64,000 nucleotides of DNA from an uncultured Paracoccaceae bacterium (GTDB taxonomy: Bacteria > Pseudomonadota > Alphaproteobacteria > Rhodobacterales > Rhodobacteraceae): contig CANNFE010000001.1 of NCBI GenBank assembly GCA_947503775.1, positions 124,001 through 188,000 on the forward strand, written 5' to 3'. The position numbers and the translations under genes are program-made. Below the pieces are notes generated by a model. That model was not told the origin of the DNA, did not search any database, and worked only from the letters and a program-made list of their open reading frames with translations. Position 1 is the stretch's first letter; every line of letters begins with the position of its first letter. This document shows, one piece after another, positions 1 through 64,000 of this stretch.

Positions 1-1572
1 ATCATAGGTCTCGCCGGAATTCGATTCGCTGAAGAACGCCGCGGCGCTGAAATCGAAGGCACCGTAATCGCCGCGAAGACCGATCTCGTAACTTTCTGTC
101 TTTTGCCCTTCGCTGCTGGCATCATCGACCGACGCCACGGTGCCATCGGCCAGCGCCCGGGCCAGAAGGCCCAGCTGAAACGTTTCGGAATAGCCGCCGT
201 AAAGGCTAAGAGCGTCGGTCAGATCATAAGAGGCACTGAGGTTGAAAAGCGGCTCCTCGAACTCGATCTCCCCACCCTCGACAGCGGTGCCGTTTTCGTT
301 GAGGAAGTCGTCGACCTCGACCGTCAAAAGCTCGTAGCGCAGACCGCCTGTCAGACGCAGCCGCTCTGTTGCATCCCAGGTCCCTTGTAGGAACGGCGCA
401 TAGCCGATCTGCGTCAGATCGGGTGTGCCGGACGGCCCGTCGATATCCGTCACCGTCGTCTCGTCCCGGATCAGATCGATCCCGTAGGCCAGCGTAACTC
501 CCGCTCCGACGGGGCTCGTCATCGTCAGGCGCGCGCCGGTCTTTTCGGATTTCGTTTCATATTGCGGAAAGACGGAGCCGCCGAATTCGGTTCGGGTAAA
601 GGTGTTCCGGCGGTCGTTGTGGTAGACCAGAAGGTCAAAATCCCCGCCGAACAGATCGTCATCGGTATAGCGCAAGGAATAGGTCTCGTTGCGGGTTCCG
701 GGACGGTCGGTGTTCAGATCGCCCCGGTCGGGCGTCGCGCTGTCGCCCTCGCTTAGATCACCGCCTGAGACACGACCTGCAAAGTCACTGTCCTGCTCGG
801 CATCATAGATGCTGGCGCTCACTTCTAGGCGCCGCCCCGGCGACAGATCGTAGCCCAGCTTGAGCAGACCTGAAAACACCGTGATGTCATCGGTGCCGCC
901 CTGACTGCCGTAGCTGTCCGGCGGACGGCGCGTGCCATCGGCGGTGAAGCTGCTCCCGGTTTGCTCGGCAGAGAGTGCCAGCAGCATGTCGACCGGTCCA
1001 AGCTGCCGGGATGTGGTCAGCGAGGTTGTCGCGGCCAAGCTGTCGCTCGCCTCACCCGGCTGCACCCGAAGACCAAAGCTCAGCTCCGTGAACGGCTCTT
1101 CGCCCGGCCGCTTGGTGATGATGTTCACAAGGCCCCCCGCACCGCCAAACCCAAAGGCCGCTGTGGTGCCGCGAATGACCTCGACCTGCTCAATCACGCT
1201 GGTCGACAGCCCGTTGAGTGCCCGAAAATCATTATTGAGCGTGTTGGTCTGCGGCACGCCATCAATCAGCGTCAGAAAGTTGCGCCCCCTGAGCTGCTGC
1301 CCGTATTCCGTCAGGTTCTCCGTCGGTGGCGCCAGACCGGGGACGCTCTCTCCCAGAACCTCGCCGATGGGTGTGTTGACGCTGGTCCGATCTTCCAGCT
1401 CCTCCCGCCCCAAGACAGTCACCGAAACGGTGGCTTCATCGACGGGCGTCTCCAGACCGCGCACGGCACTTAATGTGATCGGTTCAAGCTCGACCGGGGC
1501 GTTCTGGGCTATCGATATTTGGGAGCTCGTTAACAAAGCGACCATACAGGCCGAATTCATCCGCAGCGTCAT
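1..1572 (-). CDS. TonB-dependent outer-membrane receptor (3' end outside window)
   Basis: Outer-membrane receptor for TonB-driven uptake of a large chelate. The minus-strand frame is open from an ATG at 1572 to the window edge, 524 codons. Seen: a signal peptide of about 25 residues ending in IAQNA, then a plug domain with LRGRNFLTLIDGVPQ and the conserved stretch VEVIRGTTAAFGFGGAGGLVNIITKRP, shown here only as a landmark at residues 100-130, then barrel strands with repeated SAS-YD and GGLRYE-type segments. The C-terminal barrel and last strand lie beyond the window. It is divergent from the B12-riboswitch ABC operon, so a corrinoid or co-imported chelate is the inferred ligand. A siderophore receptor remains possible. 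Confidence 0.9.
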   Translation of the reverse strand, partial: MTLRMNSACMVALLTSSQISIAQNAPVELEPITLSAVRGLETPVDEATVSVTVLGREELEDRTSVNTPIGEVLGESVPGLAPPTENLTEYGQQLRGRNFLTLIDGVPQTNTLNNDFRALNGLSTSVIEQVEVIRGTTAAFGFGGAGGLVNIITKRPGEEPFTELSFGLRVQPGEASDSLAATTSLTTSRQLGPVDMLLALSAEQTGSSFTADGTRRPPDSYGSQGGTDDITVFSGLLKLGYDLSPGRRLEVSASIYDAEQDSDFAGRVSGGDLSEGDSATPDRGDLNTDRPGTRNETYSLRYTDDDLFGGDFDLLVYHNDRRNTFTRTEFGGSVFPQYETKSEKTGARLTMTSPVGAGVTLAYGIDLIRDETTVTDIDGPSGTPDLTQIGYAPFLQGTWDATERLRLTGGLRYELLTVEVDDFLNENGTAVEGGEIEFEEPLFNLSASYDLTDALSLYGGYSETFQLGLLARALADGTVASVDDASSEGQKTESYEIGLRGDYGAFDFSAAAFFSESNSGETYD

Positions 1573-1658
1573 TTGCCATATCCGTCATTGAAGTTGGAAT
1601 ACCTGGCAACGAGCTGAGTGTCGGCTGCGTGGCATGAAAAGCGAACGAGGCGCAAGCC

Positions 1659-1683
1659 ATATCCGACGCTTATGGTCGGATAT
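1659..1683. promoter_or_regulatory. Inverted repeat in the divergent control region
   Basis: Perfect 9-bp arms ATATCCGAC and GTCGGATAT separated by 7 nt. It lies between the receptor start (1572) and the riboswitch leader. This could be an operator for a dimeric regulator of the receptor, or an RNA hairpin. A second repeat, CCGGTC/GACCGG, lies at 1742-1761. No promoter boxes were convincing in 1573-1820. Confidence 0.45.
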
Positions 1684-1824
1684 TCAGACTGCGTGCTTCG
1701 GGACCACAGCTAGGTCGGCTAGTTAACGCCTGTTAGGCGGGCCGGTCGAAGTAAAGACCGGTGATCGGCCTCTTTATCGTTTTTGCGGAAGATCGCTCTT
1801 GATCATCGTCGGTTTTTCCGGTCC

Positions 1825-2020
1825 GATCACGTCCGATGGCTCTCGAACGCCCAAGGCGAACGAGATGAAAAGGGAACACGGTGAGGCGGAGCCAAGACGG
1901 CACCAAATCCGTGACTGCCCCCGCAACTGTGAGCGGTCAGCGACCCCGAGAAGACCACTGGACGCATCGTCCGGGAAGGGTCGGGAAAGCGAAGACCCGC
2001 AAGTCAGGAGACCTGCCATC
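1825..2020 (+). ncRNA. Cobalamin riboswitch
   Basis: This is the AdoCbl-class aptamer in the 5' leader of the uptake operon. Seen in order: GGGAACACGGTGAGG, then the core ATCCGTGACTGCCCC and CGCAACTGTGAGCGG, then GACCCGCAAGTC, then the B12 box AGTCAGGAGACCTGCC at 2002-2017. The 5' boundary is approximate because P1/P2 pairing was not computed. A terminator hairpin follows directly, so B12 binding probably stops transcription. Confidence 0.93.
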
Positions 2021-2022
2021 AC

Positions 2023-2048
2023 CAGCGCCCTCTTTGGCGCTGTCTTTT
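2023..2048 (+). terminator. Intrinsic terminator of the riboswitch expression platform
   Basis: Stem CAGCGCC/GGCGCTG (2023-2029 and 2036-2042) with a 6-nt loop, followed by TCTTTT. It sits five bases after the B12 box. It fits a transcription-off switch. Competing anti-terminator pairing was not computed. Confidence 0.75.
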
Positions 2049-2158
2049 CAACTCGATGCAGGCGGGGTGCCTGGTCAGGAGCATATGATGGCCAAGCGGA
2101 TCAGTCCGCCGCAACATGGTTCTATTCGGCGCGCCCTCCCCCAATTACGGAGGCTCCG

Positions 2159-2554
2159 ATGGAACACCGGATCACGATTTGCACGTCTTGCAGACACAAG
2201 GGCACCGAATGCCGTCCGGGCTATGAGCTGATCGAAAAGCTGCGCCGCTCGATTGCGACCGCGGGGGATGCCATCCCCGAAGCCTTTGAAATCTCTGGCG
2301 TTGCCTGCATGTCCGGATGCGATCGCCCTTGCACGGTAGCCTATCATGGCACGCGAAAGGCCACCTATCTGTTCGGCGATATCGATCCCGAAGCGGATAT
2401 CGACGATCTCGTCGCCCTTGCCCGCCACTATGCCCAGCTTGAGGATGGCTGGTGCTCTTCGGTGGATCGGCCCGGCAAGTTGCGCAGCTCGACGCTTGCG
2501 CGGGTTCCGGCGGCCATCATCGCGACCCAAGAGGGCAAGGTTCGCGCCTCGTGA
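2159..2554 (+). CDS. DUF1636 family metal-centre protein
   Basis: A 131-residue cytoplasmic protein of the DUF1636 family, which is found with metal and B12 uptake genes and resembles thioredoxin-like [2Fe-2S] ferredoxins. Seen: CTSC near residues 8-11, another Cys near 18, and CMSGCDRPC in the middle, so four or more Cys could hold a cluster. The start is set by GGAGG at 2149-2153. The longer frame back to 1799 runs through the riboswitch and is not coding. It overlaps the ATPase gene by GTGA, so it is first in the operon. The role, possibly handling an imported metal, is inferred. Confidence 0.85.
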   Translation: MEHRITICTSCRHKGTECRPGYELIEKLRRSIATAGDAIPEAFEISGVACMSGCDRPCTVAYHGTRKATYLFGDIDPEADIDDLVALARHYAQLEDGWCSSVDRPGKLRSSTLARVPAAIIATQEGKVRAS

Positions 2555-3351
2555 CGGCTGCAGCGCTTTCGGTCAAAGATCTGTCCTGGGCACCGCCCCG
2601 CGGGGACAAAACCCTGCTCCATGCTACGCATTTCGATGTAGCGGCAGGCCGGGTGCTGGGCGTCGTAGGGCCCAACGGCGCAGGCAAGACGACGCTTCTG
2701 CGATTGCTCTATCGCTACCACCGGCCCGCGACCGGATCCGTCCTAATCGACGGCACCGACATATGGGGCCAGCCTGCGCGCGCGGTCGCCCAAAGGGTCG
2801 CGGCCGTTCTGCAAGAGCACCCCAGCGACTTCGCCCTGACCGTTGAGGACATCGTCACGCTGGGCCGCATACCCCATCGGCGCGGCTTTGCCGGAACCAG
2901 CGGCGAGCATGACCGGCAGATCGTCCAGAACGCCCTGGATCGGCTCAGCCTTCAGCATCTCAAGCGTCGTCATCTTGGCACTCTCTCGGGCGGCGAGCGC
3001 CAGCGCGTCATTATCGCCCGCGCCTTGGCGCAGGAGCCCGGTCTTCTGATCCTCGACGAACCGACGAACCATCTGGATATCCGGCATCAGCTCGAGATCC
3101 TCGATCTGATCCGGAACCTGCCATTGACCATCGTCATCTCGATGCATGACCTCAATCTTGCGGTCGATCTTTGTGACGATCTGCTTTTGCTGCAGGACGG
3201 CAAGCCGCAGGGCTTTGGCCCGCCCAGGCAGGTCCTGTCGGAACACGCCGTCTCTCGCGCCTTTCAGGTCAAGGCCCGCCGCGAACGCCTTGCCCCCAGT
3301 AACACCGACCATCTGACCTTCCACCTTCATGACGAAAGGATAGTTTCATGA
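2551..3351 (+). CDS. ABC transporter ATP-binding protein (FepC/BtuD type)
   Basis: A 266-residue ATPase that powers import across the inner membrane. Seen: Walker A GPNGAGKTT at residues 40-48, signature LSGGERQR near 145-152, Walker B LLILDE at 165-170 followed by PTNHLD, and the switch His in SMHDLN. The GTG start overlaps the DUF1636 stop (GTGA). An upstream ATG at 2452 would add 33 residues unlike the family. The 3' end overlaps the binding-protein start by 4 nt, so the two are coupled. The family handles siderophores, haem and cobalamin. The riboswitch favours a corrinoid. Confidence 0.92.
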   Translation: MTAAALSVKDLSWAPPRGDKTLLHATHFDVAAGRVLGVVGPNGAGKTTLLRLLYRYHRPATGSVLIDGTDIWGQPARAVAQRVAAVLQEHPSDFALTVEDIVTLGRIPHRRGFAGTSGEHDRQIVQNALDRLSLQHLKRRHLGTLSGGERQRVIIARALAQEPGLLILDEPTNHLDIRHQLEILDLIRNLPLTIVISMHDLNLAVDLCDDLLLLQDGKPQGFGPPRQVLSEHAVSRAFQVKARRERLAPSNTDHLTFHLHDERIVS

Positions 3352-4283
3352 GATCCTTGCTCCTTGGCTCCGCTCTTTGCCTGACTGTTGCAGGGCCGGC
3401 GCTCGCCGATATCGACGTTCAAAGCTGCGACCGCACCGTGACCTTCGACGCCCCGCCCGAGCGGGCCGTCTCAAACGACGTCAATCTGACCGAGATGATG
3501 CTGGTCCTTGGCCTTGCGGACCGCATGGTGGGATATACCGGCATTTCAGGTTGGAAGACGCTCGACGAGGAGATGCGCGCTGGGATCGCGGAACTGCCCG
3601 AGCTCTCTGCCAAGTACCCTTCCAAAGAGGTCCTGATCGGTGCCGACGCCGATTTCTTCTTTGCGGGCTGGAATTACGGCATGAGAGTCGGCGGAGAGGT
3701 CACGCCCGAGACGCTGGAGCCCTTTGGGATCAAGGTCTACGAGCTTACCGAGAGCTGTACCCATATCATGGACAAGAACTGGGCCAGTCTCGAGGACATG
3801 TATAACGACCTGCTCAACCTCGGCCTGATCTTCGGCGTTCCGGACGACGCGGCTGCCCTGGTGGACGGCTATCGCGCCGATCTGGCTGAGTTTACGGCAA
3901 ACCTTGAGACGGGCGATCCACTGCGCGTCTTCGTCTATGACAGCGGCGAGGACACGCCCTTCACCGCCGGGCGCTATGCCATGCCCACCGCCCTGATCGA
4001 GGCCGCGGGCGGCACCAACATCATGGAAGATTTTGAGAAAAGCTGGGAGACTGTTACGTGGGAAGAGGTCGTCGAGCGCAATCCGGAGGTCATCGTCATC
4101 GTCAATTACGGCGAGGTGACCGCCGAGCAAAAGCGTGATTTCATGAAGTCCAACCCTGCTTTTGCCGATCTTGACGCGATCAAGAACGACAGGTTCGTGA
4201 CGCTCGACTATGTCGAGGCCACGCCGGGGCCCCGTAATATTCGGGCGATCAAGACGCTGGCGGACGCCTTCTGGAGCCAGTGA
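3348..4283 (+). CDS. ABC transporter periplasmic substrate-binding protein
   Basis: A 311-residue class III (TroA/FepB/BtuF-like) binding protein. Seen: a 20-residue signal peptide ending GPALA before DIDVQ, no lipobox, then PPERAVSNDVNLTEMMLVLG, typical of the N-terminal lobe, and the C-terminal lobe segment NPEVIVIVNYGE. It would deliver the chelate to the downstream permease. The start overlaps the ATPase stop by 4 nt. Its Cys content is low but includes a Cys soon after the signal peptide (DVQSCDRTV). The ligand cannot be read from sequence alone. Confidence 0.9.
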   Translation: MRSLLLGSALCLTVAGPALADIDVQSCDRTVTFDAPPERAVSNDVNLTEMMLVLGLADRMVGYTGISGWKTLDEEMRAGIAELPELSAKYPSKEVLIGADADFFFAGWNYGMRVGGEVTPETLEPFGIKVYELTESCTHIMDKNWASLEDMYNDLLNLGLIFGVPDDAAALVDGYRADLAEFTANLETGDPLRVFVYDSGEDTPFTAGRYAMPTALIEAAGGTNIMEDFEKSWETVTWEEVVERNPEVIVIVNYGEVTAEQKRDFMKSNPAFADLDAIKNDRFVTLDYVEATPGPRNIRAIKTLADAFWSQ

Positions 4284-4287
4284 CCCC

Positions 4288-5343
4288 ATGAGCGAGATCA
4301 CCGGCACCCCGATCCAGAGCCGTCGTTCCGGCCGCCAACCTGCCCTCTTTCTCGGCGGGCTGATCGCGCTTGGGATCTCGCTCTCGGTCGCCATCTCGGT
4401 TGGGGCCGTTCAGGTCCCCCTCGGCACGGTCTGGGGGGTCTTCTTCAATAAAATCTCTCCCGGCCTGATCGAGCCGACTTGGTCCCCGGGCCGCGAGGCC
4501 ATCATCTGGGACATCCGCTTTCCCCGCGCGCTTCTTGCGATGATGGTGGGCGCAGGCCTCGCCCTGGTCGGCGCCAGCCTTCAGGCCGTCACCCGCAATC
4601 CTCTCGCCGACCCGCACCTCTTGGGCATCTCCTCGGGCGGAGCCTTTGGGGCGATCCTGGCGCTCTTGCATACCGGTCTCTTCATCGGCCTTCTCACGGT
4701 TCCACTCATGGCCTTTCTGGGCGCGCTCGCGGCGACGCTGATCGTTCTGGCCGTCTCCCGATTTGCGGATGCCAGCAGCGCCGACAGGCTGGTTCTGGCC
4801 GGTGTTGCGGTGTCCTTCATCATCATGTCCGCTGCGAATGTTCTGATCTTCCTCGGTGATCCGCGGGCCACGCATACCGTCGTCTTCTGGATGCTGGGCG
4901 GTCTGGGGCTCGCGCAATGGGGCCAGCTGATCTACCCGCTTGTAATCCTGCTCGCCTGCGGCGCATGGCTGATGGCTCGCGCCGCAGCGCTCAATGCAAT
5001 GACCGTTGGCGATGAGACCGCCTCCACGCTCGGCATACCGGTCGCCCGCTTTCGACTGTCGATCTTCATGATCGGGGCGCTGATCACCGGCGTGATGGTC
5101 GCCTTTTCGGGCATCATCGGGTTTGTCGGGCTGATGGTGCCTCATATCGTCCGCATGCTCGTGGGAGGAGACTATCGCCGCGTTCTGCCCGGATCCGCCT
5201 TGATCGGAGCGATCTTCCTGCTCTGGGCCGACATCGCCGCGCGTACTGTCATGGCCCCCGAAGACATGCCCATCGGCATCGTCACCGGCCTGATCGGAGG
5301 TCTCTTCTTCATCTGGCTTCTGAGCCGAAGGCAATCGGTTTGA
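4288..5343 (+). CDS. ABC transporter permease, FecCD/BtuC family
   Basis: A 351-residue inner-membrane permease of the FecCD family, with about ten hydrophobic segments. Seen: the family stretch RFPRALLAMMVGAGLALVGA (residues 73-92), then QAVTRNPLADPHLLGISSGG split across two helices, and near the C-terminus GFVGLMVPHIVRML, the coupling-helix region. The ATG at 4288 lies 4 nt after the binding-protein stop. A longer frame from 4210 overlaps the preceding gene and is not favoured. It completes the importer with the ATPase and binding protein. Confidence 0.93.
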   Translation: MSEITGTPIQSRRSGRQPALFLGGLIALGISLSVAISVGAVQVPLGTVWGVFFNKISPGLIEPTWSPGREAIIWDIRFPRALLAMMVGAGLALVGASLQAVTRNPLADPHLLGISSGGAFGAILALLHTGLFIGLLTVPLMAFLGALAATLIVLAVSRFADASSADRLVLAGVAVSFIIMSAANVLIFLGDPRATHTVVFWMLGGLGLAQWGQLIYPLVILLACGAWLMARAAALNAMTVGDETASTLGIPVARFRLSIFMIGALITGVMVAFSGIIGFVGLMVPHIVRMLVGGDYRRVLPGSALIGAIFLLWADIAARTVMAPEDMPIGIVTGLIGGLFFIWLLSRRQSV

Positions 5344-5390
5344 CGGGCCGTGAGAGAAGTCGTCCCCCAATGCGGACCAAAAGCAGGAGC

Positions 5391-5408
5391 TGCCCTTTTT
5401 TAAGGGCA
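5391..5408. terminator. Hairpin after the uptake operon
   Basis: Perfect 7-bp stem TGCCCTT/AAGGGCA around TTTT, 48 nt after the permease stop. There is no clear T-run after it on the plus strand, so termination is plausible but not certain. Confidence 0.5.
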
Positions 5409-5576
5409 TAAGAAACCGCGAATAGCCTTCGCACTATGTACCAGAATGGCGGAGGGGATGGGTCTGAAAGACAACCTTCTCTGGTGGCTAAGTCTCTGTT
5501 TTTACTTCACCCAACGCTGGTTCGAACGACCATTCGGTTCAATCGAGACTGGCAGCGAAACGAATGATTTCGGCCG

Positions 5577-5671
5577 TCACAGCCACTTGCGGAACAGTTC
5601 GGACCCGTCCGCCGCGGCGCTGTGCACCTGCAACACACGCTTTGCGAGATCGACGCCGATGGTGCATTGAT
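5577..5671 (-). pseudogene. IS110-family transposase N-terminal remnant
   Basis: Read on the minus strand this gives TIGVDLAKRVLQVHSAAADG, then SELFRKWL and a stop. It matches the opening of IS110 transposases (DEDD-type, I-G-V/L-D-L-A-K with the first catalytic Asp). There is no ATG: a TAG lies six codons upstream of the IGVDLAK segment, and the frame stops after about 30 residues. Only the 5' scrap of an insertion element remains. It sits between the B12 uptake operon and the RiPP locus, which suggests past insertion or rearrangement at this junction. Confidence 0.7.
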
Positions 5672-5673
5672 GC

Positions 5674-5868
5674 TAACCTCCCCAAGGGTGCGCTCTCCTT
5701 CCGCTTGTGCGTTGACACTGCAAGCTTGGCAAATTGCGCTGCCTACAGCGGGGTAGCATTTCCCACTTTGTCAGATTGGGTAACACATGCTGACGCAAGT
5801 TTCGTTTTGGGAAACCTGCAATCGATGGTAGCCTTAAAGTTGTTCTAACATTTAAGGAGGACGCGAAG
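5674..5868 (+). promoter_or_regulatory. Upstream region of the RiPP precursor gene
   Basis: Non-coding leader of the RiPP locus. A perfect AAGGAGG Shine-Dalgarno lies at 5854-5860, 8 nt before the precursor ATG. TTGACA at about 5712 has no good -10 partner. TTGGGA with TAGCCT 16 nt on (about 5806-5833) is a weaker candidate closer to the gene. The strong ribosome site suits a highly made precursor peptide. Confidence 0.5.
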
Positions 5869-6183
5869 ATGTCGAGTTCCGCCAAAAGGCATCTGCGAAT
5901 TGCTGCAGATTTGTACAAGGGCATGCCGTCAGCAGAAATCCAAGAGAAAGTTGGCCGCGATGTCACGATCGAGCCGCTTGTCGAGCTAGGTGACGATGAG
6001 CATTTCAAAGTCAAGCTCGAGATGTCGGACGCCATGGCCAAGCGCTTGGACGGCCGGATTGCCGAAGGCAAAGTGTCGATCACACTTGACGCGCTGGACG
6101 TTGAACTTCAGCACAATCAAAGCTTTGGGATGGTCGCGGCGTCTACCGGGTGCGTGTCGAACAAGGGCGGCCCAGGCTGCTAA
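5869..6183 (+). CDS. Putative RiPP precursor peptide
   Basis: A 104-residue protein encoded directly before seven modification enzymes, with a perfect AAGGAGG site. The first ~84 residues are charged and helical with a strand-like part (VTIEPLVELGDDEHFKVKLE), a plausible leader for enzyme recognition. The last 20, SFGMVAASTGCVSNKGGPGC (85-104), are small, uncharged apart from one Lys, and contain Cys95 and a C-terminal Cys104, Ser/Thr and Gly-Gly, as expected of a core. The cleavage site is unknown. I do not recognise a named precursor family. The role is inferred from position, composition and enzyme neighbours. Confidence 0.78.
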   Translation: MSSSAKRHLRIAADLYKGMPSAEIQEKVGRDVTIEPLVELGDDEHFKVKLEMSDAMAKRLDGRIAEGKVSITLDALDVELQHNQSFGMVAASTGCVSNKGGPGC

Positions 6184-6272
6184 GCCAAACCTGCCCAAGC
6201 CCATTCTGGTTACGGAATTAGCGGCGGCAAGCAATTGCCGCCCTCTAATCTTTATTGTCGAAAGGCGGGCGT

Positions 6273-7532
6273 GTGGGACCGGCTACGTCAAATGCATTTG
6301 CATCGCAGGATGATTTGATCCCGCAGCTTCTGGGGGTCACCGACATTGGCGAATTCCTGAAAGACACCTGGGAGACATCTGCTCGCCTGATGCGCGGATC
6401 GGCAGGTACGATGACCGGTCTTGTCCGGATGGACGAAATCGAGCGGCTCATCGCGGCAGGCTATGACAGCGCCGAAGGCACGGTCAACTTGATCGAAGCG
6501 CAGATGGGGCAAAGGCTCTCGACCTGCGCTGATGGCGATGCAGGCTGGTTGAGCCGCGCTTGCGAGACGCTGATGCGAGGCGGATCGCTGGCCCTGACGG
6601 GTCTGCACCGGCATTTGCCGAAGGTGGCCGCGTTGTGTCGCGGCTTTGACAATGCATTCCTGTCGCATGGCGTTCCGCTGAAACGCGGGGTGTTTGCCAA
6701 CGCTTACCTGACGCCGCCCGATGCGCAGGGCTTCGGGCTGCACTACGACGATCATTGCGTCGTGGTCATTCAACTCTTCGGGCGCAAACACTGGACCGTT
6801 CATGCCCCCAAGGATGTGCTGCCGACGACACCATGCGACCGGGAATTTGCGGAACAAGAGTTGGGATCGCCAATTCAGGAAACTGAGCTTTGCGCCGGCG
6901 ACGTGCTCTATCTGCCGCGCGGTTTCCCTCACGCCGCCCGCTGCTCTAATACTTCGTCGCTACATCTTACACTGGGCATTCAGACAGTGCCTTGGTCGAT
7001 CTTGCCCTCCCGCCTAGCGGATGGTGTCAGCGCGCTTCGGGGCGGGATCGCACCCTTTGCACCGGATGGCACTCCGGCGGCTGCGTATCTACACCGCGCG
7101 ACCGCGGCGATCCACAAGCAGCTGGGTTCGGCCGACATCCTGATGGACCTCTTGTGCGATACGTTGAGCAGCCTGCCCCCCTTGTCAGGTCGGCGTTTGG
7201 CGGCTTCCATGGCCGAACCGCCACGGCTTGACGACACTGTCGTTCGGGCGGCCCAAGTTCTGGTTATTGTCCGACAGCGCGGTGACCACGTGATGTTTCA
7301 CGCGCCGGGCTGCAAGCTGTCCCTGCCTGCGGCGATGCGGGACGCGCTTGAATTCGTATCTGAGGCTGAACGCTTTGTCGTCGGTGACATCCCCACCGGC
7401 GCGGCCGATTTCGACCGCGCTGCGCTTGCAGCCTTGCTTATACGCCAAGGCGTTCTTGCCCCCGCAGCGCCCACCGCGGATCCATCCGAAATAGCGAGCC
7501 CACCGAAGGAGGCGGCCTATGACACCCTCTGA
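6273..7532 (+). CDS. JmjC/cupin-like non-haem Fe(II) oxygenase, copy 1
   Basis: About 419 residues, of the cupin_4/JmjC group that includes the ribosomal oxygenases YcfD, MINA and NO66, which hydroxylate peptide side chains with Fe(II) and 2-oxoglutarate. Seen: HYD giving His157 and Asp159 as metal ligands, then GDVLYLPRGFPHAA giving His220. A C-terminal winged-helix-like region follows, as in YcfD. The GTG at 6273 is chosen for AAAGGCGGGC upstream. A TTG at 6255 is the alternative. It is the first enzyme after the precursor, which is the likely substrate. It overlaps the next gene by 14 nt. Confidence 0.82.
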   Translation: MGPATSNAFASQDDLIPQLLGVTDIGEFLKDTWETSARLMRGSAGTMTGLVRMDEIERLIAAGYDSAEGTVNLIEAQMGQRLSTCADGDAGWLSRACETLMRGGSLALTGLHRHLPKVAALCRGFDNAFLSHGVPLKRGVFANAYLTPPDAQGFGLHYDDHCVVVIQLFGRKHWTVHAPKDVLPTTPCDREFAEQELGSPIQETELCAGDVLYLPRGFPHAARCSNTSSLHLTLGIQTVPWSILPSRLADGVSALRGGIAPFAPDGTPAAAYLHRATAAIHKQLGSADILMDLLCDTLSSLPPLSGRRLAASMAEPPRLDDTVVRAAQVLVIVRQRGDHVMFHAPGCKLSLPAAMRDALEFVSEAERFVVGDIPTGAADFDRAALAALLIRQGVLAPAAPTADPSEIASPPKEAAYDTL

Positions 7533-8166
7533 CACCGCGCAGGCCGCGCCCCCGGCCGCCGCGCCCGACGAGCCGCGCCGGTTCTCCTTCTTGCGCGATG
7601 GCCAGCCTACCGCTGGGGCGCATATGAACTGGATGACCTGCGCGGAACGGCTGGACGATGCCGAATGTGACAGGGTGATCGAAGCCTGCCGCGCGTTCGA
7701 GCTGGTCCCGCCACGTACCGTCGGCGAAGACAAGCTTCCCGGCCACCGCCGGTCGGACACCCGAATGGTCATGCTCAACGAGGAAACGGCCGAATTGTTC
7801 GATCTGTTGTGCAACGTGGCAGAACAGTCCACCGAAGATGCATACGCGCTTGAATTGAGCGGTATCACCCGGGCGCCGCAATACGTCGAATACCGCCCCG
7901 GCTGGGGGGAATTCGGCTGGCACAACGACTACAGCCACGGCATCCCCAACGCACCACGCAAGCTGACAGTGATCCTGCAACTGTCGTCGCCGGATGAATA
8001 CGAAGGCGGGCGATTGCAGGTCATGGGCAACGAGATCGAGGACATGCCCGATGCCCGCGGGTCGATCATCGTCTTTCCATCGATTCTGATGCATCGGGTC
8101 ACCCCGGTCACCACCGGACTGCGCCGGGCGCTGGTCAGCTGGATCGCGGGGCCGCGTCATGCCTGA
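7519..8166 (+). CDS. 2OG-Fe(II) oxygenase, prolyl-4-hydroxylase (PKHD) type
   Basis: A 215-residue double-stranded beta-helix oxygenase. Seen: WHNDYSH with the HxD ligands His135 and Asp137, distal ligand His192 in LMHRV, and a basic residue in GLRRALVSW about ten residues on that would bind 2-oxoglutarate. YEGGRLQV is typical of the PKHD/PiuC group. The ATG at 7519 has AAGGAGG upstream. It overlaps the JmjC gene before it and the PhyH gene after it, so translation is coupled. The likely role is hydroxylation of the precursor. The target residue cannot be read from sequence. Confidence 0.86.
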   Translation: MTPSDTAQAAPPAAAPDEPRRFSFLRDGQPTAGAHMNWMTCAERLDDAECDRVIEACRAFELVPPRTVGEDKLPGHRRSDTRMVMLNEETAELFDLLCNVAEQSTEDAYALELSGITRAPQYVEYRPGWGEFGWHNDYSHGIPNAPRKLTVILQLSSPDEYEGGRLQVMGNEIEDMPDARGSIIVFPSILMHRVTPVTTGLRRALVSWIAGPRHA

Positions 8167-8920
8167 TGCCTCGGGCGATACCACCCTTAACCCAGTCGAC
8201 CGTATCCTGGGCGCCATGGACGAGACCGGCTTCTGCGTCGTTCCGGACGTCCTGTCGCGCGACGAAGCAATGGCGCTCGCCAGTATCGTGCTGACGCTGC
8301 AACAGGGCGAGGCGCGCGAGGACGTTGCCAAGCTGGGCCATGCACGGGTGTTGCACCTGCTCACCAAGCATCCGGTTTTTGTCCAACTGCTGACCCACCC
8401 CATCGCGATGGCGGTGAACGAGCGGTATCTGGGCTCCGACTTCGTCTGTTCAACCTTTTCCAGCAACTGCGCGTTGCCGGGCAAAGATCTGACCTATTGG
8501 CACTGCGATCATCCCTACTGGACGATCGCCGCACCCTACCAGGTCGATCCACCGCTGACCGCGCATGTGATCTGGTGCCTGACCGACATGTCGGAAGAAA
8601 CGGGGGGAACCAAATTCGTTCCGGGCTCGCATCGGCGCCCCTATCTGCCCAAGCACGAGGCCGATCATGATTTCGAAGGCGTGACGCCCAACGCGCCGGC
8701 CGGCTCGCTGATCTTTGCCCATGGCGCGTGCTGGCACAGTGCCGGACGCAACGACAGCGCGGACCCACGAATCGGTATATTTGTCCGCTACGCGCGCAGT
8801 TTTCTGATCCCGCAAGAAGACATGCGCCTGCAGCTTCCGGCAATCGACAACCCCGCTGACGTTGTCCGGCGCCTGTTGGGCGCCGACCAATACGTGCCGC
8901 AACGCAGCTATCCCTATTGA
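8159..8920 (+). CDS. Phytanoyl-CoA dioxygenase (PhyH) family oxygenase
   Basis: A 253-residue PhyH-type Fe(II)/2OG oxygenase. Seen: ETGFCVVPDVLSRDEA near the N-terminus (family hallmark), WHCDHPYW with His115 and Asp117, FVPGSHRRP, and the distal ligand His193 in ACWHSAGRN, then a basic residue for 2-oxoglutarate. It overlaps the preceding oxygenase by 8 nt. PhyH enzymes hydroxylate or halogenate small molecules and some natural-product intermediates. Here a peptide-tailoring role is inferred from the operon. It is the third iron oxygenase in the locus. Confidence 0.86.
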   Translation: MPDASGDTTLNPVDRILGAMDETGFCVVPDVLSRDEAMALASIVLTLQQGEAREDVAKLGHARVLHLLTKHPVFVQLLTHPIAMAVNERYLGSDFVCSTFSSNCALPGKDLTYWHCDHPYWTIAAPYQVDPPLTAHVIWCLTDMSEETGGTKFVPGSHRRPYLPKHEADHDFEGVTPNAPAGSLIFAHGACWHSAGRNDSADPRIGIFVRYARSFLIPQEDMRLQLPAIDNPADVVRRLLGADQYVPQRSYPY

Positions 8921-8955
8921 TGCCAGGATAGCCGCTATCTGAACAGGAGCCCGAA

Positions 8956-10470
8956 ATGACCCTCAGTATCCGAGACCAGATTCGCCAAGCCCACAGTCTG
9001 CGAGCGGGCGCCTCGGCGCCAGAGTTTCCGATGTTCGGCAGCCCCGAAGTCGCGGCCTATGGTGCCCTTGATCTCGAGGACCCTGCATCTCCCAAGGCAC
9101 CGGTAGAGGATGATGCCCCTCCGATCCTGCACCGCAAGACCGCCGACGGCAAACGTGATGTCTTCGAGCTTGAACGCTCGGAACCACTGCCGTTGATCGC
9201 TGGACTGCGCCACCATCCGGTTGACGACGCCCACCTGTGGCTGGGCGTCGAGGAAGGCAAGCTGATCGTCGCCGACGATACCGATCACCTTGTCATGCGG
9301 GCGCTGGTTTCGGGTCATCCGCCGGTTGTTGCCGCTTTGGCATTGGCCGACACACAGGGCCTGGACGCAGCCGACGCCTGGGTAGTGACCCTGAAATTCG
9401 TGGCACGGCTGGCCGCCGCAGGGTTCGTTCGGGGCATCCGGGGGTACTATGCCGTCAAGCCAGTCCGCCCGCATCGCTTTGCCCGGCTACATCTGACCAA
9501 CCGGTGCCAGCTGGAATGCATTCACTGCTATACGAGTTCCGGACCGAACGTGGACAGTGCCGGAGAACTGACGCCCGAGCGTTGGATTTCGCTGGTCGAT
9601 GCCTTCGCAGACAACGGTGGCGAAAAAATCCTGTTCACCGGGGGCGAGGCGCTGGTCTACCGCGGAGCCATCGACATCATGCGCCGGGCCAAGGAACGAG
9701 GGCTCGAAGTGACCCTGTTTTCCAACGGCATCCTTATCAAGCGTCATCTGAAGGATCTGAAGGACGTAGCTGATATCGTGCAGATCAGCCTCGACGGGCC
9801 TGGCCCGGAAAGCCACGACCGGGTCCGCGGCCGCAATTCGTTCCAAAAGGCGATCGAAGCGATCGACCTGTTGCTTGACGACGGCATCGAAACCCGTGTT
9901 TCGACCACAATAATGACCGACAACTGGCCGGCGATCCGCGACGATTTCCCGAAGCTGATCGACCGCTTCAAAGACACCAGACTCGGCTTTCGGGTCAGCT
10001 ATGGCACCATGCCGCACGGCCGCGGCACCAAGCTCGAGCATGCGTTGGACGAGACTGAAGTGCGGGCCTTTGTCGACACCCTGCTGAGCCGGGTCAAGAC
10101 CAGCGAAAACCGCGATGGCGGGCGCAACGTCGTGCAAAAGATCGTCGGCTGCGGCTACGCCGAACAACTTGTCGTGGCGCCGGACGGCGTGATCTATCCT
10201 TGCCACCTCATGTCGGGGGCCCTGGGACACGTGGACCAGATGCCACTGCCGGACATCACGCATTACCTGAAGCGGACGGCTGAGGCGTTCAGCGTGGACC
10301 ACCGCAAGGGATGCGGCACTTGCGATCTGCGCAATCTCTGTGGCGGGTCGTGCCGCGTGGAGGACGAGAAACACACTGGCAGCCGACTGATCACCACCTG
10401 CACGCCGGAGGACAAGATACGGAAGAAACGCTTCCTCGTTCGCCGCTACCGGCCCGTTCCCGCGGATTGA
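8956..10470 (+). CDS. Radical SAM/SPASM peptide-modifying enzyme with N-terminal recognition domain
   Basis: 504 residues. Seen: Cx3Cx2C at Cys184, Cys188 and Cys191 (TNRCQLECIHC), binding the SAM-cleaving [4Fe-4S] cluster; FTGGEALVY, the GGE motif; a SPASM region with Cys near 395 and 412 and then CGTCDLRNLCGGSC and a further Cys near 482 for auxiliary clusters. Residues ~75-165 look like a winged-helix, PqqD-like RiPP recognition element. SPASM enzymes make thioether, C-C or epimer modifications in peptides. It sits 35 nt after the PhyH gene. Gene 3' end is 3 nt from the next start. Confidence 0.9.
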   Translation: MTLSIRDQIRQAHSLRAGASAPEFPMFGSPEVAAYGALDLEDPASPKAPVEDDAPPILHRKTADGKRDVFELERSEPLPLIAGLRHHPVDDAHLWLGVEEGKLIVADDTDHLVMRALVSGHPPVVAALALADTQGLDAADAWVVTLKFVARLAAAGFVRGIRGYYAVKPVRPHRFARLHLTNRCQLECIHCYTSSGPNVDSAGELTPERWISLVDAFADNGGEKILFTGGEALVYRGAIDIMRRAKERGLEVTLFSNGILIKRHLKDLKDVADIVQISLDGPGPESHDRVRGRNSFQKAIEAIDLLLDDGIETRVSTTIMTDNWPAIRDDFPKLIDRFKDTRLGFRVSYGTMPHGRGTKLEHALDETEVRAFVDTLLSRVKTSENRDGGRNVVQKIVGCGYAEQLVVAPDGVIYPCHLMSGALGHVDQMPLPDITHYLKRTAEAFSVDHRKGCGTCDLRNLCGGSCRVEDEKHTGSRLITTCTPEDKIRKKRFLVRRYRPVPAD

Positions 10471-10473
10471 CCC

Positions 10474-11664
10474 GTGGCTCAACCTGGCATCCTGCGCACT
10501 CTGATCGGCGGCGACGATCCCGCGCAATTTCTGGCGGGGGACTGGGGACGCTCCGTGGGGTACTGGCCCGGCGCGCTGGCGGGCCGTACCGACCTGCTCT
10601 TGTCACTCGAGGAGTTTGAGGCGGTACTTGCAGGGTTCAACCGCGCGCATGAGGGCTGGTTGCATTTCGCCGACCAGGGTCTGCGCGCTATTCCGCAGGA
10701 TTTCGTCTGCAGCGACGGAATGCTTGACATGCGCCGGCTTGCCGAAGCCTTCACTCAAGGCCAGACTCTGTATCTGACCAAGGCCGAACGCGCACTGCCC
10801 CGTCTCGGCGGGTTGTGTGCGGCGTTGTCCGCCGATCTCGCGGATCATGGCGTGGCGCTGCGCCAAGGGATCAATGGGCATGTCTTCCTAACACCCAGCG
10901 GGTCCCAGGGCTTTGCGCCCCACCGCGATGCCCACGCCAGCTTTGTCATGCAGTGCGAAGGCGAAAAGCGCTGGAAAGTCTACACTCCGCGAGACAGCGG
11001 ACCGCGAGCGCACCGTCCGGGTGCCACAAGTCCCGAGGTTCTGGCCCGTCACGAGTTGTTCGACGTGACCTTGCGTGCCGGCGACGTCCTTTACATGCCG
11101 GATTGGTGGCCACACGAGGCGATGGCCGCAGATCAGCATTCCTTGCACGTGACCATTCGGCTGTTCCCGCTGCGCTGGACCGATCTGGTACAGGCCCTCG
11201 TCGACCGGATTGATACGCTCGCGGCGGTGGTGCCAATCGGTACGGACCCCGCGACGGCTGCAAAGCTGCTCTGCAAACAGCTGGGCGCCGCTGACACACA
11301 GCAGGCTCTAACCGACCTGCTGCCGCGCTCCTGGTCCGAGATCAGCGCCTCGCCTGTGCAGGAGCGAACGAGCGCTGCGCTACGGGAATCCGTAGCAGCA
11401 GCGAAGCTGGAGCTCGCCACGCCGCTGGTTCGGGTCGGGCATCTATCTTGCGAGGTACGGCAGACCGACGACGCAGCGGTGTTGTCGTTCGGAGGCATCA
11501 CGGTGCGTGGCCCGCTCCCCTTTGGCCCGGTATTCCAGTTCGTGGCCGGGCATCCCCGTCTGCGACCTTGTGATCTTCCCGCAATAGATGCGGACTACGA
11601 CCGCCTTGACGTGGCCCGACGACTGGTGCGCGACGGTCTCTTGGTGGCCGAGGCTGCGCCATGA
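10474..11664 (+). CDS. JmjC/cupin-like non-haem Fe(II) oxygenase, copy 2
   Basis: A 396-residue paralogue of the protein at 6273-7532, with the same layout. Seen: ligands His150 and Asp152 in APHRDAH, distal His214 in GDVLYMPDWWPHEA, and a C-terminal wing-like region. The start is GTG at 10474, three bases after the radical SAM stop. It overlaps the TfuA-YcaO ATG by 4 nt. The two copies are clearly diverged, so they may act on different residues, or one may serve as a partner. All three metal ligands are kept in both. Confidence 0.82.
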   Translation: MAQPGILRTLIGGDDPAQFLAGDWGRSVGYWPGALAGRTDLLLSLEEFEAVLAGFNRAHEGWLHFADQGLRAIPQDFVCSDGMLDMRRLAEAFTQGQTLYLTKAERALPRLGGLCAALSADLADHGVALRQGINGHVFLTPSGSQGFAPHRDAHASFVMQCEGEKRWKVYTPRDSGPRAHRPGATSPEVLARHELFDVTLRAGDVLYMPDWWPHEAMAADQHSLHVTIRLFPLRWTDLVQALVDRIDTLAAVVPIGTDPATAAKLLCKQLGAADTQQALTDLLPRSWSEISASPVQERTSAALRESVAAAKLELATPLVRVGHLSCEVRQTDDAAVLSFGGITVRGPLPFGPVFQFVAGHPRLRPCDLPAIDADYDRLDVARRLVRDGLLVAEAAP

Positions 11665-14264
11665 ACATCCCGTTGCGCGCCACCGTGTTTCTTGGCCCGT
11701 CGCTTCCGGCGGACTTGGCGCATGGCATCCTTGACGCCGATTACCGCCCTCCGGTGCGACGCGGCGATCTTGATGCATTTGTGCCGGGGGACGTGGTGGG
11801 CATCATCGACGGTGTCTTCGAACAGAACCTCGCCGTCAGCCCCGAAGAGGTGTACCGGGCGCTCAACCGCGGCATCGTGCTGTTCGGCGGCTCTTCGATG
11901 GGGGCGTTGCGCGCTTCCGAAGTACCCGGTGTGAAAGGTGTCGGCCGCGTGTTCGAATGGTACCGCGACGGACATGTGACCCGTGACGACGAAGTGGCTT
12001 TGCTCTTCGATCCGATGCGGCACCAGGCGATGACTGTCCCCACCGTCAGCGTCCGCTTTGCCGTCGACCGGCTGCGCAGCCTGGGCACGCTGGATGCGAC
12101 CACCGCAGCCGCGCTAATCGCCGCGGCAGAAAGCCTGAACTTCCGAGATCGGACGTATCGCCGGATCCTGCGCGCCGCAGGCCTGGATCAGCGGGCAGAC
12201 GCCAACGACTTGATAGCGATGCTGGCCTCCTATGACATCAAGGCCACCGATGCCCAGGCGGTGCTTGAAGCGATCGACCGGCACATGCAAAGCGGAGCGG
12301 CCTCTCGCAACACCGGGACCAAGCCCGAACAGGCGTCCGAAGTCCCCGCACCTAACCGGCCCGAGGGGCTCTTGATCTGGGAATCGGGCGACGCACCAAC
12401 GATGGAGATGCTGTACAGGTTTCTTGCCTTCACCGGCGATCTGCCGCATCTGCCCGGGATAGAGGTATCAATCGATGCCGCCGGTATGTCGACCGCCGCA
12501 CAAAGCCGATTTGTGGATACAGCACGTCGGTGGGGCTGGATGTCGGGGGATGAGGCCAGTGTCACACTGGCCGATCTGCATTTGGAAAGTGACCTGATGG
12601 GCGCGGCTTGCGCCGGCGCCGCGCTGGAGACTGAACAGCGAAGGGCGGCCTTTCGCGCGGCGGCCGAGCCCGATATGGCCGCGGCCCTGCGCGCGGCCCT
12701 AGTTGTGGACAACATGGGATTGAAACGTGTTTTGATGCGCTGCGCAGCATTGCCGTGGCTGGCAGCGCGCATCGATACGCCACCAGACGATGCCGATCTG
12801 GCCGAGGCGCGGCAGGCCATTATGCGCCGCCACGCCGTCGCGCGCTTTCACGAGGTGGAGGCAGTTTGGCGTCAAACCGGGCTAAGCGATCAAGACAGCA
12901 AGGAATTGCTAAAGACTCTGGCCCAAGCGCGCCGATATGCCCGCAGAGCAATTGCTGAGATGAGGGGAACAGAACAATCACGTGACATCCCGCCAGAGAC
13001 GCTCGCAGATGAGCTGCCCCCAAGTCCAAAACCTGATGGGGAAATCCGGTTTGCCAATACCGTCGGAGAGGCGGTCTCTATTGCTCGGCGAGTGGCCGAT
13101 ACGATTGGCATCACACGGATCGGAATGATCGGCGAGTTGGGCGATTTGGGCAAGGTCCAAGTGGCGCAGGCCGCCCGCCCCGGCAACGCCTGGTCCTCAA
13201 GCTATGGCAGTGGCAAATCATGCAGCCGCGACGGCGCCATTGTCGGTGCGGTGATGGAGGAATGTGAGAAATGGGCACAGGAACGGTTCGATCCGACTCC
13301 GATTCTCACGGGCAGCTATGCCGCCCTGTCGCTTTTCCACCCATTGGTCGATCCTGCCACAATCGATCTGCCGTATGACAGTGTCTACCATGCCGATCTC
13401 GAACTGGATTGGATCGCAGCCACCGATCTATCGTCGGGGCAGCCCCGGTTCCTGCCGCGCGACTTGCTCGTTCTGGCACGAGTGCCCCATGACATTTGCT
13501 ACAGCGCCCGCGGCGCACGCAAACATCTAGCCACCAACGGACTGGGAGCAGGTTTGTCGCGGGCCGAGGCATTGCTGCACGGCCTGTGCGAATTCGTCGA
13601 ACGGCATGCCCAACGGATCGCCGAGCTCTACCTGAGCAATCCCGGGGGTCTCGGGGTTCAGCCATTCCGGTTTGTCGATGCGCGCGCGGCCGCACCGCAT
13701 CTGCAGCACATCATCGACGGGTTGATCGAGCGCGTTGATGCCATCCGCGTGCTGGACGTTACCTGCGAGATCGCCATACCGACTTACATGGCTGCGATTG
13801 TCCGAAACGGACAGGTGGCACAAGGCTTTGGCGCACACCCCAACCCCGTCGCCGCTCTCGAGGCCGCGCTGCTTGAAGCGGCGCAGACAATCGCGAGTTC
13901 TGTCGCTGGCGGTCGCGAGGATCTGTCGATCCATGCCCGGTCGCTGGGGCGTCATGAACGCCCGCGTCCAGCCGATGCAGCAACCGCGTGGTTCTGGATC
14001 GATCCCGATAGTCCCGAATGGCCGCTACGGCCCGATACCGGATTTGTCAGCACCGATGTGCGTTGCGATCTTGCTTGGTGTCTTGAGGCGGCAAGGCGTG
14101 CCGGCATCCAGGAGGTCTTGGCCGTCGATCTCAGCCACCCAGATATTGCGCCCGTGCAGGTAGTGCGCGTCGTGGTGCCAGGACTAGAAAGCAACAACCC
14201 GTTCTACACCGGCCCACGCGCTCGGCTTGCCCTGCTGCGCGATCTGCTGCCGCGCTGGGTTTAG
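11661..14264 (+). CDS. TfuA-YcaO fusion protein
   Basis: 867 residues. The N-terminus is TfuA-like (VFLGPSLP, IIDGVFEQ, LFGGSSMGALRASE, residues ~5-130), then a helical middle, then YcaO. The ATP-site features are SRDGAIVGAVMEECEKW (~516-537) and NGLGAGLSRAEALLHGLCEF then VERHAQR (~625-650). YcaO enzymes activate peptide backbone amides with ATP to form azolines or, usually with TfuA, thioamides. TfuA and YcaO are more often separate proteins. There is a 4-nt overlap with the preceding gene. Together with core Cys/Ser/Thr, either thioamide or azoline is possible. Confidence 0.88.
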   Translation: MNIPLRATVFLGPSLPADLAHGILDADYRPPVRRGDLDAFVPGDVVGIIDGVFEQNLAVSPEEVYRALNRGIVLFGGSSMGALRASEVPGVKGVGRVFEWYRDGHVTRDDEVALLFDPMRHQAMTVPTVSVRFAVDRLRSLGTLDATTAAALIAAAESLNFRDRTYRRILRAAGLDQRADANDLIAMLASYDIKATDAQAVLEAIDRHMQSGAASRNTGTKPEQASEVPAPNRPEGLLIWESGDAPTMEMLYRFLAFTGDLPHLPGIEVSIDAAGMSTAAQSRFVDTARRWGWMSGDEASVTLADLHLESDLMGAACAGAALETEQRRAAFRAAAEPDMAAALRAALVVDNMGLKRVLMRCAALPWLAARIDTPPDDADLAEARQAIMRRHAVARFHEVEAVWRQTGLSDQDSKELLKTLAQARRYARRAIAEMRGTEQSRDIPPETLADELPPSPKPDGEIRFANTVGEAVSIARRVADTIGITRIGMIGELGDLGKVQVAQAARPGNAWSSSYGSGKSCSRDGAIVGAVMEECEKWAQERFDPTPILTGSYAALSLFHPLVDPATIDLPYDSVYHADLELDWIAATDLSSGQPRFLPRDLLVLARVPHDICYSARGARKHLATNGLGAGLSRAEALLHGLCEFVERHAQRIAELYLSNPGGLGVQPFRFVDARAAAPHLQHIIDGLIERVDAIRVLDVTCEIAIPTYMAAIVRNGQVAQGFGAHPNPVAALEAALLEAAQTIASSVAGGREDLSIHARSLGRHERPRPADAATAWFWIDPDSPEWPLRPDTGFVSTDVRCDLAWCLEAARRAGIQEVLAVDLSHPDIAPVQVVRVVVPGLESNNPFYTGPRARLALLRDLLPRWV

Positions 14265-14273
14265 GAGGGCCAG

Positions 14274-16172
14274 ATGAAGGACACAGTCGAAACTGCCCCG
14301 CGTGCGCAAGTGCTGCTGGTGTCACCACCATGGATGAAAGCTGGATGGCCGTGCTTGGGTATAGCCGCGCTGAAGTCATGCCTTGCGGTGAACGGGGTCG
14401 CGGTCCAATGCAGCCATTTCCATCTCGAAACTGCGGCACGACTGGGGTGGGACAATTATGACAGCCTCGCCGAGGCATGTGGGGCGGGTGAGGCCCTGTT
14501 CGGGGCCTTGATCGACCACGAAGACGCTGCGCGTCTTACCGCCTATGCGGGACGTGAGCTGCGCACCGCCGGGTTCGAGGCGCTGGCGGACTGGGCCGAG
14601 GGGCCGGCCTGTACCGAACTTCAGCAATTGATCGACCGTTGGATCGACGATGTCGGCGCGATCAAGGCACCGATTATCGGCGTTTCGGTCGGCGCAATGC
14701 AGCTCTGTGCCGCGATTTATCTGGTTCAACGCCTCGCGCAGCGCGGTCATTTCGGCGTCCGGGTCCTAGGCGGATCAGGCTTGGTTGGCAGCTGCGGCAC
14801 CGAGGTACTGCGTCGCGTTCCCGAGGTCGACTACGTGGTTCAGGGTGAGGGTGAAGAGAGCTTTTCCCGCCTGGTAAACGCCTTGTTGGAAAAGCCCGGC
14901 CGGGATCTCGCGGTGCCCGGAGTCATAAGCCAGACGGCACCGTATATCGGCCGCGGACCAGGTGTCAATCTGGCGAAAGTTCCAGCTCCTGACCTGTTCG
15001 AGTACTTTGCGACGGCCGCCCGCCTCGGGATCCCCAAGACCGCGCTGAACCTGTCGTTCGAGCATTCGCGCGGTTGCGAATGGGAACATCGCACGCCTGG
15101 CAAGCTGCGGGGCTGCACCTTTTGCGGGCTCTATCGGGGCTCACCCGATTTTCGGCGCAAACCCGTCGATGTCTTGTGCCGCCAGGTGCAGGACAGCGTC
15201 AACAGTTACCGCAACCTGAACGTCGCCTTTGTTGATGCCTATTTGACGGAAGGCAATCGTGACGCGTTACTGGACGCGCTGAACAGCCTGCCAGAAGACA
15301 TTACGTTCTTTTCCGAACTGCGTTGTGACATGTCGCCGGACACCGTGGCGCGTCTGGCGCTACGCGCACGACATGTGCAACTGGGCGTCGAGTCCTTCTC
15401 GACCGAGATACTTCAGAAGATCGGAAAAGGGGTCAGTGGCGCGCATTCGGTTTACAATGTGCGCCTGTGCCAAGAGGCAGGCATTTCCCTTCAATACAAC
15501 CTTATGCATGGGATCCCGGGTGTCACAAAGGCGCAAGTGGACGCGTTGGCGGCGAGCCTGCCCACACTCTTCGGGCTGGTGCCGCCTCAGCCTGCACGTC
15601 TTTATCTTGACCGCAACAGCCTCTTGTACCGCACGCCATCCGACTATGGGATTGACCCGCTCTCGCTGGACGCGATCCGTCACGAATGGCTCGCCCACGC
15701 ACTTGGCGACAACGAAATCAGCCCCGATGTGTCCTTTGCCCCGACTGACGATTTGGCCGAGGCGTGGGATGAACTTGAGGTGTTGGTGCGAACTTGGAAA
15801 GCGCTTTGGCGGCGCACCACGGCCGCCGATATCGCTTCGCCGCTGCTGTGGAGAGCCGGCTCAGAGTGGGCCAGTGTTACGGACCTGCGCGACGGTAAGT
15901 TGCACGCCTATGAGATCGACGGCCTGCTGCACCAGGTGTTTCTAGCCTGCGACGCTGTCGTTACACTGCAAAAGATCGCCCGCCTGCTGCCCAACCACAG
16001 CGCATCCGAGATCGCAATGGCCTTGGCCGAACTTGTAAGCCGAGGTTTGGTTTTCCGCGATGGGCCCCGGTACGTCCGCGTGGCCATCCGCGAATGTCGG
16101 GATGGCACGCTGGCGTCCTCCAGTGCAGCTGTGCGCCAGCGCGCGTTGTACGGCGCTTCGCTAGAGTCTTAG
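14274..16172 (+). CDS. B12-binding-type radical SAM enzyme, RiPP maturation radical SAM protein 1 family
   Basis: 632 residues. The N-terminal third resembles a cobalamin-binding Rossmann domain (VLLVSPPWMKAGWPCLGIA, then a Gly-rich VLGGSGLVGS and VDYVVQGEGEESF). The radical SAM part has SRGC then CTFCGLYRG, with Cys268, Cys281 and Cys284, so the spacing is Cx12Cx2C instead of the family's Cx7Cx2C. The C-terminus has a winged-helix-like tail. The start has AGGAGG upstream. B12-radical SAM enzymes often methylate unactivated carbon. It is the last gene of the locus, and the cobalamin uptake operon is only about 9 kb away. Confidence 0.85.
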   Translation: MKDTVETAPRAQVLLVSPPWMKAGWPCLGIAALKSCLAVNGVAVQCSHFHLETAARLGWDNYDSLAEACGAGEALFGALIDHEDAARLTAYAGRELRTAGFEALADWAEGPACTELQQLIDRWIDDVGAIKAPIIGVSVGAMQLCAAIYLVQRLAQRGHFGVRVLGGSGLVGSCGTEVLRRVPEVDYVVQGEGEESFSRLVNALLEKPGRDLAVPGVISQTAPYIGRGPGVNLAKVPAPDLFEYFATAARLGIPKTALNLSFEHSRGCEWEHRTPGKLRGCTFCGLYRGSPDFRRKPVDVLCRQVQDSVNSYRNLNVAFVDAYLTEGNRDALLDALNSLPEDITFFSELRCDMSPDTVARLALRARHVQLGVESFSTEILQKIGKGVSGAHSVYNVRLCQEAGISLQYNLMHGIPGVTKAQVDALAASLPTLFGLVPPQPARLYLDRNSLLYRTPSDYGIDPLSLDAIRHEWLAHALGDNEISPDVSFAPTDDLAEAWDELEVLVRTWKALWRRTTAADIASPLLWRAGSEWASVTDLRDGKLHAYEIDGLLHQVFLACDAVVTLQKIARLLPNHSASEIAMALAELVSRGLVFRDGPRYVRVAIRECRDGTLASSSAAVRQRALYGASLES

Positions 16173-16226
16173 GCTACGCGACTGCTACGGCTCTGACCTT
16201 TCTTCCAAGCCCTTTACATCTTAACC

Positions 16227-16502
16227 TCATCCGAGACACGCAAGCGCCTGATCCCGCAGCACTGCGTAGCCGCTGAGCATATCAGTGATTGCCGAGCCTT
16301 CCGGCAGTCCGGCCAGTTCCTCGGCCGCCTGCGCCTGAAACTGCCGGCCATACTCGACCACGGGCGGGCATGTCGCGAGCCTGCCATCCTCAGAACGAAC
16401 CGTCGCGCAGCCGGTCAACCAGCTCGTCGCGATCACGAGGACGGCGAGCCGCCGCTTCCAGCATCCGGCGTTGGATTTCATTGGCTTTCTCCGTGGTTTC
16501 AA
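16227..16502 (-). CDS. Putative outer-membrane spanin lipoprotein (Rz1-like)
   Basis: Up to 91 residues with a lipoprotein signal: basic start, hydrophobic LAVLVIATSW, lipobox LTGC, then a short periplasmic part with one more Cys pair. It overlaps the upstream frame (16390-16647) in another register by 113 nt, the layout of Rz/Rz1 spanin genes that fuse the membranes in phage lysis. The start may be the Met at 16481. It is the last gene of the lysis module and converges on the RiPP locus. Confidence 0.6.
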   Translation of the reverse strand: MKPRRKPMKSNAGCWKRRLAVLVIATSWLTGCATVRSEDGRLATCPPVVEYGRQFQAQAAEELAGLPEGSAITDMLSGYAVLRDQALACLG

Positions 16503-16647
16503 GACGTTCGATGAGTCGGCCAGTTCGCCCTCCGGCGCGGCGTAGCGACAGCAGGAACAAGATGATAGCGAGGGCGATCACACCGTAGCGCTGTGCGGCC
16601 CGCGCCAATTGGCTGGTCGCGATCCCACCGAGGAAAGTGGCGATCAT
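16390..16647 (-). CDS. Putative inner-membrane spanin (Rz-like)
   Basis: 85 residues: one membrane helix (GVIALAIILFLLSL, residues ~24-37) followed by a charged helical tail (RLIERLETTEKANEIQRRML) likely to form a coiled coil in the periplasm. It overlaps the lipoprotein frame downstream and the endolysin gene upstream (4 nt). The start at 16647 is chosen because the longer frame would read deep into the endolysin. A small holin is the alternative, but a single helix plus a coil favours a spanin. Confidence 0.55.
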   Translation of the reverse strand: MIATFLGGIATSQLARAAQRYGVIALAIILFLLSLRRAGGRTGRLIERLETTEKANEIQRRMLEAAARRPRDRDELVDRLRDGSF

Positions 16648-17318
16648 CTCTGCCTTCGCTTCCAGTCGTCGAGGCGGGCGTAGATCGTGACCGCAATGCC
16701 CCCGAGCGCGACGGCGATGAGCACCCAACGCAGCGTGTCGAGATACGGGACCAGCGGAAGGATGGCCTCTTGGGTTTCAGCCAGCACCTGCTGCGCTACC
16801 TCCACGCCCGCCGCACCTAGCGTCGCCACACCCGCTGCACCGCCTCCCTTCATGGAGCGGCTGTCGGCCAGCACTTCGCGCGCGGGCGGCGTCTCGGCTG
16901 CGAATGCTGACTCCCGGACTGGGAACCGCTCGCCCCACTGCCGCGCAGGGCCGAGATCGACATGGATGAACCCCGATCGCGGGTAGAAGCCGAAGCCGAG
17001 GAACCCGACCTCACGCGCTGCCGTCTCGAAGGCCACGGGGTCGTGGTTCGTCATGGCGATATCGAAGGCGGCGCCGTCCAGATGCTTAGAGCGGGTCGCG
17101 CCGCGCACGGCGCGGTTGTGCTCGGGGCTGCGATAGGCCGAGCGGACGATCAGCGGCTTCCCAAGCCGGTCGCGCAGCGCCTGCAGCCTGTCGAGCGCAG
17201 GTTCGTTGATGAGCAGCTTGCCGGTGCCCCGGCAGGCGATCTCCGCCGGGCTGAAGTTCGGCCAGCGCCAGTTGCTCTCCGACACGTCGCGCCAGTGGTC
17301 GTAAAAGGTCGTGGTCAT
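16644..17318 (-). CDS. Peptidase M15-type endolysin with C-terminal membrane helix
   Basis: 224 residues. The N-terminal 125 residues are a D-Ala-D-Ala carboxypeptidase-like M15A fold: SAYRSPEHN, SKHLDGAAFDI with zinc ligands His79 and Asp86, and IHVDLG with His119. It would cut peptidoglycan cross-links at lysis. After a linker rich in Ala/Gly is a hydrophobic segment (LRWVLIAVALGGIAVTIYA) near the C-terminus, so the enzyme is probably membrane-anchored, unlike the usual soluble form. It is preceded by a minus-strand terminator at 17330-17361. Confidence 0.85.
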   Translation of the reverse strand: MTTTFYDHWRDVSESNWRWPNFSPAEIACRGTGKLLINEPALDRLQALRDRLGKPLIVRSAYRSPEHNRAVRGATRSKHLDGAAFDIAMTNHDPVAFETAAREVGFLGFGFYPRSGFIHVDLGPARQWGERFPVRESAFAAETPPAREVLADSRSMKGGGAAGVATLGAAGVEVAQQVLAETQEAILPLVPYLDTLRWVLIAVALGGIAVTIYARLDDWKRRQR

Positions 17319-17329
17319 GGGGGCCCTCC

Positions 17330-17361
17330 AGAAACGAAAAGACCCGCCTCGGAGGCGGGTC
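17330..17361 (-). terminator. Intrinsic terminator, minus strand
   Basis: Stem GACCCGCCT/AGGCGGGTC (9 bp, 3-nt loop) at 17341-17361, followed on the minus strand by TTTTCGTTT. It lies between the small membrane protein gene and the endolysin, so lysis genes may have read-through or their own promoter. Confidence 0.8.
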
Positions 17362-17392
17362 GATTGGACTGACAGTTTGGGGTGGCGAGCGG

Positions 17393-17683
17393 CTATGGAC
17401 CGCCACCGAAGATCTTCAGCTTGATCGCGATGCCCGCCAGAAGCGCCAGCATCACGCCGGTGGTGATCGTGCGGACGGCGGTCTGCATCGCGGTGCGGCG
17501 CACCAGCCGGACGCAGTCGAGCAAGGATCGCAGGTCGCGGATACCGAGCGCTGCCTCTTCGCCGTCGAGGCCAACATCGGCCAATGCGCGTTTGGCACCT
17601 TCCTCTGCGGCGCGCGCCAGCATGGCCTCGAACTCGACGTCGGGCATGCGGACAAAGCCCTGCTCTGAACGGGGTGGTGTCAT
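17393..17683 (-). CDS. Small DUF6127-like phage membrane protein
   Basis: 96 residues: an N-terminal part RMPDVEFEAMLARAAEEGAKRALADVGLDG (shown as a landmark, residues 14-43, helical and acidic) and a C-terminal membrane helix TITTGVMLALLAGIAIKLKI. It resembles the DUF6127 family seen in alphaproteobacterial phages near the tail tip and lysis genes. The Met at 17683 follows the end of the DUF2793 gene by 19 nt. A longer frame to 17785 runs into that gene and is unlikely. Holin-like function is possible but not shown. Confidence 0.6.
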   Translation of the reverse strand: MTPPRSEQGFVRMPDVEFEAMLARAAEEGAKRALADVGLDGEEAALGIRDLRSLLDCVRLVRRTAMQTAVRTITTGVMLALLAGIAIKLKIFGGGP

Positions 17684-17702
17684 GGGGTAATCCTCTCTCC
17701 GT

Positions 17703-18779
17703 TCAGCCGATCTTGCAGCCCCAGAAGGACGTGTGATCGGCTGCGAAATACCCATCCTGCGCGCGGAAATACCCCTGGAGCTCAACCGTATCGCCCGCCG
17801 TCAGCGGTACCATGGTCTGCAGCCAGATCGCGGTGGCCAGCGAGACATGGGTGGCGGAGATTTCGCCGAGGGAGCCGCGGATTTCCGTCGTGCCGTTCAG
17901 GACGAGCCGCCCGCGCATGCGGGCCGTGGCGCTGGCGTTGATCTTGTAGAGCAGCGTCGCCCCGAAGAGGTAGGTCCCGTCCACAGGCGCGGTGAACAGG
18001 TTGCTCCCGGCATCAAACGCGCCCTGATCGTTGTAGTCGGTGTTGTTGAGGCCGATCTTCGTCCATGTGCCGACGCCGACATAGTTGTCGTAGTTGGTGT
18101 ACGCCTTGAACCGGGGCAGCCGGGGCTGGTCCACGATGCCGTTGGCGTTGTCGACGGTCAGCCCGTCGAAGAAGGTGATGCCGTCGGCGGATACAGCGAG
18201 CCGAAAACTGTCCGACCCGAACAGGCCGACCAGTGCCTTCGTCACGAAACCGGTCTGCAGCGTCAGCCCGAGGTCGTCGCCCGCAGCCTCCTTGTTCATG
18301 GTGTAGAAGAGATCACCGGTCCCGCCCTCGGCCACGGTCTTCGCCGTCCAGAGCGCAGCGTTGAGTTTGGCTGAGAACGGGTTAGCGGCATCGGCGTTCG
18401 TGCCCAACCCAAGCAGCGCGAGGTTCTGCAATTCACCGGGCGTGGTCCCGACCCATGCGGAGCCGTCGTAAACGAGCAGCAATTCCTCGTCCTCGACCCA
18501 TGCGTGCCAGCCAGTCCGGGGAGGCAGGCGCAGCCATGCCCCATCTGTGAACAGCGCCACATTCAGGTCCCAACCCGCCCAATCGCCTGTGCCGCCGCTG
18601 GCCACGATGTAGCGGTCACCATCGGCCGGGCTGCCGGGCGGCGCGGTCAGGTCGCGGTCGAGGACGGAAAGCTGGATCAGCCCGTCGAGGATGCGCAGTG
18701 CCTCGTTGTGAGTGACATGCTTCTGGGCCTGCGCCGCGAGGATGTAGGGCAGTAGCAGGTTGGTCGTGGTGTCGGACAT
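17703..18779 (-). CDS. DUF2793 phage tail/receptor-binding protein
   Basis: 358 residues. The N-terminal ~120 residues are DUF2793: TTNLLLPYILAAQAQKHVTHNEALR and GSPADGDRYIVA with WAGWDLNVALFTDGAW, all hallmarks of proteins encoded after the tail tip gene in alphaproteobacterial phages and gene transfer agents. The C-terminal half is beta-rich and ends in a C1q/TNF-like trimer pattern (NYVGVGTWTKI, DGTYLFGATLLYKIN), suggesting a trimeric head that contacts the host. It lies 10 nt after the tail tip gene. Confidence 0.82.
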   Translation of the reverse strand: MSDTTTNLLLPYILAAQAQKHVTHNEALRILDGLIQLSVLDRDLTAPPGSPADGDRYIVASGGTGDWAGWDLNVALFTDGAWLRLPPRTGWHAWVEDEELLLVYDGSAWVGTTPGELQNLALLGLGTNADAANPFSAKLNAALWTAKTVAEGGTGDLFYTMNKEAAGDDLGLTLQTGFVTKALVGLFGSDSFRLAVSADGITFFDGLTVDNANGIVDQPRLPRFKAYTNYDNYVGVGTWTKIGLNNTDYNDQGAFDAGSNLFTAPVDGTYLFGATLLYKINASATARMRGRLVLNGTTEIRGSLGEISATHVSLATAIWLQTMVPLTAGDTVELQGYFRAQDGYFAADHTSFWGCKIG

Positions 18780-18789
18780 GGGTTGGCCT

Positions 18790-21700
18790 TCAGAAGGTTA
18801 GCGTGAAGGTTTTGGCCGGACCCCGCCCGATCAGGGCGGAGAGCTGGAAGATGCGGACGTCGAGCGTGTCGCCGGGCGCGAGCAGCCCACCCCAGTCGGC
18901 CGTTTGCTGGGCGGCGGTGTAGATTGCGCTGCTCGTGGTCGCGCTCAGCACCCGCCTGATCGCTGCGCCATCGAGGATCTCGACCTCATAGGCTTCGACC
19001 TCTTCAATCAGCGGCACCTCCACCGCACCCCAGCTGTCGGCGGAAAGCGCGCGGGACCGTCGAGTCCAGCGGATGGTCAGATCACCCGGCGTGCGCGGCT
19101 TGCGCCAAGGCTGCTCGACATGAGCCACCGAGAACGGCTGCAGACCCACTCCAACTGGCGTGAAGGAGGCCGCAACATAGGTCTCATCGCTGACAGACCG
19201 GCTTGCGGGACCAATGCGCCAGTTCCATGGCAGCCCGAGATCAGCCTCGGCGATCGGCAGCGACGCGAGGCCGTCGTCGAGCACCACGACGCGGGCACCA
19301 GCAGGCGCCGGGTTACCCATGGTGCTCTCGGTGCCGCGCTGGCCGCGGAGAAGCCGGGTCAGGCGATACCGGCCGGGCGCCAGTAGCTCGGCCGCGCCCG
19401 CCTGCACGATCTCCCACACTCCGGGCGCGCTCTCAATCGCGAGCGCATTGGCGCCGCCGAACAGCGTCAGGTCGGTCACGCTCTCCAGCGTGCCAGTCAG
19501 CAGGTCGACCACCAGAGCATTGCCGAGGTCGAAGCGCGAGGTCGGGCCTGAATAGAAGTCCGAGACCAGAGCCCCGATCCGGGCGCGGCTGCCGAGTGTG
19601 GTCAGCAGCTCGAAGCCATCGCTCGACGGGCTGCGAAACACCGCCATCTCCCCGGGCCACGGAACTGCATGCGCAGCCACCAGCGGCCGGTGCGCGGGCT
19701 GGTCCTCGGTCAGCTGCGGCAGGTCCATCAGCACCGCATCCGGCGCGCCGAACACGACCGCCCGCGTCAGCGACGCCGCGCGGGGATCTCCGGGCGGCAG
19801 ATCGTAGGTCTCCCGGTCCTGACGGACAGCCTCGATCCCGCGTACCTCAGCATCCGCAATGGAGACCAGCCGCAGCAGGACGTGCCGCCCATCATGGGCC
19901 AACGTCACGACATCGGCCGGATCCAGCGCCAACCGCGAGGGCGGCAATCGGAACGCCGCCGTCTCCCGCCCGGTCCAGGCCTCCATCAATGCGCGACGGC
20001 AACGGCGTTCGGCCTCCTCGGGCGGGACCGCCATGGGGAAGGACTCCGAGGCGATCCGGGTCGTATCCACGGTGATGCGCCGGGCCTCAATCAGGGCGGC
20101 GTCGTAATCCTCGTCCGCCCGCGCCACCTGCCATTTGAGCGCCTGCGGCAGCTCGGTTTCCTGCGCACGGGTCAGTTCCAGAACGTCGCCCTCGCGGGCG
20201 GCGACCAGATCGTCGGGCCCAAGGGTGGCCACGGCGGCACGCCCGCGCATGACAAACCGGATAACGCCCTCGGTCTCCACCGCGTCGAAGCCGAAATGCC
20301 GCGACAGCGTTGTGATCGAGGTGCGCGGGCTTTCGAGCGCGCCAATGGCGTAGCCCTCGACCGCGCCCCAGAGACCGGTGACGTCGATCCGGGCCTCGGG
20401 CATTCCGGAGTGCAGACAGAGATGACGGACGAGTGCCGCCAGCGATACCGCACCAAGCCGCCCTGTCAGCCAGTGGCCGAGACGCCAGTTCGCCCCGTCT
20501 GTCCAGATGTCGGTCAGCGCCGGGAAGAACGGATAAGGCCGCGCGTCCCAGGTCCAGGCGGCGCATTCGGGCACATGCACCATACGGTTGCCGTAGACCG
20601 AGGACACCGGGTTATTCGCGCCCTCGCCCCACCAGAGATACGTCGCTTCGAGATAGGCGCGTTGGATGGCGTCGTCGCGCCAGCCCCGCGAGAAATGCGG
20701 CGTGAAGCTCTCCGACGACTTCGGATCGAAAAAGACGTTCGGCTGGTTTGTGCCCCGGTCGATGGCTGGACAGCCCAGTTCGGTGAACCAGATCGGCTTG
20801 GATTGCGGCACCCATGCCGTCAGCGTTCCGCTCTCGACCCCGCCCGGGCGATTGTAGTGTGCGTTCGACCACCAAGCCTTCAGATCCTTGTAGCGGAAGA
20901 CCCATGGCTTTGCCGCAGCACCATCGGTGATCGGGGTGCGGACCTGCGCTGAGCGGTCTGCGGCGCTGGCATAGAACCAGTCGAAGCCTTCGCCGCCCGC
21001 AATGTTCCCCTGCAAGTAAGCGCGATCGTAGATCGCAGGCCAGCCCTCGGCCGCATCTGCATGCTTGAAGCCATCGCGCCAGTCCGACAGCGGCATGTAG
21101 TTGTCGATCCCGATAAAATCGATCTCCGGATCGGCCCAGAGCGGATCGAGGTGGAAGAACACATCGCCACTGCCGTCGCCCGGTTGGTGCCCGAAATACT
21201 CCGACCAGTCGGCCGCATAGCCGATCCTGGTGCCGGACCCGAGGATCGAGCGCACATCGGCGAGAAGATCCCGATACACCTGCACCGCCGGATAGGTGGA
21301 TGCGCCCGACCGGATCGTCGTCAGCCCCGGCATCTCCGTGCCGATCAGAAAGGCATCGACCCCACCGGCAGCAGCGCAGAGATGGGCGTAGTGCAGCACC
21401 ATGCGGCGCAGGCCCCAGTCACTCGGTGATCCGGTCCACGAAACCGCCTGACTCGAGACGCTGAAGCTGGCGGGCGTCGCCGCGCCGAACAGCGCCGCGA
21501 CCTGCCCGGCGGCCGTGGCGGTCTTGTCCGCCGTCCCGGCGAAGCCCGCAGCAGGCGAACAGGTGATCCGCCCCCGCCAGGGAAAGGCGGGCTGGCCGGT
21601 CTCCGCGGCGTTGTCGGAATAAGGGTTTGGAAGGCTGTTGCCCGGCGGCACGTCCATCAGGATGAACGGGTAGAAGGTGACGCGCAGCCCACGCGCCTTC

Positions 21701-22758
21701 ATCTCCTGGATCGCCTGTACAACCGCGAAGTCGGCGGGCGTGCCACCATAGACAGGGCGATCCTGATCGTCGCGGCTTACCAGAAAGGCATTGGCCCGGC
21801 TGACGCCATTCACGGACCAGGTCGACGGCGTGGTGGTTTTGGCGGCGACTTCGACGCCCGGACGCACTTTGCAATTGCCTGCCCGCAGATCATCACCGAA
21901 CCAGGCCACGACCAGCGAAACGCTTTCGACCTGCGGGGCCATCGCCTGCAGCCGGTCCAGCGCCACCACCATGTCGGCGGTGTCGGTCAGTGCGTTGAGG
22001 TTCTCGGGCTCGGACGACCCGCCGCTGCCCTTCCGGATGCCCTGCGTGGCATAGGCGAACTCGCCAGACGCCGGGATCACAGTCACAGCCTGCGTGAGAC
22101 CCTCCGCAGTGTCGGGATCGGCAAGCGGGCGGAACACCTCAAAACTCAGCTGCGGGATGCGGTTGCCATAGGTGCCGAGCGGCAGGTCCTCGAACACCAC
22201 ATAGGCCGTGCCGCGATAGGCAGGCGTGTTGGTCGCGCCCATCTTGGCCGTGATGAACGGATCGGCCGCCTGGCTCTCATCGCCCGGATACCAGCGCCAT
22301 GTGATCCCGGCGGTGTCCAGCAGCTTGCCGTCGGCCCAGATGCGCCCAATGCCGGTGATCGGTCCCTCGCAGAGCGCGACCGCGAAGCTCGCGTAATAGA
22401 AATACTCGGTGGTCTTGACCTTGCCGCCACCGCCGCCGCCCTTGCCACCACCCTGCGTGGTGGTCTTCGTCTCCTCGCGGAAGTCCGTTGCCCAGACGAT
22501 GTTGCCGCCAATCCGCATGCGGCCATAGAGGCGCGGGATCACCGCCCCTTCGGTGGCCGAGGTGATGCGCAGATTGTCCATCCGCGCGCCTTCGATCCTC
22601 TGGCTGGGTGCCAGCGACGAGATGATCCAGCTGTCAACGACCGAGCCGATGGTGGAGCCGATGAAGCCACCGATGGTGGCGGCGCTGACGCCGAGGATCG
22701 CGCCGCCAATACTGCCACCAATGGCAGCGCCAGCGGCACCGAGAACGAGGGTGGCCAT
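18790..22758 (-). CDS. Tail tip / host-specificity protein with GTA TIM-barrel domain
   Basis: 1322 residues, the largest gene here. A Gly-rich hydrophobic N-terminus (AAIGGSIGGAILGVS) is followed by a tail-hub region (VIPRLYGRMRIGGNIVWATD), a glycoside-hydrolase-like TIM barrel as in gene transfer agents (IGYAADWSEYFGHQPGDG, FIGIDNYMPLSDWRDG, FTELGCPAIDRG, ~500-740), and a C-terminal phage-tail_3-like part. It would form the baseplate hub and contact the cell. It fills the lambda gpJ position. A run of Gly (GGGKGGGGGGK) near residue 104 is notable. Confidence 0.88.
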   Translation of the reverse strand: MATLVLGAAGAAIGGSIGGAILGVSAATIGGFIGSTIGSVVDSWIISSLAPSQRIEGARMDNLRITSATEGAVIPRLYGRMRIGGNIVWATDFREETKTTTQGGGKGGGGGGKVKTTEYFYYASFAVALCEGPITGIGRIWADGKLLDTAGITWRWYPGDESQAADPFITAKMGATNTPAYRGTAYVVFEDLPLGTYGNRIPQLSFEVFRPLADPDTAEGLTQAVTVIPASGEFAYATQGIRKGSGGSSEPENLNALTDTADMVVALDRLQAMAPQVESVSLVVAWFGDDLRAGNCKVRPGVEVAAKTTTPSTWSVNGVSRANAFLVSRDDQDRPVYGGTPADFAVVQAIQEMKARGLRVTFYPFILMDVPPGNSLPNPYSDNAAETGQPAFPWRGRITCSPAAGFAGTADKTATAAGQVAALFGAATPASFSVSSQAVSWTGSPSDWGLRRMVLHYAHLCAAAGGVDAFLIGTEMPGLTTIRSGASTYPAVQVYRDLLADVRSILGSGTRIGYAADWSEYFGHQPGDGSGDVFFHLDPLWADPEIDFIGIDNYMPLSDWRDGFKHADAAEGWPAIYDRAYLQGNIAGGEGFDWFYASAADRSAQVRTPITDGAAAKPWVFRYKDLKAWWSNAHYNRPGGVESGTLTAWVPQSKPIWFTELGCPAIDRGTNQPNVFFDPKSSESFTPHFSRGWRDDAIQRAYLEATYLWWGEGANNPVSSVYGNRMVHVPECAAWTWDARPYPFFPALTDIWTDGANWRLGHWLTGRLGAVSLAALVRHLCLHSGMPEARIDVTGLWGAVEGYAIGALESPRTSITTLSRHFGFDAVETEGVIRFVMRGRAAVATLGPDDLVAAREGDVLELTRAQETELPQALKWQVARADEDYDAALIEARRITVDTTRIASESFPMAVPPEEAERRCRRALMEAWTGRETAAFRLPPSRLALDPADVVTLAHDGRHVLLRLVSIADAEVRGIEAVRQDRETYDLPPGDPRAASLTRAVVFGAPDAVLMDLPQLTEDQPAHRPLVAAHAVPWPGEMAVFRSPSSDGFELLTTLGSRARIGALVSDFYSGPTSRFDLGNALVVDLLTGTLESVTDLTLFGGANALAIESAPGVWEIVQAGAAELLAPGRYRLTRLLRGQRGTESTMGNPAPAGARVVVLDDGLASLPIAEADLGLPWNWRIGPASRSVSDETYVAASFTPVGVGLQPFSVAHVEQPWRKPRTPGDLTIRWTRRSRALSADSWGAVEVPLIEEVEAYEVEILDGAAIRRVLSATTSSAIYTAAQQTADWGGLLAPGDTLDVRIFQLSALIGRGPAKTFTLTF

Positions 22759-22767
22759 GGGATGATC

Positions 22768-23205
22768 TCAGCGTTGCGGGAACAGGAAGGCGAAGGCGAT
22801 GCGCCGCCGCCAAGGCGGGGTGATCTGTTCCTCCATCACGCCGAGGCGCTCATAGGCGTGGAGGAAGGTGTCAGGTCCGGTCAGGATCCCGACATGCTTG
22901 GCGATGGCGCGGGACTTCATGCGGAACAGGACCAGCGCACCCGGGCCAGCGTCAGCAGGTGCGATTTCCGGCATCATGTGCCGAGCGGCATCCGCAAGAA
23001 CCTCACGCGGCCCGGTCTCACCCCAATCGCGGCTGTAGGGCGGAATCGGGAACGGTTCTGGCCCGACCACCTCGCGCCAGACGCCGCGGGCCAGTCCAAG
23101 GCAATCGCAGCCAACGCCCCGGAGGCTGGCCTGGTCGTGGTACGGCGTGCCGAGCCAAGAGCGCGCGATGGCGATGACACGCTCGGGATCGGCGGTGGCT
23201 CTCAT
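22768..23205 (-). CDS. NlpC/P60 family tail peptidase
   Basis: 145 residues of the NlpC/P60 fold (lambda gpK-like; GTA g14 position). Seen: ARSWLGTPYHDQAS, the nucleophile Cys35 in GCDCLGLARG, and the His of AKHVGILTG near residue 105. It would open peptidoglycan during DNA entry. The ATG at 23205 is chosen because homology starts there. A longer frame runs back into the DUF2163 gene. Confidence 0.87.
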   Translation of the reverse strand: MRATADPERVIAIARSWLGTPYHDQASLRGVGCDCLGLARGVWREVVGPEPFPIPPYSRDWGETGPREVLADAARHMMPEIAPADAGPGALVLFRMKSRAIAKHVGILTGPDTFLHAYERLGVMEEQITPPWRRRIAFAFLFPQR

Positions 23206-23258
23206 GCATCGCGATGCGATGCACTGCCGCCCGTCGTTTCCGCTGGAAACGACGTTGG

Positions 23259-24143
23259 TCACAGCACGGACCCCTCGTGGCCGCCGTCCTTGGTTGCGTA
23301 ACGCAAGACGGCGTCCTGGCCGGGGATATGCGGGAAGCCACGAAAGTTGACGGTATTGGCGAACTTCGCGCCGCATGTCTCCATGCGCTTGTCGCATCCC
23401 GCGCGGATGGTGAAGGCGTCGCCTTCGGTGATCGCGCGCACGGGTGCCTCGAGCAGCGTCAGCACCGCGATGCCATCCGTAACATCATGTGAAATGACCT
23501 CAGCTCTCCGCCCGGCATTTGCCCCCATGGTCCATTCAACGGTGCCAAACCTAAACCAGCCCGAGGTAAAACCGCCAAGGCTCGACGCAGTGAACGCCCG
23601 GTCGCGTAGCAGATCGATGACGCTGCCTGAGCCCTTGAACGCGAAATTCTCGAGATCGAGCCCACAGCGTCCATCACCAAGGGCCGCGTCACAGGTCGCC
23701 TGGAAGGTCCGCCCGACCGTCTGGCCGACGAGGTGGGCGAGCGAGCGCACCTCCGCGACGAAGGCGAGCCGCCCGCGCCGGATCTGGCCGATGGCCCCGC
23801 GCCGCATCAATACGCGCTGGCCGGTGTCGCCCCAGTTCACCCGCCAGACCTCGACCTCGGCGTTGTCCCAGCGGCCGTCGAGGATGTCGGTCTCGGTGAT
23901 CCGGTCCGAGGTCAGCACGCCCTCGGCATCCTGCGCATCCACCGACAGGTCCGAGCCCGAGCGCACCTCGGACGCAGTGAGCCCGCTCTCGGGCTCGAAG
24001 TCAGTGCTGTCGAAGCTCAGCGTCCGGTCATGATCGGTGAAACCAAAGGTCACACCATCTGAACGCGTAATGCACCAACACCAGGCAAGCGTCGTCGTGC
24101 CCTCGTCGAGATGGGCCTGCAGATCGGGGGGAATGCTTTTCAT
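23259..24143 (-). CDS. DUF2163 distal tail / baseplate protein
   Basis: 294 residues of the DUF2163 family (GTA g13-like). Seen: the N-terminal pattern LAWCWCITRSDGVTFGFTDHD and LTFSFDST-like segment, ESGLTASEVRSGSDLSVD, and a Cys-rich C-terminus (GRCGLDLE, GCDKRMETCGAKF) in which four Cys bind an iron-sulfur cluster in related GTA hub proteins. The C-terminal GFPHIPGQD is typical. It overlaps DUF2460 by 4 nt. Confidence 0.87.
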   Translation of the reverse strand: MKSIPPDLQAHLDEGTTTLAWCWCITRSDGVTFGFTDHDRTLSFDSTDFEPESGLTASEVRSGSDLSVDAQDAEGVLTSDRITETDILDGRWDNAEVEVWRVNWGDTGQRVLMRRGAIGQIRRGRLAFVAEVRSLAHLVGQTVGRTFQATCDAALGDGRCGLDLENFAFKGSGSVIDLLRDRAFTASSLGGFTSGWFRFGTVEWTMGANAGRRAEVISHDVTDGIAVLTLLEAPVRAITEGDAFTIRAGCDKRMETCGAKFANTVNFRGFPHIPGQDAVLRYATKDGGHEGSVL

Positions 24144-24769
24144 CGGCGGAGCTCCAGCAATGGGATAGAGGTGATCGAGCCCAGCCGCTCAAGATCGAGC
24201 GTCACGTCCAGCGTGTCGCTGTCGAAGCGGACCGGCACGTCGAACTCGAAGCCTGCGGTGATCGCGACGCCAGCGCTCGGCGCGGCGCTGAAGTTCACGA
24301 CGCCGGTCATGGTGTCGACCGACCAGCCGGACGGCTGCTCGACGCCCGCAAGCGCGATGCGCACGCTGCCCGCCACCGGCTTTGGGATGGTGCGTGTCCA
24401 GGTTTGCGCGCCCGAGGCGTAGCGCTTCACCAGTTGGAAGACGGTCGTCGTGCCGTCGCCGGTGCCGATCGACTGGTCGGTCGGCGATGGCGTGCCCGAG
24501 GGCAGGCAGGACTTGTAGTCACCCCAGTCCTTGAAGCGGAAGCCGTAGAGCCGCCCATTCCGTGCCTCGAAGAACGAGACAACCGCCGCGAGATCGTCCG
24601 CGCGTCGGATGCCGTAGGCGACGTCGTAGCGGCGGCGCGAGTTGGCCCAGCTGGCATTGCGCTCCTCGTCGCCCGAGGCGAGCTCGACGATCTGGGTTCG
24701 CCTTTCCGGCCCGCCGCGCGCGCCGCGGCTGATTTTGTCGGGAAACCGGACCTCGTGAAACGCCATCAC
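24140..24769 (-). CDS. DUF2460 distal tail protein
   Basis: 209 residues of the DUF2460 family (GTA g12-like, the distal tail protein). Seen: FHEVRFPDKISRGARGG at the start, RRRYDVAYGIR, FFEARNGRLYGFRFKDWGD with the conserved Phe-Asp-Trp core, and TMTGVVNFSAAP. It forms the ring between tail tube and hub in this phage type. It overlaps its neighbours by 4 nt on both sides, which implies coupled translation. Confidence 0.88.
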   Translation of the reverse strand: MMAFHEVRFPDKISRGARGGPERRTQIVELASGDEERNASWANSRRRYDVAYGIRRADDLAAVVSFFEARNGRLYGFRFKDWGDYKSCLPSGTPSPTDQSIGTGDGTTTVFQLVKRYASGAQTWTRTIPKPVAGSVRIALAGVEQPSGWSVDTMTGVVNFSAAPSAGVAITAGFEFDVPVRFDSDTLDVTLDLERLGSITSIPLLELRR

Positions 24770-27183
24770 ATGCCCCTCCGCCCGAGCGACACGGCGCGGG
24801 CAATGTCCGCGGCGACCTGCGTGCGGGACTGCCGGAAGCTCTCGGCGTCACGCGCCATGATCGTGACGTTGACGCCACCGCCTGCGCCGTAGCTCTGCGC
24901 CTCCCGCCGCGACAGCACACGCTCGCCGCGTTGCAGGATCGCGGGCACCTCGTCGTGGCGAAGTCCGGCCATGCCGCCGCCATGCATCCGGGGCGCAGCC
25001 GCGAACGCCATCGCCGGGACCATGCGCGAGGGCCCAGCCGATCCGACCATCCCCCCCGCATGCAGGACGTTGGCGAAGATGCCGCCAGCACCAGCGAAGA
25101 CACCCGAGAGCGCATTGGCGATCGGCCCGAGGATGAACCGCCGCGCCGCCAGTTGGGCGAGATCGGCCAGCAGCGACGTCACCAGATCGCGGAAGTTCAG
25201 CTTGCCGGTCTTCACGAACTGGCCCACCGCGTTCTCGGCCGACTGGAATGCGCCGACGAGGCTCTGGCCGATATCTCCGCCAATGTCGCGGGCCTTGCTG
25301 GCGTAGTCCGACAGCGCGGCGGTGACGGCTTGCCAACCGATTACGGCCGCTTCGGTCGCGGGCTCCGCGGCAGCGGCGGCGGCTCCGGCCGCCGCGCCTG
25401 CACCCGTCGCGGCACGCCCGGCATCGCCGAGCGCCGTCTCCAGCCGCTCGGCAGCACCGGTGGCCTCGGTCAGCGCATCGGCACTTGCCTCGTCGGTGCC
25501 GCGCACCGCATCGCGCAGCGCCTGCCAGCTTTCGAGGGGTGCACGTGCCCCTTCTGCCAGATCGCGCGCGGCGCCGCGGTAGACATTCGCCGACTCGAGC
25601 GCGCGGTTCGCCGCATCGGTCAGACCGAGATCGGGCGCGGTCAGCGGGTTGTCCTCGAAGGCCCTGTCGAAGGCCGCCTGCGCCGCCGTCGTGGCGGCAC
25701 TGGCTGCGCCCTCGAAGCGGTTCTCGATCTCGTCGAGGTCGAGGTCCGGCACCAGCGAGATGCGCCGCTCGGAGCCGAGCGCTTCCAGCCCCTGGTTGAT
25801 GCCGCCGATGAAGCCGTTGATGCGCGAAACCACGCCATTCAGCATCGCCTCGACGCCGTCGACCAGGCTGTTGGCCGCCTGGAACGCCAGATCGCCGATG
25901 GCGGCGGGCAGCAGACCCCAGATCGCCTTGATCGCCTCGTAGGCGCCCTCGAATGTGTTTGCCGCCGTATTCCCGAAGCCCACGACGCTCTCGATGGCGC
26001 TCTGCATGCCCGACGCGGCGTCGGCCTTCAGGTCGAAGAACATCGCCGTGGCCGCAGCCCCCGCCGCCGCAGCCCCCATCTTGATGCGATCCCAGACCTC
26101 GACGGCGAGGTCTTTCAGGAGCGACATCGCCTCGCCGAAGCCGCCCGCACCGGAGACAAGGCGGGTGAACTGGTAGACGAGCTCGCCTGCACCGACGATC
26201 AGCGCTCCGATGCCGGTGCGGATCAGCGCGCCGCGAAGGAGGACCAGCGCGGTGGCGAGCCCACGTACCGACAGCGCTGCGACAGTCATCCCGGCGACCC
26301 AACGCCCTGCAAGAAAAGCCACAAAAGTGGCGGCATAGGTGGTCAGACGCCCGATATTGTCGAAGAGGCCCCGGATCGCGATACCGAGCGGCCCGGTGCG
26401 GCTGGCTACGGCCGCCATCGCGTTGGCGACCGCTTCCAGCGCAGGGGCCGCAGCGACGGCCAGTTGGTTCGACAGCCCACGCCAGATCAGGCCAAGTCGA
26501 GAGATCGCATCATTCGTCCGCTCGATCTGCTCAGCATCCTGCTCGGAAACAACCACACCAAAGGCCAGAACATCCTCCGTCGCCTGTCGCAGCGTCGCGG
26601 TGTCGATCCGGCTCATGGCGATGGAGCCTTCCTCGCCGAAAAGCTGACCCGCTACAGCGGCGCGTTCGGCTGCGGGCACGAAGCTCTCGATGGCGGCGTT
26701 GATCGCTCCCACCCGCTGGTCTAGCGGCAGGGCGATCAACTCGTTGGCGGAAAGGCCCAGCCGGTCCAGCGCGTCGGCAGCAGGACCGGTCCCGGCCGCC
26801 GCCTGGCTGAGACGGCGCGTCAGGTCCTTCGTCGCCTGTTCGATGCCGGACATCGACACGCCCGCCAACTCGCCCGCGCGTTCCAGAGTCTGGATCGAGG
26901 CGACCGTGGTCCCGAGAGACTGAGCCAGTTTGGCCTGCGCGTCGACGGTCTGTAGCCCGGATCGGACCATCGCCACGCCAGCAGCAGCAGCGGCGGCCAC
27001 GGCGGCAGCGGCGGCCACTGTGACACGGCGGGAAAACGCCGCGAGCCGTGTATTGGCCGCTTCCATCTCCCGGCTAAGGCGGCCGAAGCCGCGCGCCCCG
27101 GCTTCGCCCACTCCTTCCAGCTCGGCACGCACCTGTCGGCCGCCTACCGCAGCAAGGCGGACAGAAACGCGCTTCTCAGCCAT
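24766..27183 (-). CDS. Tail tape measure protein
   Basis: 805 residues, the length ruler of the siphovirus tail. Seen: an N-terminal helical region (RRVTVAAAAAVAAAAAAGVA), LAQSLGTTVASIQTLERAGE, typical of phage tail tape proteins, hydrophobic segments around residues 245-330 that may cross the host membrane, Ala-rich coils to ~640, and a C-terminal HDGGMVG-like HAGGMVGSAG plus RHDEVPAILQRGERVLSRRE, a strong family hallmark. It starts 8 nt before the frameshift extension of the chaperone gene ends. Confidence 0.9.
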   Translation of the reverse strand: MAEKRVSVRLAAVGGRQVRAELEGVGEAGARGFGRLSREMEAANTRLAAFSRRVTVAAAAAVAAAAAAGVAMVRSGLQTVDAQAKLAQSLGTTVASIQTLERAGELAGVSMSGIEQATKDLTRRLSQAAAGTGPAADALDRLGLSANELIALPLDQRVGAINAAIESFVPAAERAAVAGQLFGEEGSIAMSRIDTATLRQATEDVLAFGVVVSEQDAEQIERTNDAISRLGLIWRGLSNQLAVAAAPALEAVANAMAAVASRTGPLGIAIRGLFDNIGRLTTYAATFVAFLAGRWVAGMTVAALSVRGLATALVLLRGALIRTGIGALIVGAGELVYQFTRLVSGAGGFGEAMSLLKDLAVEVWDRIKMGAAAAGAAATAMFFDLKADAASGMQSAIESVVGFGNTAANTFEGAYEAIKAIWGLLPAAIGDLAFQAANSLVDGVEAMLNGVVSRINGFIGGINQGLEALGSERRISLVPDLDLDEIENRFEGAASAATTAAQAAFDRAFEDNPLTAPDLGLTDAANRALESANVYRGAARDLAEGARAPLESWQALRDAVRGTDEASADALTEATGAAERLETALGDAGRAATGAGAAAGAAAAAAEPATEAAVIGWQAVTAALSDYASKARDIGGDIGQSLVGAFQSAENAVGQFVKTGKLNFRDLVTSLLADLAQLAARRFILGPIANALSGVFAGAGGIFANVLHAGGMVGSAGPSRMVPAMAFAAAPRMHGGGMAGLRHDEVPAILQRGERVLSRREAQSYGAGGGVNVTIMARDAESFRQSRTQVAADIARAVSLGRRGM

Positions 27184-27840
27184 TGGAATGATCCATCTGT
27201 TCGTTGAGTTTCGTTACCATCACCGCCTCGACGACGGGCAGCAGTTCGGCCATGGCCAGAGGCGGGATGCCTAGGGCGCCACCGAGTGCAAACGCAGCCG
27301 ACAAGTCCCATCCGATTACCGCGCCCGGCAGTACACGCAGCTGCCCGCCGAGGCGACCAACCAGGTCCCAGACCTGCCAGCTTTCAAAGGTGGCGGGTCG
27401 GTTCAGCCGCGCCGGGCAGTCTTCGCAGGTCGCTTGGCACGCGTCGCAGTAGCGCTCGCCCCCGCCGAAGGACCACTCGGCAAGGGCGCGGAGACGTTTT
27501 TTTCCTGGTCCAACAGCAGGCCTTTGGAAACGTAGGTCAGCTGGAAGGCCTCGAAGATCGGCCAGATATCGAGAAGCGCGTCGACGGCCTCCGGGGTCGG
27601 CTCGATTGCGTTGCCATCCGCATCACCGATACCCTCCCATGCAAGCACGGCCCGCCGCGCCAGCGCCTTGGCGAAGGCGACAGCGCGTTCCTCGTCGGAG
27701 GCCTCCTCGGCGACCGCCTCGACGGCCGGATCGCTCCGCGTCGCAACCATCAGGGCCGTGGTCAGTGGGCGCAGCTCCGCCCGCACACCTGGCACGAGAT
27801 CATGCCAGCGCGGCGTGTTCGTCAGGTCGAGAGTCAGCAT
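27176..27840 (-). CDS. Tail chaperone -1 frameshift product (gpGT-like)
   Basis: A second product of the chaperone gene. At 27496-27502 the minus strand reads A AAA AAC in the zero frame, the canonical slippery heptamer. A -1 shift after codon ~115 adds 106 residues (CGT at 27496 to TGA at 27176-27178) starting RLRALAEWSFGGGERYCDAC and including CEDCPARLNRPATFESW. The extension has no in-frame ATG until residue ~77, so independent translation is unlikely. Lambda-like phages use this to make G and GT tail chaperones in a fixed ratio. A Cys cluster (YCDACQATCEDC) may bind metal. Confidence 0.8.
27403..27840 (-). CDS. Tail assembly chaperone (zero-frame product)
   Basis: 145 residues, located between tail tube and tape measure as in lambda G. 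Seen: MLTLDLTNTPRWHDLVPGVR, acidic helices (EAVAEEASDEERAVAFAKAL), and a C-terminus after the slippery site rich in Ala, Lys and Arg. The ATG at 27840 is chosen because it overlaps the tail tube stop and has the domain directly after it. The frame from 27879 lies in that neighbour. It coats the tape measure during assembly. Confidence 0.8.
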   Translation of the reverse strand: MLTLDLTNTPRWHDLVPGVRAELRPLTTALMVATRSDPAVEAVAEEASDEERAVAFAKALARRAVLAWEGIGDADGNAIEPTPEAVDALLDIWPIFEAFQLTYVSKGLLLDQEKNVSAPLPSGPSAGASATATRAKRPAKTARRG

Positions 27841-28778
27841 CAGTATACCTCGATGTCGTTGATCAGGGTGGCAGTGCACATCCGGCCGACCGTGCTGTCA
27901 CGCGCGGCCTGCCAGTCAAAGGTAGCTTGCACGCCCTGCGGCCCGGAGATCTCGATCCGGGGGCGCGGCAGGTAGACGGCGTGCACGGTGAAGGTGAAGC
28001 TCTCGCCGGAGGGCAGGACATAGGCAAACTCGAGCTCGCAGGGATCGCCATTGATCGCCTGTGTCACCAGCGTCTGGTCCGCGAAGCGCACCTCAATGGA
28101 ACCGGTCAGTGCCGCAATGGACGGGTCTGCGCCGTCGATGCGACCATCCGAGCGTATGGCTTCGATCCGGTCGAGGTTGTTGGCATAGGTGATATCGGCC
28201 GAGACCACGTTGCCGAGAGCCGATCCGTTGCGCGTGATCGCCCCGTTGAAATGGCCGAAGCGCTGCAATTCGAGAGCGGTTGGCGTGCCTGCGCTGGTGG
28301 TCGTGCCCACCGTCTCGCCCTGAGCCACCAGCCGGGCCGTTGCGGTCAAAAGGCCAGATCTCTGCATTTGCCAGTTGATCTGGTCGAGGACACAGCCGGA
28401 ATACATGGCATAGCGCGGCACTTCGGGCATGCCGGTCTCAATGGACATGCTGGGCAGCGTCCAGGCACCAGACTGAAACTCATGCGTCCAGGGGCCGGTT
28501 CCGGTCGTGGTTGGGTCACCAAAGGCTGCCTTCAGCCAGAACCCGAAAGCTTCCGCGTCGAGCGGCACGACGACATCACCATCGGCCGTCACAGCATCCT
28601 TGATCGGTGCCAGCGGATCGCGGCCATAGCCGAGCAGTTCGGAGTTTAGCAGCGGCTGCTCCGCGCCGAGCGACGTGTTGGCGAAGGGCATTTTAGTGAA
28701 ACCACCTACCGGGGGCGTTCCATAGGTCGTCTCAAACGCAAGCGCCATCTGCGCCCGCGCCCCTTGGGCTCGTGCCAT
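27840..28778 (-). CDS. Major tail tube protein
   Basis: 312 residues. Seen: MALAFETTYGTPPVGGFTKMPF at the start, the typical opening of this tail-tube family, PLDAEAFGFWLKAAFGDP, TLPSMSIETGMPEVPRY and YSGCVLDQINWQM, and a C-terminal Ig-like tail around VHAVYLPRPRIEISG. AAGGAGAG lies before the ATG. It polymerises into the hexameric tube. The position after the tail terminator and before the chaperone fits a standard siphovirus order. Confidence 0.87.
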   Translation of the reverse strand: MARAQGARAQMALAFETTYGTPPVGGFTKMPFANTSLGAEQPLLNSELLGYGRDPLAPIKDAVTADGDVVVPLDAEAFGFWLKAAFGDPTTTGTGPWTHEFQSGAWTLPSMSIETGMPEVPRYAMYSGCVLDQINWQMQRSGLLTATARLVAQGETVGTTTSAGTPTALELQRFGHFNGAITRNGSALGNVVSADITYANNLDRIEAIRSDGRIDGADPSIAALTGSIEVRFADQTLVTQAINGDPCELEFAYVLPSGESFTFTVHAVYLPRPRIEISGPQGVQATFDWQAARDSTVGRMCTATLINDIEVY

Positions 28779-28802
28779 GTTTCTCTCCTTGGATTGTCGG
28801 GA

Positions 28803-29222
28803 TCAGCCGAGCGGGTCGGCCGTTGAATAGTGTAGCACTACCGGGATCACGGCCGCCTTGAGGCTGGCCGCGCCTTCGACCGGCAGATCGACCGGGCGCG
28901 GCGCTTCCGCCTCGACCCAGTCGCAGAGGCCGCCCAACGTGCGGTCGGCGGCGAGCGCCGTGCCGATGCTGGCGGTCAGCGTGTCGAAGGCGGCGTCACG
29001 GGCGGTGCCTTGGACCACCGCCTCGATCTCGGCGCCGTGCTGGTAGTGGTAGCGCAGCGGCGACAGCGTCACCTCGGGCTCACCCGGCTCGCCATCGCGC
29101 AAGATCAGCAGGCCAGCGGTGGGCACACGCTCGGGCAGCACCTCACCGCGCAGGGCGGTCGCTGATTGCGCCTGCAGCAGGGTGTGCAGCTCGGCGAGGA
29201 TGGTTTCACGTAGCGTTGGCAA
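28803..29222 (-). CDS. Tail terminator / tail completion protein
   Basis: 139 residues. Seen: RETILAELHTLLQAQSATALRGEVLPERVPTAGLLILRDG (landmark, residues 4-43), LRYHYQHGAEIEAVVQG, and a C-terminal beta hairpin VIPVVLHYST. The size, fold pattern and position before the tail tube match the tail terminator of HK97/lambda-type phages, which caps the finished tail. It is read minus, while the next gene on its upstream side (29312) is on the plus strand and breaks the operon. Confidence 0.7.
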   Translation of the reverse strand: MPTLRETILAELHTLLQAQSATALRGEVLPERVPTAGLLILRDGEPGEPEVTLSPLRYHYQHGAEIEAVVQGTARDAAFDTLTASIGTALAADRTLGGLCDWVEAEAPRPVDLPVEGAASLKAAVIPVVLHYSTADPLG

Positions 29223-29311
29223 GGTGTTGACTCTATTAATGAAGAAAGCGGGGCTGGGAGAGTTGGGCCATTGGCGATCACCGTCCGTGCGTTGCCATTG
29301 AGAGGGCGAGA

Positions 29312-29989
29312 ATGAAACACGAAACGATCAACTCAATACTCGGCGGCCTGGGGCTGCTTGTGGCCTCTGTTACGGCTTGGTTTCAGTTCGCTCCCACGGA
29401 TGATGAACTGCAGATCGTCAGTGAAGATCGGGTGGAATTAGGAGCCCCTCTTCAAATCGCAAATGGCGGTGCAATCGATCCGGAAACCGGACAACCACAA
29501 CCTGTTCTTGGTCCGATTACTTGGAAAATCCGTATCCACAACGAGACAGATCAAGTCGTCTCAATTGTCGATTGGCGGATGTTTTTGATAGTCAGAGGCG
29601 ACGGGGTTGCTCAGTATTCCTCAATGCAACCGATACTGTCCGAGATCGATCCCAGTCTGGCACCGCTCGCATTGCCCGTGAACATCCCCGCCCATGAGAC
29701 CTCCGCTTATTTCATCTCGGCCTTCATCCCGTTTGATCGGGATGCGCTTGAGCAGTCTGGATGCTTCGATCCCATGCCACGACTGGAAGAAGCGGAACGC
29801 TGCGTTTTCTCAACAGGTGAGGACCTCTTCGGTAACTCGGTATCCGTAACGAGATACGAGTCTGCGCCTCCTGAGGCATTTTCTGTTTCGTGGGGGAGCC
29901 AAGAGCGCACACCACGGTTCTACGTGGAATTGGAAACTGCTGACGGCTCGGAATTTTCGGTTATCTTGTCCTACTTTCCTACCTTCTGA
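29312..29989 (+). CDS. Moron-like membrane-anchored protein of unknown function
   Basis: 225 residues, on the opposite strand to all neighbouring head and tail genes, with visibly lower GC. Seen: a single N-terminal membrane helix (GGLGLLVASVTAWFQF, residues ~11-26) followed by a periplasmic beta-rich domain (WKIRIHNETDQVVSIVDWRMFLIV) with two Cys (SGCFDP, ERCVF) about 17 residues apart. GAGAGGGCGAGA precedes the ATG. It is inserted between tail terminator and a minor head-tail gene. Such lone, reversed, low-GC genes in prophages are called morons and often alter the host envelope or block superinfection. No family was recognised. Confidence 0.72.
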   Translation: MKHETINSILGGLGLLVASVTAWFQFAPTDDELQIVSEDRVELGAPLQIANGGAIDPETGQPQPVLGPITWKIRIHNETDQVVSIVDWRMFLIVRGDGVAQYSSMQPILSEIDPSLAPLALPVNIPAHETSAYFISAFIPFDRDALEQSGCFDPMPRLEEAERCVFSTGEDLFGNSVSVTRYESAPPEAFSVSWGSQERTPRFYVELETADGSEFSVILSYFPTF

Positions 29990-30008
29990 GGCGACTTTGC
30001 GGTGCCTA

Positions 30009-30641
30009 CTAACTGTATCTGGACTCCACCCAGTTCGCCACGATCAGCCCCGGCACGCCATCCAATGCCCTGTCCGCGTCCCGCGCCAGATCAAGCCGCT
30101 TTGGCAGCTTGACCTGCGGCACCAGCAGGAAGATCGGCGCGGTGACCTTTCCGCGCCCGGTCTTCGAGCGCGACACGACCGCCTGACCCTTCGTGTTCAG
30201 CCGCCCCTCAGCCACCAGCAGACTCGGACCCGTTCGGCGATAGACGAACCGTAGGCGCAGACCGCGCCGCCGTTCCCATTCGCCGGGAGTGATCCGGCCG
30301 CCGCGTGTGGATTTGCCTGCGGCGGGCAGCGGGATGGCCAGCCAGAACCCGTCCTTCGAACGGATCAGCGGACCGGTGTCATGCGCGCCGACAATCACCG
30401 GAGCCTTGGACCAGACCAGCGCCGCCGCGTCGAGGCTTTCGCCCGAACGCGGAAAGTTCTGGTTGCGGATCGAGTTCGCAAGCCGCCGTCCCAGCCCCAC
30501 GCCAGTGATCTGCGTGCGCCAGGCAGTCTTGAGCCCGGTTCCGGCCTCGCGCATGGCGGCCGTCACCGCACGTTCCCCGGCTACGACCTCAGCCGCCATC
30601 ATGGCGACGATGTCGGGATCGATGTCGAGCTTCAGTTTCAC
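30009..30641 (-). CDS. DUF6441-like phage protein (HK97 gp10-like neighbourhood)
   Basis: 210 residues. Seen: a helical start (MKLKLDIDPDIVAMMAAEVVAGERAV, landmark) then TGLKTAWRTQITGVGLGRRLANSIR and beta strands (WLAIPLPAAGK). It resembles DUF6441 proteins encoded between head-tail joining and tail terminator genes of alphaproteobacterial phages, where gp10-type proteins help tail joining. It overlaps the head-tail gene by 4 nt. The exact role is not known. Confidence 0.65.
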   Translation of the reverse strand: MKLKLDIDPDIVAMMAAEVVAGERAVTAAMREAGTGLKTAWRTQITGVGLGRRLANSIRNQNFPRSGESLDAAALVWSKAPVIVGAHDTGPLIRSKDGFWLAIPLPAAGKSTRGGRITPGEWERRRGLRLRFVYRRTGPSLLVAEGRLNTKGQAVVSRSKTGRGKVTAPIFLLVPQVKLPKRLDLARDADRALDGVPGLIVANWVESRYS

Positions 30642-30949
30642 GCGGGCCTCAGGTCCACAGTCCAGACCAGCCGCTCGCGGTCGCGAACAGGCTCGCCCTG
30701 AATGAGGAAGGCATCGCCGTCGATTTCCAAGCGGTCGCCTGGACGCGGGGTCGGAACCTCTGCGACGCGTAAATCGATCCGGGTCGTTTCCGACCAGAGC
30801 CGCGCGTCGCCGAAGTCGGTGATCGCATCAGCCTGCCGGGCGACGACGCGCACCAGCATGGGCGCGCCACCATCGGAGGTATAGACGGCCTCGCGCCCGA
30901 TGTTGGGATCCGCGAACAGCGCATCCAGAATGGCGGCAAACGCCGTCAT
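30638..30949 (-). CDS. Head-tail joining protein
   Basis: 103 residues, beta-rich: FAAILDALFADPNIGREAVYTSDGG at the start and RPGDRLEIDGDAFLIQGEPVRDRERLVWTVDL at the end (both landmarks). This matches small lambda FII-like head-tail joiners that follow the decoration and capsid genes. It abuts the DUF2190 gene at one base overlap. Confidence 0.72.
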   Translation of the reverse strand: MTAFAAILDALFADPNIGREAVYTSDGGAPMLVRVVARQADAITDFGDARLWSETTRIDLRVAEVPTPRPGDRLEIDGDAFLIQGEPVRDRERLVWTVDLRPA

Positions 30950-31284
30950 CAGAAGCTCGCGTTCAGGCGCACGCGGCCGATCACGTCGCCCGCGCCGCCC
31001 GCAACAGCTTCGGTGGCTACGCCAATCAACGTATTCGCCGTGGCGGTCTTGGTGGCCTCCTTGTTGGTGTTGTCCCAGTAGACCTTGTCACCGGCGGACC
31101 AGGCCTGAGATGCGACCTTTTTCAGATCGAAAATGCCGACGAGCGCGGCCTCGACCGTCTCGGCATTGGCGGCATCTCCCGCGGCCACGCCGAAGATGGA
31201 GCCGACAAGCAGGCCGTCGCCGGAGGTCACGGCGTAGGGCGCGGTCAGGGTGATGGTGTTGCCGGGCTGGACGTAGTTTTTCAT
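30949..31284 (-). CDS. DUF2190 capsid cement/decoration protein
   Basis: 111 residues of the DUF2190 family. Seen: QPGNTITLTAPYAVTSGDGLLVG, GDAANAETVEAALVGIFDLKK, and WSAGDKVYWDNTNKEAT. Family members sit on capsids and stabilise them, or are encoded next to capsid genes. It lies 77 nt after the capsid fusion gene. The one-base overlap with the joiner suggests coupling. Confidence 0.85.
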   Translation of the reverse strand: MKNYVQPGNTITLTAPYAVTSGDGLLVGSIFGVAAGDAANAETVEAALVGIFDLKKVASQAWSAGDKVYWDNTNKEATKTATANTLIGVATEAVAGGAGDVIGRVRLNASF

Positions 31285-31361
31285 TGCGGGATCCTTTGCA
31301 AACGGAAACGGGCAGCCCGATTGGACCGCCCGTCAGAGGTGAAATGTCAGGAAAGACCCGG

Positions 31362-33416
31362 TTATGCGCCCGGGTTCTTGTAGAGGCCGCGCCAGTCGAT
31401 GGCTTTGGCACCGAAATCGAGGCGACACTTGATCTCCACCCCGTCGACGTCGAACCCGTTGCGCGTCTCGATGTACGCGCCCTGCTGGCCCTCGAGGTAG
31501 GCGTATTCGATGGTGTCGATCTGGTTCGGGCTGGCCGCGAGGTACCAGGCGGTTTCGCTGGCGGCATCGAGGCGTGGCTCGCTGATCGGCGCGAGGGTGC
31601 GGATCGACTGCGGCACCACGTTGGAGGTCGCGGCGGGTACGAGGTTCTGGGCCACCATCTGCTCGGCCTTCAGTTCCAGCGAGGCAGGCACGATTAGGAA
31701 GGCAGGCCGCACGTTCAGAACTGTCTTCTTGTCGAGCCCGGTCTGCTTGGCCATCGCGGCGCGGGCGGCACCCACTGCCTCGACGGCCAGCGCAGCACCG
31801 GTGCCCGCGAGGTTCTTGTGGCTGGTGTGGAACAGGGCATTGCCATCGGCCATGGCGGGGTTGGCGGTGATGATGCCCCAGACCACGTCCGACTCGAGCT
31901 GCGCGATGGAGTTGCCATACATCGCCGGGATCCGGGTGAAGGCGTCGAGATCGTCGTTGATCAGCGTCTGGCGGGTGATCGCGACCACGCGGCCGTAGGT
32001 CTTGACCTTGTAGCTCTCCTTGCTCTCCCCGAGCGTGCCGCGCTTGAACTCGCCGCTTTCGCCGACCTCCAGCAGCTGCGGGGCTTCGCCGAGCTGAACG
32101 CGGTGCATGGCCTTGAAGTCGGTGGCCAGCACCTGGCGGCAGAACAGCATGAACGTCCGGGGATAGGCGTCATAGGCCTGCCGCAGGGTCTTGTTGGTGA
32201 CGGCCGACAGGATCTCGGGGAAATCGGACGTCGAATGCAAAGCGCGAGTGGCCACCTCGTCGCGCGAAAGGCCGCGCGTGTTCACGCCCGCATTTCCGAG
32301 GCTTTCGCGTGCCAGTTCCATGAGCGTCATACCACGATACTGGCGCGCGGCGTCCTCAAGCTGGAACAGCGTCGGGCTATAGCGGTGCAGCAGCGCATTC
32401 GCGACGGCATCCCGGCGGGTGATCTGCTCGTCACGGCCACCAAGCGGGATCGACACCTGGCTAAAGGTGCGGGTTTCCTCAGATTTGGAGGCGACCTGAT
32501 CGAGGATCAGACGGCGTGCTTCGCCGATATCGGTCCCGCGCTTGACCAAATCCTCGGCAAAGCTGCGTTCGAGGTTCAGGCGGCCCGCCAGGTCATAGAT
32601 CGTGGAGACTCGGTCGCGTTCGGTCTCGCGGGCCCGGGTCGCGACGGCTTCGGTATCGGGTGCGGCCGCAGTGTTGGCCTTGTTCGGCTTCGGCTGCGCG
32701 CGGGTTTCGCTGGCAACAGCTTTCGGTTCGGCCACAGGCGTCTTCGGTTCAGTCATGGTAGTGTCCTCGGTCGCGATTGGGTCGCTGGGCTGATCTTTGG
32801 CCTCTGCGGCCGGGGCGTTGGGTTTGTCCGTCATCGGGATGGCTCCTGTGGTTGGGGGTGGGACGTCCCGGCGATGGAGGACGCAGTCATGAAGGGGGGA
32901 TTGCGCGCGAAAGCCCGCGGCGGGGTCCGCGCCAACGGGCACGGCGGACACCTCGAAGGGCGTCCAGTCGACCGCGCGCCAAAGCTCGCGGGCCGCCTCG
33001 GTTTTGGAGACCTCGAAGCGGTGAACCTGGTAGCCGATAGAGACCGCCCGGATGTGGCCCGCCTGGATATCGCGCCAGATCGGTTCGACATCGGCGCGCT
33101 CAGAAATCCGGACCTGCGCAATGCCGCGACCGTTTTCGATACGCGCCGAGCCTGGGACGACGGAGCCGATTACGGCATCCAGCGTGTCGACCTCATGCAC
33201 TTTCAGGAACGGCGCGCCGGCGTTCAGACGGTCGAGCCGCACATGGGTCGGGTCGAGGCTCAGCTCTTCGTCATAGGGCTCCCCGAACAGGGTCGACCGA
33301 CGGACCCGCGCGCCTGCCGACCAGATCACCTCGACGGTGCGGGCGTCGATATCGACTGAGTTCGGCGCAAGCTCCGCCATCCGGCGCAAGGCCGGGATTT
33401 CGATCATCGTATCCAT
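31362..33416 (-). CDS. Prohead protease-major capsid protein fusion
   Basis: 684 residues. Residues ~15-185 are an S78-type prohead protease: GARVRRSTLFGEPYDEEL, the catalytic His in FLKVHEVDTLDAVIG and Ser in IRAVSIGYQVHRFEV. Residues ~195-260 are a low-complexity linker rich in Pro, Ala, Lys and Thr. The remainder is an HK97-like/Mu-T-like capsid (SIPLGGRDEQITRRDAV, ILSAVTNKTLRQAYDAYPRTF, SDVVWGIITANP). In this type the protease probably frees itself and the capsid shell during maturation. It starts 5 nt after the portal stop. Confidence 0.85.
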   Translation of the reverse strand: MDTMIEIPALRRMAELAPNSVDIDARTVEVIWSAGARVRRSTLFGEPYDEELSLDPTHVRLDRLNAGAPFLKVHEVDTLDAVIGSVVPGSARIENGRGIAQVRISERADVEPIWRDIQAGHIRAVSIGYQVHRFEVSKTEAARELWRAVDWTPFEVSAVPVGADPAAGFRAQSPLHDCVLHRRDVPPPTTGAIPMTDKPNAPAAEAKDQPSDPIATEDTTMTEPKTPVAEPKAVASETRAQPKPNKANTAAAPDTEAVATRARETERDRVSTIYDLAGRLNLERSFAEDLVKRGTDIGEARRLILDQVASKSEETRTFSQVSIPLGGRDEQITRRDAVANALLHRYSPTLFQLEDAARQYRGMTLMELARESLGNAGVNTRGLSRDEVATRALHSTSDFPEILSAVTNKTLRQAYDAYPRTFMLFCRQVLATDFKAMHRVQLGEAPQLLEVGESGEFKRGTLGESKESYKVKTYGRVVAITRQTLINDDLDAFTRIPAMYGNSIAQLESDVVWGIITANPAMADGNALFHTSHKNLAGTGAALAVEAVGAARAAMAKQTGLDKKTVLNVRPAFLIVPASLELKAEQMVAQNLVPAATSNVVPQSIRTLAPISEPRLDAASETAWYLAASPNQIDTIEYAYLEGQQGAYIETRNGFDVDGVEIKCRLDFGAKAIDWRGLYKNPGA

Positions 33417-33421
33417 GTTGG

Positions 33422-34993
33422 TCAGTCCTGTTGGTCTGGGTCGGGCCGCGCTGGGTCCGCGTCGGAGTCGTCGGCCAGATCGCTCGCCGGGTCATTTGCC
33501 GGGTCGGCGTCCACAGGATCGTTAGTCGGATCACCTGTTTGTGCGCTGCCGGTCTTGGTGACGCGGCGCGGGTCGCTGTCGAGCACCAGCCCGAGCGCGT
33601 CGAGCTTGGCGTTGGTGGCTGCGATCTCGGCCAGCACCGCGTCAGGATTTCGCCCTTGCTGGGCGATCACCTCCGCCAGCGTCATGGTGCCTGAGCGGAT
33701 CGACAAGAGGTTGGCCATCGCGTCCTTCTGCGGGTCGACGGCCTCGAATTTCGGCGGCGACCATTCCACTGGCACGTCCGGCGTCGGGATCTGGCCCGCA
33801 GCCCACGCGGCTTCCGTGAACCAGCGCCAGGTGGGCGCGCAGAACATTGGGATAAACAACTGCCATTGCACGGCGTCGATCATCCGGCGGAACTCCACCA
33901 GCCCGGCGCGGATGGACGAGTAATTCACCTGAGACAGATCGCCGGTCAGCAGCTCGTAGGGCACCCGGAACCCGGCCGAGATCGTATGCAGGCTGGCCCG
34001 CTTGTATTCCGCGTATCCGCCAGTGGCCGACGGCTGGTTGAAACGGATGTCCTTCCCGCCACGCGCATAGGCGATCAGCCCCGGTTCGAACTGTTCGACG
34101 CGGTTTCCATCGGCATCCACCACGGAGGGTGCGATGCCCTGCTGAGACTCATCGTCGCCGAAGACGATGGCGGTGACACAGGCCTCGGTCTTCTTGCGGA
34201 CAAGCTCGGCAACCTCGTAGTCGTCAAGGTCACGCAAGGACCGGATCACCGGCGCGCCCCAGGGAACGCCGCGCGCCTGGGTGCGCTGCTTTTCGTAGAC
34301 ATGAGCGATCTCGGTCGCTGGGACCGGACGACTTTGAAGGCCGTTTTGCAGCGCGCCATAGGCATCGCCCGGATGTTCGGCATGCAGCCAGTAGGCCCGA
34401 CGTTTGCCGACCGGGTCGAACTCAATCCCTTGAACCAACCGTCCTGCGCCGAGTGCGCCGGACTTGGTGGCGTCGAGGAAGTCGGCCTCCAGCACCTGTA
34501 ATTGCAGCGGGACGGGCAGACCGTCGGGGGATCGCCGCAGGCGGCGGCGCACCAGCACTTCGCCCGCCTCGACCATCTCGCGGCAGATCAGCGTCTGCAG
34601 GCCATAGAAGTCGAGCTGGCCGTCAGCATCGGCCGTGTCCGACCATTGCGCAAAGAGCGCATCGACCTTGCGGTCCAGTTTGTCATTGCCGCTGGCGGCG
34701 CGCGGCATGATGCCTGCGCCCACGATGTTGTTCACCAGCACCGCCACGGCCTTCGCCGCATGCGGATTGTTGCGCACCAAGTCTCGCATCCGGTCGCGCA
34801 AGAGCGCCCCCGCCACGCCAACCTCGGTGTCGGCGGAAGTCGCCGGCGCACGCCAACCTTCGGTGCGGCGTCCCTTCGCCGCGCCATCATAGCCACGCGT
34901 CAAGGTTTCAAACGCCTGCCTGGCAAGAACGCGACGGGCCGCAGCGCGCGGAGCCACCGTGGCAATCGCATGGTCAAACCAGTTGGCTGACAT
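33422..34993 (-). CDS. Portal protein, lambda family
   Basis: 523 residues, the 12-fold portal vertex. Seen: LLRDRMRDLVRNNPHAAKAVAVLVNNIVG, typical of lambda gpB-like portals, QTLICREMVEAGEVLVRRRLR, ARGVPWGAPVIRSLRDLDDYEVAELVRKK, and NYSSIRAGLVEFRRMIDAVQW (landmarks given in part). The C-terminus is a long Asp/Pro-rich tail (DPTNDPVDADPANDP). It directly abuts the gpW-like gene. Confidence 0.9.
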   Translation of the reverse strand: MSANWFDHAIATVAPRAAARRVLARQAFETLTRGYDGAAKGRRTEGWRAPATSADTEVGVAGALLRDRMRDLVRNNPHAAKAVAVLVNNIVGAGIMPRAASGNDKLDRKVDALFAQWSDTADADGQLDFYGLQTLICREMVEAGEVLVRRRLRRSPDGLPVPLQLQVLEADFLDATKSGALGAGRLVQGIEFDPVGKRRAYWLHAEHPGDAYGALQNGLQSRPVPATEIAHVYEKQRTQARGVPWGAPVIRSLRDLDDYEVAELVRKKTEACVTAIVFGDDESQQGIAPSVVDADGNRVEQFEPGLIAYARGGKDIRFNQPSATGGYAEYKRASLHTISAGFRVPYELLTGDLSQVNYSSIRAGLVEFRRMIDAVQWQLFIPMFCAPTWRWFTEAAWAAGQIPTPDVPVEWSPPKFEAVDPQKDAMANLLSIRSGTMTLAEVIAQQGRNPDAVLAEIAATNAKLDALGLVLDSDPRRVTKTGSAQTGDPTNDPVDADPANDPASDLADDSDADPARPDPDQQD

Positions 34994-35202
34994 CAGCGAT
35001 CTCCGCGGCTAAAGCCCGCGAGCCCGGCGACCGGCAGTGGCCGTGTGGTGCCCGCGATGGCGCGTTCGATGGTGCGGATGCGCGCCAGGAGATCCTCGGC
35101 CGAGCCATAGTCCACGGATTTTCCGTCATAGCTGACCCGGGTCGTGCCGCTGGCATAGGCCCGGCGCAGCGCCGAGAGCTCGGTTTCCGTCCAGTCCGTC
35201 AT
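34993..35202 (-). CDS. gpW-like head-tail connector protein
   Basis: 69 residues: TETELSALRRAYASGTTRVSYDGKSVDYGSAEDLLARI (landmark), a helix-strand-strand-helix pattern as in lambda gpW, which plugs the portal. The start at 35202 has GGAGGAT about ten bases upstream. A Met at 35214 would leave no gap to the ribosome site. It sits between terminase and portal, the lambda W position. Confidence 0.8.
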   Translation of the reverse strand: MTDWTETELSALRRAYASGTTRVSYDGKSVDYGSAEDLLARIRTIERAIAGTTRPLPVAGLAGFSRGDR

Positions 35203-35204
35203 GT

Positions 35205-37208
35205 TCAAAACCATCCTCCGCGCCGTCCGAGCCAATCGGATCGACGTTTGCCCTGCGACGTCTGCGCTTGCCTGTTGATCTGCCCTGCGGGATCCGCAGA
35301 GGCGTCGGCGACCCCAAGCTGATCCTCGAGGTCGCGCCATTTCTCGTCGGTCCAGCGATCCGCGCCCGCGATCCAGGCGGCGGCGCGGGCATAGACGCGG
35401 CAGTCCAGCGCCTCGTTCCGCTCGCGTAGCTTCTGCCATTCCAGCCGGGCGAAGCCGCGCTTGGTGCGAACGGTGACCAACTGCTCAGCCACGAACTGCT
35501 TCAGCCATTCATTCTCGACCCAATGCGGCAGGTGGACCGTGCCGGGTGAGAATGCTGCGCCGTCAGCGCGTTCCTCCTCGGTTGGCCGTTCAAGCCGCAG
35601 GAACCGATAGGTCTCGGCCTTGAAGGTCGATACCGCCACGGTCCAGAGGCGTGCGCCCCGGCGTAACCGCTTGCCGCCCTCGGTCGCATCCACGAAAGTC
35701 GGCCCCGACACCGGGCTTGCCCGATTGAATCCTTCGACGCCTTTCACGGGGGCCACCTGTGCAAAACCTTGCGCCCGCGACCAGCCGTAGACCGCCGGGG
35801 CCTCGTACCCGGTGTCGATGGCAAGCCGCGCGATCTTCAGATGTGCGCCACGCTCATGTGGCCAGGTCCGACCGAGCAGTTCGGTCAGGTCGCCCCAAGC
35901 CTCATGCCGGTCGGGACCGCCTTCGATCACGATGTGATCGACCAGCCAGCTTTCCAGGCCGCGGCCCCAGGCCCAGACATCGATCTCGATCCGGTCTTTC
36001 TGAACGTCGGCCCCGGCGGTCAGAAACAGCCCGCCCGCGGGAACCATGCCCGGTTTCCAGCGCTCGCGCCGGTCGTAGAGCCTTTGCCAGTCCGGCGCTT
36101 CACCCGTCTCGACCCACGTCTCGCCGAGGATCGTGTTTCGGAATGCCTTGATCGCTTCGTCCGATCCTTGCGCCGCATCCCACGCCCGCACGATCCGCTC
36201 CCAGCTGAGCCAGCCAATGGGCGAATAAAGCGCCGAGAGATGATAGCCGACAGTATTAGGGTCGGCCGCCGTGGCGGTAGCGCGCCATTCACCAGCCTCC
36301 AGCATCGCCGTCTTGTGATATTCGGCGATGGGCGTCTCACAGCGCTCGCAGTGATATTCCGCCGTCTCCGGGCGTCCCTTCTGCCAGCGAAGTCGCTCGA
36401 ACTTCATCCATTGTTCCTGACCGCAATGCGGGCACGGCACGAAGAATCGCCGCTGGTCGCTTGCCTCGAATTCCCGCTCAATGCGCGACAGCCCCCGGAT
36501 CGTCGGCGTCGAGACCAGGAACACCTTGCGTCGATGCGCGAAGGTCAGCGACCTCGCTTCCGCCAGCGTAACCGGGTCGCCTTCCTCGTCGGCCGAGGCC
36601 GGATAGGCGTCGACCTCGTCGAGGAAGATGTAGCGCGCCGGGGTGGACCGCAGCCCGACCGCCGAGTTCGCGCCCGTCATGATCAGGATGCCGCCCGCGA
36701 ATTCCTTCGACAGCATGGTGTTGCCCGCGTCGCGCGAACGGGCGGGTTTGACCCGCTCGCGCAGCTCCGGGCTTTCATCAATCAGCGGATCGATCCGCTG
36801 TCGCGAGTTGCGCTTGGCCAGTTCCACGGTCGGCTGGACCGCCAGCATCGGCCCCGGCGCCTGGTGGATCGCAAAGCCAATCCAGTTGTTGCCTGCCTCG
36901 GTCGCGCCAACCTGCGCGGCCTTCATGAACACGATCCGCTGCGTTGGATCGCCGGGCGACAGCCGATCCATTATTTCGCCCATGTAGGGCGTGCGTGCTG
37001 TGCGATACCGCCCAGGTTCTGCCGAAGCGCGCCCCGAAAGCATCCGATGCCGGTCCGCCCATTCGGAAACGGTCAGGTCCGCATCCGGCGTGAGGCCAGC
37101 ACCCCAGGCGCGCAGGATTTCCGCAGCGCCGTCGAAATCCAGCACATCGTCCGTGTCACCGGAGATCAGGTTTGACCTCGGCAAGATCGTCGAGCTGGGC
37201 ACGGACAT
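35205..37208 (-). CDS. Terminase large subunit (GpA family)
   Basis: 667 residues, the packaging motor and nuclease. Seen: EWADRHRMLSGRASAEPGRYRTARTPYMGEIMDRLSPGDP (landmark, family hallmark), Walker A-like MKAAQVGATEAGNN, Walker B-like IFLDEVDAYP, the zinc-finger-like PCPHCGQEQ with YHCERC, and nuclease-domain GADVQKDRIEIDVWAWG. It overlaps the presumed small subunit by 53 nt, and the start may be somewhat downstream of 37208. Confidence 0.9.
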   Translation of the reverse strand: MSVPSSTILPRSNLISGDTDDVLDFDGAAEILRAWGAGLTPDADLTVSEWADRHRMLSGRASAEPGRYRTARTPYMGEIMDRLSPGDPTQRIVFMKAAQVGATEAGNNWIGFAIHQAPGPMLAVQPTVELAKRNSRQRIDPLIDESPELRERVKPARSRDAGNTMLSKEFAGGILIMTGANSAVGLRSTPARYIFLDEVDAYPASADEEGDPVTLAEARSLTFAHRRKVFLVSTPTIRGLSRIEREFEASDQRRFFVPCPHCGQEQWMKFERLRWQKGRPETAEYHCERCETPIAEYHKTAMLEAGEWRATATAADPNTVGYHLSALYSPIGWLSWERIVRAWDAAQGSDEAIKAFRNTILGETWVETGEAPDWQRLYDRRERWKPGMVPAGGLFLTAGADVQKDRIEIDVWAWGRGLESWLVDHIVIEGGPDRHEAWGDLTELLGRTWPHERGAHLKIARLAIDTGYEAPAVYGWSRAQGFAQVAPVKGVEGFNRASPVSGPTFVDATEGGKRLRRGARLWTVAVSTFKAETYRFLRLERPTEEERADGAAFSPGTVHLPHWVENEWLKQFVAEQLVTVRTKRGFARLEWQKLRERNEALDCRVYARAAAWIAGADRWTDEKWRDLEDQLGVADASADPAGQINRQAQTSQGKRRSDWLGRRGGWF

Positions 37209-37716
37209 GTTTCTCCAGAACCTTCTGCATCGCGGCGGGCTCCACTCCCAGATCGGCCGCCATCAGCGCCGCCGCGCGGGCGGGCCAGTTGACCCAGACA
37301 TCGCGCTCCTGCCGCGCCAGCCGGAAGACCAGCGACAGCGCACGTGCCCGGTCGATCAGCTCGCCTTTCAGCTTCTGCAGCCGGATGCGCCGCTCCTGCG
37401 CCTTCAGCACCTCGTTCGCCGTTTTCGCCTGCAGGAAGGTGGTGCCGCTACCGACCGGCGGTGCCGCCAACCCCTGTTCGCGCAGGGTTTCTCCCACGGC
37501 GGAGACCGCCGCCTCCGGGACAGGTTTGAGTTTCGGCTGCGGCGCTTTGCGGGTCTTGGATGGATCGGTCGCCTCAGCGCGAAGGGCATCACTGGCCACC
37601 GCGTCGATACTGCCATCGCCATGCTGCACCAGCCGCCCCGTCGCCTTGGCCTTCTGGATCGCGCCGCGTGAGAGGCCGACGCGGGCGGCGTATTGGCGCT
37701 CACTCAGACCCTCCAT
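37156..37716 (-). CDS. Terminase small subunit-like (DUF1441/Nu1 type)
   Basis: 186 residues. Seen: an N-terminal winged-helix/HTH MEGLSERQYAARVGLSRGAI (residues 1-20) that would bind the packaging site, a basic linker, and a C-terminal helical part (LKAQERRIRLQKLKGELIDRARA, then VWVNWPARAAALMAADL). The position before the GpA terminase fits lambda Nu1. The ATG at 37716 faces a divergent plus-strand gene, so 37717-37827 should hold promoters for both directions. Confidence 0.75.
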   Translation of the reverse strand: MEGLSERQYAARVGLSRGAIQKAKATGRLVQHGDGSIDAVASDALRAEATDPSKTRKAPQPKLKPVPEAAVSAVGETLREQGLAAPPVGSGTTFLQAKTANEVLKAQERRIRLQKLKGELIDRARALSLVFRLARQERDVWVNWPARAAALMAADLGVEPAAMQKVLEKHVRAQLDDLAEVKPDLR

Positions 37717-37827
37717 TGCGCGCTCCGATTATCATTTAAAATCATGTGCTTATGTAGTTGATAAGCCTCCGTACCAGAGCGAACGTGGTTCCACGAAAAC
37801 GATGCAACTCACAACGGAGCCGCCACG

Positions 37828-38097
37828 ATGACCCGCCTGAACCCGATCACCACACCCCGCCACCAGCTGCGCGCCGAGAAGGCTGCGCGGAACAAGGAGG
37901 CGGCATTGAACGCCTTCATCGGCAAGAAAGCCGAGATCGACGAGGCGCTGGCGCGCTTGGCAAACCTCAGCGACGACCACTTCAACGCCCACCCCGACGA
38001 GATCGACTGGGGCCATGTCGGCACCCTTGAGCACTACGCCAGCCTCCTGAAGCGCATCACCGACAGCGCATTCAACGAAGGCGAGCACGCGGAGTGA
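37828..38097 (+). CDS. Small phage protein of unknown function
   Basis: 89 residues, helical, charged (RHQLRAEKAARNKEAALNAFIGKKAEIDEAL). ACGGAGCC lies before the ATG. First of three small plus-strand genes divergent from the terminase. No family recognised. Confidence 0.6.
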   Translation: MTRLNPITTPRHQLRAEKAARNKEAALNAFIGKKAEIDEALARLANLSDDHFNAHPDEIDWGHVGTLEHYASLLKRITDSAFNEGEHAE

Positions 38098-38102
38098 GCA
38101 CC

Positions 38103-38321
38103 ATGGAAACCAGCACCATCCGATTGCCGATCCGCAAGCTACCCGATCACTTCGACCGAAGCCGTATCACCACTGTCCTCGACGAAATCGAAGGCGCCCT
38201 GATGGACGATGGCGGCGTTTATGTCCGCGCCTACGCCGACAGCATGACGATCACCATCGAGGTGCCGACCAATCAGCTGATCGATGCGGCAACCTGCCTA
38301 AAGAACCTAGACCTTATCTGA
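38103..38321 (+). CDS. Small phage protein of unknown function
   Basis: 72 residues, alpha/beta (PDHFDRSRITTVLDEIEGAL then VYVRAYADSMTITIEVP). The ATG at 38103 has GGAG eight bases upstream. A GTG at 38094 overlapping the previous stop is the alternative start. It follows the gene at 37828 and is probably co-transcribed. No family recognised. Confidence 0.55.
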   Translation: METSTIRLPIRKLPDHFDRSRITTVLDEIEGALMDDGGVYVRAYADSMTITIEVPTNQLIDAATCLKNLDLI

Positions 38322-38410
38322 ACCGCGCGAACGCGCAGACCTGCCCCGCATGCGCGGGCTCGTCACGGTAGAAGGGTCGCATTCCGCGCCCCCGATGACC
38401 GGAGACAACC

Positions 38411-38653
38411 ATGGCCAAGAATTCCACTCCCACAACAACCGATGCGGCACCGCGCCAGACCAAGCAGCAGATCATGATCGATCTCCTGCGGCGGCCCGAA
38501 GGCGCGGGCATCGAAGAGATCACCGCCGCAACCGGATGGCAGTCGCACACGGTGCGCGGCGCATTGTCCGGCGCGCTGAAGAAGAAGCTAGGCCTCGAGA
38601 TCACCTCGAAGAAGGTCGAGGGGCTCGGACGGGTCTATCGTATCGTGCGCTGA
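38411..38653 (+). CDS. DUF3489 small DNA-binding-like protein
   Basis: 80 residues, a compact winged helix-turn-helix: TKQQIMIDLLRRPEGAGIEEITAATGWQSHTVRGALSGALKKKLGL (landmark, residues 17-62) then VEGLGRVYRI. It matches DUF3489. These occur in alphaproteobacterial phages and islands and may regulate early genes. Last of the three plus-strand genes; the 3' end overlaps the convergent gene by 19 nt. Confidence 0.82.
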   Translation: MAKNSTPTTTDAAPRQTKQQIMIDLLRRPEGAGIEEITAATGWQSHTVRGALSGALKKKLGLEITSKKVEGLGRVYRIVR

Positions 38654-38937
38654 TTTCGATCCGGCGCACCGCTGAAATCACGACTATAAGGAAGCCGTCG
38701 CCGTGTAAGCGGCGGCTTCGTCTTTCTCACCCGGATCGCCTCGAAGAACCGCCGCAGCACATAGGACCGCGCAACGCTCACCACCGTGAACACCGCGCCC
38801 ATCTTAAGGTTCTGCGCCAGCGTCGTATGCAGCCCGAAGATCGGGAAGATCAGAATTTGTGTAGCGACAGCGACGCCGTAGCCCACGATCACATTGGCGA
38901 CGGACTCCACCAGCGACATGAGGCGCGACTGCTTCAT
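38635..38937 (-). CDS. Small phage membrane protein (DUF7220-like)
   Basis: 100 residues with two hydrophobic helices (VESVANVIVGYGVAVATQIL and NLKMGAVFTVVSVARSYVL) and a basic tail. Similar genes are common next to the cytosine methyltransferase in related phages. It is 9 nt downstream of that gene's stop. Function unknown. Confidence 0.65.
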   Translation of the reverse strand: MKQSRLMSLVESVANVIVGYGVAVATQILIFPIFGLHTTLAQNLKMGAVFTVVSVARSYVLRRFFEAIRVRKTKPPLTRRRLPYSRDFSGAPDRNQRTIR

Positions 38938-38946
38938 GCCGCCACC

Positions 38947-40128
38947 TCATCCATCGGCCAGCAGTTCAGCTGCAAGAGTTCGCAGCGCATGCGCTGCAAC
39001 CAAGGGGACCACGCCGTTGCCACAGAGGCGAAGCCGGTCCACCCGCTGGGCCAGCCCATCAGCGCCTCGACGAACAGCGGGTTCAAGGTCCGGCGCTGCT
39101 CGGAAGTATCGTTCCCAGCCATCGGCGTCACCAGGACCTGGCGGCCAAGCAGGCCGTTGACCGGCGTATTCGCCAATGTCGTCGCCCCATCCTTGTGATC
39201 CCGCGCGGTGGGCGTCATCCACATGCGGCTGGCATGGGTCAGATCCGCTGTCTTGCGGTTGCCAGCACTCGGCTTGCAGCCGTCGTTGGCCATCGGCGTC
39301 GGTCAATCCCGCGCCATGCCGTCCAGACCCTTCTCGTGCTTCCGGTCTCCGCCCCGGCTCCGGAAGCTGTCGGTTTGCGGCGTCGGCCACATCGCGGCGC
39401 TGGTTGCCAGGTTCATCCCATGCTTGCCTGCTTCTTGCGAGGGCGTTGGTTTCGTCTGCCGGTTCTCGTTCGCACTTGCCCTCGGCGTCGGCCACATTCG
39501 CAGAATTTCCGTTCGGTTCCCGCCACTCGAGCGGGTCCCAGAGCAAGCGCGCGGGGTCGGCCAGTTCGTCACCTTCGCGAATGGCGAGGATGAACAGGCG
39601 CTCCCGTTTGTGAGGCGCACCGACTTCCGCCGCCGTAAAGAGGCCTGCCGCAAGCTTGTAGCCCATGCCGACCAATCCGCCGGCGACTTCGGGGAAACCG
39701 AGGCGGAGATGATGGGCGACATTCTCGAGGAACACGAACGGCGGCTCGACCTCGCCGATGATGCGGGCGACATGGGGCCAGAGGTGGCGCGGGTCATCGG
39801 CGCCCCTGCGCTTTCCCGCGACCGAGAACGGCTGGCACGGATATCCCGCAGTGACGATGTCCACCGTGTCGCGCCATGGTCGGCCATCGAAGGTTCCAAC
39901 GTCGTCCCAGACAACAGCCTGATCCAGGGCCGCGTCTTCCATCCGCGCCACGAGAGTGGCTGCGGCGAAGGTTTCCCGTTCGACATGGCCCACAGTTCGA
40001 TATGCAGGGATGGCGATGGAGAGCCCGAGGTCGATGCCGCCTGCGCCTGAGCAAAGCGAGAGGCCGAACAGACATGCGTTCTCGTTTCCGGAAGCGCGTC
40101 CGGAGGAAGATAAAGCCAGGTCATGCAT
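38947..40128 (-). CDS. DNA (cytosine-5) methyltransferase
   Basis: 393 residues. Seen: motif I FGLSLCSGAGGIDLGL (21-36), motif IV with the catalytic Cys in YPCQPFS (96-102), motif VI FLENV, and motif VIII KRERLF. It methylates cytosine in DNA, probably protecting phage DNA from host restriction. The specificity region is long, and its target cannot be read. The ATG at 40128 is chosen because the 34 residues upstream in the longer frame belong to the neighbouring gene. The C-terminus ends LRLCGNGVVPLVAAHALR, the usual motif X. Confidence 0.9.
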   Translation of the reverse strand: MHDLALSSSGRASGNENACLFGLSLCSGAGGIDLGLSIAIPAYRTVGHVERETFAAATLVARMEDAALDQAVVWDDVGTFDGRPWRDTVDIVTAGYPCQPFSVAGKRRGADDPRHLWPHVARIIGEVEPPFVFLENVAHHLRLGFPEVAGGLVGMGYKLAAGLFTAAEVGAPHKRERLFILAIREGDELADPARLLWDPLEWREPNGNSANVADAEGKCEREPADETNALARSRQAWDEPGNQRRDVADAANRQLPEPGRRPEAREGSGRHGAGLTDADGQRRLQAECWQPQDSGSDPCQPHVDDAHRAGSQGWGDDIGEYAGQRPAWPPGPGDADGWERYFRAAPDLEPAVRRGADGLAQRVDRLRLCGNGVVPLVAAHALRTLAAELLADG

Positions 40129-40132
40129 CGCC

Positions 40133-41386
40133 TCACGCGTCTTTGGTCTTGATTTTGTTGAAGGTCTCGCCCGAGCCGGAGAGAACAGCATCCTTGCCGG
40201 TGAACTGCTGCCAGCGTTCCACGGCGACATCGACGTAAGCCGGATTGAGTTCGATCCCGTAGCAGACGCGACCCGTCGTTTCGGCCGCGATCAGCGTGGT
40301 GCCTGATCCCATGAAGGGCTCGTAGACGGCTTGACCCAGGCTGGAATTGTTCAGGATCGGTCGGCGCATGCATTCGACGGGCTTCTGCGTCCCGTGAACC
40401 GTTTCGGCATCCTGATCCTTGTTTGCGATCTGCCAGAGCGTCGTCTGTTTGCGATCACCCGCCCAATGGCCCTTGCCGGTTTTTTTCACGGCATAGAGGC
40501 ACGGCTCGTGCTGCCAGTGATAATCGCCGCGGCTCAGCACCAAGCGATCCTTGGCCCAGATGATCTGGGATCGGACGTTGAAGCCTGAGGCCTCAAGGCT
40601 GTTGGCAACCGTGGTTGCATGCAGCGCGCCGTGCCAGACATAGGCCACATCGCCCGGGAACAGCGCCCAGGCCTCGCGCCAGTCAGCGCGATCATCATTC
40701 AGCACCTTGCCGGTGCGCTTGGTCGTGGCGGCGACTGCCTTGTTCCGCCAGCCAGGATCGTATTCGACCCCATAGGGCGGATCGGTAACCATCAGGAGCG
40801 GCTTCACATCACCCAGTAGCCGCTCGACATCGGTGACCACGGTGGCGTCACCGCAAAGCAACCGATGCTTGCCAAGCAGCCAGAGATCGCCAGGGCGGCT
40901 GATCGGGGTCTCGGGCGCCTCCGGAACATCATCCTCGCCCTCTCGGGACGCGGCCTCAGGGTCGACATCTCCGGCCAACAGCGCCTCGAGTTCAGCGTCT
41001 TCGAAGCCAATGAGCGACAGGTCGTAATCTTCAGCCAGCAGGTCATTCAGTTCGACCGAGAGAAGCGCCTCATCCCATGTCCCGAGTTCCGTCAGCTTGT
41101 TGTCCGCGATCCGGTACGCCCGGCGCTGCGCCTCGGTCAGATGCCCCAACACGATCACCGGCGCTTCGGTCAGCCCGAGTTGCGTTGCGGCCAGCACCCG
41201 GCCATGGCCCGCGATCAGCTCGCCGTCGTCTGCAACCAGACAGGGAACGGTCCAGCCGAACTCTGCCATGCTGGCGGCAATCTTCGCGACCTGGTCGGGG
41301 CCATGCAGCTTAGCGTTCTTCGCATAGGGCTGGAGCTTGGCCAGCGGCCACGTCTCGATCGCGTCCGGGGCGAAGCTCAGCGTCAT
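40133..41386 (-). CDS. ParB-domain DNA methyltransferase (N6-adenine/N4-cytosine type)
   Basis: 417 residues. The N-terminal ~100 residues are a ParB/sulfiredoxin-like domain (LQPYAKNAKLHGPDQVAKI, AGHGRVLAATQLG). The methyltransferase follows with DPPYG (202-206) and, near the end, PFMGSGTTLIAAE, the SAM-binding motif in the beta-class order. Such ParB-MTase fusions are frequent in alphaproteobacterial phages and gene islands. The ATG at 41386 sits just inside a long non-coding repeat region. It overlaps nothing upstream and is 4 nt before the cytosine methyltransferase start. Confidence 0.88.
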   Translation of the reverse strand: MTLSFAPDAIETWPLAKLQPYAKNAKLHGPDQVAKIAASMAEFGWTVPCLVADDGELIAGHGRVLAATQLGLTEAPVIVLGHLTEAQRRAYRIADNKLTELGTWDEALLSVELNDLLAEDYDLSLIGFEDAELEALLAGDVDPEAASREGEDDVPEAPETPISRPGDLWLLGKHRLLCGDATVVTDVERLLGDVKPLLMVTDPPYGVEYDPGWRNKAVAATTKRTGKVLNDDRADWREAWALFPGDVAYVWHGALHATTVANSLEASGFNVRSQIIWAKDRLVLSRGDYHWQHEPCLYAVKKTGKGHWAGDRKQTTLWQIANKDQDAETVHGTQKPVECMRRPILNNSSLGQAVYEPFMGSGTTLIAAETTGRVCYGIELNPAYVDVAVERWQQFTGKDAVLSGSGETFNKIKTKDA

Positions 41387-41788
41387 GATGTCGGTTCGCC
41401 TCAATGGGGTGGACCCCTGGACTCCGGACACCGGCAGCCAGCCTGGACTCCGCAAAGGGTCCAGCGGCCACCGGACGTGTCCGGGTCCAAGAGTTTGTTT
41501 TATTATGGTTTTCAGCAGATCGCGGGTGGATGCCCGCCGGGGTGGCTTCCCAAAAAACCGGCCCTGTCGCTGGCGATATTGCGCGCTTCGCCCGCCCGTA
41601 TAGGTTTACGGCCAGGAAGGACCCGTGAATTCAGTGGGTTAGCGGCTTGGACCCCAGCTGGACCCTTTGGTGGACCCCTGAAGCCAGCTGCGAGGCCTCT
41701 GCCTACGCGCTCCTCTCCCGAGTATATCCAATTTGTAGCCTCTCAACCGGAAACTGTAACCCTTTGCGATGTCTCACTGAAAATTCTG
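41387..41788. repeat. Intergenic region with clustered GGACCC/GGGTCC motifs
   Basis: A 402-nt gap without a supported gene. GGACCC or its complement occurs seven times, at 41411, 41458, 41483, 41619, 41649, 41660 and 41672, and the last three form a tight run. CCGGAC and GTCCGG form an inverted pair at 41471-41484. It carries the promoter region of the methyltransferase gene. It could be a protein-binding array. Nothing else is visible. Confidence 0.6.
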
Positions 41789-42235
41789 TCACAGGACGAT
41801 TTTTCTTGACAGGTTGTTCGCGTTCTCGACCACGAAACGCCGTGACCGCTTCAAAGGCGGCACGCGACCATTGAGCCGCCAGGTGATCAGCGCGAGGCCG
41901 TATTGCCAATGGCGATTGGCTGCCGGGCGGCTGATCCCCATCTCCCAGCAGATCGACTTCCAAGCCGTGCGTTCGGCACGCAGCCAGACAATCCGGGCAT
42001 CATCCCGTTCCAGCCAGCGCAGCCAGAGCAACGCCTCCTCGGCTTCGGTGATCTGGCGCGGACCCGGCCGGGGCCGACGCATCTGGGGCTCCTGACCAAC
42101 CTTGTCCGCGAAGCTGTGGAAATACTCAGGCCATGCGTTGAAGAAGCCCTGCGGCATGACGCCGGGCAAGGTGCGGAAGACATCGGCCGCGCTCTCCAGC
42201 CGGTCCTCCACACGTGTGGTTGTCCAATCACCCAT
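41789..42235 (-). CDS. DUF6362-like phage protein
   Basis: 148 residues. Seen: RVEDRLESAADVFRTLPGVMPQGFFNAWPEYFHSFADKVGQEP (landmark, residues 8-50), EAEEALLWLRWLERDDARIVWLRAERTAWK, and a C-terminal helix-turn-helix-like WEMGISRPAANRHWQYGL. It matches the DUF6362 pattern found in alphaproteobacterial prophages and may bind DNA. The ATG at 42235 overlaps the next gene by 8 nt. Confidence 0.72.
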   Translation of the reverse strand: MGDWTTTRVEDRLESAADVFRTLPGVMPQGFFNAWPEYFHSFADKVGQEPQMRRPRPGPRQITEAEEALLWLRWLERDDARIVWLRAERTAWKSICWEMGISRPAANRHWQYGLALITWRLNGRVPPLKRSRRFVVENANNLSRKIVL

Positions 42236-42431
42236 GGCGTGCCTCCCGTTCCAGTTTGCCGTAGAGACGCTCGCCAAGCTGGCGCACCAATTCGCGTTCA
42301 GGCCAGGTGAGCCGGTCATCGTCGACGGCGACGGCCAACAGCCCCTGTTCCTTCCAACCGTCCCGTTTGACCTCGTCGGGGTGGCGGCGTTGGCCGCCAT
42401 AGCCTTTGGGCGTGAAGCGCATGCCGGTCAT
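42228..42431 (-). CDS. Small phage protein of unknown function
   Basis: 67 residues, basic, with a conserved look GQRRHPDEVKRDGW and LVAVDDDRLTWPERELVRQLGERL-type helix. It overlaps both neighbours by 4-8 nt, so it lies in a translationally coupled chain. No family recognised. Confidence 0.55.
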   Translation of the reverse strand: MTGMRFTPKGYGGQRRHPDEVKRDGWKEQGLLAVAVDDDRLTWPERELVRQLGERLYGKLEREARHG

Positions 42432-42964
42432 TGCGCACCTCCGTGGGTTTCAATGGCCCAAAGCAGGATCGCGATGGCATCGGCCTCATTGTCATCAACT
42501 GGGCTGAACCCGCGCGCCCGGGCGGCGGCGATCATGGCGTCCTTGTTGGCGTTGCCTCGGCCGGTCGCATGTTTCTTGATGGTTCCGACCGGAACGCCCT
42601 CGTAGGGCACGCCGCGCAGCTCGGCCCATGCCGTCAGCGTGGCCATCAGACCGCCGTAGACGTGGGCTGCGTCAGTGCCCGCGTGGCGACGGACCTCCTC
42701 GAACCAGATGGCGGCGATAGGACCGGACAACCGCTCCAACTCGCCCAGCCAGTTCGTGAAGCGCAGGTATCGCATCCCACCGCCATCGAACCGGCCGTTG
42801 CGGAACGAAGCTGTGCCGCTGGTGATCAGCCCATCGGCGCCATGCAGCGCCCAGCCCGTGGTTGTACCAAGATCGAGCGCCAGCAATGTGCGCTGGCCGT
42901 TAAACGCGGGCGGCACATTTCGGACGGCGTTCTGATTGGGGTTGGTCATGGTCTGGTCCGCCAT
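42428..42964 (-). CDS. RuvC-like Holliday junction resolvase
   Basis: 178 residues with an RNase H fold: LLALDLGTTTGWAL (first catalytic Asp), IAAIWFEEVRR (Glu), and DNEADAIAILLWA (two Asp). This is the RuvC catalytic set in a phage-type short enzyme. It would cut branched DNA during replication or packaging. The ATG at 42964 follows the iteron-like region. The longer frame to 43402 runs through that repeat DNA and is not coding. Confidence 0.88.
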   Translation of the reverse strand: MADQTMTNPNQNAVRNVPPAFNGQRTLLALDLGTTTGWALHGADGLITSGTASFRNGRFDGGGMRYLRFTNWLGELERLSGPIAAIWFEEVRRHAGTDAAHVYGGLMATLTAWAELRGVPYEGVPVGTIKKHATGRGNANKDAMIAAARARGFSPVDDNEADAIAILLWAIETHGGAQ

Positions 42965-43034
42965 GGGCTTTCTCCTTTTGTGATTGCCTGCTCGAGGGGT
43001 GGAACGGGTCAGACTGCGACCCGAGAAATTGCCC

Positions 43035-43085
43035 AGGGGTAGGTGGTGGCTCTCCCCGCCTGTAGCGGGGAGGACACCTACCCCT
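43035..43085. other. Long two-part stem-loop near the putative origin
   Basis: Outer arms AGGGGTAGGTG (43035-43045) and CACCTACCCCT (43075-43085) enclose an inner hairpin CTCCCCGC/GCGGGGAG (43052-43059 and 43065-43072). It lies between the RuvC gene and the repeat array. There is no T-run on the minus strand. It may be an origin element or RNA leader of the resolvase gene. Confidence 0.65.
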
Positions 43086-43099
43086 TTAGGGCGGACTTT

Positions 43100-43307
43100 T
43101 CTGAAATCTGAAATCTGGCGCAGGACACTGGTTTTGTTGGGTAAATCCAGATTGCGGAGCAGATTTCGGAAACACCCTTCCGAAATCTGGAAAGGACCTT
43201 CCAAACCCCTGAAACCAAATGGAAAAAGCCAGATTCCAGATTTCCGCAGGATTTCAGATTTTGCAAAATCTGGCCAGATTTCGGAATTTGGACACCAGAT
43301 TTCGGAA
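43100..43307. repeat. Iteron-like array, candidate replication origin
   Basis: AT-richer DNA with repeated CAGATTTCGGAA. Exact copies lie at 43160-43171, 43275-43286 and 43296-43307, and one inverted copy with CC flank lies at 43178-43190. Shorter units GAAATCTG occur at 43103 and 43110, and degenerate copies at about 43229-43274. It sits beside the primase/helicase gene. Iteron arrays next to replication genes usually mark origins. Confidence 0.7.
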
Positions 43308-43326
43308 GGCGAAACTGCGTGTCTCA

Positions 43327-45702
43327 TCATGCGTCCTCCACTTCGCGATAGACCCAGACGGACGGGTTTTCGACGGGCAGGACCGCACCGGTCTGCGGGC
43401 ATTTGTAGTGGCTGGGCAGGACGTCGATCATCTCCGGCGTGACCTCCCCAGTGCCTGGATCGACATGCTCCCGGCTGGTCGCAAGACGCATGGTTTCCAC
43501 GCAGAGATAACCGTATTTGCTCCGCTCGGTTGCCAGATCCAGCGCTGTCGCAGCGGCCCCGCGGACGAACTTCACATACCCTTTCGTGGTCAGCACGTTC
43601 AGCCGTTCGCGGATGATCGATTGCCCGCCAAGCCCCCCGGTGTTCTCGAAGGTCTCAGCGAAATGGGTCATCGTGTACATCCGACCCTGAAGGGCCTCTT
43701 CGTACAGCAGGCCGCAGATCACCTCGCCCTTGCGGTCCCGTTCTGCATCATGCTTCGCGCCGACGTCCTGGCGCACCAGGCGTTCGTTCATCGGGTTGAT
43801 CTCGACCCATTGGCCGCCGACCTTATCGATGACCTTTGGCGGCAACGCGGGGCCATTGCGCAGCTCGATCTCCAGCTTTCGTTGCGAGCAATCCTCGTCG
43901 GGGCGATGCAGGATCAGGCCGGAGGTATAGAACCCGCGCAGCGCGCTGGCGCCGGAGAGCGCGAGGAAGGGATCGTCCTTTACCTGCTGCTTGCTGAGCT
44001 TCTTGGTGTGGTGGATCAGGATCACCCCACAGTCGGGGTCGATATGGTCGCGCAGCACTTCCACCCGTTCCTTGAGGAAGAACATCATGGCGGTGTTGTC
44101 GTTCTCGCCGCCGCCATCGGGCCCGCCGTCGAAGAGGTTCCGGATCGGATCGACGCATAAGATGTCGGGCGGTGCCTCCGGAAACGCCGTCTGAACGGCG
44201 CGCGCCACGCGCACGCTGCCTTCGTTGTCGAGCAGCATCTTGAGCTTGGGCGTTGCGACGAAGGTATCGCGCGCCGCGGCCAACACCTCTGGCGGCAGCG
44301 CGATCTGCTTCAGCCGCTCGCGCAGATAGTGATACTGAATCTCGGCCTGCAGGTAGAAGATCCGCAAGGGCCGTGGCGGCGTGAAGCCGAGAAACGGCAC
44401 ACCGGCGGCCATGTGGACAAGCCAGGAGATCAGCAGGTCGCTCTTGCCAACCTTGGGCGCGCCACCCAACACCAGCAGCCCGCCAGGCGTCAGCACGCGC
44501 GGCGCGATGATGTCCTCCGGCATGGGGCTCTGGTCGTCCAGCAGTGCGCCGAGCGTGAAGGCGGGCATTTCCTCCGGCCCCGGTGCACCATTGGTCAACC
44601 GGATCAGGGGCGGTCCGTATTTCTCGACATGCCGGCTCCAGAGCCGCTCGGACTCGCGCTTGAGCCGTTCGACCGGCCACTGGGGCCGCAGCATCGCAGC
44701 GTTGTAGCCACAGATGCCTTCCCAGCCTTCGTCCTTTGTCATCCGGCCCTCGTGGACCATTCGGATGAAATGCCCGATCGCGGCGGACGCACCCTCGAAG
44801 CGGGACCAGTCGTCCTGCGCGCCCTCGCGCACCGGGGTCACCAGCACATCGTCCATGCCGGGTTTGTCGGGGTACGTGAACTCGGGTTGCAGCGAGATGC
44901 CCGGCGCGGGCGGCATGTCGGCGACTGCTTCGATGAACTCGGCCAGATCGCGTTCGAGGCCGGCGTTCACCTCGACAATACGCACCTGCGTTTTCAAGCT
45001 GTTCTTGTAATAGACCGAACCTGCCACCCGGATCGGCTGGTGGGAGGAGCGGAAATGCATGTCACCGCCGACCTTGGCGGCAATGTCACCGCGCAGACGG
45101 CAGACGCGGGCTATGTCATCGCCCTCAGCAGGCTCGGTCAACGCCCACCAGACGTGGCACTTGCGCTGGCCCTCCGGCGTCACACCACCGCTTTCCACCA
45201 CCATCGTCGGGACACCGAGGTGGCGCTCAAGATGGGCGCGCTTGGCGGCGATATCGCCGGTGTCCAGGTCGACCACGACGGTCTGCATCTGCAGGATTTC
45301 GGCGGCCTTGGCCTGCCCAGGCGCGGCCACGGTGCCAGGGATCACATAGACCGCTGCGCCCTCCCGCGACGCCCATGTGGCGAAGGTCGCCATCTTTTCG
45401 GGCGCGGCCTGATCCGCCTCCAACCAGATGTTATGCGGGCGGCCATCGATGCCCTGACCCTTGTCGATAAAACTGCGGACCGGGATCAGCCCGTCGCAGT
45501 AGCCGAAGACGACCTGCATGAACTGGGCGATCTGCTCTGGATCGGGCTCGTCGCCGAACACGTCGATCTGCGGGGCGGCATCGTTGAAATCGCGCCACGG
45601 ATTGAAATGGACGATGTTTTCCTTGGGCGTATCTCGCGTTGTGTCGTCGCGCATGGGTTTGTCCTGGTCGGGATCTGATGGATCGCTGGGCTCGTCGGTC
45701 AT
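43327..45702 (-). CDS. Phage primase-helicase-like AAA/RecA-fold replication protein
   Basis: 791 residues. The N-terminal half has a primase-like region (VVDLDTGDIAAKRAHLERHLG, ESGGVTPEGQRKCHVWW, RSSHQPIRVAGSVYYK), as in archaeo-eukaryotic-type phage primases. The C-terminal half is a RepA/DnaB-like ATPase: Walker A LGGAPKVGKSD (~410), Walker B ILCVDPIRNLFDGG and GVILIHHTKK. It probably starts phage DNA synthesis at the adjacent repeat array. The ATG at 45702 overlaps the nuclease stop by 4 nt. Confidence 0.82.
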   Translation of the reverse strand: MTDEPSDPSDPDQDKPMRDDTTRDTPKENIVHFNPWRDFNDAAPQIDVFGDEPDPEQIAQFMQVVFGYCDGLIPVRSFIDKGQGIDGRPHNIWLEADQAAPEKMATFATWASREGAAVYVIPGTVAAPGQAKAAEILQMQTVVVDLDTGDIAAKRAHLERHLGVPTMVVESGGVTPEGQRKCHVWWALTEPAEGDDIARVCRLRGDIAAKVGGDMHFRSSHQPIRVAGSVYYKNSLKTQVRIVEVNAGLERDLAEFIEAVADMPPAPGISLQPEFTYPDKPGMDDVLVTPVREGAQDDWSRFEGASAAIGHFIRMVHEGRMTKDEGWEGICGYNAAMLRPQWPVERLKRESERLWSRHVEKYGPPLIRLTNGAPGPEEMPAFTLGALLDDQSPMPEDIIAPRVLTPGGLLVLGGAPKVGKSDLLISWLVHMAAGVPFLGFTPPRPLRIFYLQAEIQYHYLRERLKQIALPPEVLAAARDTFVATPKLKMLLDNEGSVRVARAVQTAFPEAPPDILCVDPIRNLFDGGPDGGGENDNTAMMFFLKERVEVLRDHIDPDCGVILIHHTKKLSKQQVKDDPFLALSGASALRGFYTSGLILHRPDEDCSQRKLEIELRNGPALPPKVIDKVGGQWVEINPMNERLVRQDVGAKHDAERDRKGEVICGLLYEEALQGRMYTMTHFAETFENTGGLGGQSIIRERLNVLTTKGYVKFVRGAAATALDLATERSKYGYLCVETMRLATSREHVDPGTGEVTPEMIDVLPSHYKCPQTGAVLPVENPSVWVYREVEDA

Positions 45703-46457
45703 CCAAACAGCCCCCAACACCGCTCTGCATGAGCGCAGAAACGGCATTCGAAGAAATCGCGATTGGCGGCGATACGGGGCAGCAGATCACCTGCGTCTGT
45801 GGCCTGCAGGATCCTCACTGCGCGGTCGGACATGCGCTGCGCGAGATCGGCATCGAAGGGGACGAGCTCATGGTGCAGCTCGGCCGTGTCCTTGTTGATC
45901 GCCGTAAACAGCGCCTGAGCCGTCGATATCCCCGGCACCGAAGGTTCCATGTAGGCCTGGTAGATCGCGATCTGGGCGGCATAGACGGGTTTGGAGACCG
46001 CGACCCCGTCCTTGACGCAGGCGCGCCAGTTCTTCGCGTTCATGGTCTTGCATTCCCAGAGCGCCGGGGCGCGCAGACCGAGCGCTGCTGGGGCATCAGC
46101 GATGATCCCGTCGACATGGCCCCGGATACGTCCTCCCGCGACGGAGAAGCCGAACTGGCCGCCATCGCGCTTTTGGGTGACCAGATCGATCCCGGCCGCG
46201 CGCAGCCAGCGGATCGCCAGGTCTTCGAGCTGATGACCGATCGCGAAGATCCGCAGAGTCTGACCGCTGAAATCGGCGCCGTCATCCTTCGGCGCACCGG
46301 CGAACTCGAACTGAAGCGCCCGTTCGCAGGCATGACCCAAGCGGGAGGCGCCGAGATAGGTCCGGGGCGGCGTGGCCTCGCGTTCGGCGATGAGGGCGGC
46401 GTCGACCAGCGCGTTGATCCGCTCGGCCATGGAGGGGCGTGGGTTGAAGTCCAGCAT
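45699..46457 (-). CDS. PD-(D/E)XK nuclease with C-terminal Cys cluster
   Basis: 252 residues. Seen: LGASRLGHACERALQFEFAG, GHVDGIIADAP (catalytic Asp), LWECKTMNAKNWRA (E-x-K), and YAAQIAIYQAYM, then a C-terminal FFECRFCAHAERCWG. With the early Cys this resembles the Cas4/AddB-type iron-sulfur nuclease layout. It likely processes DNA ends for recombination beside the Sak4-like gene. It overlaps both neighbours by 1-4 nt. Confidence 0.86.
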   Translation of the reverse strand: MLDFNPRPSMAERINALVDAALIAEREATPPRTYLGASRLGHACERALQFEFAGAPKDDGADFSGQTLRIFAIGHQLEDLAIRWLRAAGIDLVTQKRDGGQFGFSVAGGRIRGHVDGIIADAPAALGLRAPALWECKTMNAKNWRACVKDGVAVSKPVYAAQIAIYQAYMEPSVPGISTAQALFTAINKDTAELHHELVPFDADLAQRMSDRAVRILQATDAGDLLPRIAANRDFFECRFCAHAERCWGLFG

Positions 46458-46912
46458 CAGAACGGCACCTCCGGTGTCTGGGCCCGGGCGATGTCGGACA
46501 TGGCCTCGCGGAAACCCTCGACGGCCTCTTCGATCAGGGCGCGCACCTGAGCCTCGGTCAGATCGGCAAATGCGGTCTGCCAGCCGATCTCGTCCATCAG
46601 CATGGCGATGCGTTTCATGGTGGCGGTGACGGCGGCGCGTTCTTCTTCTGTCAGGTCAACCATGGCAAAACGCTCCCGCGCCAAACGCGTCCAGAAGCCT
46701 TGGCAGGGCATCGAGCAGAACCAGACCGATGGCCGGGGTCGCCCCGTGCGCGGACGCGCACATTTCGATGATTGTGGCGGCGAAGCCGCCGGGCGGTGCG
46801 GATCGCGCCAGCCAAAACCACGCGTGAGTTGCCGGCAGACAGCACAGAGCGTTCCACGCGGATGCCAGAGACGCCGCCGGTCCTCGGTCGTGATGGGGGC
46901 TGAAGATTTCAT
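46457..46912 (-). CDS. DUF6511-like phage protein with zinc-finger-like start
   Basis: 151 residues. The N-terminus has CAVCRQ and, later, WFCSMPCQGFW, four Cys that could bind zinc. The C-terminus is helical (EEERAAVTATMKRIAMLMDEIGW, FREAMSDIAR), as in the DUF6511 family. It is 4 nt from the helicase stop, in the recombination operon. Function unknown. Confidence 0.7.
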   Translation of the reverse strand: MKSSAPITTEDRRRLWHPRGTLCAVCRQLTRGFGWRDPHRPAASPPQSSKCARPRTGRPRPSVWFCSMPCQGFWTRLARERFAMVDLTEEERAAVTATMKRIAMLMDEIGWQTAFADLTEAQVRALIEEAVEGFREAMSDIARAQTPEVPF

Positions 46913-46915
46913 GGG

Positions 46916-48598
46916 TCATGCCGCCCTCAGTTCGGGATCGGCCACCGCATTTACGACCCCCTGGATGGCGCGCTTGTTGAAGCCGAAGGTCATCAGCGCC
47001 GAGGCGCGGTAGCGCGTCAGGCCGAAGTCGTGGCGGCACTCGGGCGGCAGGTATTTCAGCTGCTTGTCCGTCGGTGGCTGACGCAGCCATCCCCTTGTCT
47101 TGAAGGCGCTTTCATCACTCTCGTGGGCGTTCAACCAGTCGTCGGCCTGCGCGAGGCAGACGGTGCGTTCGCCGACGCCCAACAAGCGTGGCCGCTCGCC
47201 CTTGGCCCCGCCGATGCCGTACCAGACGCCGTCCATCCAGAAGATGCCGCCCCAGGCGGTGAAGCCCGTGGCCATCAGCGCGTCGTCCGTCCCGAAGAGA
47301 TCGACCCATGCAAAGCTGGAGCGTTTCAGCAGGTCGATCTCGGTCATGACAAAGCCCGAGAGCGGCGCTGAGTCCGCGCCGGTTTCGCCCTCATCCTGCA
47401 ACAATACCTCACCGCACAGCGGGCATTCAGTGGCGGCAAGCGGTATCTCCGCTTCGCAGGCCGGGCAGGATTTTGTAGGGGCTTCACCGGTGCCGGTCTT
47501 GCCGTCCAGATCGACATCCTGTTCCAGCGTGCCGTGGATCAGGCTCGACGTACCGAAATCCAGCACCACGCAGTCGGTCTTGACCAGCCCCGGGTGCTCC
47601 TCCGGATCGACCGTGCGCAGCCCGCGCCCGATCATCTGGATCATGGTGGATTTGTAGGAACTGGGGCGCAGCAGTACGACGCAGGACGTGGGCGGATGAT
47701 CCCAGCCTTCGGTCAGCACAGCGACATTGACGACGACGCGTGTCTTGCCCGCCGCGTAATCGCCAAGGATGGCCTTGCGGGTCTCAGAAGCCAGATCGCC
47801 GTGGATCAGCGCGGCCGTGATCCCCGCGGCGCAGAATGCCTCGGTCACATGGTCCGCGTGGGCGACGGTTGAACAGAAGACGACCGTCTGACGGTCGCCT
47901 GCCTTCTCACGCCAGTGGCGGATCACCTCGTCGGTGACAGGCGCGCGGTCCATGATGTCCGCCACCTCGGTCATGTCGAAATCGGCACTGGTCTTGCGGA
48001 CCGACTTCAATTCCTCCTGCACCCCCACATCGATGACAAAGGTGCGCGGTGGCACGAGGTGGCCAGACGCGATCAACTCGCCCAACCGCACCTGGTCGGC
48101 GACATTGTCGAAGACCTCGCGCAGACCCTTGCGGTCGCCCCGGGTCGGCGTTGCCGTCACCCCGAACACCCTCGCGTCGGGATTTGCATCGCGCACCCGG
48201 TCGATGATCCGGCGGTAGCTGTCCGCCACCGCGTGATGCGCCTCATCAATCACCAGAAGATCGAGGCGCGGCATGTTGGTCAGATTCGACGCCCGCGCCA
48301 GTGTGGGCACCATGGCGAAGGTGACGTCGCCGCCCCAGGATTTCTCTGTCGCGTCGATCACAGATGTCGACACCTCCGGCACCACGCGCTGAAACTTGGC
48401 GCGGTTCTGCGCCGTGAGCTCGTCGCGATGCGCCAGAACACAGGCCTTGGCACCGTCGCCGATCATCTCGCCGGTGACCGCTGAGAGCATGATGGTCTTG
48501 CCCGCGCCGGTGGGTGCCACGCCGAGCGTGTTGCCGTGGGAGGCGAGCGCAGCAACACTGCGCTCGACAAAGATTTTCTGGCGGGGGCGCAGGCGCAT
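46916..48598 (-). CDS. DEAD/DEAH-box superfamily 2 helicase
   Basis: 560 residues. Seen: Q-like RPRQKIFVERS, Walker A APTGAGKT (28-35), DEAH (VIDEAHHAV, ~117), VTATPTRGD, and in domain 2 FCSTVAHADH and MIQMIGRGLR (arginine fingers). A zinc-ribbon-like CPACEAEIPLAATECPLC follows at ~400. It would unwind DNA in replication or recombination. The ATG at 48598 is chosen because the 91 residues upstream in the longer frame are compositionally a shadow of the next gene. Confidence 0.9.
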   Translation of the reverse strand: MRLRPRQKIFVERSVAALASHGNTLGVAPTGAGKTIMLSAVTGEMIGDGAKACVLAHRDELTAQNRAKFQRVVPEVSTSVIDATEKSWGGDVTFAMVPTLARASNLTNMPRLDLLVIDEAHHAVADSYRRIIDRVRDANPDARVFGVTATPTRGDRKGLREVFDNVADQVRLGELIASGHLVPPRTFVIDVGVQEELKSVRKTSADFDMTEVADIMDRAPVTDEVIRHWREKAGDRQTVVFCSTVAHADHVTEAFCAAGITAALIHGDLASETRKAILGDYAAGKTRVVVNVAVLTEGWDHPPTSCVVLLRPSSYKSTMIQMIGRGLRTVDPEEHPGLVKTDCVVLDFGTSSLIHGTLEQDVDLDGKTGTGEAPTKSCPACEAEIPLAATECPLCGEVLLQDEGETGADSAPLSGFVMTEIDLLKRSSFAWVDLFGTDDALMATGFTAWGGIFWMDGVWYGIGGAKGERPRLLGVGERTVCLAQADDWLNAHESDESAFKTRGWLRQPPTDKQLKYLPPECRHDFGLTRYRASALMTFGFNKRAIQGVVNAVADPELRAA

Positions 48599-48611
48599 GA
48601 CCGATCCCCCC

Positions 48612-49235
48612 TTACTGTGCCCAGCTCGGCCGCCCGGGGGCACCGGGGTGGGCTGCTGGCTGGTTGGTCTGGGGAGATGTCGGGTTGGACTGCTGAGGGG
48701 CGTCGCTGGGTCCAGCGTTACCGCTGAACTGCAGGGGCGCCGTTCCCATGACCTGCGCATAGTCGCGATGGTCAGGCGTGACGGCGCTGCGGATCTCGTT
48801 CTTGTCGTCACCGCTGGCATCGGTGCCGATGTCGATGCGGGCGATGAACTCGATCCCGTCGAGATCGGCAAAGCCGCTGATGCGCCGCGCGGCTTGCGCC
48901 TCCGCCGACATGTCCTTGTCGGAAATCCTGCGCGCCGAATTCAGCATGCCGCGCACGAGGCTGCGGCCCATGTTGGTCCAGTCCGGCCCCTTGGGGCTGT
49001 AAAGTCCGATCAGCGTGAAGATCTTGCGGCGGGCATATTGGCCCTCGGTCACGGTAAACTCGCCATTGAGATAGACCGCGCCTGTCGAGCCGCGCGTGGC
49101 ATAGCCCCCGGTCCAGCCTTGCGAGGCATCGTCGAAGCCGCCGGGACGGATCGTCAGGCGCACCTTGGCCAGCGTGCCCTTGGGAATGAGGTTGGTGTTG
49201 CTTTGCGCGTCGTTGAAATCGTTCCAGGAACCCAT
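48612..49235 (-). CDS. Phage protein, possible single-stranded DNA-binding role
   Basis: 207 residues. N-terminal beta-rich part (GTLAKVRLTIRPGG, AVYLNGEFTVTEGQYARRKIFTLIG) and a C-terminal Pro/Gln/Ser-rich disordered tail ending in WAQ, the overall look of SSB-type proteins. It sits between Sak4-like ATPase and helicase, where an SSB would fit. AGGAGG precedes the ATG at 49235. The OB fold is only inferred. Confidence 0.55.
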   Translation of the reverse strand: MGSWNDFNDAQSNTNLIPKGTLAKVRLTIRPGGFDDASQGWTGGYATRGSTGAVYLNGEFTVTEGQYARRKIFTLIGLYSPKGPDWTNMGRSLVRGMLNSARRISDKDMSAEAQAARRISGFADLDGIEFIARIDIGTDASGDDKNEIRSAVTPDHRDYAQVMGTAPLQFSGNAGPSDAPQQSNPTSPQTNQPAAHPGAPGRPSWAQ

Positions 49236-49254
49236 GGGGAACCTCCTTTTCTGA

Positions 49255-50130
49255 TCAAGATTGCGGTTGGGATTGGTCATCGACCGCCGGATCGGTGCGT
49301 GGCGGGGCGTAGGTCAGTCGGTCGGATGCCGGTGTTGCGGGCGTCCGAATTTTCGCCATCAGGCGTCCGAGATGAGGTTCTTCCACCTTTTCGAGGCGGC
49401 CGGAGCGATCCTTGGCTGGGAAGCCCCAGGGATTGATCGTCTGACAGACAAAGGCCCGGTACGGATCGCCGCCTTCAGACTTCAGTTCCGCCATGGTGAT
49501 CACCTCATCGACGATCCCCGGCAGCTCGAGCCCGGTCTTGGAACCGTCGATCTGCGGCTGGAACACCTTGCGATTGAAGTCGTCGAGCTTCTCGTCGAGG
49601 ATCCCGACAAACCAGACGTTCTTGGCCCGCGTGTGCTGGAGATGCGTGAGCCAGCCGATCATCTCGCGGCCGTGTAGACCGTAAGCGCCACGGACATCCG
49701 GCTTGCCGGTCTTCTCCGACAGCGCCTCGGGCTGGCCCTTGCACCAGCCGAAGCACAGCCGACCCGCCACGGTGATCGAGTCCACGAAGATCGTGTCGTA
49801 GCGGTCGAGCGCGGCCGGATCGCCGAAATGGTCGCAGACCGCCTCGTAATGCGCCGGGCTGTAGGGCTGCTCGTCGCGCAGCGCCGGGTTGGGGCCGCCG
49901 ATGAACACCGCGAAGTCCCGGCATTCCGTCCAGGTCCGCGGCCGGATGCTGTCCCCCGCCCAGCCCTCGATGGCGAGATCGCCCGCCTCGAGGTCCATGA
50001 ACAGAGTTGTCGACGCGTTCAGCGTCCAGAGGAGCGAGGTCTTCCCGATGCCGGATTTGCCGAAGATGCAGCCCTTGATGCCGCGTGGCTCGGCCAGCCG
50101 CTGATCGGCGCTGATGATCGGGAGGCTCAT
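49255..50130 (-). CDS. Sak4-like RecA-fold ATPase (single-strand annealing type)
   Basis: 291 residues. Seen: Walker A FGKSGIGKTSLL (23-34), LFMDLEAGDLAIEGW, Walker B-like DTIFVDSITVAGRL, and a C-terminal disordered Pro/Asp-rich tail. It matches phage nucleotide-binding proteins of the AAA_24/Sak4 group, which anneal single strands with SSB help. It overlaps the next gene upstream by 4 nt, beside helicase and nuclease genes, a compact recombination module. Confidence 0.85.
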   Translation of the reverse strand: MSLPIISADQRLAEPRGIKGCIFGKSGIGKTSLLWTLNASTTLFMDLEAGDLAIEGWAGDSIRPRTWTECRDFAVFIGGPNPALRDEQPYSPAHYEAVCDHFGDPAALDRYDTIFVDSITVAGRLCFGWCKGQPEALSEKTGKPDVRGAYGLHGREMIGWLTHLQHTRAKNVWFVGILDEKLDDFNRKVFQPQIDGSKTGLELPGIVDEVITMAELKSEGGDPYRAFVCQTINPWGFPAKDRSGRLEKVEEPHLGRLMAKIRTPATPASDRLTYAPPRTDPAVDDQSQPQS

Positions 50131-50615
50131 TGATCGCCCCCTTGCGGGACGATCTCGATCTTCAGCGTGCCCGGCCGGACGGTGCGCGCGGGCTCGAAAC
50201 CGGCGCGGATCGCATCGGGCCAGGCGGCGTATTTGCGCTCGGGCACCTTGAACGCGATGTCGACATATTGCGCGGGATCGTCCCCGGCGGCGCGGATGCG
50301 CTCGACCATGGCGGCGAGGCGATCCTGATCCCAGTCGACCCGTTTCGGCAGATCGGCGACCACGGTGAAATCGCCGTCGTCAAAGCGGATCGTGCCGGTG
50401 TCCTTGCCCGCGGCCTGCCGCTCCTCGGCGGCGCGGGTGGCGTAGCGGACCGTCAGCGCGCCATCGAAGCGGGTCTTGGCCGCCTTGTCGCGCTTCAGAC
50501 GCTCGTCGATCTCACGCTGCAGGATTGCCAGCAACTCGACCGGCAGCGCCGCGATTTCTGCTGCGCTGAGGGATGGCAGATCGTCGGGCGTGGGGGTGTT
50601 CTCGGGGAATGGCAT
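50127..50615 (-). CDS. Phage protein of unknown function
   Basis: 162 residues from the ATG at 50615 (GGAG 9 bases upstream); a GTG at 50663 overlapping the previous stop would add 16. Seen: SLSAAEIAALPVELLAILQREIDERLKRDKAAK (landmark, helical), then FTVVADLPKRVDWDQDRLAAMVERIR and EIVPQGGDQ. It is coupled to the Sak4-like gene. No family recognised. Confidence 0.6.
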   Translation of the reverse strand: MPFPENTPTPDDLPSLSAAEIAALPVELLAILQREIDERLKRDKAAKTRFDGALTVRYATRAAEERQAAGKDTGTIRFDDGDFTVVADLPKRVDWDQDRLAAMVERIRAAGDDPAQYVDIAFKVPERKYAAWPDAIRAGFEPARTVRPGTLKIEIVPQGGDQ

Positions 50616-50659
50616 GAATGGGTCTCCGTGATCGGTGAAAAGGGATTGGAAGGCGGACA

Positions 50660-51013
50660 TCACGCGGCCTCAGGCTCGGCGAGCAGCAACTCGGACAGAG
50701 AGGCAGCGGCGGCTTTCGGCTTGGCCCGGGCGACGGCGATGTAGGCGAACTGGTCGGGCCCCACGCGCTCCTGCACGAGATGCACGAGGCCCAGTTCGAC
50801 GGCCCAGAATGCCCGTGATCCAAGCCTGCTCAATTCGGCGCGCGCCGCTTCCGACAGCCCTGAAAACACAGGGAAGATGTCGAGCACCAGAAAGCCGCGA
50901 TGGTATTCCAGACGGTCGCCGGGAACGGCCTGCGCCACCCAGGCACAGAACTCGAGCTCCGACAGCGGTCGGCTTGCGCGGACCGTGATGAAGGGTGTGG
51001 TTTCCATGAACAT
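50660..51013 (-). CDS. Phage protein of unknown function
   Basis: 117 residues: ITVRASRPLSELEFCAWVAQAVPGDRLEYHRGFLVLD at the start (landmark), then SRLGSRAFWAVELGLVHLVQERVGPDQFAYIAVAR. AAAGGAGGAGATC precedes the ATG at 51013, which decides the start over an ATG at 51031. It belongs to the recombination operon. No family recognised. Confidence 0.6.
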   Translation of the reverse strand: MFMETTPFITVRASRPLSELEFCAWVAQAVPGDRLEYHRGFLVLDIFPVFSGLSEAARAELSRLGSRAFWAVELGLVHLVQERVGPDQFAYIAVARAKPKAAAASLSELLLAEPEAA

Positions 51014-51031
51014 GATCTCCTCCTTTCGCAT

Positions 51032-51292
51032 CTACTCAGGCCGCTGCCGCATCGTCCCAGACGGGACCGAGGCCGCTTCAACGTCCTTTGTTGCGGCGTT
51101 GTGCTGATCGTCCGGCTGGCTCGCGTCGGCGTCGGCATAGACCGCCACGAGGGGCGTCCCATCCTGGTGGGCACCGGCATTCTCGATGCGGTATGCACGC
51201 TGGTTCTTCAGGATTTCCGGCAGCTCCCAGCGGCGGTAGAGACCGGGGATGCGCTTGAGGTCTGCGGACAGGAGGTCGGCTTTTCGGATCAT
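51032..51292 (-). CDS. Small phage protein of unknown function
   Basis: 86 residues: RKADLLSADLKRIPGLYRRWELPEILKNQRAYRIENAGAHQDG (landmark) and an acidic, disordered end. The ATG at 51292 is chosen because the longer frame to 51505 overlaps the sigma-like gene. The short gap 51293-51377 has a weak GGTGGC/GCCACC hairpin. No family recognised. Confidence 0.55.
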   Translation of the reverse strand: MIRKADLLSADLKRIPGLYRRWELPEILKNQRAYRIENAGAHQDGTPLVAVYADADASQPDDQHNAATKDVEAASVPSGTMRQRPE

Positions 51293-51377
51293 GTGGGTCG
51301 ACTTTCGGTTTGAGTGGGGGCGCGCGGTGGCGTCTGAATGGGAAAAGCCACCGCACCGCAGGGATCGGGACACCCGA

Positions 51378-52097
51378 TCAGCGAAATTCTTGCAGGACGT
51401 CGCGCAGACGCCGGGTCGCCCGCTGATAGCGTTTGCGCGTCGCCGCCTCGGACAGCCCCAACTCGGTCGCGACCTCGGACTGGGAGAACCCGTCGACGGC
51501 CACACGGATTACCAGATCAGCATCCGCTCCGATGATCCTGACGAAATCGTCGCGAAGCAGTACGGAGCTGGCGTTGGCCGCCGCTTCTCCGTCAGACGGG
51601 ATTTCATCGGGATCGGCGTCGGTAAGCTGGCTCTGGTGCCTGTCCTCGCGTTGACGCGTTCTGATCAGGTCGCGCTCGATGTTCCGCAGAATGGTTGCCG
51701 CGATCCAGTTGACGCGCTGCAGATCCAGACCCCGAATGGCCTCGGAAGCTCGTGCAAGGATTTCGGATGCAACCTCGTCGCCGGTGCCGATCCTGCGCCA
51801 TATCGATCTGCGCCGAACGGCATCCAGCCCCGGCCAGAGCGCCAGCAGCATCAGTGTCAGGGCACAATCGGAGGACGCGTCGCCAGACTGTGCGGCCCCG
51901 ACCAGTGCAACCAGCAACTGGTTTTTCTGGTCCGGCGAACGGCCACCGACGCGCAGCGTATCCAGCAATGCGGCCGGATCAGCGAAATGCGCGAGCGGCT
52001 CACTGGTGCGCCGAAGCGCTTCGAAGTGCCTTTGAAAATTGAGAGTTGAAGAAGACAACATGAGGTGATCACGGATCTCGTGCCACGCGATGGACAT
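51378..52097 (-). CDS. Sigma-70-like RNA polymerase sigma factor
   Basis: 239 residues. Region 2-like: VNWIAATILRNIERDLIRTRQR. Region 4-like: DLVIRVAVDGFSQSEVATELGLSEAATRKRYQRATRRLRDV (landmark, residues ~193-234), a clear helix-turn-helix for the -35 box. It probably directs RNA polymerase to phage genes. The ATG at 52097 is directly preceded by a strong 29-nt hairpin, and there is no free Shine-Dalgarno, so its translation may be gated. Confidence 0.8.
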   Translation of the reverse strand: MSIAWHEIRDHLMLSSSTLNFQRHFEALRRTSEPLAHFADPAALLDTLRVGGRSPDQKNQLLVALVGAAQSGDASSDCALTLMLLALWPGLDAVRRRSIWRRIGTGDEVASEILARASEAIRGLDLQRVNWIAATILRNIERDLIRTRQREDRHQSQLTDADPDEIPSDGEAAANASSVLLRDDFVRIIGADADLVIRVAVDGFSQSEVATELGLSEAATRKRYQRATRRLRDVLQEFR

Positions 52098-52126
52098 TGG
52101 ACGCCTGCCTTGCGGCCAGGCGTCCA
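52098..52126 (-). promoter_or_regulatory. GCAA-tetraloop hairpin abutting the sigma-like start codon
   Basis: On the minus-strand mRNA, TGGACGCCT pairs with AGGCGTCCA (9 bp), then a single bulged G, then GCC/GGC closed by the GNRA tetraloop GCAA. The last paired base directly precedes the AUG at 52097, and the only purine-rich stretch (AAGG) lies in the loop/stem. It would block ribosomes unless opened. There is no T-run, so it is not a terminator. Confidence 0.82.
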
Positions 52127-52196
52127 GCGCCTTCTCGTGGCCAGGTCAGGACATCGTGCGTCTCTGCGATTTCAGGGAATTCGGTGGATGCGCGCC

Positions 52197-52442
52197 TCAG
52201 CGCGCGGGTGATTGCGCCTCGTTCAGCGTGCCGCAGCCGCGGCAGGTAGCCTGAACTGGGAAGCCCACGAGATATTCGTGGCCCCGCGCAAAGCGCAGGT
52301 GCATGCGGCCGTCCCGGCAGACGCCGAGCAGCTTGTCACAGCGCGTACAGCGCCATTCCGGGTTCAAAGGGTTGGGTTTTGATTTTGTGCCACCGGTCCA
52401 GCTCATCTGGGCTGGCTGGCGGGAAGTATGGGGAGTCGGCAT
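52197..52442 (-). CDS. Com-like zinc-finger protein
   Basis: 81 residues. Seen: WRCTRCDKLLGVCRDGRMHL and later ATCRGCGTLNEA, giving a CxxC...CxxC zinc ribbon with the C-x-x-C-x-K-L-L and C-G-T-L-N signatures of Com, the Mu protein that activates translation of mom by binding a hairpin. AGAGGAG precedes the ATG at 52442. It lies 99 nt upstream of the sigma-like gene, with the GCAA hairpin between. Phages with Com but no Mom are known. Function here is inferred. Confidence 0.75.
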   Translation of the reverse strand: MPTPHTSRQPAQMSWTGGTKSKPNPLNPEWRCTRCDKLLGVCRDGRMHLRFARGHEYLVGFPVQATCRGCGTLNEAQSPAR

Positions 52443-52488
52443 GGAAGTGCTCCTCTGACTGAGTGAGCCTTTCCAATAGACATCTGTT

Positions 52489-52523
52489 TTTTAGACCGTC
52501 GCCCGCAATATTTTAGACCGTCG
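52489..52523. repeat. Two direct repeats TTTTAGACCGTCG
   Basis: Identical 13-bp copies at 52489-52501 and 52511-52523, 22 bp apart, about two helical turns. CCGTC/GACGG overlaps the second. They lie between the Com-like gene and the stop of the 730-residue gene. They may be operators for the Com-like/sigma-like transcript. Confidence 0.55.
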
Positions 52524-52551
52524 TCAGACGGGCCCGCTGAGATCCGCCAGA

Positions 52552-54744
52552 TCAGACGACAAGTCGCCAATATCCACGGGTCGAACCCTTGGCGATGTAG
52601 ACGTCAAGAATGCTCTCCCACATCGGTTTCTTGAACGCCTGCTGTGGGCTCTTGACGCCAGTATCCTCGATGAGGTCAGCGGTTTTGACATCTGGACTGC
52701 CGGCAAGATGCGCCGTTACCAGCTTTTCGAAGATCCGGATCTGATTTGCACCAAGAATGGCAAGCGGTGCTTTTCCAGGAATGCACAATGAAGCGGATTG
52801 GGTGCCAGACTTGAGCACCGCGACTGAACTGCCCCCCGTGGCGATATTCCGCCCGGAGCTGAAGGTTTGCGCAAGCGCATCGCGCGACAGCACCAGATCT
52901 TCGCCCTCATCAGACAGATGCGTGAGCACTGGAATGACGACATTCGGCCCGAGGCAGGTGAGCGTATCGGTGCTGGATGTCAGGACGATCCCGATCCCGG
53001 ACGCATTCCGCGCCCGCAGAAGCTGATCCAGTTTGTTTATGATCTGAGGATCCCCCAAGCGCCGCGCGAAATAGACCGGGGTGCTGCCACCATCCATCCC
53101 AATGTCACCCATTAGGACGAGATCCTGATCAAGGACCTGGGCTCCTTTGTTTGTTAGCAACGGGCGGATGAGTTTCAGGACAGTTTCCTGAAGCCATTCC
53201 CGATTGAGTTGATAACGTTCCAGATCGGCCGCAGGATGTTCGCCCGCATCTTCTCCGAATGGACCTGTCGCCGAGACCATTCCTGGCGTCGATGAGGGCT
53301 TGATCTCGACCTCACCGTTGATGTCGTCCTCATCAATCAGCACGACATCCTGCCGGTCACGCCGCTCGAGCAGCCCACCCTCAATCAGACGATCAGGATC
53401 AAGCCCGATCTCACGCAGATATCCAACCGTGACCTCGTCTTCCTCGAGATCGTAGAGGTCCACCAGTTGCGCGAACATGGCACGCAAATCGCCGTTGTCG
53501 ATCTGACGGAATGCGCTCAGGATCCCCCATTCGTGCAGCAACGCAAATCCAAGGCTGCGTTCGTCGGGGTCCTTGTTGCTCTGCAGATTGCAGCTCTTGG
53601 CACCTGACACGGTGATATTCAGGGAGCGTTCCTTGGCGTCGCCTGCACGGTTGTATTTCACTGCAATGCCAATGCGGCTGAAACTGGCAGCCCGCCGGAA
53701 GATGTTGCCCCGGCCGAGATACCTCGTCGCGACGTCCTGGATGTCATCATCGATAGCGACCTTGAGAGCCAGTTTCCGGCTCCAATGGCCCAGACGGATT
53801 TCCACTTCCAGCACGCGCGCCACCTGGATCTCCACCCCTTCGATCTTCGGGATCGGAAGTGCAAGAGATGTGCGGAAACGGCTGAGATTGTAGCGCTTCC
53901 AGGTAAGCGGTTTTTGAGAGATGTCGTGTTCCAGCGAAACCTCGGCGAAGGCATCGCCCACCTTCTGCCGAACGACCGGACTGTCGGCGCAAATTTCGAT
54001 CTGCCTCTTTGACGGGGTGTAGATCAAGGTCGCTTCGTTTGGCGGTCTAAAATAGATCGTTCCTCGCCGCCCGTCGTCGCGATGGTCGTGAACGCTCGAC
54101 AATGGGCCGCCGTGACGGACAATCAGCATAATCGATGTCGGATGCGCTTCCGTAGAAGGCAGGTCGAGCGCCTTCACCGTACAGGTTGTCTTGAGTTCGA
54201 GGACCTCCGTGATCTTCGACGCCAGCACGGTTTCATCGATTGCGTTTGCGTCAAGGTTGATCGCCTTTTCCAATTCGACCTCGAACGCATCGTACATTTT
54301 ACCGTGGTCGCGGAATTGGCGTGCGAAATGAAAACTCTCCGCATCCTCGAAAGTCTGGCGTGTATTGAGAAACGCCCAGATGCTCCTACAGAGCGGATCG
54401 GGCTGGGCCTCAATTTCCTGAGCCTGCTCTTCCGTGAACTGCTTGTCGACAATCGTAGTAAGGGATGAAATGCCCTTACTGTCTGCAAGTGCACGGATCC
54501 TGCGACAGCGCTGCTCGGCTGGTCGCAATTCGTCCAGATCGAAATCTGACAAAATTCCAATGATTTCCTGCCGAAATTCGCTGACCGACTCTTCGTCAGA
54601 AGGATTTGGAGTATCCTCGGGAAAATTAAACTCTGGCTCGTTCTCGCCTTCCCGAATAGCAAGCACCGCGCGTGCAAGGTCGATCCTCGCGTCCTCGATC
54701 AACGCAAGGATATTCGGACCAATCGGACTTGCTTTACGCGCCAT
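52552..54744 (-). CDS. Large protein of unknown function (possible defence or phage accessory)
   Basis: 730 residues, no family recognised. The N-terminal ~170 residues are acidic and helical (EPEFNFPEDTPNPSDEESVSEF). The middle is beta-rich (SIMLIVRHGGPLSSVHDHRDDG, FAEVSLEHDISQKPLTWKRY). A hydrophobic strand-rich part follows (GIVLTSSTDTLTCLGP), and the C-terminus has a winged-helix look (ILGANQIRIFEKLVTAHLAG, TRGYWRLVV). GAGGTGAG precedes the ATG. It is a single-gene unit near the integrase, the place where phages often carry accessory genes. Confidence 0.75.
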   Translation of the reverse strand: MARKASPIGPNILALIEDARIDLARAVLAIREGENEPEFNFPEDTPNPSDEESVSEFRQEIIGILSDFDLDELRPAEQRCRRIRALADSKGISSLTTIVDKQFTEEQAQEIEAQPDPLCRSIWAFLNTRQTFEDAESFHFARQFRDHGKMYDAFEVELEKAINLDANAIDETVLASKITEVLELKTTCTVKALDLPSTEAHPTSIMLIVRHGGPLSSVHDHRDDGRRGTIYFRPPNEATLIYTPSKRQIEICADSPVVRQKVGDAFAEVSLEHDISQKPLTWKRYNLSRFRTSLALPIPKIEGVEIQVARVLEVEIRLGHWSRKLALKVAIDDDIQDVATRYLGRGNIFRRAASFSRIGIAVKYNRAGDAKERSLNITVSGAKSCNLQSNKDPDERSLGFALLHEWGILSAFRQIDNGDLRAMFAQLVDLYDLEEDEVTVGYLREIGLDPDRLIEGGLLERRDRQDVVLIDEDDINGEVEIKPSSTPGMVSATGPFGEDAGEHPAADLERYQLNREWLQETVLKLIRPLLTNKGAQVLDQDLVLMGDIGMDGGSTPVYFARRLGDPQIINKLDQLLRARNASGIGIVLTSSTDTLTCLGPNVVIPVLTHLSDEGEDLVLSRDALAQTFSSGRNIATGGSSVAVLKSGTQSASLCIPGKAPLAILGANQIRIFEKLVTAHLAGSPDVKTADLIEDTGVKSPQQAFKKPMWESILDVYIAKGSTRGYWRLVV

Positions 54745-54940
54745 GAACTCACCTCAATGCATGTTGTCTCTCAACTTGATTCAACCTCCGATAATCGTTG
54801 ACGAAAGTCAGGTCCACAAGAGCAGATGTTCGCTACCTGTTCGCTTTCTCATCAGCGCTTGGCGAGAGCGCATGTCCCGCCCAGGCCTTCTCGGTGGCTT
54901 TTGATTGGTAACGACACCATCAATCACGGCTACCCGAAAC

Positions 54941-55144
54941 ATGAAGCGACCAAACCCATTCCCGTCCGACCAGATGACGCCCGCAGAACGCCGCGCCGAG
55001 TTGTGCGGGCTGCTGGCCCTTGGGCTGGTCCGGTTGCGGATGCGTAATCAGGCGGAAGTATCTGACGAAGTTGGAGAAAGTAGCCTACACTATCCGGCCG
55101 ACGAATGGCGTCATGCAACTCCAATTCAATGGAGAAATGTATGA
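54941..55144 (+). CDS. Small protein upstream of DUF2924
   Basis: 67 residues: NPFPSDQMTPAERRAELCGLLALGLVRLRMRNQ (landmark). Its stop overlaps the DUF2924 start (ATGA), which supports both. The three genes 54941-56900 form a coupled set common before serine recombinases in alphaproteobacterial islands. No function known. The gap 54745-54940 should carry divergent promoters. Confidence 0.65.
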   Translation: MKRPNPFPSDQMTPAERRAELCGLLALGLVRLRMRNQAEVSDEVGESSLHYPADEWRHATPIQWRNV

Positions 55145-55593
55145 CGACCCACGATCCGATCCCCGCGCGCCTGGCCGCGCTCAAGACCACATCGACGCCG
55201 GACCTGAAGGCTCAGTGGCGCGATCTGTTCGACAGCGAGCCGCCGCCGTTCAACCGCCGCTACCTCGAGAGCCGACTGGCGTACCGAATCCAGGAGCTGG
55301 CCTATGGCGGCCTGAAGCGGGAAACGGTGAAGCGGCTGGAAGCCCTTGGCGAGCAGCTCGATGGGGGTGACCGCAAGAAGAGCCGCATCCGCGCTGACTT
55401 GACGCCCATTGTCGGTACGCGGCTGATCCGTGAATGGAAGGGCGTTGAGCATGTTGTCACCGTCACCGCCGACGGTTTTGACTGGCAGGGCCGCCCCTAC
55501 AAATCGCTCTCCGCGATTGCTCGCGCCATCACTGGCACCCGCTGGAACGGCTGGGTCTTCTTTGGCCTGAAAAACCACCGGAGGGGCGCATGA
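55141..55593 (+). CDS. DUF2924 protein
   Basis: 150 residues of DUF2924: LAALKTTSTPDLKAQWRDLFDSEPPPFNRRYLESRLAYRIQELAYGGL (landmark, residues 9-56), LIREWKGVEHVVTVTADGFDWQGRPYKSLSAIARAITGTRWNG (landmark) and FFGL. It resembles a DNA-binding beta-hairpin partner, almost always next to a large serine recombinase, probably a recombination directionality or loading factor. It overlaps the recombinase by 4 nt. Confidence 0.85.
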   Translation: MTTHDPIPARLAALKTTSTPDLKAQWRDLFDSEPPPFNRRYLESRLAYRIQELAYGGLKRETVKRLEALGEQLDGGDRKKSRIRADLTPIVGTRLIREWKGVEHVVTVTADGFDWQGRPYKSLSAIARAITGTRWNGWVFFGLKNHRRGA

Positions 55594-56900
55594 CCAAGCC
55601 GATTATCCGGAAACTGCGCTGCGCGATCTACACGCGCAAATCCTCCGAGGAAGGGCTCGAGCAGGAATTCAACAGCCTACATGCGCAACGGGAGGCCTGC
55701 GAGGCCTATATCGCAAGCCAGCGCTCCGAGGGCTGGGTGCTCGTCCGCGATCAGTATGACGATGGTGGCATTTCTGGCGGCACGCTAGACCGCCCGGGCT
55801 TGCAGCAATTGATGGCGGATATTGAGGACGGCCTCGTCGACGTGGTGGTCGTTTACAAAATCGACCGCCTTAGCCGCTCGCTGGCCGACTTTGCCAAGCT
55901 GGTCGAGGTGTTCGACCGCAATGACGTGACCTTTGTTTCGGTCACGCAGTCGTTCAATACCACCACATCAATGGGGCGGCTGACGCTGAACATCCTGCTC
56001 TCCTTCGCCCAGTTCGAGCGCGAGGTCACGGCCGATCGCATTCGCGACAAGGTCGCGGCGAGCCGCAAAAAGGGCATGTGGATGGGCGGGGTTCCGCCCT
56101 ACGGTTATCGGGTTGAAAGTCGCAAACTGATCATCGACGAGGAGCGCGCAGCCCATGTCCGTTGGGCATTCGAGCGGTTTATCAAAATCGGATCTGGCAC
56201 CGAACTGGCCCGCGAAACCGCTGCCAAGGGCATACTGACCCCCAAGGGCAACCCGATGGACAAGAAGTTTATCTACCGCATGCTCAACAACCGCGCCTAT
56301 ATCGGCGAGGCGGTCCACAAGGGCGAAAGCTACCCCGGCGAGCACGACGCCATCATCGATCGCGAGACGTGGGACCGCGTCCATGCCATCCTGCAGGAGA
56401 GCCCACGCAAACGCGCGGCCCGGACCAGAGCCAAAACACCAGCCATGCTCAAAGGCTTGCTCTATGGACCGGACGGCGCGGCGTTTTCGCCAACGCACAC
56501 GCGCAAAGGAGGCAAGCTTTACCGGTACTATGTCAGTCAGACGGTACTGAAACACGGTGCCGGTACGTGTCCGATCGGCCGCGTGCCAGCGGGCGAGATA
56601 GAAGCCGCCGTCGTCGACCAACTGCGCGTCGTATTCTGCCAACCCGAGATCACAGCAGGGACATGGAAGGCGGCGCGCGCCAACGCCGACGACATCACCG
56701 AGGCCGACGCTCGGACGGCTCTGCGGCAACTCGACCCGCTGTGGGATGAACTCTTCCCCGCCGAGCAAGCACGTATCGTGGCGCTGCTGATCGAGCGCGT
56801 AGATATCGGCACGGACGGGCTCAATGTCCAGCTGCGCGTTGACGGCCTAAGTTGCCTTGCGCGCGAGATGCTCGCAGGCGGTATCGGAGAAGCTGCGTGA
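55590..56900 (+). CDS. Serine recombinase (integrase)
   Basis: 436 residues. Seen: the N-terminal catalytic domain CAIYTRKSSE with nucleophile Ser18, DQYDDGGISGGTLDRPGL, VVVYKIDRLSRSLADF (Arg/Asp), and LLSFAQFERE, then a recombinase domain YGYRVESRKLIIDEE and LNNRAYIGE. The usual zinc-ribbon Cys pairs are missing: LLYGPDGAAFSPTHTRKGGK replaces CGxC. It is shorter than large serine integrases but otherwise intact. It probably integrates the phage or island. Confidence 0.88.
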   Translation: MTKPIIRKLRCAIYTRKSSEEGLEQEFNSLHAQREACEAYIASQRSEGWVLVRDQYDDGGISGGTLDRPGLQQLMADIEDGLVDVVVVYKIDRLSRSLADFAKLVEVFDRNDVTFVSVTQSFNTTTSMGRLTLNILLSFAQFEREVTADRIRDKVAASRKKGMWMGGVPPYGYRVESRKLIIDEERAAHVRWAFERFIKIGSGTELARETAAKGILTPKGNPMDKKFIYRMLNNRAYIGEAVHKGESYPGEHDAIIDRETWDRVHAILQESPRKRAARTRAKTPAMLKGLLYGPDGAAFSPTHTRKGGKLYRYYVSQTVLKHGAGTCPIGRVPAGEIEAAVVDQLRVVFCQPEITAGTWKAARANADDITEADARTALRQLDPLWDELFPAEQARIVALLIERVDIGTDGLNVQLRVDGLSCLAREMLAGGIGEAA

Positions 56901-57298
56901 CACGCAGCACGCCGATCCCCAAGACCGTGACGCTCCACGTCCCGTTCCGCGTCGTGAAGCGCGGTGGGCGAAAGGAGATGCAGCTGCCAGAGGGCGTCAA
57001 GCAACCGCGCTGTACGGACAACACGCTGGTGAAAGCGCTGGCTCGCGCATTCAGATGGAAGCGCATGCTCGAATCCGGTGAATTCATGACAATGGCGGAA
57101 CTGGCGGAACGCGAGGGGATCGCACCCTCCTACATGACCCGCATCCTGCGGCTCACGCTGCTCGCTCCCGATATCGTCGAGACAATTCTCGACGGGGCAC
57201 AGGGGTCAGAGATGACGCTGGCGCAGGTGCTAGATCCGTTCCCGGTGCAGTGGGAAATGCAATTCGTGATGTATTGTGGGGGTCGAACAGCCAAGTAG
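56897..57298 (+). CDS. Recombinase-associated helix-turn-helix-like protein
   Basis: 133 residues from a GTG that overlaps the recombinase stop (GTGA). Seen: LVKALARAFRWKRMLESGEFMTMAELAEREGIAPSYMTRILRLTLLAPDIVETI (landmark, residues ~43-98), a ParB/KorB-like helix-turn-helix. Conserved companion of this recombinase type. A DNA-binding accessory role is inferred. Confidence 0.7.
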   Translation: MTRSTPIPKTVTLHVPFRVVKRGGRKEMQLPEGVKQPRCTDNTLVKALARAFRWKRMLESGEFMTMAELAEREGIAPSYMTRILRLTLLAPDIVETILDGAQGSEMTLAQVLDPFPVQWEMQFVMYCGGRTAK

Positions 57299-57382
57299 TT
57301 GTCCGACGACAGAATTGGCCAGCTTTGGACTGGTTTGCCCTCGTCTGCCCTGCTAGGCTCGTCGAAAATCGGAGCGGCTTAA

Positions 57383-57580
57383 ATGTCAGGAATTCCTCAG
57401 GCGGCGATGACCGTACGTGACGTGGCAGGCTACCTGAACGTCGATGAGAAGACCGTATACAGGCTCGCCAAACGCGGGGATTTGCCAGGCTTTAAGGTTG
57501 CCGGCGCATGGCGCTTCAAGCGGTCGGACCTCGACAGCTGGATAGACCAGCAGAAAAAGGCGGCACAATACAAAAAGTGA
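57383..57580 (+). CDS. HTH_17 excisionase-like DNA-binding protein
   Basis: 65 residues: MTVRDVAGYLNVDEKTVYRLAKRGDLPGFKVAGAWRFKRSDLDSWI (landmark, residues 9-54), the MerR/excisionase-like winged helix. It is 10 nt before HsdM. Such small HTH genes often head Type I restriction operons and may control them. An excisionase role for the neighbouring recombinase is the alternative. Confidence 0.8.
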   Translation: MSGIPQAAMTVRDVAGYLNVDEKTVYRLAKRGDLPGFKVAGAWRFKRSDLDSWIDQQKKAAQYKK

Positions 57581-57590
57581 GGGGCGATAC

Positions 57591-59723
57591 GTGAGCGAAT
57601 TGAATATCAGCAACTTTATTTGGAACATCGCCGATGATGTGCTTCGCGACATTTACGTGCGCGGGAAATATCGCGACGTAATTTTGCCGATGACCGTGAT
57701 CCGTCGTCTCGATGCTGTTTTGGAGCCAACGAAAGAAGCTGTGCTGACAATGAAGGCGCAGCTCGACAAAGCCGGAGTTGCAAACCAGGACGCAGCACTG
57801 CGTCAGGCATCAGGCGAAGCATTTTATAATACCTCGCAATTCTGCCTAAGGGATCTATCTTCAAAAGCGAGACGACAGCAGTTGAAGGCCGATTTTGAGG
57901 CTTTTCTGGATGGCTTTTCGCCAAATGTTCAAGAGGTTTTGGACAAGTTCAAATTTCGCAACCAGATTCCGACCCTCGTCGAGGCCGACGTCCTTGGCTT
58001 TCTGATCGAGAAATTTCTTGATCCCTCCATTAATCTCAGCCCAAAACCGGTACTGCACCAAGATGGAAGAATACGGCTTCCTGGCCTGGATAACCATTCA
58101 ATGGGCACGATCTTCGAAGAGTTAATTCGGAGGTTCAACGAGGATAACAACGAGGAAGCTGGTGAGCATTTCACCCCGCGGGATGTGGTAGAGCTCATGG
58201 CATACCTTATCTTTATGCCGATCGCCGACGACATTCAGTCAGGGACCTACCTAGTTTACGACGGCGCGTGTGGCACGGGCGGCATGTTGACCGTTGCGGA
58301 AGAGACCCTGGTCAGGCTGGCAAGCGACCACGGCAAGGAGGTGTCGGTCCACCTTTACGGTCAGGAATCGCAACCAGAGACCTTCGCAATCAGCAAGGCC
58401 GACCTGATCCTTAAAGGCGAAGGCGTCGAGGCCGAGAATATGAATTTCGGTTCCACGCTTTCCTCCGATGCTTTCCCGTCTCGTGAATTCGACTTCATGC
58501 TCTCCAACCCGCCTTACGGCAAGTCATGGAAGACCGATCTTGAGCGAATGGGAGGCAAGAAGGAGATCCAAGACCCGCGCTTTGTGATCGAGCACGGCGG
58601 CGATCCTGAATACAGCCTGATTACTAGATCCAGCGACGGCCAGATGGTGTTCCTCGCCAATATGCTTAGCAAAATGAAGTCAACATCGCCGCTGGGGAGC
58701 CGCATCGCGGAGGTCCACAATGGCTCCTCACTTTTCACTGGAGATGCGGGTTCTGGTGAGAGTAACGTCCGCCGCTGGATAATTGAGAACGACTGGCTTG
58801 AAGCCATTATCGCCCTGCCACTGAACATCTTCTACAATACGGGAATTGCTACTTACATTTGGGTGCTAAGCAATCGCAAGCCTGCGAGCCGAAGGGGAAA
58901 AGTTCAGTTAATCGACGCGACCTCATGGTTCAAGCCGCTCCGAAAGAACCTTGGCAAGAAGAACTGCAAGTTTGCGCCTGAGGACATCAAGCGCATCTGC
59001 GACGCATTTCTCCAGCTCAAGGAGGACGAAACATCGAAGATCTTCCCAAACGACGCATTCGGCTATTGGAAGATCACGGTCGAGCGCCCTTTGCGCCTGA
59101 AGGCGGACCTGACGGATGTCTGTATGCGGAGCTTCCGGGCAGCGTGCGCTGACGCAGGGGAGCCTGATCTGATGAGCGCTGTCGAAGCGGTGTCGGACGC
59201 TCGTGGCCGCGGCCCCCATATGGACTTCAACATGTTTACGACCGAGGTCGAGGAAGCCGCCGTCGCGCTCGGCCTTCGCATGACGGCAAAGCGCAAGAAG
59301 TTACTCATTTCGGCACTCGGACAGAAAGACCCTTCGGCTGAACCGGTGGTTCGCAAGACTTCGAAGCGCAAAGTCGGGGCGGATGCGACGCACGGTGCAT
59401 TGTATAGCCTCTACCATGCGACCATCGACGGTAAAGGCGCTGTCATTGAGTACGAGCCGGACACGGAGCTGCGCGACACCGAACAGGTGCCGTTTCTCGA
59501 AGATGGGGGCATCGAGGCCTTTTTTCGCCGCGAGGTTCTGCCTCACGCCCCCGACGCCTGGATCGACCCGTCGAAGACCGTCATCGGCTATGAAATATCG
59601 TTCACGCGGCATTTCTATAAACCGCAGCCTCTTCGAACGCTCAAGGAGATAGAGGCCGACATCAGGGCGCTCGAACAGGAAACCGAAGGGCTGCTCGAAG
59701 AAGTTCTTACGGGAGGCCTATGA
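57591..59723 (+). CDS. hsdM: Type I restriction-modification methyltransferase subunit HsdM
   Basis: 710 residues. Seen: N-terminal helical domain NISNFIWNIADDVLRDIYVRGKYRDVILPMTVIRRLD (landmark), GEHFTPRDVVELM, SAM motif I DGACGTGGML (~224), and SNPPYGKSW (~305), the N6-adenine signature. It methylates adenine in the site chosen by HsdS. The GTG start at 57591 is 10 nt after the HTH gene. A C-terminal extension of ~200 residues ends in acidic helices. It is longer than the ~500-residue classic HsdM. Confidence 0.92.
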   Translation: MSELNISNFIWNIADDVLRDIYVRGKYRDVILPMTVIRRLDAVLEPTKEAVLTMKAQLDKAGVANQDAALRQASGEAFYNTSQFCLRDLSSKARRQQLKADFEAFLDGFSPNVQEVLDKFKFRNQIPTLVEADVLGFLIEKFLDPSINLSPKPVLHQDGRIRLPGLDNHSMGTIFEELIRRFNEDNNEEAGEHFTPRDVVELMAYLIFMPIADDIQSGTYLVYDGACGTGGMLTVAEETLVRLASDHGKEVSVHLYGQESQPETFAISKADLILKGEGVEAENMNFGSTLSSDAFPSREFDFMLSNPPYGKSWKTDLERMGGKKEIQDPRFVIEHGGDPEYSLITRSSDGQMVFLANMLSKMKSTSPLGSRIAEVHNGSSLFTGDAGSGESNVRRWIIENDWLEAIIALPLNIFYNTGIATYIWVLSNRKPASRRGKVQLIDATSWFKPLRKNLGKKNCKFAPEDIKRICDAFLQLKEDETSKIFPNDAFGYWKITVERPLRLKADLTDVCMRSFRAACADAGEPDLMSAVEAVSDARGRGPHMDFNMFTTEVEEAAVALGLRMTAKRKKLLISALGQKDPSAEPVVRKTSKRKVGADATHGALYSLYHATIDGKGAVIEYEPDTELRDTEQVPFLEDGGIEAFFRREVLPHAPDAWIDPSKTVIGYEISFTRHFYKPQPLRTLKEIEADIRALEQETEGLLEEVLTGGL

Positions 59724-59818
59724 GTATGCATAAAGCAGGTAGTACAAATAGCTTCTACAGGTGCCTCGGTGGCGGAGCTTTGAAGCTGCATCAGAGCGGG
59801 GAGGTCACCTGTGGCTGA
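59720..59818 (+). CDS. Coupled 32-residue ORF between hsdM and the PRTase gene
   Basis: MSMHKAGSTNSFYRCLGGGA, then 12 more residues. GGGAGG lies just before the ATG, which overlaps the HsdM stop (ATGA). The stop overlaps the start of the next gene. It may be a peptide or simply a translation bridge. No family recognised. Confidence 0.4.
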   Translation: MSMHKAGSTNSFYRCLGGGALKLHQSGEVTCG

Positions 59819-60857
59819 AAGAGATGACCTCCTTGAGTCGATTGCAGGGACAACCGCCGATTATCGCGAAGGCGACCTGCCTGAGCCGACCCCAGAGCAT
59901 GTCGGGCGCTGGATCAACCAGTTTGATCCCGAGGTGCAGCTCCCGATCCTGCGGGAAGTGGATCACGTCCTCAAGCAGTCGTACATCGCCCGCGCGACGG
60001 TCAAGGATTTCTTCTCGTCGCTCCTTTCCCACGAAAAAATCACGGGTGGCAATCCGGCTGGGTTTTGGTCTCGAGCTCACATCCTAGACATTCAGCAAAA
60101 CGGCCAAAGCCAAACGCACATCAGAGAGATCTTCGGAGAAGCTCTGCGCGAGCAACTAGGTTTGGATGTAGACGAGTGCGGCCGTGCTGGCGGCGCATTC
60201 ATCTATCTTGACGATGTCATGTTCTCAGGTGGACGCGTCACTTCCGATCTCGGTACATGGCTGCAGAACGTCGCGCCACCGGATTCCGTGATCCACGTTC
60301 TTGTCATGGCGACGCATCGGTTGGGCGAGTGGCAAAGCGAGAAGCGTATCAAGGAAATCGCGAAGGCGGCTGGAAAGACGATCGAACTTCACATCTGGGC
60401 CGCAGTTCGGCTCGAGAACCGCATGAAATACAGAAATTCATCCGATGTTCTGTGGCCAGCGTCAGTCCCTCACGACCCTGAAATCATCGCTTACATCGAA
60501 CAGGAAGAGCGGTTCCCGCTTCAAACCCGTACTGCCGGTGTCGGGAAATCAGACATGGAGTTTACGTCTGAAGAAGGGCGGCAACTGCTTGAGCAAGAGT
60601 TTCTGCGCGCTGGGGTCAGGATTAGGGGATTCTGCCAGAACCCCAGTCCGATCATGCGTCCGCTGGGGTTTGGCAGCTTTGGTGTCGGCTTCGGATCGAC
60701 CATCGTGACCTATCGAAACTGCCCTAATAACGCTCCTCTGGCGCTGTGGTGGGGCGATCCCAACGCCCACCATAATCACCCGTTCAGCAGGTGGTATCCG
60801 CTGTTACAACGGCGAACGTATGAAGCAGAGGTCGATTTCGATGACTTCGACTTCTAG
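59811..60857 (+). CDS. Phosphoribosyltransferase-like protein (PRTase-CE type)
   Basis: 348 residues. Seen: GGAFIYLDDVMFSGGRVTSDL (~125-145; shown as a landmark), a PRPP-loop-like D-D-x-x-x-S-G-G/x, within a Rossmann-like alpha/beta domain (VIHVLVMATHRLGEW). The C-terminal part (FCQNPSPIMRPLGFGSFGVGFGSTIVTYRNCPNNAPLALWWGD; landmark) resembles the conserved end of PRTase-CE proteins described in bacterial conflict systems. GTG start with GGGGAGG upstream. It sits inside a Type I RM operon. The substrate is unknown. Confidence 0.72.
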   Translation: MAERDDLLESIAGTTADYREGDLPEPTPEHVGRWINQFDPEVQLPILREVDHVLKQSYIARATVKDFFSSLLSHEKITGGNPAGFWSRAHILDIQQNGQSQTHIREIFGEALREQLGLDVDECGRAGGAFIYLDDVMFSGGRVTSDLGTWLQNVAPPDSVIHVLVMATHRLGEWQSEKRIKEIAKAAGKTIELHIWAAVRLENRMKYRNSSDVLWPASVPHDPEIIAYIEQEERFPLQTRTAGVGKSDMEFTSEEGRQLLEQEFLRAGVRIRGFCQNPSPIMRPLGFGSFGVGFGSTIVTYRNCPNNAPLALWWGDPNAHHNHPFSRWYPLLQRRTYEAEVDFDDFDF

Positions 60858-62964
60858 TGCGCCCCATAACAATCAGACCCGGGTCTATGACCGAGAGACC
60901 AGCATCGTCTTTTTAAAGACGAAGGAACGCTTCGGAGGGCTGTCGAACATGGCGGCGGGCTTCCCGTTGCGCGTGAACGGGGTGCGCATCAAGACTTCGG
61001 AAGCGCTGTACCAGGCGTGCCGCTTCCCGCACATGCCGGAGGTGCAGCAACTCATCATCGGCGAGAACAGCCCGATGACGGCAAAGATGCGCAGTAAGCC
61101 GTATCGGCGGGTTTCCCGGCAAGATTGGGACTTTGTCCGGGTCAAGATCATGCGCTGGAGCTTGCGCGTGAAGCTGGCGCAGAACTGGCGTGAGTTCGGC
61201 AGGCTGCTCCTGGCGACCGGAGAACAACCCATCGTCGAGCAATCCCGTAAAGACGATTTCTGGGGCGCGAAGGTGACCGACGATGGCACGCTGGTCGGCA
61301 TGAACGTGCTCGGGAGGCTGCTGATGGAGTTGCGCGAGCAGCTGAAGGGCGACGAGGCAGAGAGCCTGCGGTTCATCGAACCGCTGGCGATCTCCGAGTT
61401 CCTGCTGTTCGGCCAGCCCATCGAGGCGGTCCAAGCCGCGCCAAATGCCGAGATACCCGGTTGGACTCCTCGGCGGTCGACCCAAGCCGATGCCGCCCCG
61501 CCGCCACCCATCGAGCCCCAACCTTCCCTATTTGAGCAGCCAATGATTACCGACACCAAGCCCGCAGATCCCAATCCTCACATCGAAGCTTCGAGCGGCC
61601 GGAAGGCCCCGGCGCGTTTCCCTCAGTATCGGGAGAGTGGTCGTCCTTGGCTGGGTGAGATCCCTGCGCATTGGGATGTCCGTCGCAATGGCCGCCTGTT
61701 CGCTGAGCGTGTTGAGACCGGCTTCGAGGAATTGCCGATACTCGAAGTTTCTCTGCGCACGGGCGTTCGCGTTCGCGACATGGAGAACGGCACGCGCAAG
61801 CAGCAGATGACTGATCGCAGCAAGTATAAGCGGGCGGCCAAGGGCGACATCGCATACAACATGATGCGGATGTGGCAAGGCGCAGTGGGCGTCGCTCCCG
61901 CGGATGGCCTTATCAGCCCCGCCTATGTTGTCGCTCGTCCATTCCCTGAGGTCGAGCCGCGCTACTACGCGTACCTGTTCAGAACCGATGCCTATAAGCG
62001 CGAGGTGAATAAGTTCTCGCGGGGCATCGTGTCAGACCGCAACCGGCTCTATTGGGATGAGTTCAAGCAGATGCCGTCCGCCTTTCCTCCGACCGAGGAA
62101 CAGACACGGATTGCTGATTTCCTTGATGCTCATGGCCGTTTGACGGCTCGTCTGATCCGCAACAAGCGGCGGCTCATCGGGCTGTTGAATGAGCAGAAGC
62201 AGGCGATCATCAACCGGGCCGTCACGCGCGGCCTGAACCCCGACGCCCCGATGAAGCCCACCGGCATCGCTTGGATGCCCGAGGTTCCGGCGCATTGGGA
62301 GGTCATCCCGCTACGTCATCTTTCGACGTGTCTGGATGGTCGGCGCGTTCCGCTTGAGGCATCAGCCCGCGAAAAGATGCTGGGCGACATTCCCTATTGG
62401 GGTGCCAACCAGATCATTGATCACTTGAACGACTTTCTGTTCGACGAAGACTTGATCCTTCTCGGTGAGGATGGCGCTCCATTCTTCGACCGCAACAAAC
62501 CAGTTGCGTTCTTCTCACAAGGGAAGGTTTGGCCGAACAATCACATCCACGTCCTGCGGCCAAATCCCGGAAATCGACCTGAATTCATTGTGCACGCGCT
62601 GAACTGCGCGGACTATACGAACTACGTTGGCGGCGCCACGCGTGACAAGCTCACCCAAAGCTACATGAAAGCCATACCCATTCCTGTCGCGCCAAAGGAC
62701 GAACAGGACGTAATACTGGATCGGCTAAAGCAGGAATGTACGCCACTGGAGAGGACCGCAGAGCGCGCGGCGCGCGAGATTGGCTTCATTCAAGAATATC
62801 GCGAACGCCTGATCGCCGATGTTGTCACCGGTAAACTCGATGTCCGGCACATCGAGATCGCGACCCCCGCGGATGAGCCGATGGCCGACGAGGACGACGC
62901 GCTGGAGGAGGATCTGGAGGGCGACGACGCCGAGGTGATGGAGGGGGCCGATGCCGACGAGTAG
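60841..62964 (+). CDS. hsdS: NADAR-HsdS fusion: specificity subunit with an N-terminal NADAR domain
   Basis: 707 residues. Residues ~20-165 are NADAR (DUF1768): LKTKERFGGLSNMAAGFPL, TSEALYQACRFP, SPMTAKMRSK, RVKIMRWSLRVKLAQNW, LLATGEQPIVE and KDDFWG, the conserved set of a domain known to remove ADP-ribose from guanine in DNA or act on NAD metabolites. The rest is HsdS with two target-recognition domains (TRD1 from GIPAHWDV-like EIPAHWDVRRN at ~265; TRD2 from EVPAHWEVIPLRHL at ~475) and helical spacers (PPTEEQTRIADFLDAH; EQDVILDRLKQECTPLE). The C-terminal ~30 residues are strongly acidic. The start overlaps the PRTase gene by 17 nt. Confidence 0.87.
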   Translation: MTSTSSAPHNNQTRVYDRETSIVFLKTKERFGGLSNMAAGFPLRVNGVRIKTSEALYQACRFPHMPEVQQLIIGENSPMTAKMRSKPYRRVSRQDWDFVRVKIMRWSLRVKLAQNWREFGRLLLATGEQPIVEQSRKDDFWGAKVTDDGTLVGMNVLGRLLMELREQLKGDEAESLRFIEPLAISEFLLFGQPIEAVQAAPNAEIPGWTPRRSTQADAAPPPPIEPQPSLFEQPMITDTKPADPNPHIEASSGRKAPARFPQYRESGRPWLGEIPAHWDVRRNGRLFAERVETGFEELPILEVSLRTGVRVRDMENGTRKQQMTDRSKYKRAAKGDIAYNMMRMWQGAVGVAPADGLISPAYVVARPFPEVEPRYYAYLFRTDAYKREVNKFSRGIVSDRNRLYWDEFKQMPSAFPPTEEQTRIADFLDAHGRLTARLIRNKRRLIGLLNEQKQAIINRAVTRGLNPDAPMKPTGIAWMPEVPAHWEVIPLRHLSTCLDGRRVPLEASAREKMLGDIPYWGANQIIDHLNDFLFDEDLILLGEDGAPFFDRNKPVAFFSQGKVWPNNHIHVLRPNPGNRPEFIVHALNCADYTNYVGGATRDKLTQSYMKAIPIPVAPKDEQDVILDRLKQECTPLERTAERAAREIGFIQEYRERLIADVVTGKLDVRHIEIATPADEPMADEDDALEEDLEGDDAEVMEGADADE

Positions 62965-64000
62965 GCCCGCAATCCCGATCGAAATAAAGCGCGATGTGCT
63001 CTTCGAGGCTCGTCATCATTGCGCTGTCTGCTGCACGTCGCTGCCGCTCGAGTACGCGCACGTGATTCCATGGAGCAAGTCGCAGGACCATTCGCTCGAA
63101 AACCTCATTGCCCTGTGCGCAAACTGTCACGAGCGGGCAGATAACGAAAAGTGGGGCGTGAGCTACCTCCAACGATACAAGAAGTCACCGTGCATCATTG
63201 CGCGCGGTGATCCGCCGCCGATGACGGCAGAGCAGAAAATGCTGGTCGATCTGATCGTGGCTCGCGATCCGGATGAGATGAACCAGAAAGAGCGGCAGCG
63301 CCTGGTATCGATGGTAGCTGCCTATGTAGGTGTTCCATTCGGCCAAATAGGAATTTCATCCGTAACCCAAGCCAACAGCTCTCGAGTTCGTTTGGAAATG
63401 CCGTCTGACGCGGCGCGTCGCTTGGTTGCTGGCTTCGAGGCCAAAGACCCAATGCTCGAGGCGTTCCTGAGCGAAGCGGGCCTAATTCGGGTCGATGCCG
63501 GCCCCTCGGTTCAAGGAGGCCGCGAAATGCGCCAGCACACCGACACAAGCGAAAAAGGCCTCGAAACCCTCATCGTTCGCTCGCTGATCGACGAGGCGGG
63601 TTACGTCGCCGGCGACTCGAAAGATTTCGACCGGGACCACGCCGTTGACCTGGCGAAGCTGTTCGACTTCCTGAACGCCACGCAGCCAGAGGCTGTCGAA
63701 GCCCTCGGCATCGGGGAAGATGGCCCCAAGCGGCTGCAGTTCCTTCACCGGCTGCAAGGCGAGATCGCCAAGCGCGGAGTCATCGACGTGCTGCGCAACG
63801 GTGTGAAGCATGGCCCCGGATCGGTCGAGCTGTTCTTCGGGACGCCGACACCCGGCAACGCCAAGGCCGAAGAGCTGTTCGCCGCCAACATCTTCAGCGT
63901 TACCCGGCAGCTGCACTATTCCAAGGATGCGACCAAGCTGTCGCTCGACTCGGCGCTGTTCATCAACGGCCTGCCCGTCGCCACCTTCGAGTTGAAGAAC
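62951..64000 (+). CDS. hsdR: HNH nuclease in frame with Type I restriction subunit HsdR (3' end outside window)
   Basis: Open frame of 350 codons from ATG 62951 to the window edge. Residues ~20-80: HHCAVCCTSLPLEYAHVIPW, SLENLIALCANCHERADN, the HNH/zinc nuclease. Residues ~90-190: a small alpha/beta domain (SMVAAYVGVPFGQIGISSV). Residues ~193 on are the HsdR N-terminal nuclease lobe, ending with LDSALFINGLPVATFELK (PD-x(n)-ExK). No stop separates the parts. An ATG at 63527 has AAGGAGG at 63513-63519, so HsdR may also be made alone. Either an HNH-HsdR fusion or two nested products. Confidence 0.8.
   Translation, partial: MPTSRPAIPIEIKRDVLFEARHHCAVCCTSLPLEYAHVIPWSKSQDHSLENLIALCANCHERADNEKWGVSYLQRYKKSPCIIARGDPPPMTAEQKMLVDLIVARDPDEMNQKERQRLVSMVAAYVGVPFGQIGISSVTQANSSRVRLEMPSDAARRLVAGFEAKDPMLEAFLSEAGLIRVDAGPSVQGGREMRQHTDTSEKGLETLIVRSLIDEAGYVAGDSKDFDRDHAVDLAKLFDFLNATQPEAVEALGIGEDGPKRLQFLHRLQGEIAKRGVIDVLRNGVKHGPGSVELFFGTPTPGNAKAEELFAANIFSVTRQLHYSKDATKLSLDSALFINGLPVATFELKN

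Follow-up and report, generated by a model that had tools for sequence, protein, structure and literature searches.

A 64,000-nucleotide stretch of DNA from an uncultured Paracoccaceae bacterium (hereafter the window) carries, at positions 5869-16172 of the + strand, a tightly packed group of a 104-aa precursor gene and seven enzyme genes that very probably represents a rare, horizontally spread RiPP family with a hypermodified product, the core of which lies at the precursor C-terminus. The enzymes are two JmjC proteins (JmjC1 and JmjC2), a PKHD-type 2OG oxygenase, a PhyH protein, a SPASM radical SAM enzyme, a TfuA-YcaO fusion, and a B12 radical SAM enzyme (Table 1), assigned by comparing Pfam and NCBIfam models with the eight proteins. 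The first-pass annotation had proposed an eight-gene RiPP locus coupled by short gaps or overlaps; all eight reading frames were found at the place and on the strand it gave, and the distances between successive genes are 71, -14, -8, 35, 3, -4, and 9 nt. The locus is more than a chance gathering of genes, because most of the set occurs together in three other loci and the core motif has a single occurrence when all six frames of the window are read.

Table 1. Features of the locus in the window (positions of the 64,000-nucleotide stretch; E-values or model accessions where available)
Feature	Position	Strand	Remarks
Precursor peptide gene, 104 aa	5869..6183	+	Shine-Dalgarno-like AAGGAGG upstream; homologues in 3/3 other loci
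Conserved C-terminal part of precursor	6076..6180	+	Leader-proximal SITLDALDVE, NQSFGM, then core; 12 invariant residues
Two hairpins in the gap between precursor and first enzyme gene	6199..6242	+	Possible attenuator
JmjC1, NO66/YcfD-type 2OG oxygenase with C-terminal winged-helix-like region	6255..7532	+	PF08007
Prolyl-4-hydroxylase-like / PKHD-type 2OG oxygenase	7519..8166	+	PF13640, 2OG-FeII_Oxy_3, 1.5e-13
PhyH-type 2OG oxygenase	8159..8920	+	PF05721, 1.7e-24
SPASM radical SAM enzyme with predicted N-terminal RRE-like domain (~residues 75-165)	8956..10470	+	Radical_SAM, 3.9e-27
JmjC2, paralogue of JmjC1	10474..11664	+	PF08007, 7.8e-22
TfuA (residues 7-206), middle domain (~231-475), YcaO (~481-867) fusion	11661..14264	+	PF07812, PF02624
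B12-binding radical SAM enzyme	14274..16172	+	TIGR03975, "RiPP maturation radical SAM C-methyltransferase"

The other loci in which the precursor lies beside the enzymes are those of the Streptomyces (Streptantibioticus) cattleya megaplasmid, a genome of the Streptomyces order (G764), and a betaproteobacterial Mycetohabitans plasmid. An encoded precursor conserved beside modifying enzymes, the general hallmark of a RiPP cluster, was thus found in all four loci, most weakly in Mycetohabitans, in a comparison that rests on four loci of which two are close relatives. The locus is nearly intact in the two actinobacterial genomes, which carry the whole set minus the B12 enzyme, and reduced in Mycetohabitans, where TfuA-YcaO is absent from the plasmid, the one sequence compared. 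The SPASM enzyme is 45-61% and PhyH 40-42% identical in the three other loci, and TfuA-YcaO is 52% identical over the alignment in both actinobacterial loci. The JmjC1 and PKHD genes, which overlap by 14 nt in the window, form one fused gene in both actinobacterial loci, and JmjC2 of the window groups with JmjC2 of the same two loci. Similarity between the S. cattleya and G764 loci stops at the precursor and at PhyH in a comparison that took in 4.3 and 6.9 kb of the flanks in G764, and S. cattleya and the window likewise have a common cluster boundary. The earlier remark that no exporter or protease lies in the locus holds, as no exporter, protease, or immunity gene is common to the loci within the flanks compared. 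An iron/B12-type ABC importer (FecCD/periplasmic-binding genes) is encoded directly upstream in the window; its genes were rejected as cluster members because they have no counterpart at the S. cattleya locus.

The distribution is very patchy, with two of the four loci plasmid-borne (S. cattleya and Mycetohabitans) and the locus missing from nearly all sampled genomes. No relative was detected in viral contigs scanned with the radical SAM alignment, and a scan of genome contigs with TfuA-YcaO yielded a single weak YcaO relative (28%). Matches to TfuA/YcaO in 16 other genomes of the window's order (E up to 1e-30) were rejected as relatives because YcaO is upstream of TfuA in 15 of them, the reverse of the fusion (in a different frame in 14 and in the same frame in one; the remaining genome has TfuA alone), and because the other locus proteins had no match within 3.6-4.1 kb around these genes.

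At E 0.01 neither Pfam nor NCBIfam gives a match for the precursor. Its homologues were detected by tblastn at E 9.8e-15, 2.0e-12, and 1.7e-4, the last being that of Mycetohabitans within its 16-kb locus; a search of the whole plasmid collection containing that plasmid, with E allowed up to 10, did not recover it. All four precursors end in G-C-x-S-N-x-G-G-P-x-C-stop (G94 C95 x S97 N98 x G100 G101 P102 x C104 in the window, which reads SNK at the invariant SN), with eight of 11 positions invariant. Twelve residues are invariant in all four loci, ten of them within the last 21, and the rest of the sequence is mostly divergent. Between the two actinobacterial precursors dN/dS is 0.28 over the last 36 aligned codons vs 1.21 over the other 55. 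The first-pass annotation had named homologous loci without the precursor, or with an unconserved C-terminus, as evidence against a RiPP role; the precursor is present in all three other radical SAM loci, and the C-terminus is conserved with the enzymes. The Mycetohabitans precursor, weakly similar outside the motif, keeps the core including SN on a plasmid without TfuA-YcaO, and thioamidation by itself therefore does not account for the motif. The 71-nt gap after the precursor has a folding energy of -23.2 kcal/mol (z -2.85), which none of 200 shuffles equalled; the hairpin was not listed by a terminator scan, and a terminator reading is unsupported.

In thioamitides, TfuA and YcaO are separate proteins that together act on a small precursor. 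In the window one protein matches both TfuA (3.4e-34) and YcaO (2.4e-57), and this pairing, the mark of thioamidated RiPPs, is likewise fused in the S. cattleya and G764 loci; the fusion is a predicted backbone thioamidase. The TfuA domain matches the solved structure 6xp8 at 1.6e-44, and among solved chains MJ1094 YcaO is closest to the YcaO part (8.2e-18). For the middle domain no Pfam hit falls below E 0.01, the best being 0.034, and the structure of the fusion predicted from the sequence alone had a mean pLDDT of 36.5. An improbable alternative is that the YcaO acts as a cyclodehydratase, converting core Cys/Ser into azolines with no backbone thioamide: the invariant Cys95, Cys104, and Ser97 would be possible substrates, and the YcaO part also matches the cyclodehydratases TruD and LynD and a SagD cyclodehydratase model (89.4 bits vs 110.1 for the McrA-thioamidation model, both below cut-off). 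The fused TfuA domain argues against it, as does the lack among the eight proteins of a ThiF/E1-like (C-protein) partner and of a flavin-dependent azoline dehydrogenase, the components of linear azol(in)e peptide systems. Cyclodehydratases carry a PxPxP tail, whereas the fusion ends in LLPRW(V/S) in the window and in both actinobacterial loci. Thioamide rather than azoline, like the radical chemistry below, is a prediction.

The SPASM radical SAM enzyme has a CxxxCxxC at residues 184-191 and seven other cysteines, and scores just below the cut-off of the SPASM model (20.5 vs 21.5 bits). Its N-terminal profile matches TfuB1 (6jx3), an RRE protein, at E 3.5e-5, and a leader-binding RRE-like domain is predicted there. 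The best model is the StsB sactipeptide maturase NF045574 (4.9e-37), at 127.8 bits against a cut-off of 625, so that the enzyme does not qualify as an StsB-type maturase; the two invariant core cysteines do no more than make a Cys thioether to an alpha carbon possible. The B12 radical SAM enzyme passes the curated cut-off of TIGR03975 (291.5 vs 281.85 bits). No match to it was found in G764 or on the Mycetohabitans plasmid, and the S. cattleya plasmid has a single distant match (27%, E 4.3e-7), which lies well away from the locus. The first-pass annotation had counted this gene in the set; among the four loci it is present in the window alone, and because both actinobacterial loci have all else without it, the enzyme is an accessory outside the conserved set.

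The iron motif of 2OG oxygenases, HxD...H, is intact throughout: H163/D165/H226 in JmjC (JmjC1 numbering, seven rows), H135/D137/H192 plus R202 in the PKHD-type protein, and H115/D117/H193 plus R204 in PhyH are invariant among relatives (four rows for each of the last two). The JmjC_2 model matches the two JmjC proteins at E 4.3e-25 and 7.8e-22, and a five-row JmjC profile matches NO66 (2.6e-34) and, over its C-terminus, 4csw. The JmjC1 start was called at TTG 6255 and is uncertain, a downstream GTG being possible; its structure, predicted from an alignment with JmjC2 only, had a mean pLDDT of 33.9. PKHD-type models match the 7519..8166 protein below cut-off.

From these features we infer the chemical steps, their order, and the role of the product. 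The RRE-like domain of the SPASM enzyme would bind the precursor via SITLDALDVE...NQSFGM, just before the core, and the winged-helix region of JmjC possibly binds the same stretch. The modified core would be approximately A-x-T-G-C-x-S-N-x-G-G-P-x-C at the extreme C-terminus. TfuA-YcaO would exchange one backbone oxygen for sulfur, giving a thioamide most likely at the invariant Asn98 or a Gly; the SPASM enzyme would crosslink the core by a radical route, the likeliest link being a thioether that joins one of the invariant cysteines to a carbon in a neighbouring residue; the four 2OG oxygenases would hydroxylate side chains or oxidise them further; and in the window lineage the B12 enzyme may add a methyl group or another C-C bond. 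Leader removal and export would depend on functions encoded outside the locus. The likeliest role of the product is that of a rare specialised metabolite, with genes that travel between bacteria on plasmids. With rather less confidence, at slightly under even chances, we suggest that the locus represents a RiPP class of its own, either ancient or spread widely across phyla by transfer. In this reading the eleven-residue motif would carry a backbone thioamide and a radical Cys crosslink and would be the target of up to four separate 2OG-oxygenase reactions; the RRE of the radical SAM enzyme and the winged-helix regions of the paralogous JmjC enzymes would read the same leader, and the C-terminal Cys would itself belong to the active group.

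Two further readings concern the target and the fate of the product. That the enzymes modify a cellular protein, with the small gene encoding a partner or inhibitor outside any natural-product pathway, has a precedent in the E. coli YcaO (EcYcaO), described as thioamidating uL16 beside the hydroxylated Arg81 (PMC13063428), and the JmjC profile also matches L16 arginine hydroxylases; we regard it as very improbable, since the small gene diverges except at its conserved C-terminal end, as precursors do, TIGR03975 models RiPP maturation, and the locus is missing from nearly all sampled genomes. A better candidate, still unlikely, is a RiPP that is not exported as an antibiotic but retained within the cell or on its surface, serving as a cofactor, a metal-binding peptide, or a signal. 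The absence of common export, protease, and immunity genes from the flanks compared and the neighbouring importer would fit such a product, and two invariant cysteines with a thioamide could bind soft metals; that importer, however, is not found at the S. cattleya locus, rarity counts against a housekeeping cofactor, and several known thioamide RiPP clusters are described without a transporter, the thiovarsolin cluster having an MFS gene (PMC8120280).

The locus unites enzyme types usually seen in separate RiPP classes, and the sharp conserved target motif makes the modifications testable enzyme by enzyme. The motif is also a search key for more members, and the sequenced strain Streptomyces cattleya NRRL 8057, which carries a copy, is a practical source. 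A solved product would reveal how a peptide is changed by paired JmjC enzymes of the ribosomal-oxygenase family and would join the few characterised YcaO-TfuA RiPP classes (PMC13174530).

The first-pass annotation knew of no described class with the full set, a statement that needs qualifying: part of the set, i.e., a fused tfuA-ycaO and two RiPP-type radical SAM genes, does occur in an uncharacterised Burkholderia thailandensis cluster (Malit et al. 2021, PMC8120280), for which no characterised product was found in the literature. Compared by description rather than by sequence, that cluster differs in that JmjC, PKHD, and the precursor motif are not part of its description; a phytanoyl-CoA dioxygenase is named in the legend of Figure 5, for an uncertain panel. 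The biphenomycin/pbs pathways pair a JmjC hydroxylase with another oxygenase and use a B12 radical SAM enzyme, which there makes a biaryl crosslink, but are MNIO-based with an arginase, a protease, and another core, and no YcaO/TfuA is named in their descriptions (PMC12257519, PMC12707348); no MNIO, with or without partner protein, is among our eight proteins. Streptosactin-type sactipeptides resemble the window through the StsB model, far below its cut-off, and differ in the precursor and in lacking the extra enzymes of the window. In the thiovarsolins a small precursor is likewise the substrate of TfuA and YcaO, but these are separate proteins, the precursors differ, and the var gene list has no radical SAM or JmjC (PMC6511847). 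The std pathway of Streptomyces thermodiastaticus includes an MNIO, a carbamoyltransferase-protease, and an MFS permease, and its cluster list names no radical SAM or JmjC/PhyH (PMC13174530); it has in common with the window the SNK motif and the YcaO-TfuA pair, which thioamidates the Asn of SNK before a neighbouring residue is hydroxylated, and for this reason the invariant SN, and SNK in the window core, were counted toward thioamidation.

Eight genes occupy the cluster on the forward strand, and the short gaps or overlaps described between them in the first-pass annotation measure -14 to 71 nt (successively 71, -14, -8, 35, 3, -4 and 9 nt). The first gene, preceded by a clear ribosome-binding-like site (AAGGAGG), encodes a precursor of 104 aa with the C-terminal end ...NQSFGMVAASTGCVSNKGGPGC and no family match in Pfam or NCBIfam. 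All seven enzyme types named in that annotation were recovered by Pfam/NCBIfam matches, in the order JmjC_2 (JmjC1), 2OG-FeII_Oxy_3 (PKHD-type), PhyH, SPASM-type radical SAM, JmjC_2 (JmjC2), TfuA-YcaO, and a B12 radical SAM enzyme that exceeds the cut-off of the NCBIfam model TIGR03975, "RiPP maturation radical SAM C-methyltransferase". Residues fitting the iron motif are intact in the four oxygenases, as are the radical SAM cysteines. Hairpins 3' of the precursor gene (folding z -2.85), not listed by the terminator scan, may favour precursor over enzyme levels.

Related loci were sought by tblastn in 72,556 plasmid records. The TfuA-YcaO query (E up to 1e-20) matched one organism in two records, Streptantibioticus cattleyicolor (Streptomyces cattleya) NRRL 8057, with 48.6% identity over 98% of the query. 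The S. cattleya genes are arranged in the order precursor (38.8% identity to the window, E 9.8e-15), JmjC1 and the PKHD-type oxygenase as one fused protein, radical SAM (59.8%), JmjC2 (40.7%), TfuA-YcaO, and PhyH (41.8%), and the full set in identical order is found in genome G764, which belongs to the same order as the Streptomyces flavotricini genome G390. The two actinobacterial loci thus have six enzyme modules in common with the window, which has a seventh, the B12 enzyme; this enzyme has no match in G764 or on the Mycetohabitans plasmid described below, and just one remote match on the S. cattleya plasmid, far from the locus (27%, E 4.3e-7). The radical SAM query (E up to 1e-40) detected an additional locus on a Mycetohabitans endofungorum plasmid, containing PhyH, a PKHD-type oxygenase, radical SAM (44.8%), a 101-aa precursor and one JmjC protein, with insertion sequences on either side; TfuA-YcaO is absent across the whole 157-kb record, and this cluster may be of a reduced or ancestral type. 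IS5 and IS481 transposase genes border the Mycetohabitans copy (locus L023, 3071-10572), and the plasmid is typed as conjugative.

In the first-pass annotation the RiPP reading hinged on whether relatives carry the precursor gene and conserve its C-terminus. A precursor is present at all four loci, with 12 residues invariant in 4/4: I71, L73, Q84, M88, G94, C95, S97, N98, G100, G101, P102 and C104, the last being the final residue ahead of the stop codon. The core motif, G-C-x-S-N-x-G-G-P-x-C-stop, occurs once across the six frames of the window. Between the S. cattleya and G764 precursors, dN/dS by a simple Nei-Gojobori count, a crude method applied to small numbers, is 0.28 over the last 36 aligned codons versus 1.21 over the other 55 (0.25 for the fused JmjC1-PKHD gene), which is the expectation for a constrained leader tail and core behind a freely changing N-terminus; no value is given for the window versus S. 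cattleya precursor because its constrained end shows saturation at synonymous sites. When the whole plasmid collection was searched with the precursor at E up to 10, S. cattleya was the sole match, and the Mycetohabitans precursor was not recovered from that collection, which contains it; within its own 16-kb locus it matches at E 1.7e-4, and because this match is so weak it is counted as a member for carrying the motif and for lying among the enzyme genes. The G764 precursor (locus L025) has a third Cys immediately ahead of the invariant core (ACTGC for ASTGC).

The genome samples used for counting overlap, and the window's genus is represented by one genome; the window itself is the single positive for full-length TfuA-YcaO in its order (1/390) and, in its phylum, for TfuA-YcaO at E up to 1e-70 (1/299) and for the radical SAM enzyme with an E-value limit of 1e-55 (1/398). 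G764 is likewise the single radical SAM positive in the order of G390 (1/391, E up to 1e-60), in its own genus (1/199) and in its phylum (1/296, both E up to 1e-55). Partial matches, to TfuA or YcaO only, occur in 16 further genomes of the window's order at 31-43% identity and possibly belong to other thioamide pathways. At these loci (L002-L017, 16/390 genomes, E up to 1e-30) YcaO precedes TfuA in 15/16, and in L010 the two share one frame. We conclude that the cluster represents a real, very rare RiPP family with a conserved core, apparently spread horizontally.

The boundaries were examined with S. cattleya open frames of 80 aa or longer, taken from a 32.5-kb stretch and compared at E 1e-6 with 19.5 kb of G764 sequence as well as the window. 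Similarity runs from the precursor to PhyH and not beyond; within the compared flanks (about 4.3 and 6.9 kb in G764) the shared set is free of transporter, protease, regulatory and immunity genes, in agreement with the earlier remark that the locus lacks an exporter or protease. Genes for an MFS protein, for a methyltransferase and for regulators occur close to the S. cattleya locus and are not shared, and the iron/B12-type importer of the window has no counterpart there. A tail module resembling that of Rhodobacter gene transfer agents adjoins the window cluster, consistent with the Rhodobacterales setting assumed in the first-pass annotation.

Features of the window in and around the cluster
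Feature	Position	Strand	Content or location
Iron/B12-type importer	1799-5343	+	DUF1636 protein, ABC ATPase, periplasmic-binding protein, FecCD permease; upstream of cluster
RiPP cluster	5869-16172	+	eight genes
TfuA-YcaO middle domain	12351-13085	+	no family match
Peptidase_M15_3 gene	16644-17318		between cluster and tail module
Gene transfer agent-like tail module	17703-24769	-	DUF2793; GTA TIM-barrel/Phage-tail_3/Rcc01698_C protein; NlpC/P60; baseplate hub (BR0599); DUF2460

The radical SAM N-terminus, as a profile of four sequences, matched the RRE protein TfuB1 (6jx3, 3.5e-5), and the whole enzyme matched SkfB (4.2e-27) and CteB (5wgg, 6.9e-16). The TfuA part matched 6xp8 (1.6e-44) and the YcaO part MJ1094 (8.2e-18); the middle domain conserves WESGD and RRWGW in 3/3 fusions. 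The JmjC proteins matched NO66 (2.6e-34). They also matched the cupin-4 protein 4csw through their C-terminal region, at 2.8e-14 overall and at 0.016 when the C-terminal part was used by itself. According to an RRE survey, fish and algae have PF08007 JmjC domains with a fused RRE-like fold, and bacterial homologues of these occur in RiPP-like contexts (PMC12710340). In a seven-protein JmjC tree, which is moderate evidence because the program warns of long branches, the window JmjC1 and JmjC2 each cluster with their actinobacterial counterparts (support 88/90 and 91/94), and the pair therefore probably arose before the window and actinobacterial loci parted.

The chemistry of the family is predicted from sequence. 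A PxPxP tail is a feature of cyclodehydratases. The SPASM enzyme would, as a leading guess, form a thioether, given the pair of invariant Cys and its similarity to StsB, SkfB and CteB. Side-chain hydroxylation is the most likely role of the JmjC, PKHD and PhyH enzymes; in biphenomycin, ornithine is hydroxylated by a JmjC enzyme (PMC12707348). Methylation, implied by the model name, is one candidate activity of the B12 enzyme; another is crosslinking, which a B12 radical SAM enzyme carries out in the biphenomycin-like pbs pathway (PMC12257519). SN is invariant among the precursors and the window core reads SNK; by analogy with the Asn of an SNK motif, given as the YcaO-TfuA thioamidation site in PMC13174530, this Asn may be the site modified by TfuA-YcaO, an analogy weakened because Mycetohabitans retains SN without TfuA-YcaO on its plasmid.

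The first-pass annotation knew of no described class with the full set, and searches of the literature on TfuA/YcaO, JmjC/2OG RiPPs, cattleya and Mycetohabitans, with subscription papers mostly outside them, found neither this gene set nor its product described. That claim is qualified by Burkholderia thailandensis, for which section 13 of Malit et al. 2021 (PMC8120280) reports a fused tfuA-ycaO accompanied by two radical SAM genes; a phytanoyl-CoA dioxygenase is named in the Figure 5 legend. Judged by this description, the B. thailandensis cluster may be a sibling of the window cluster.
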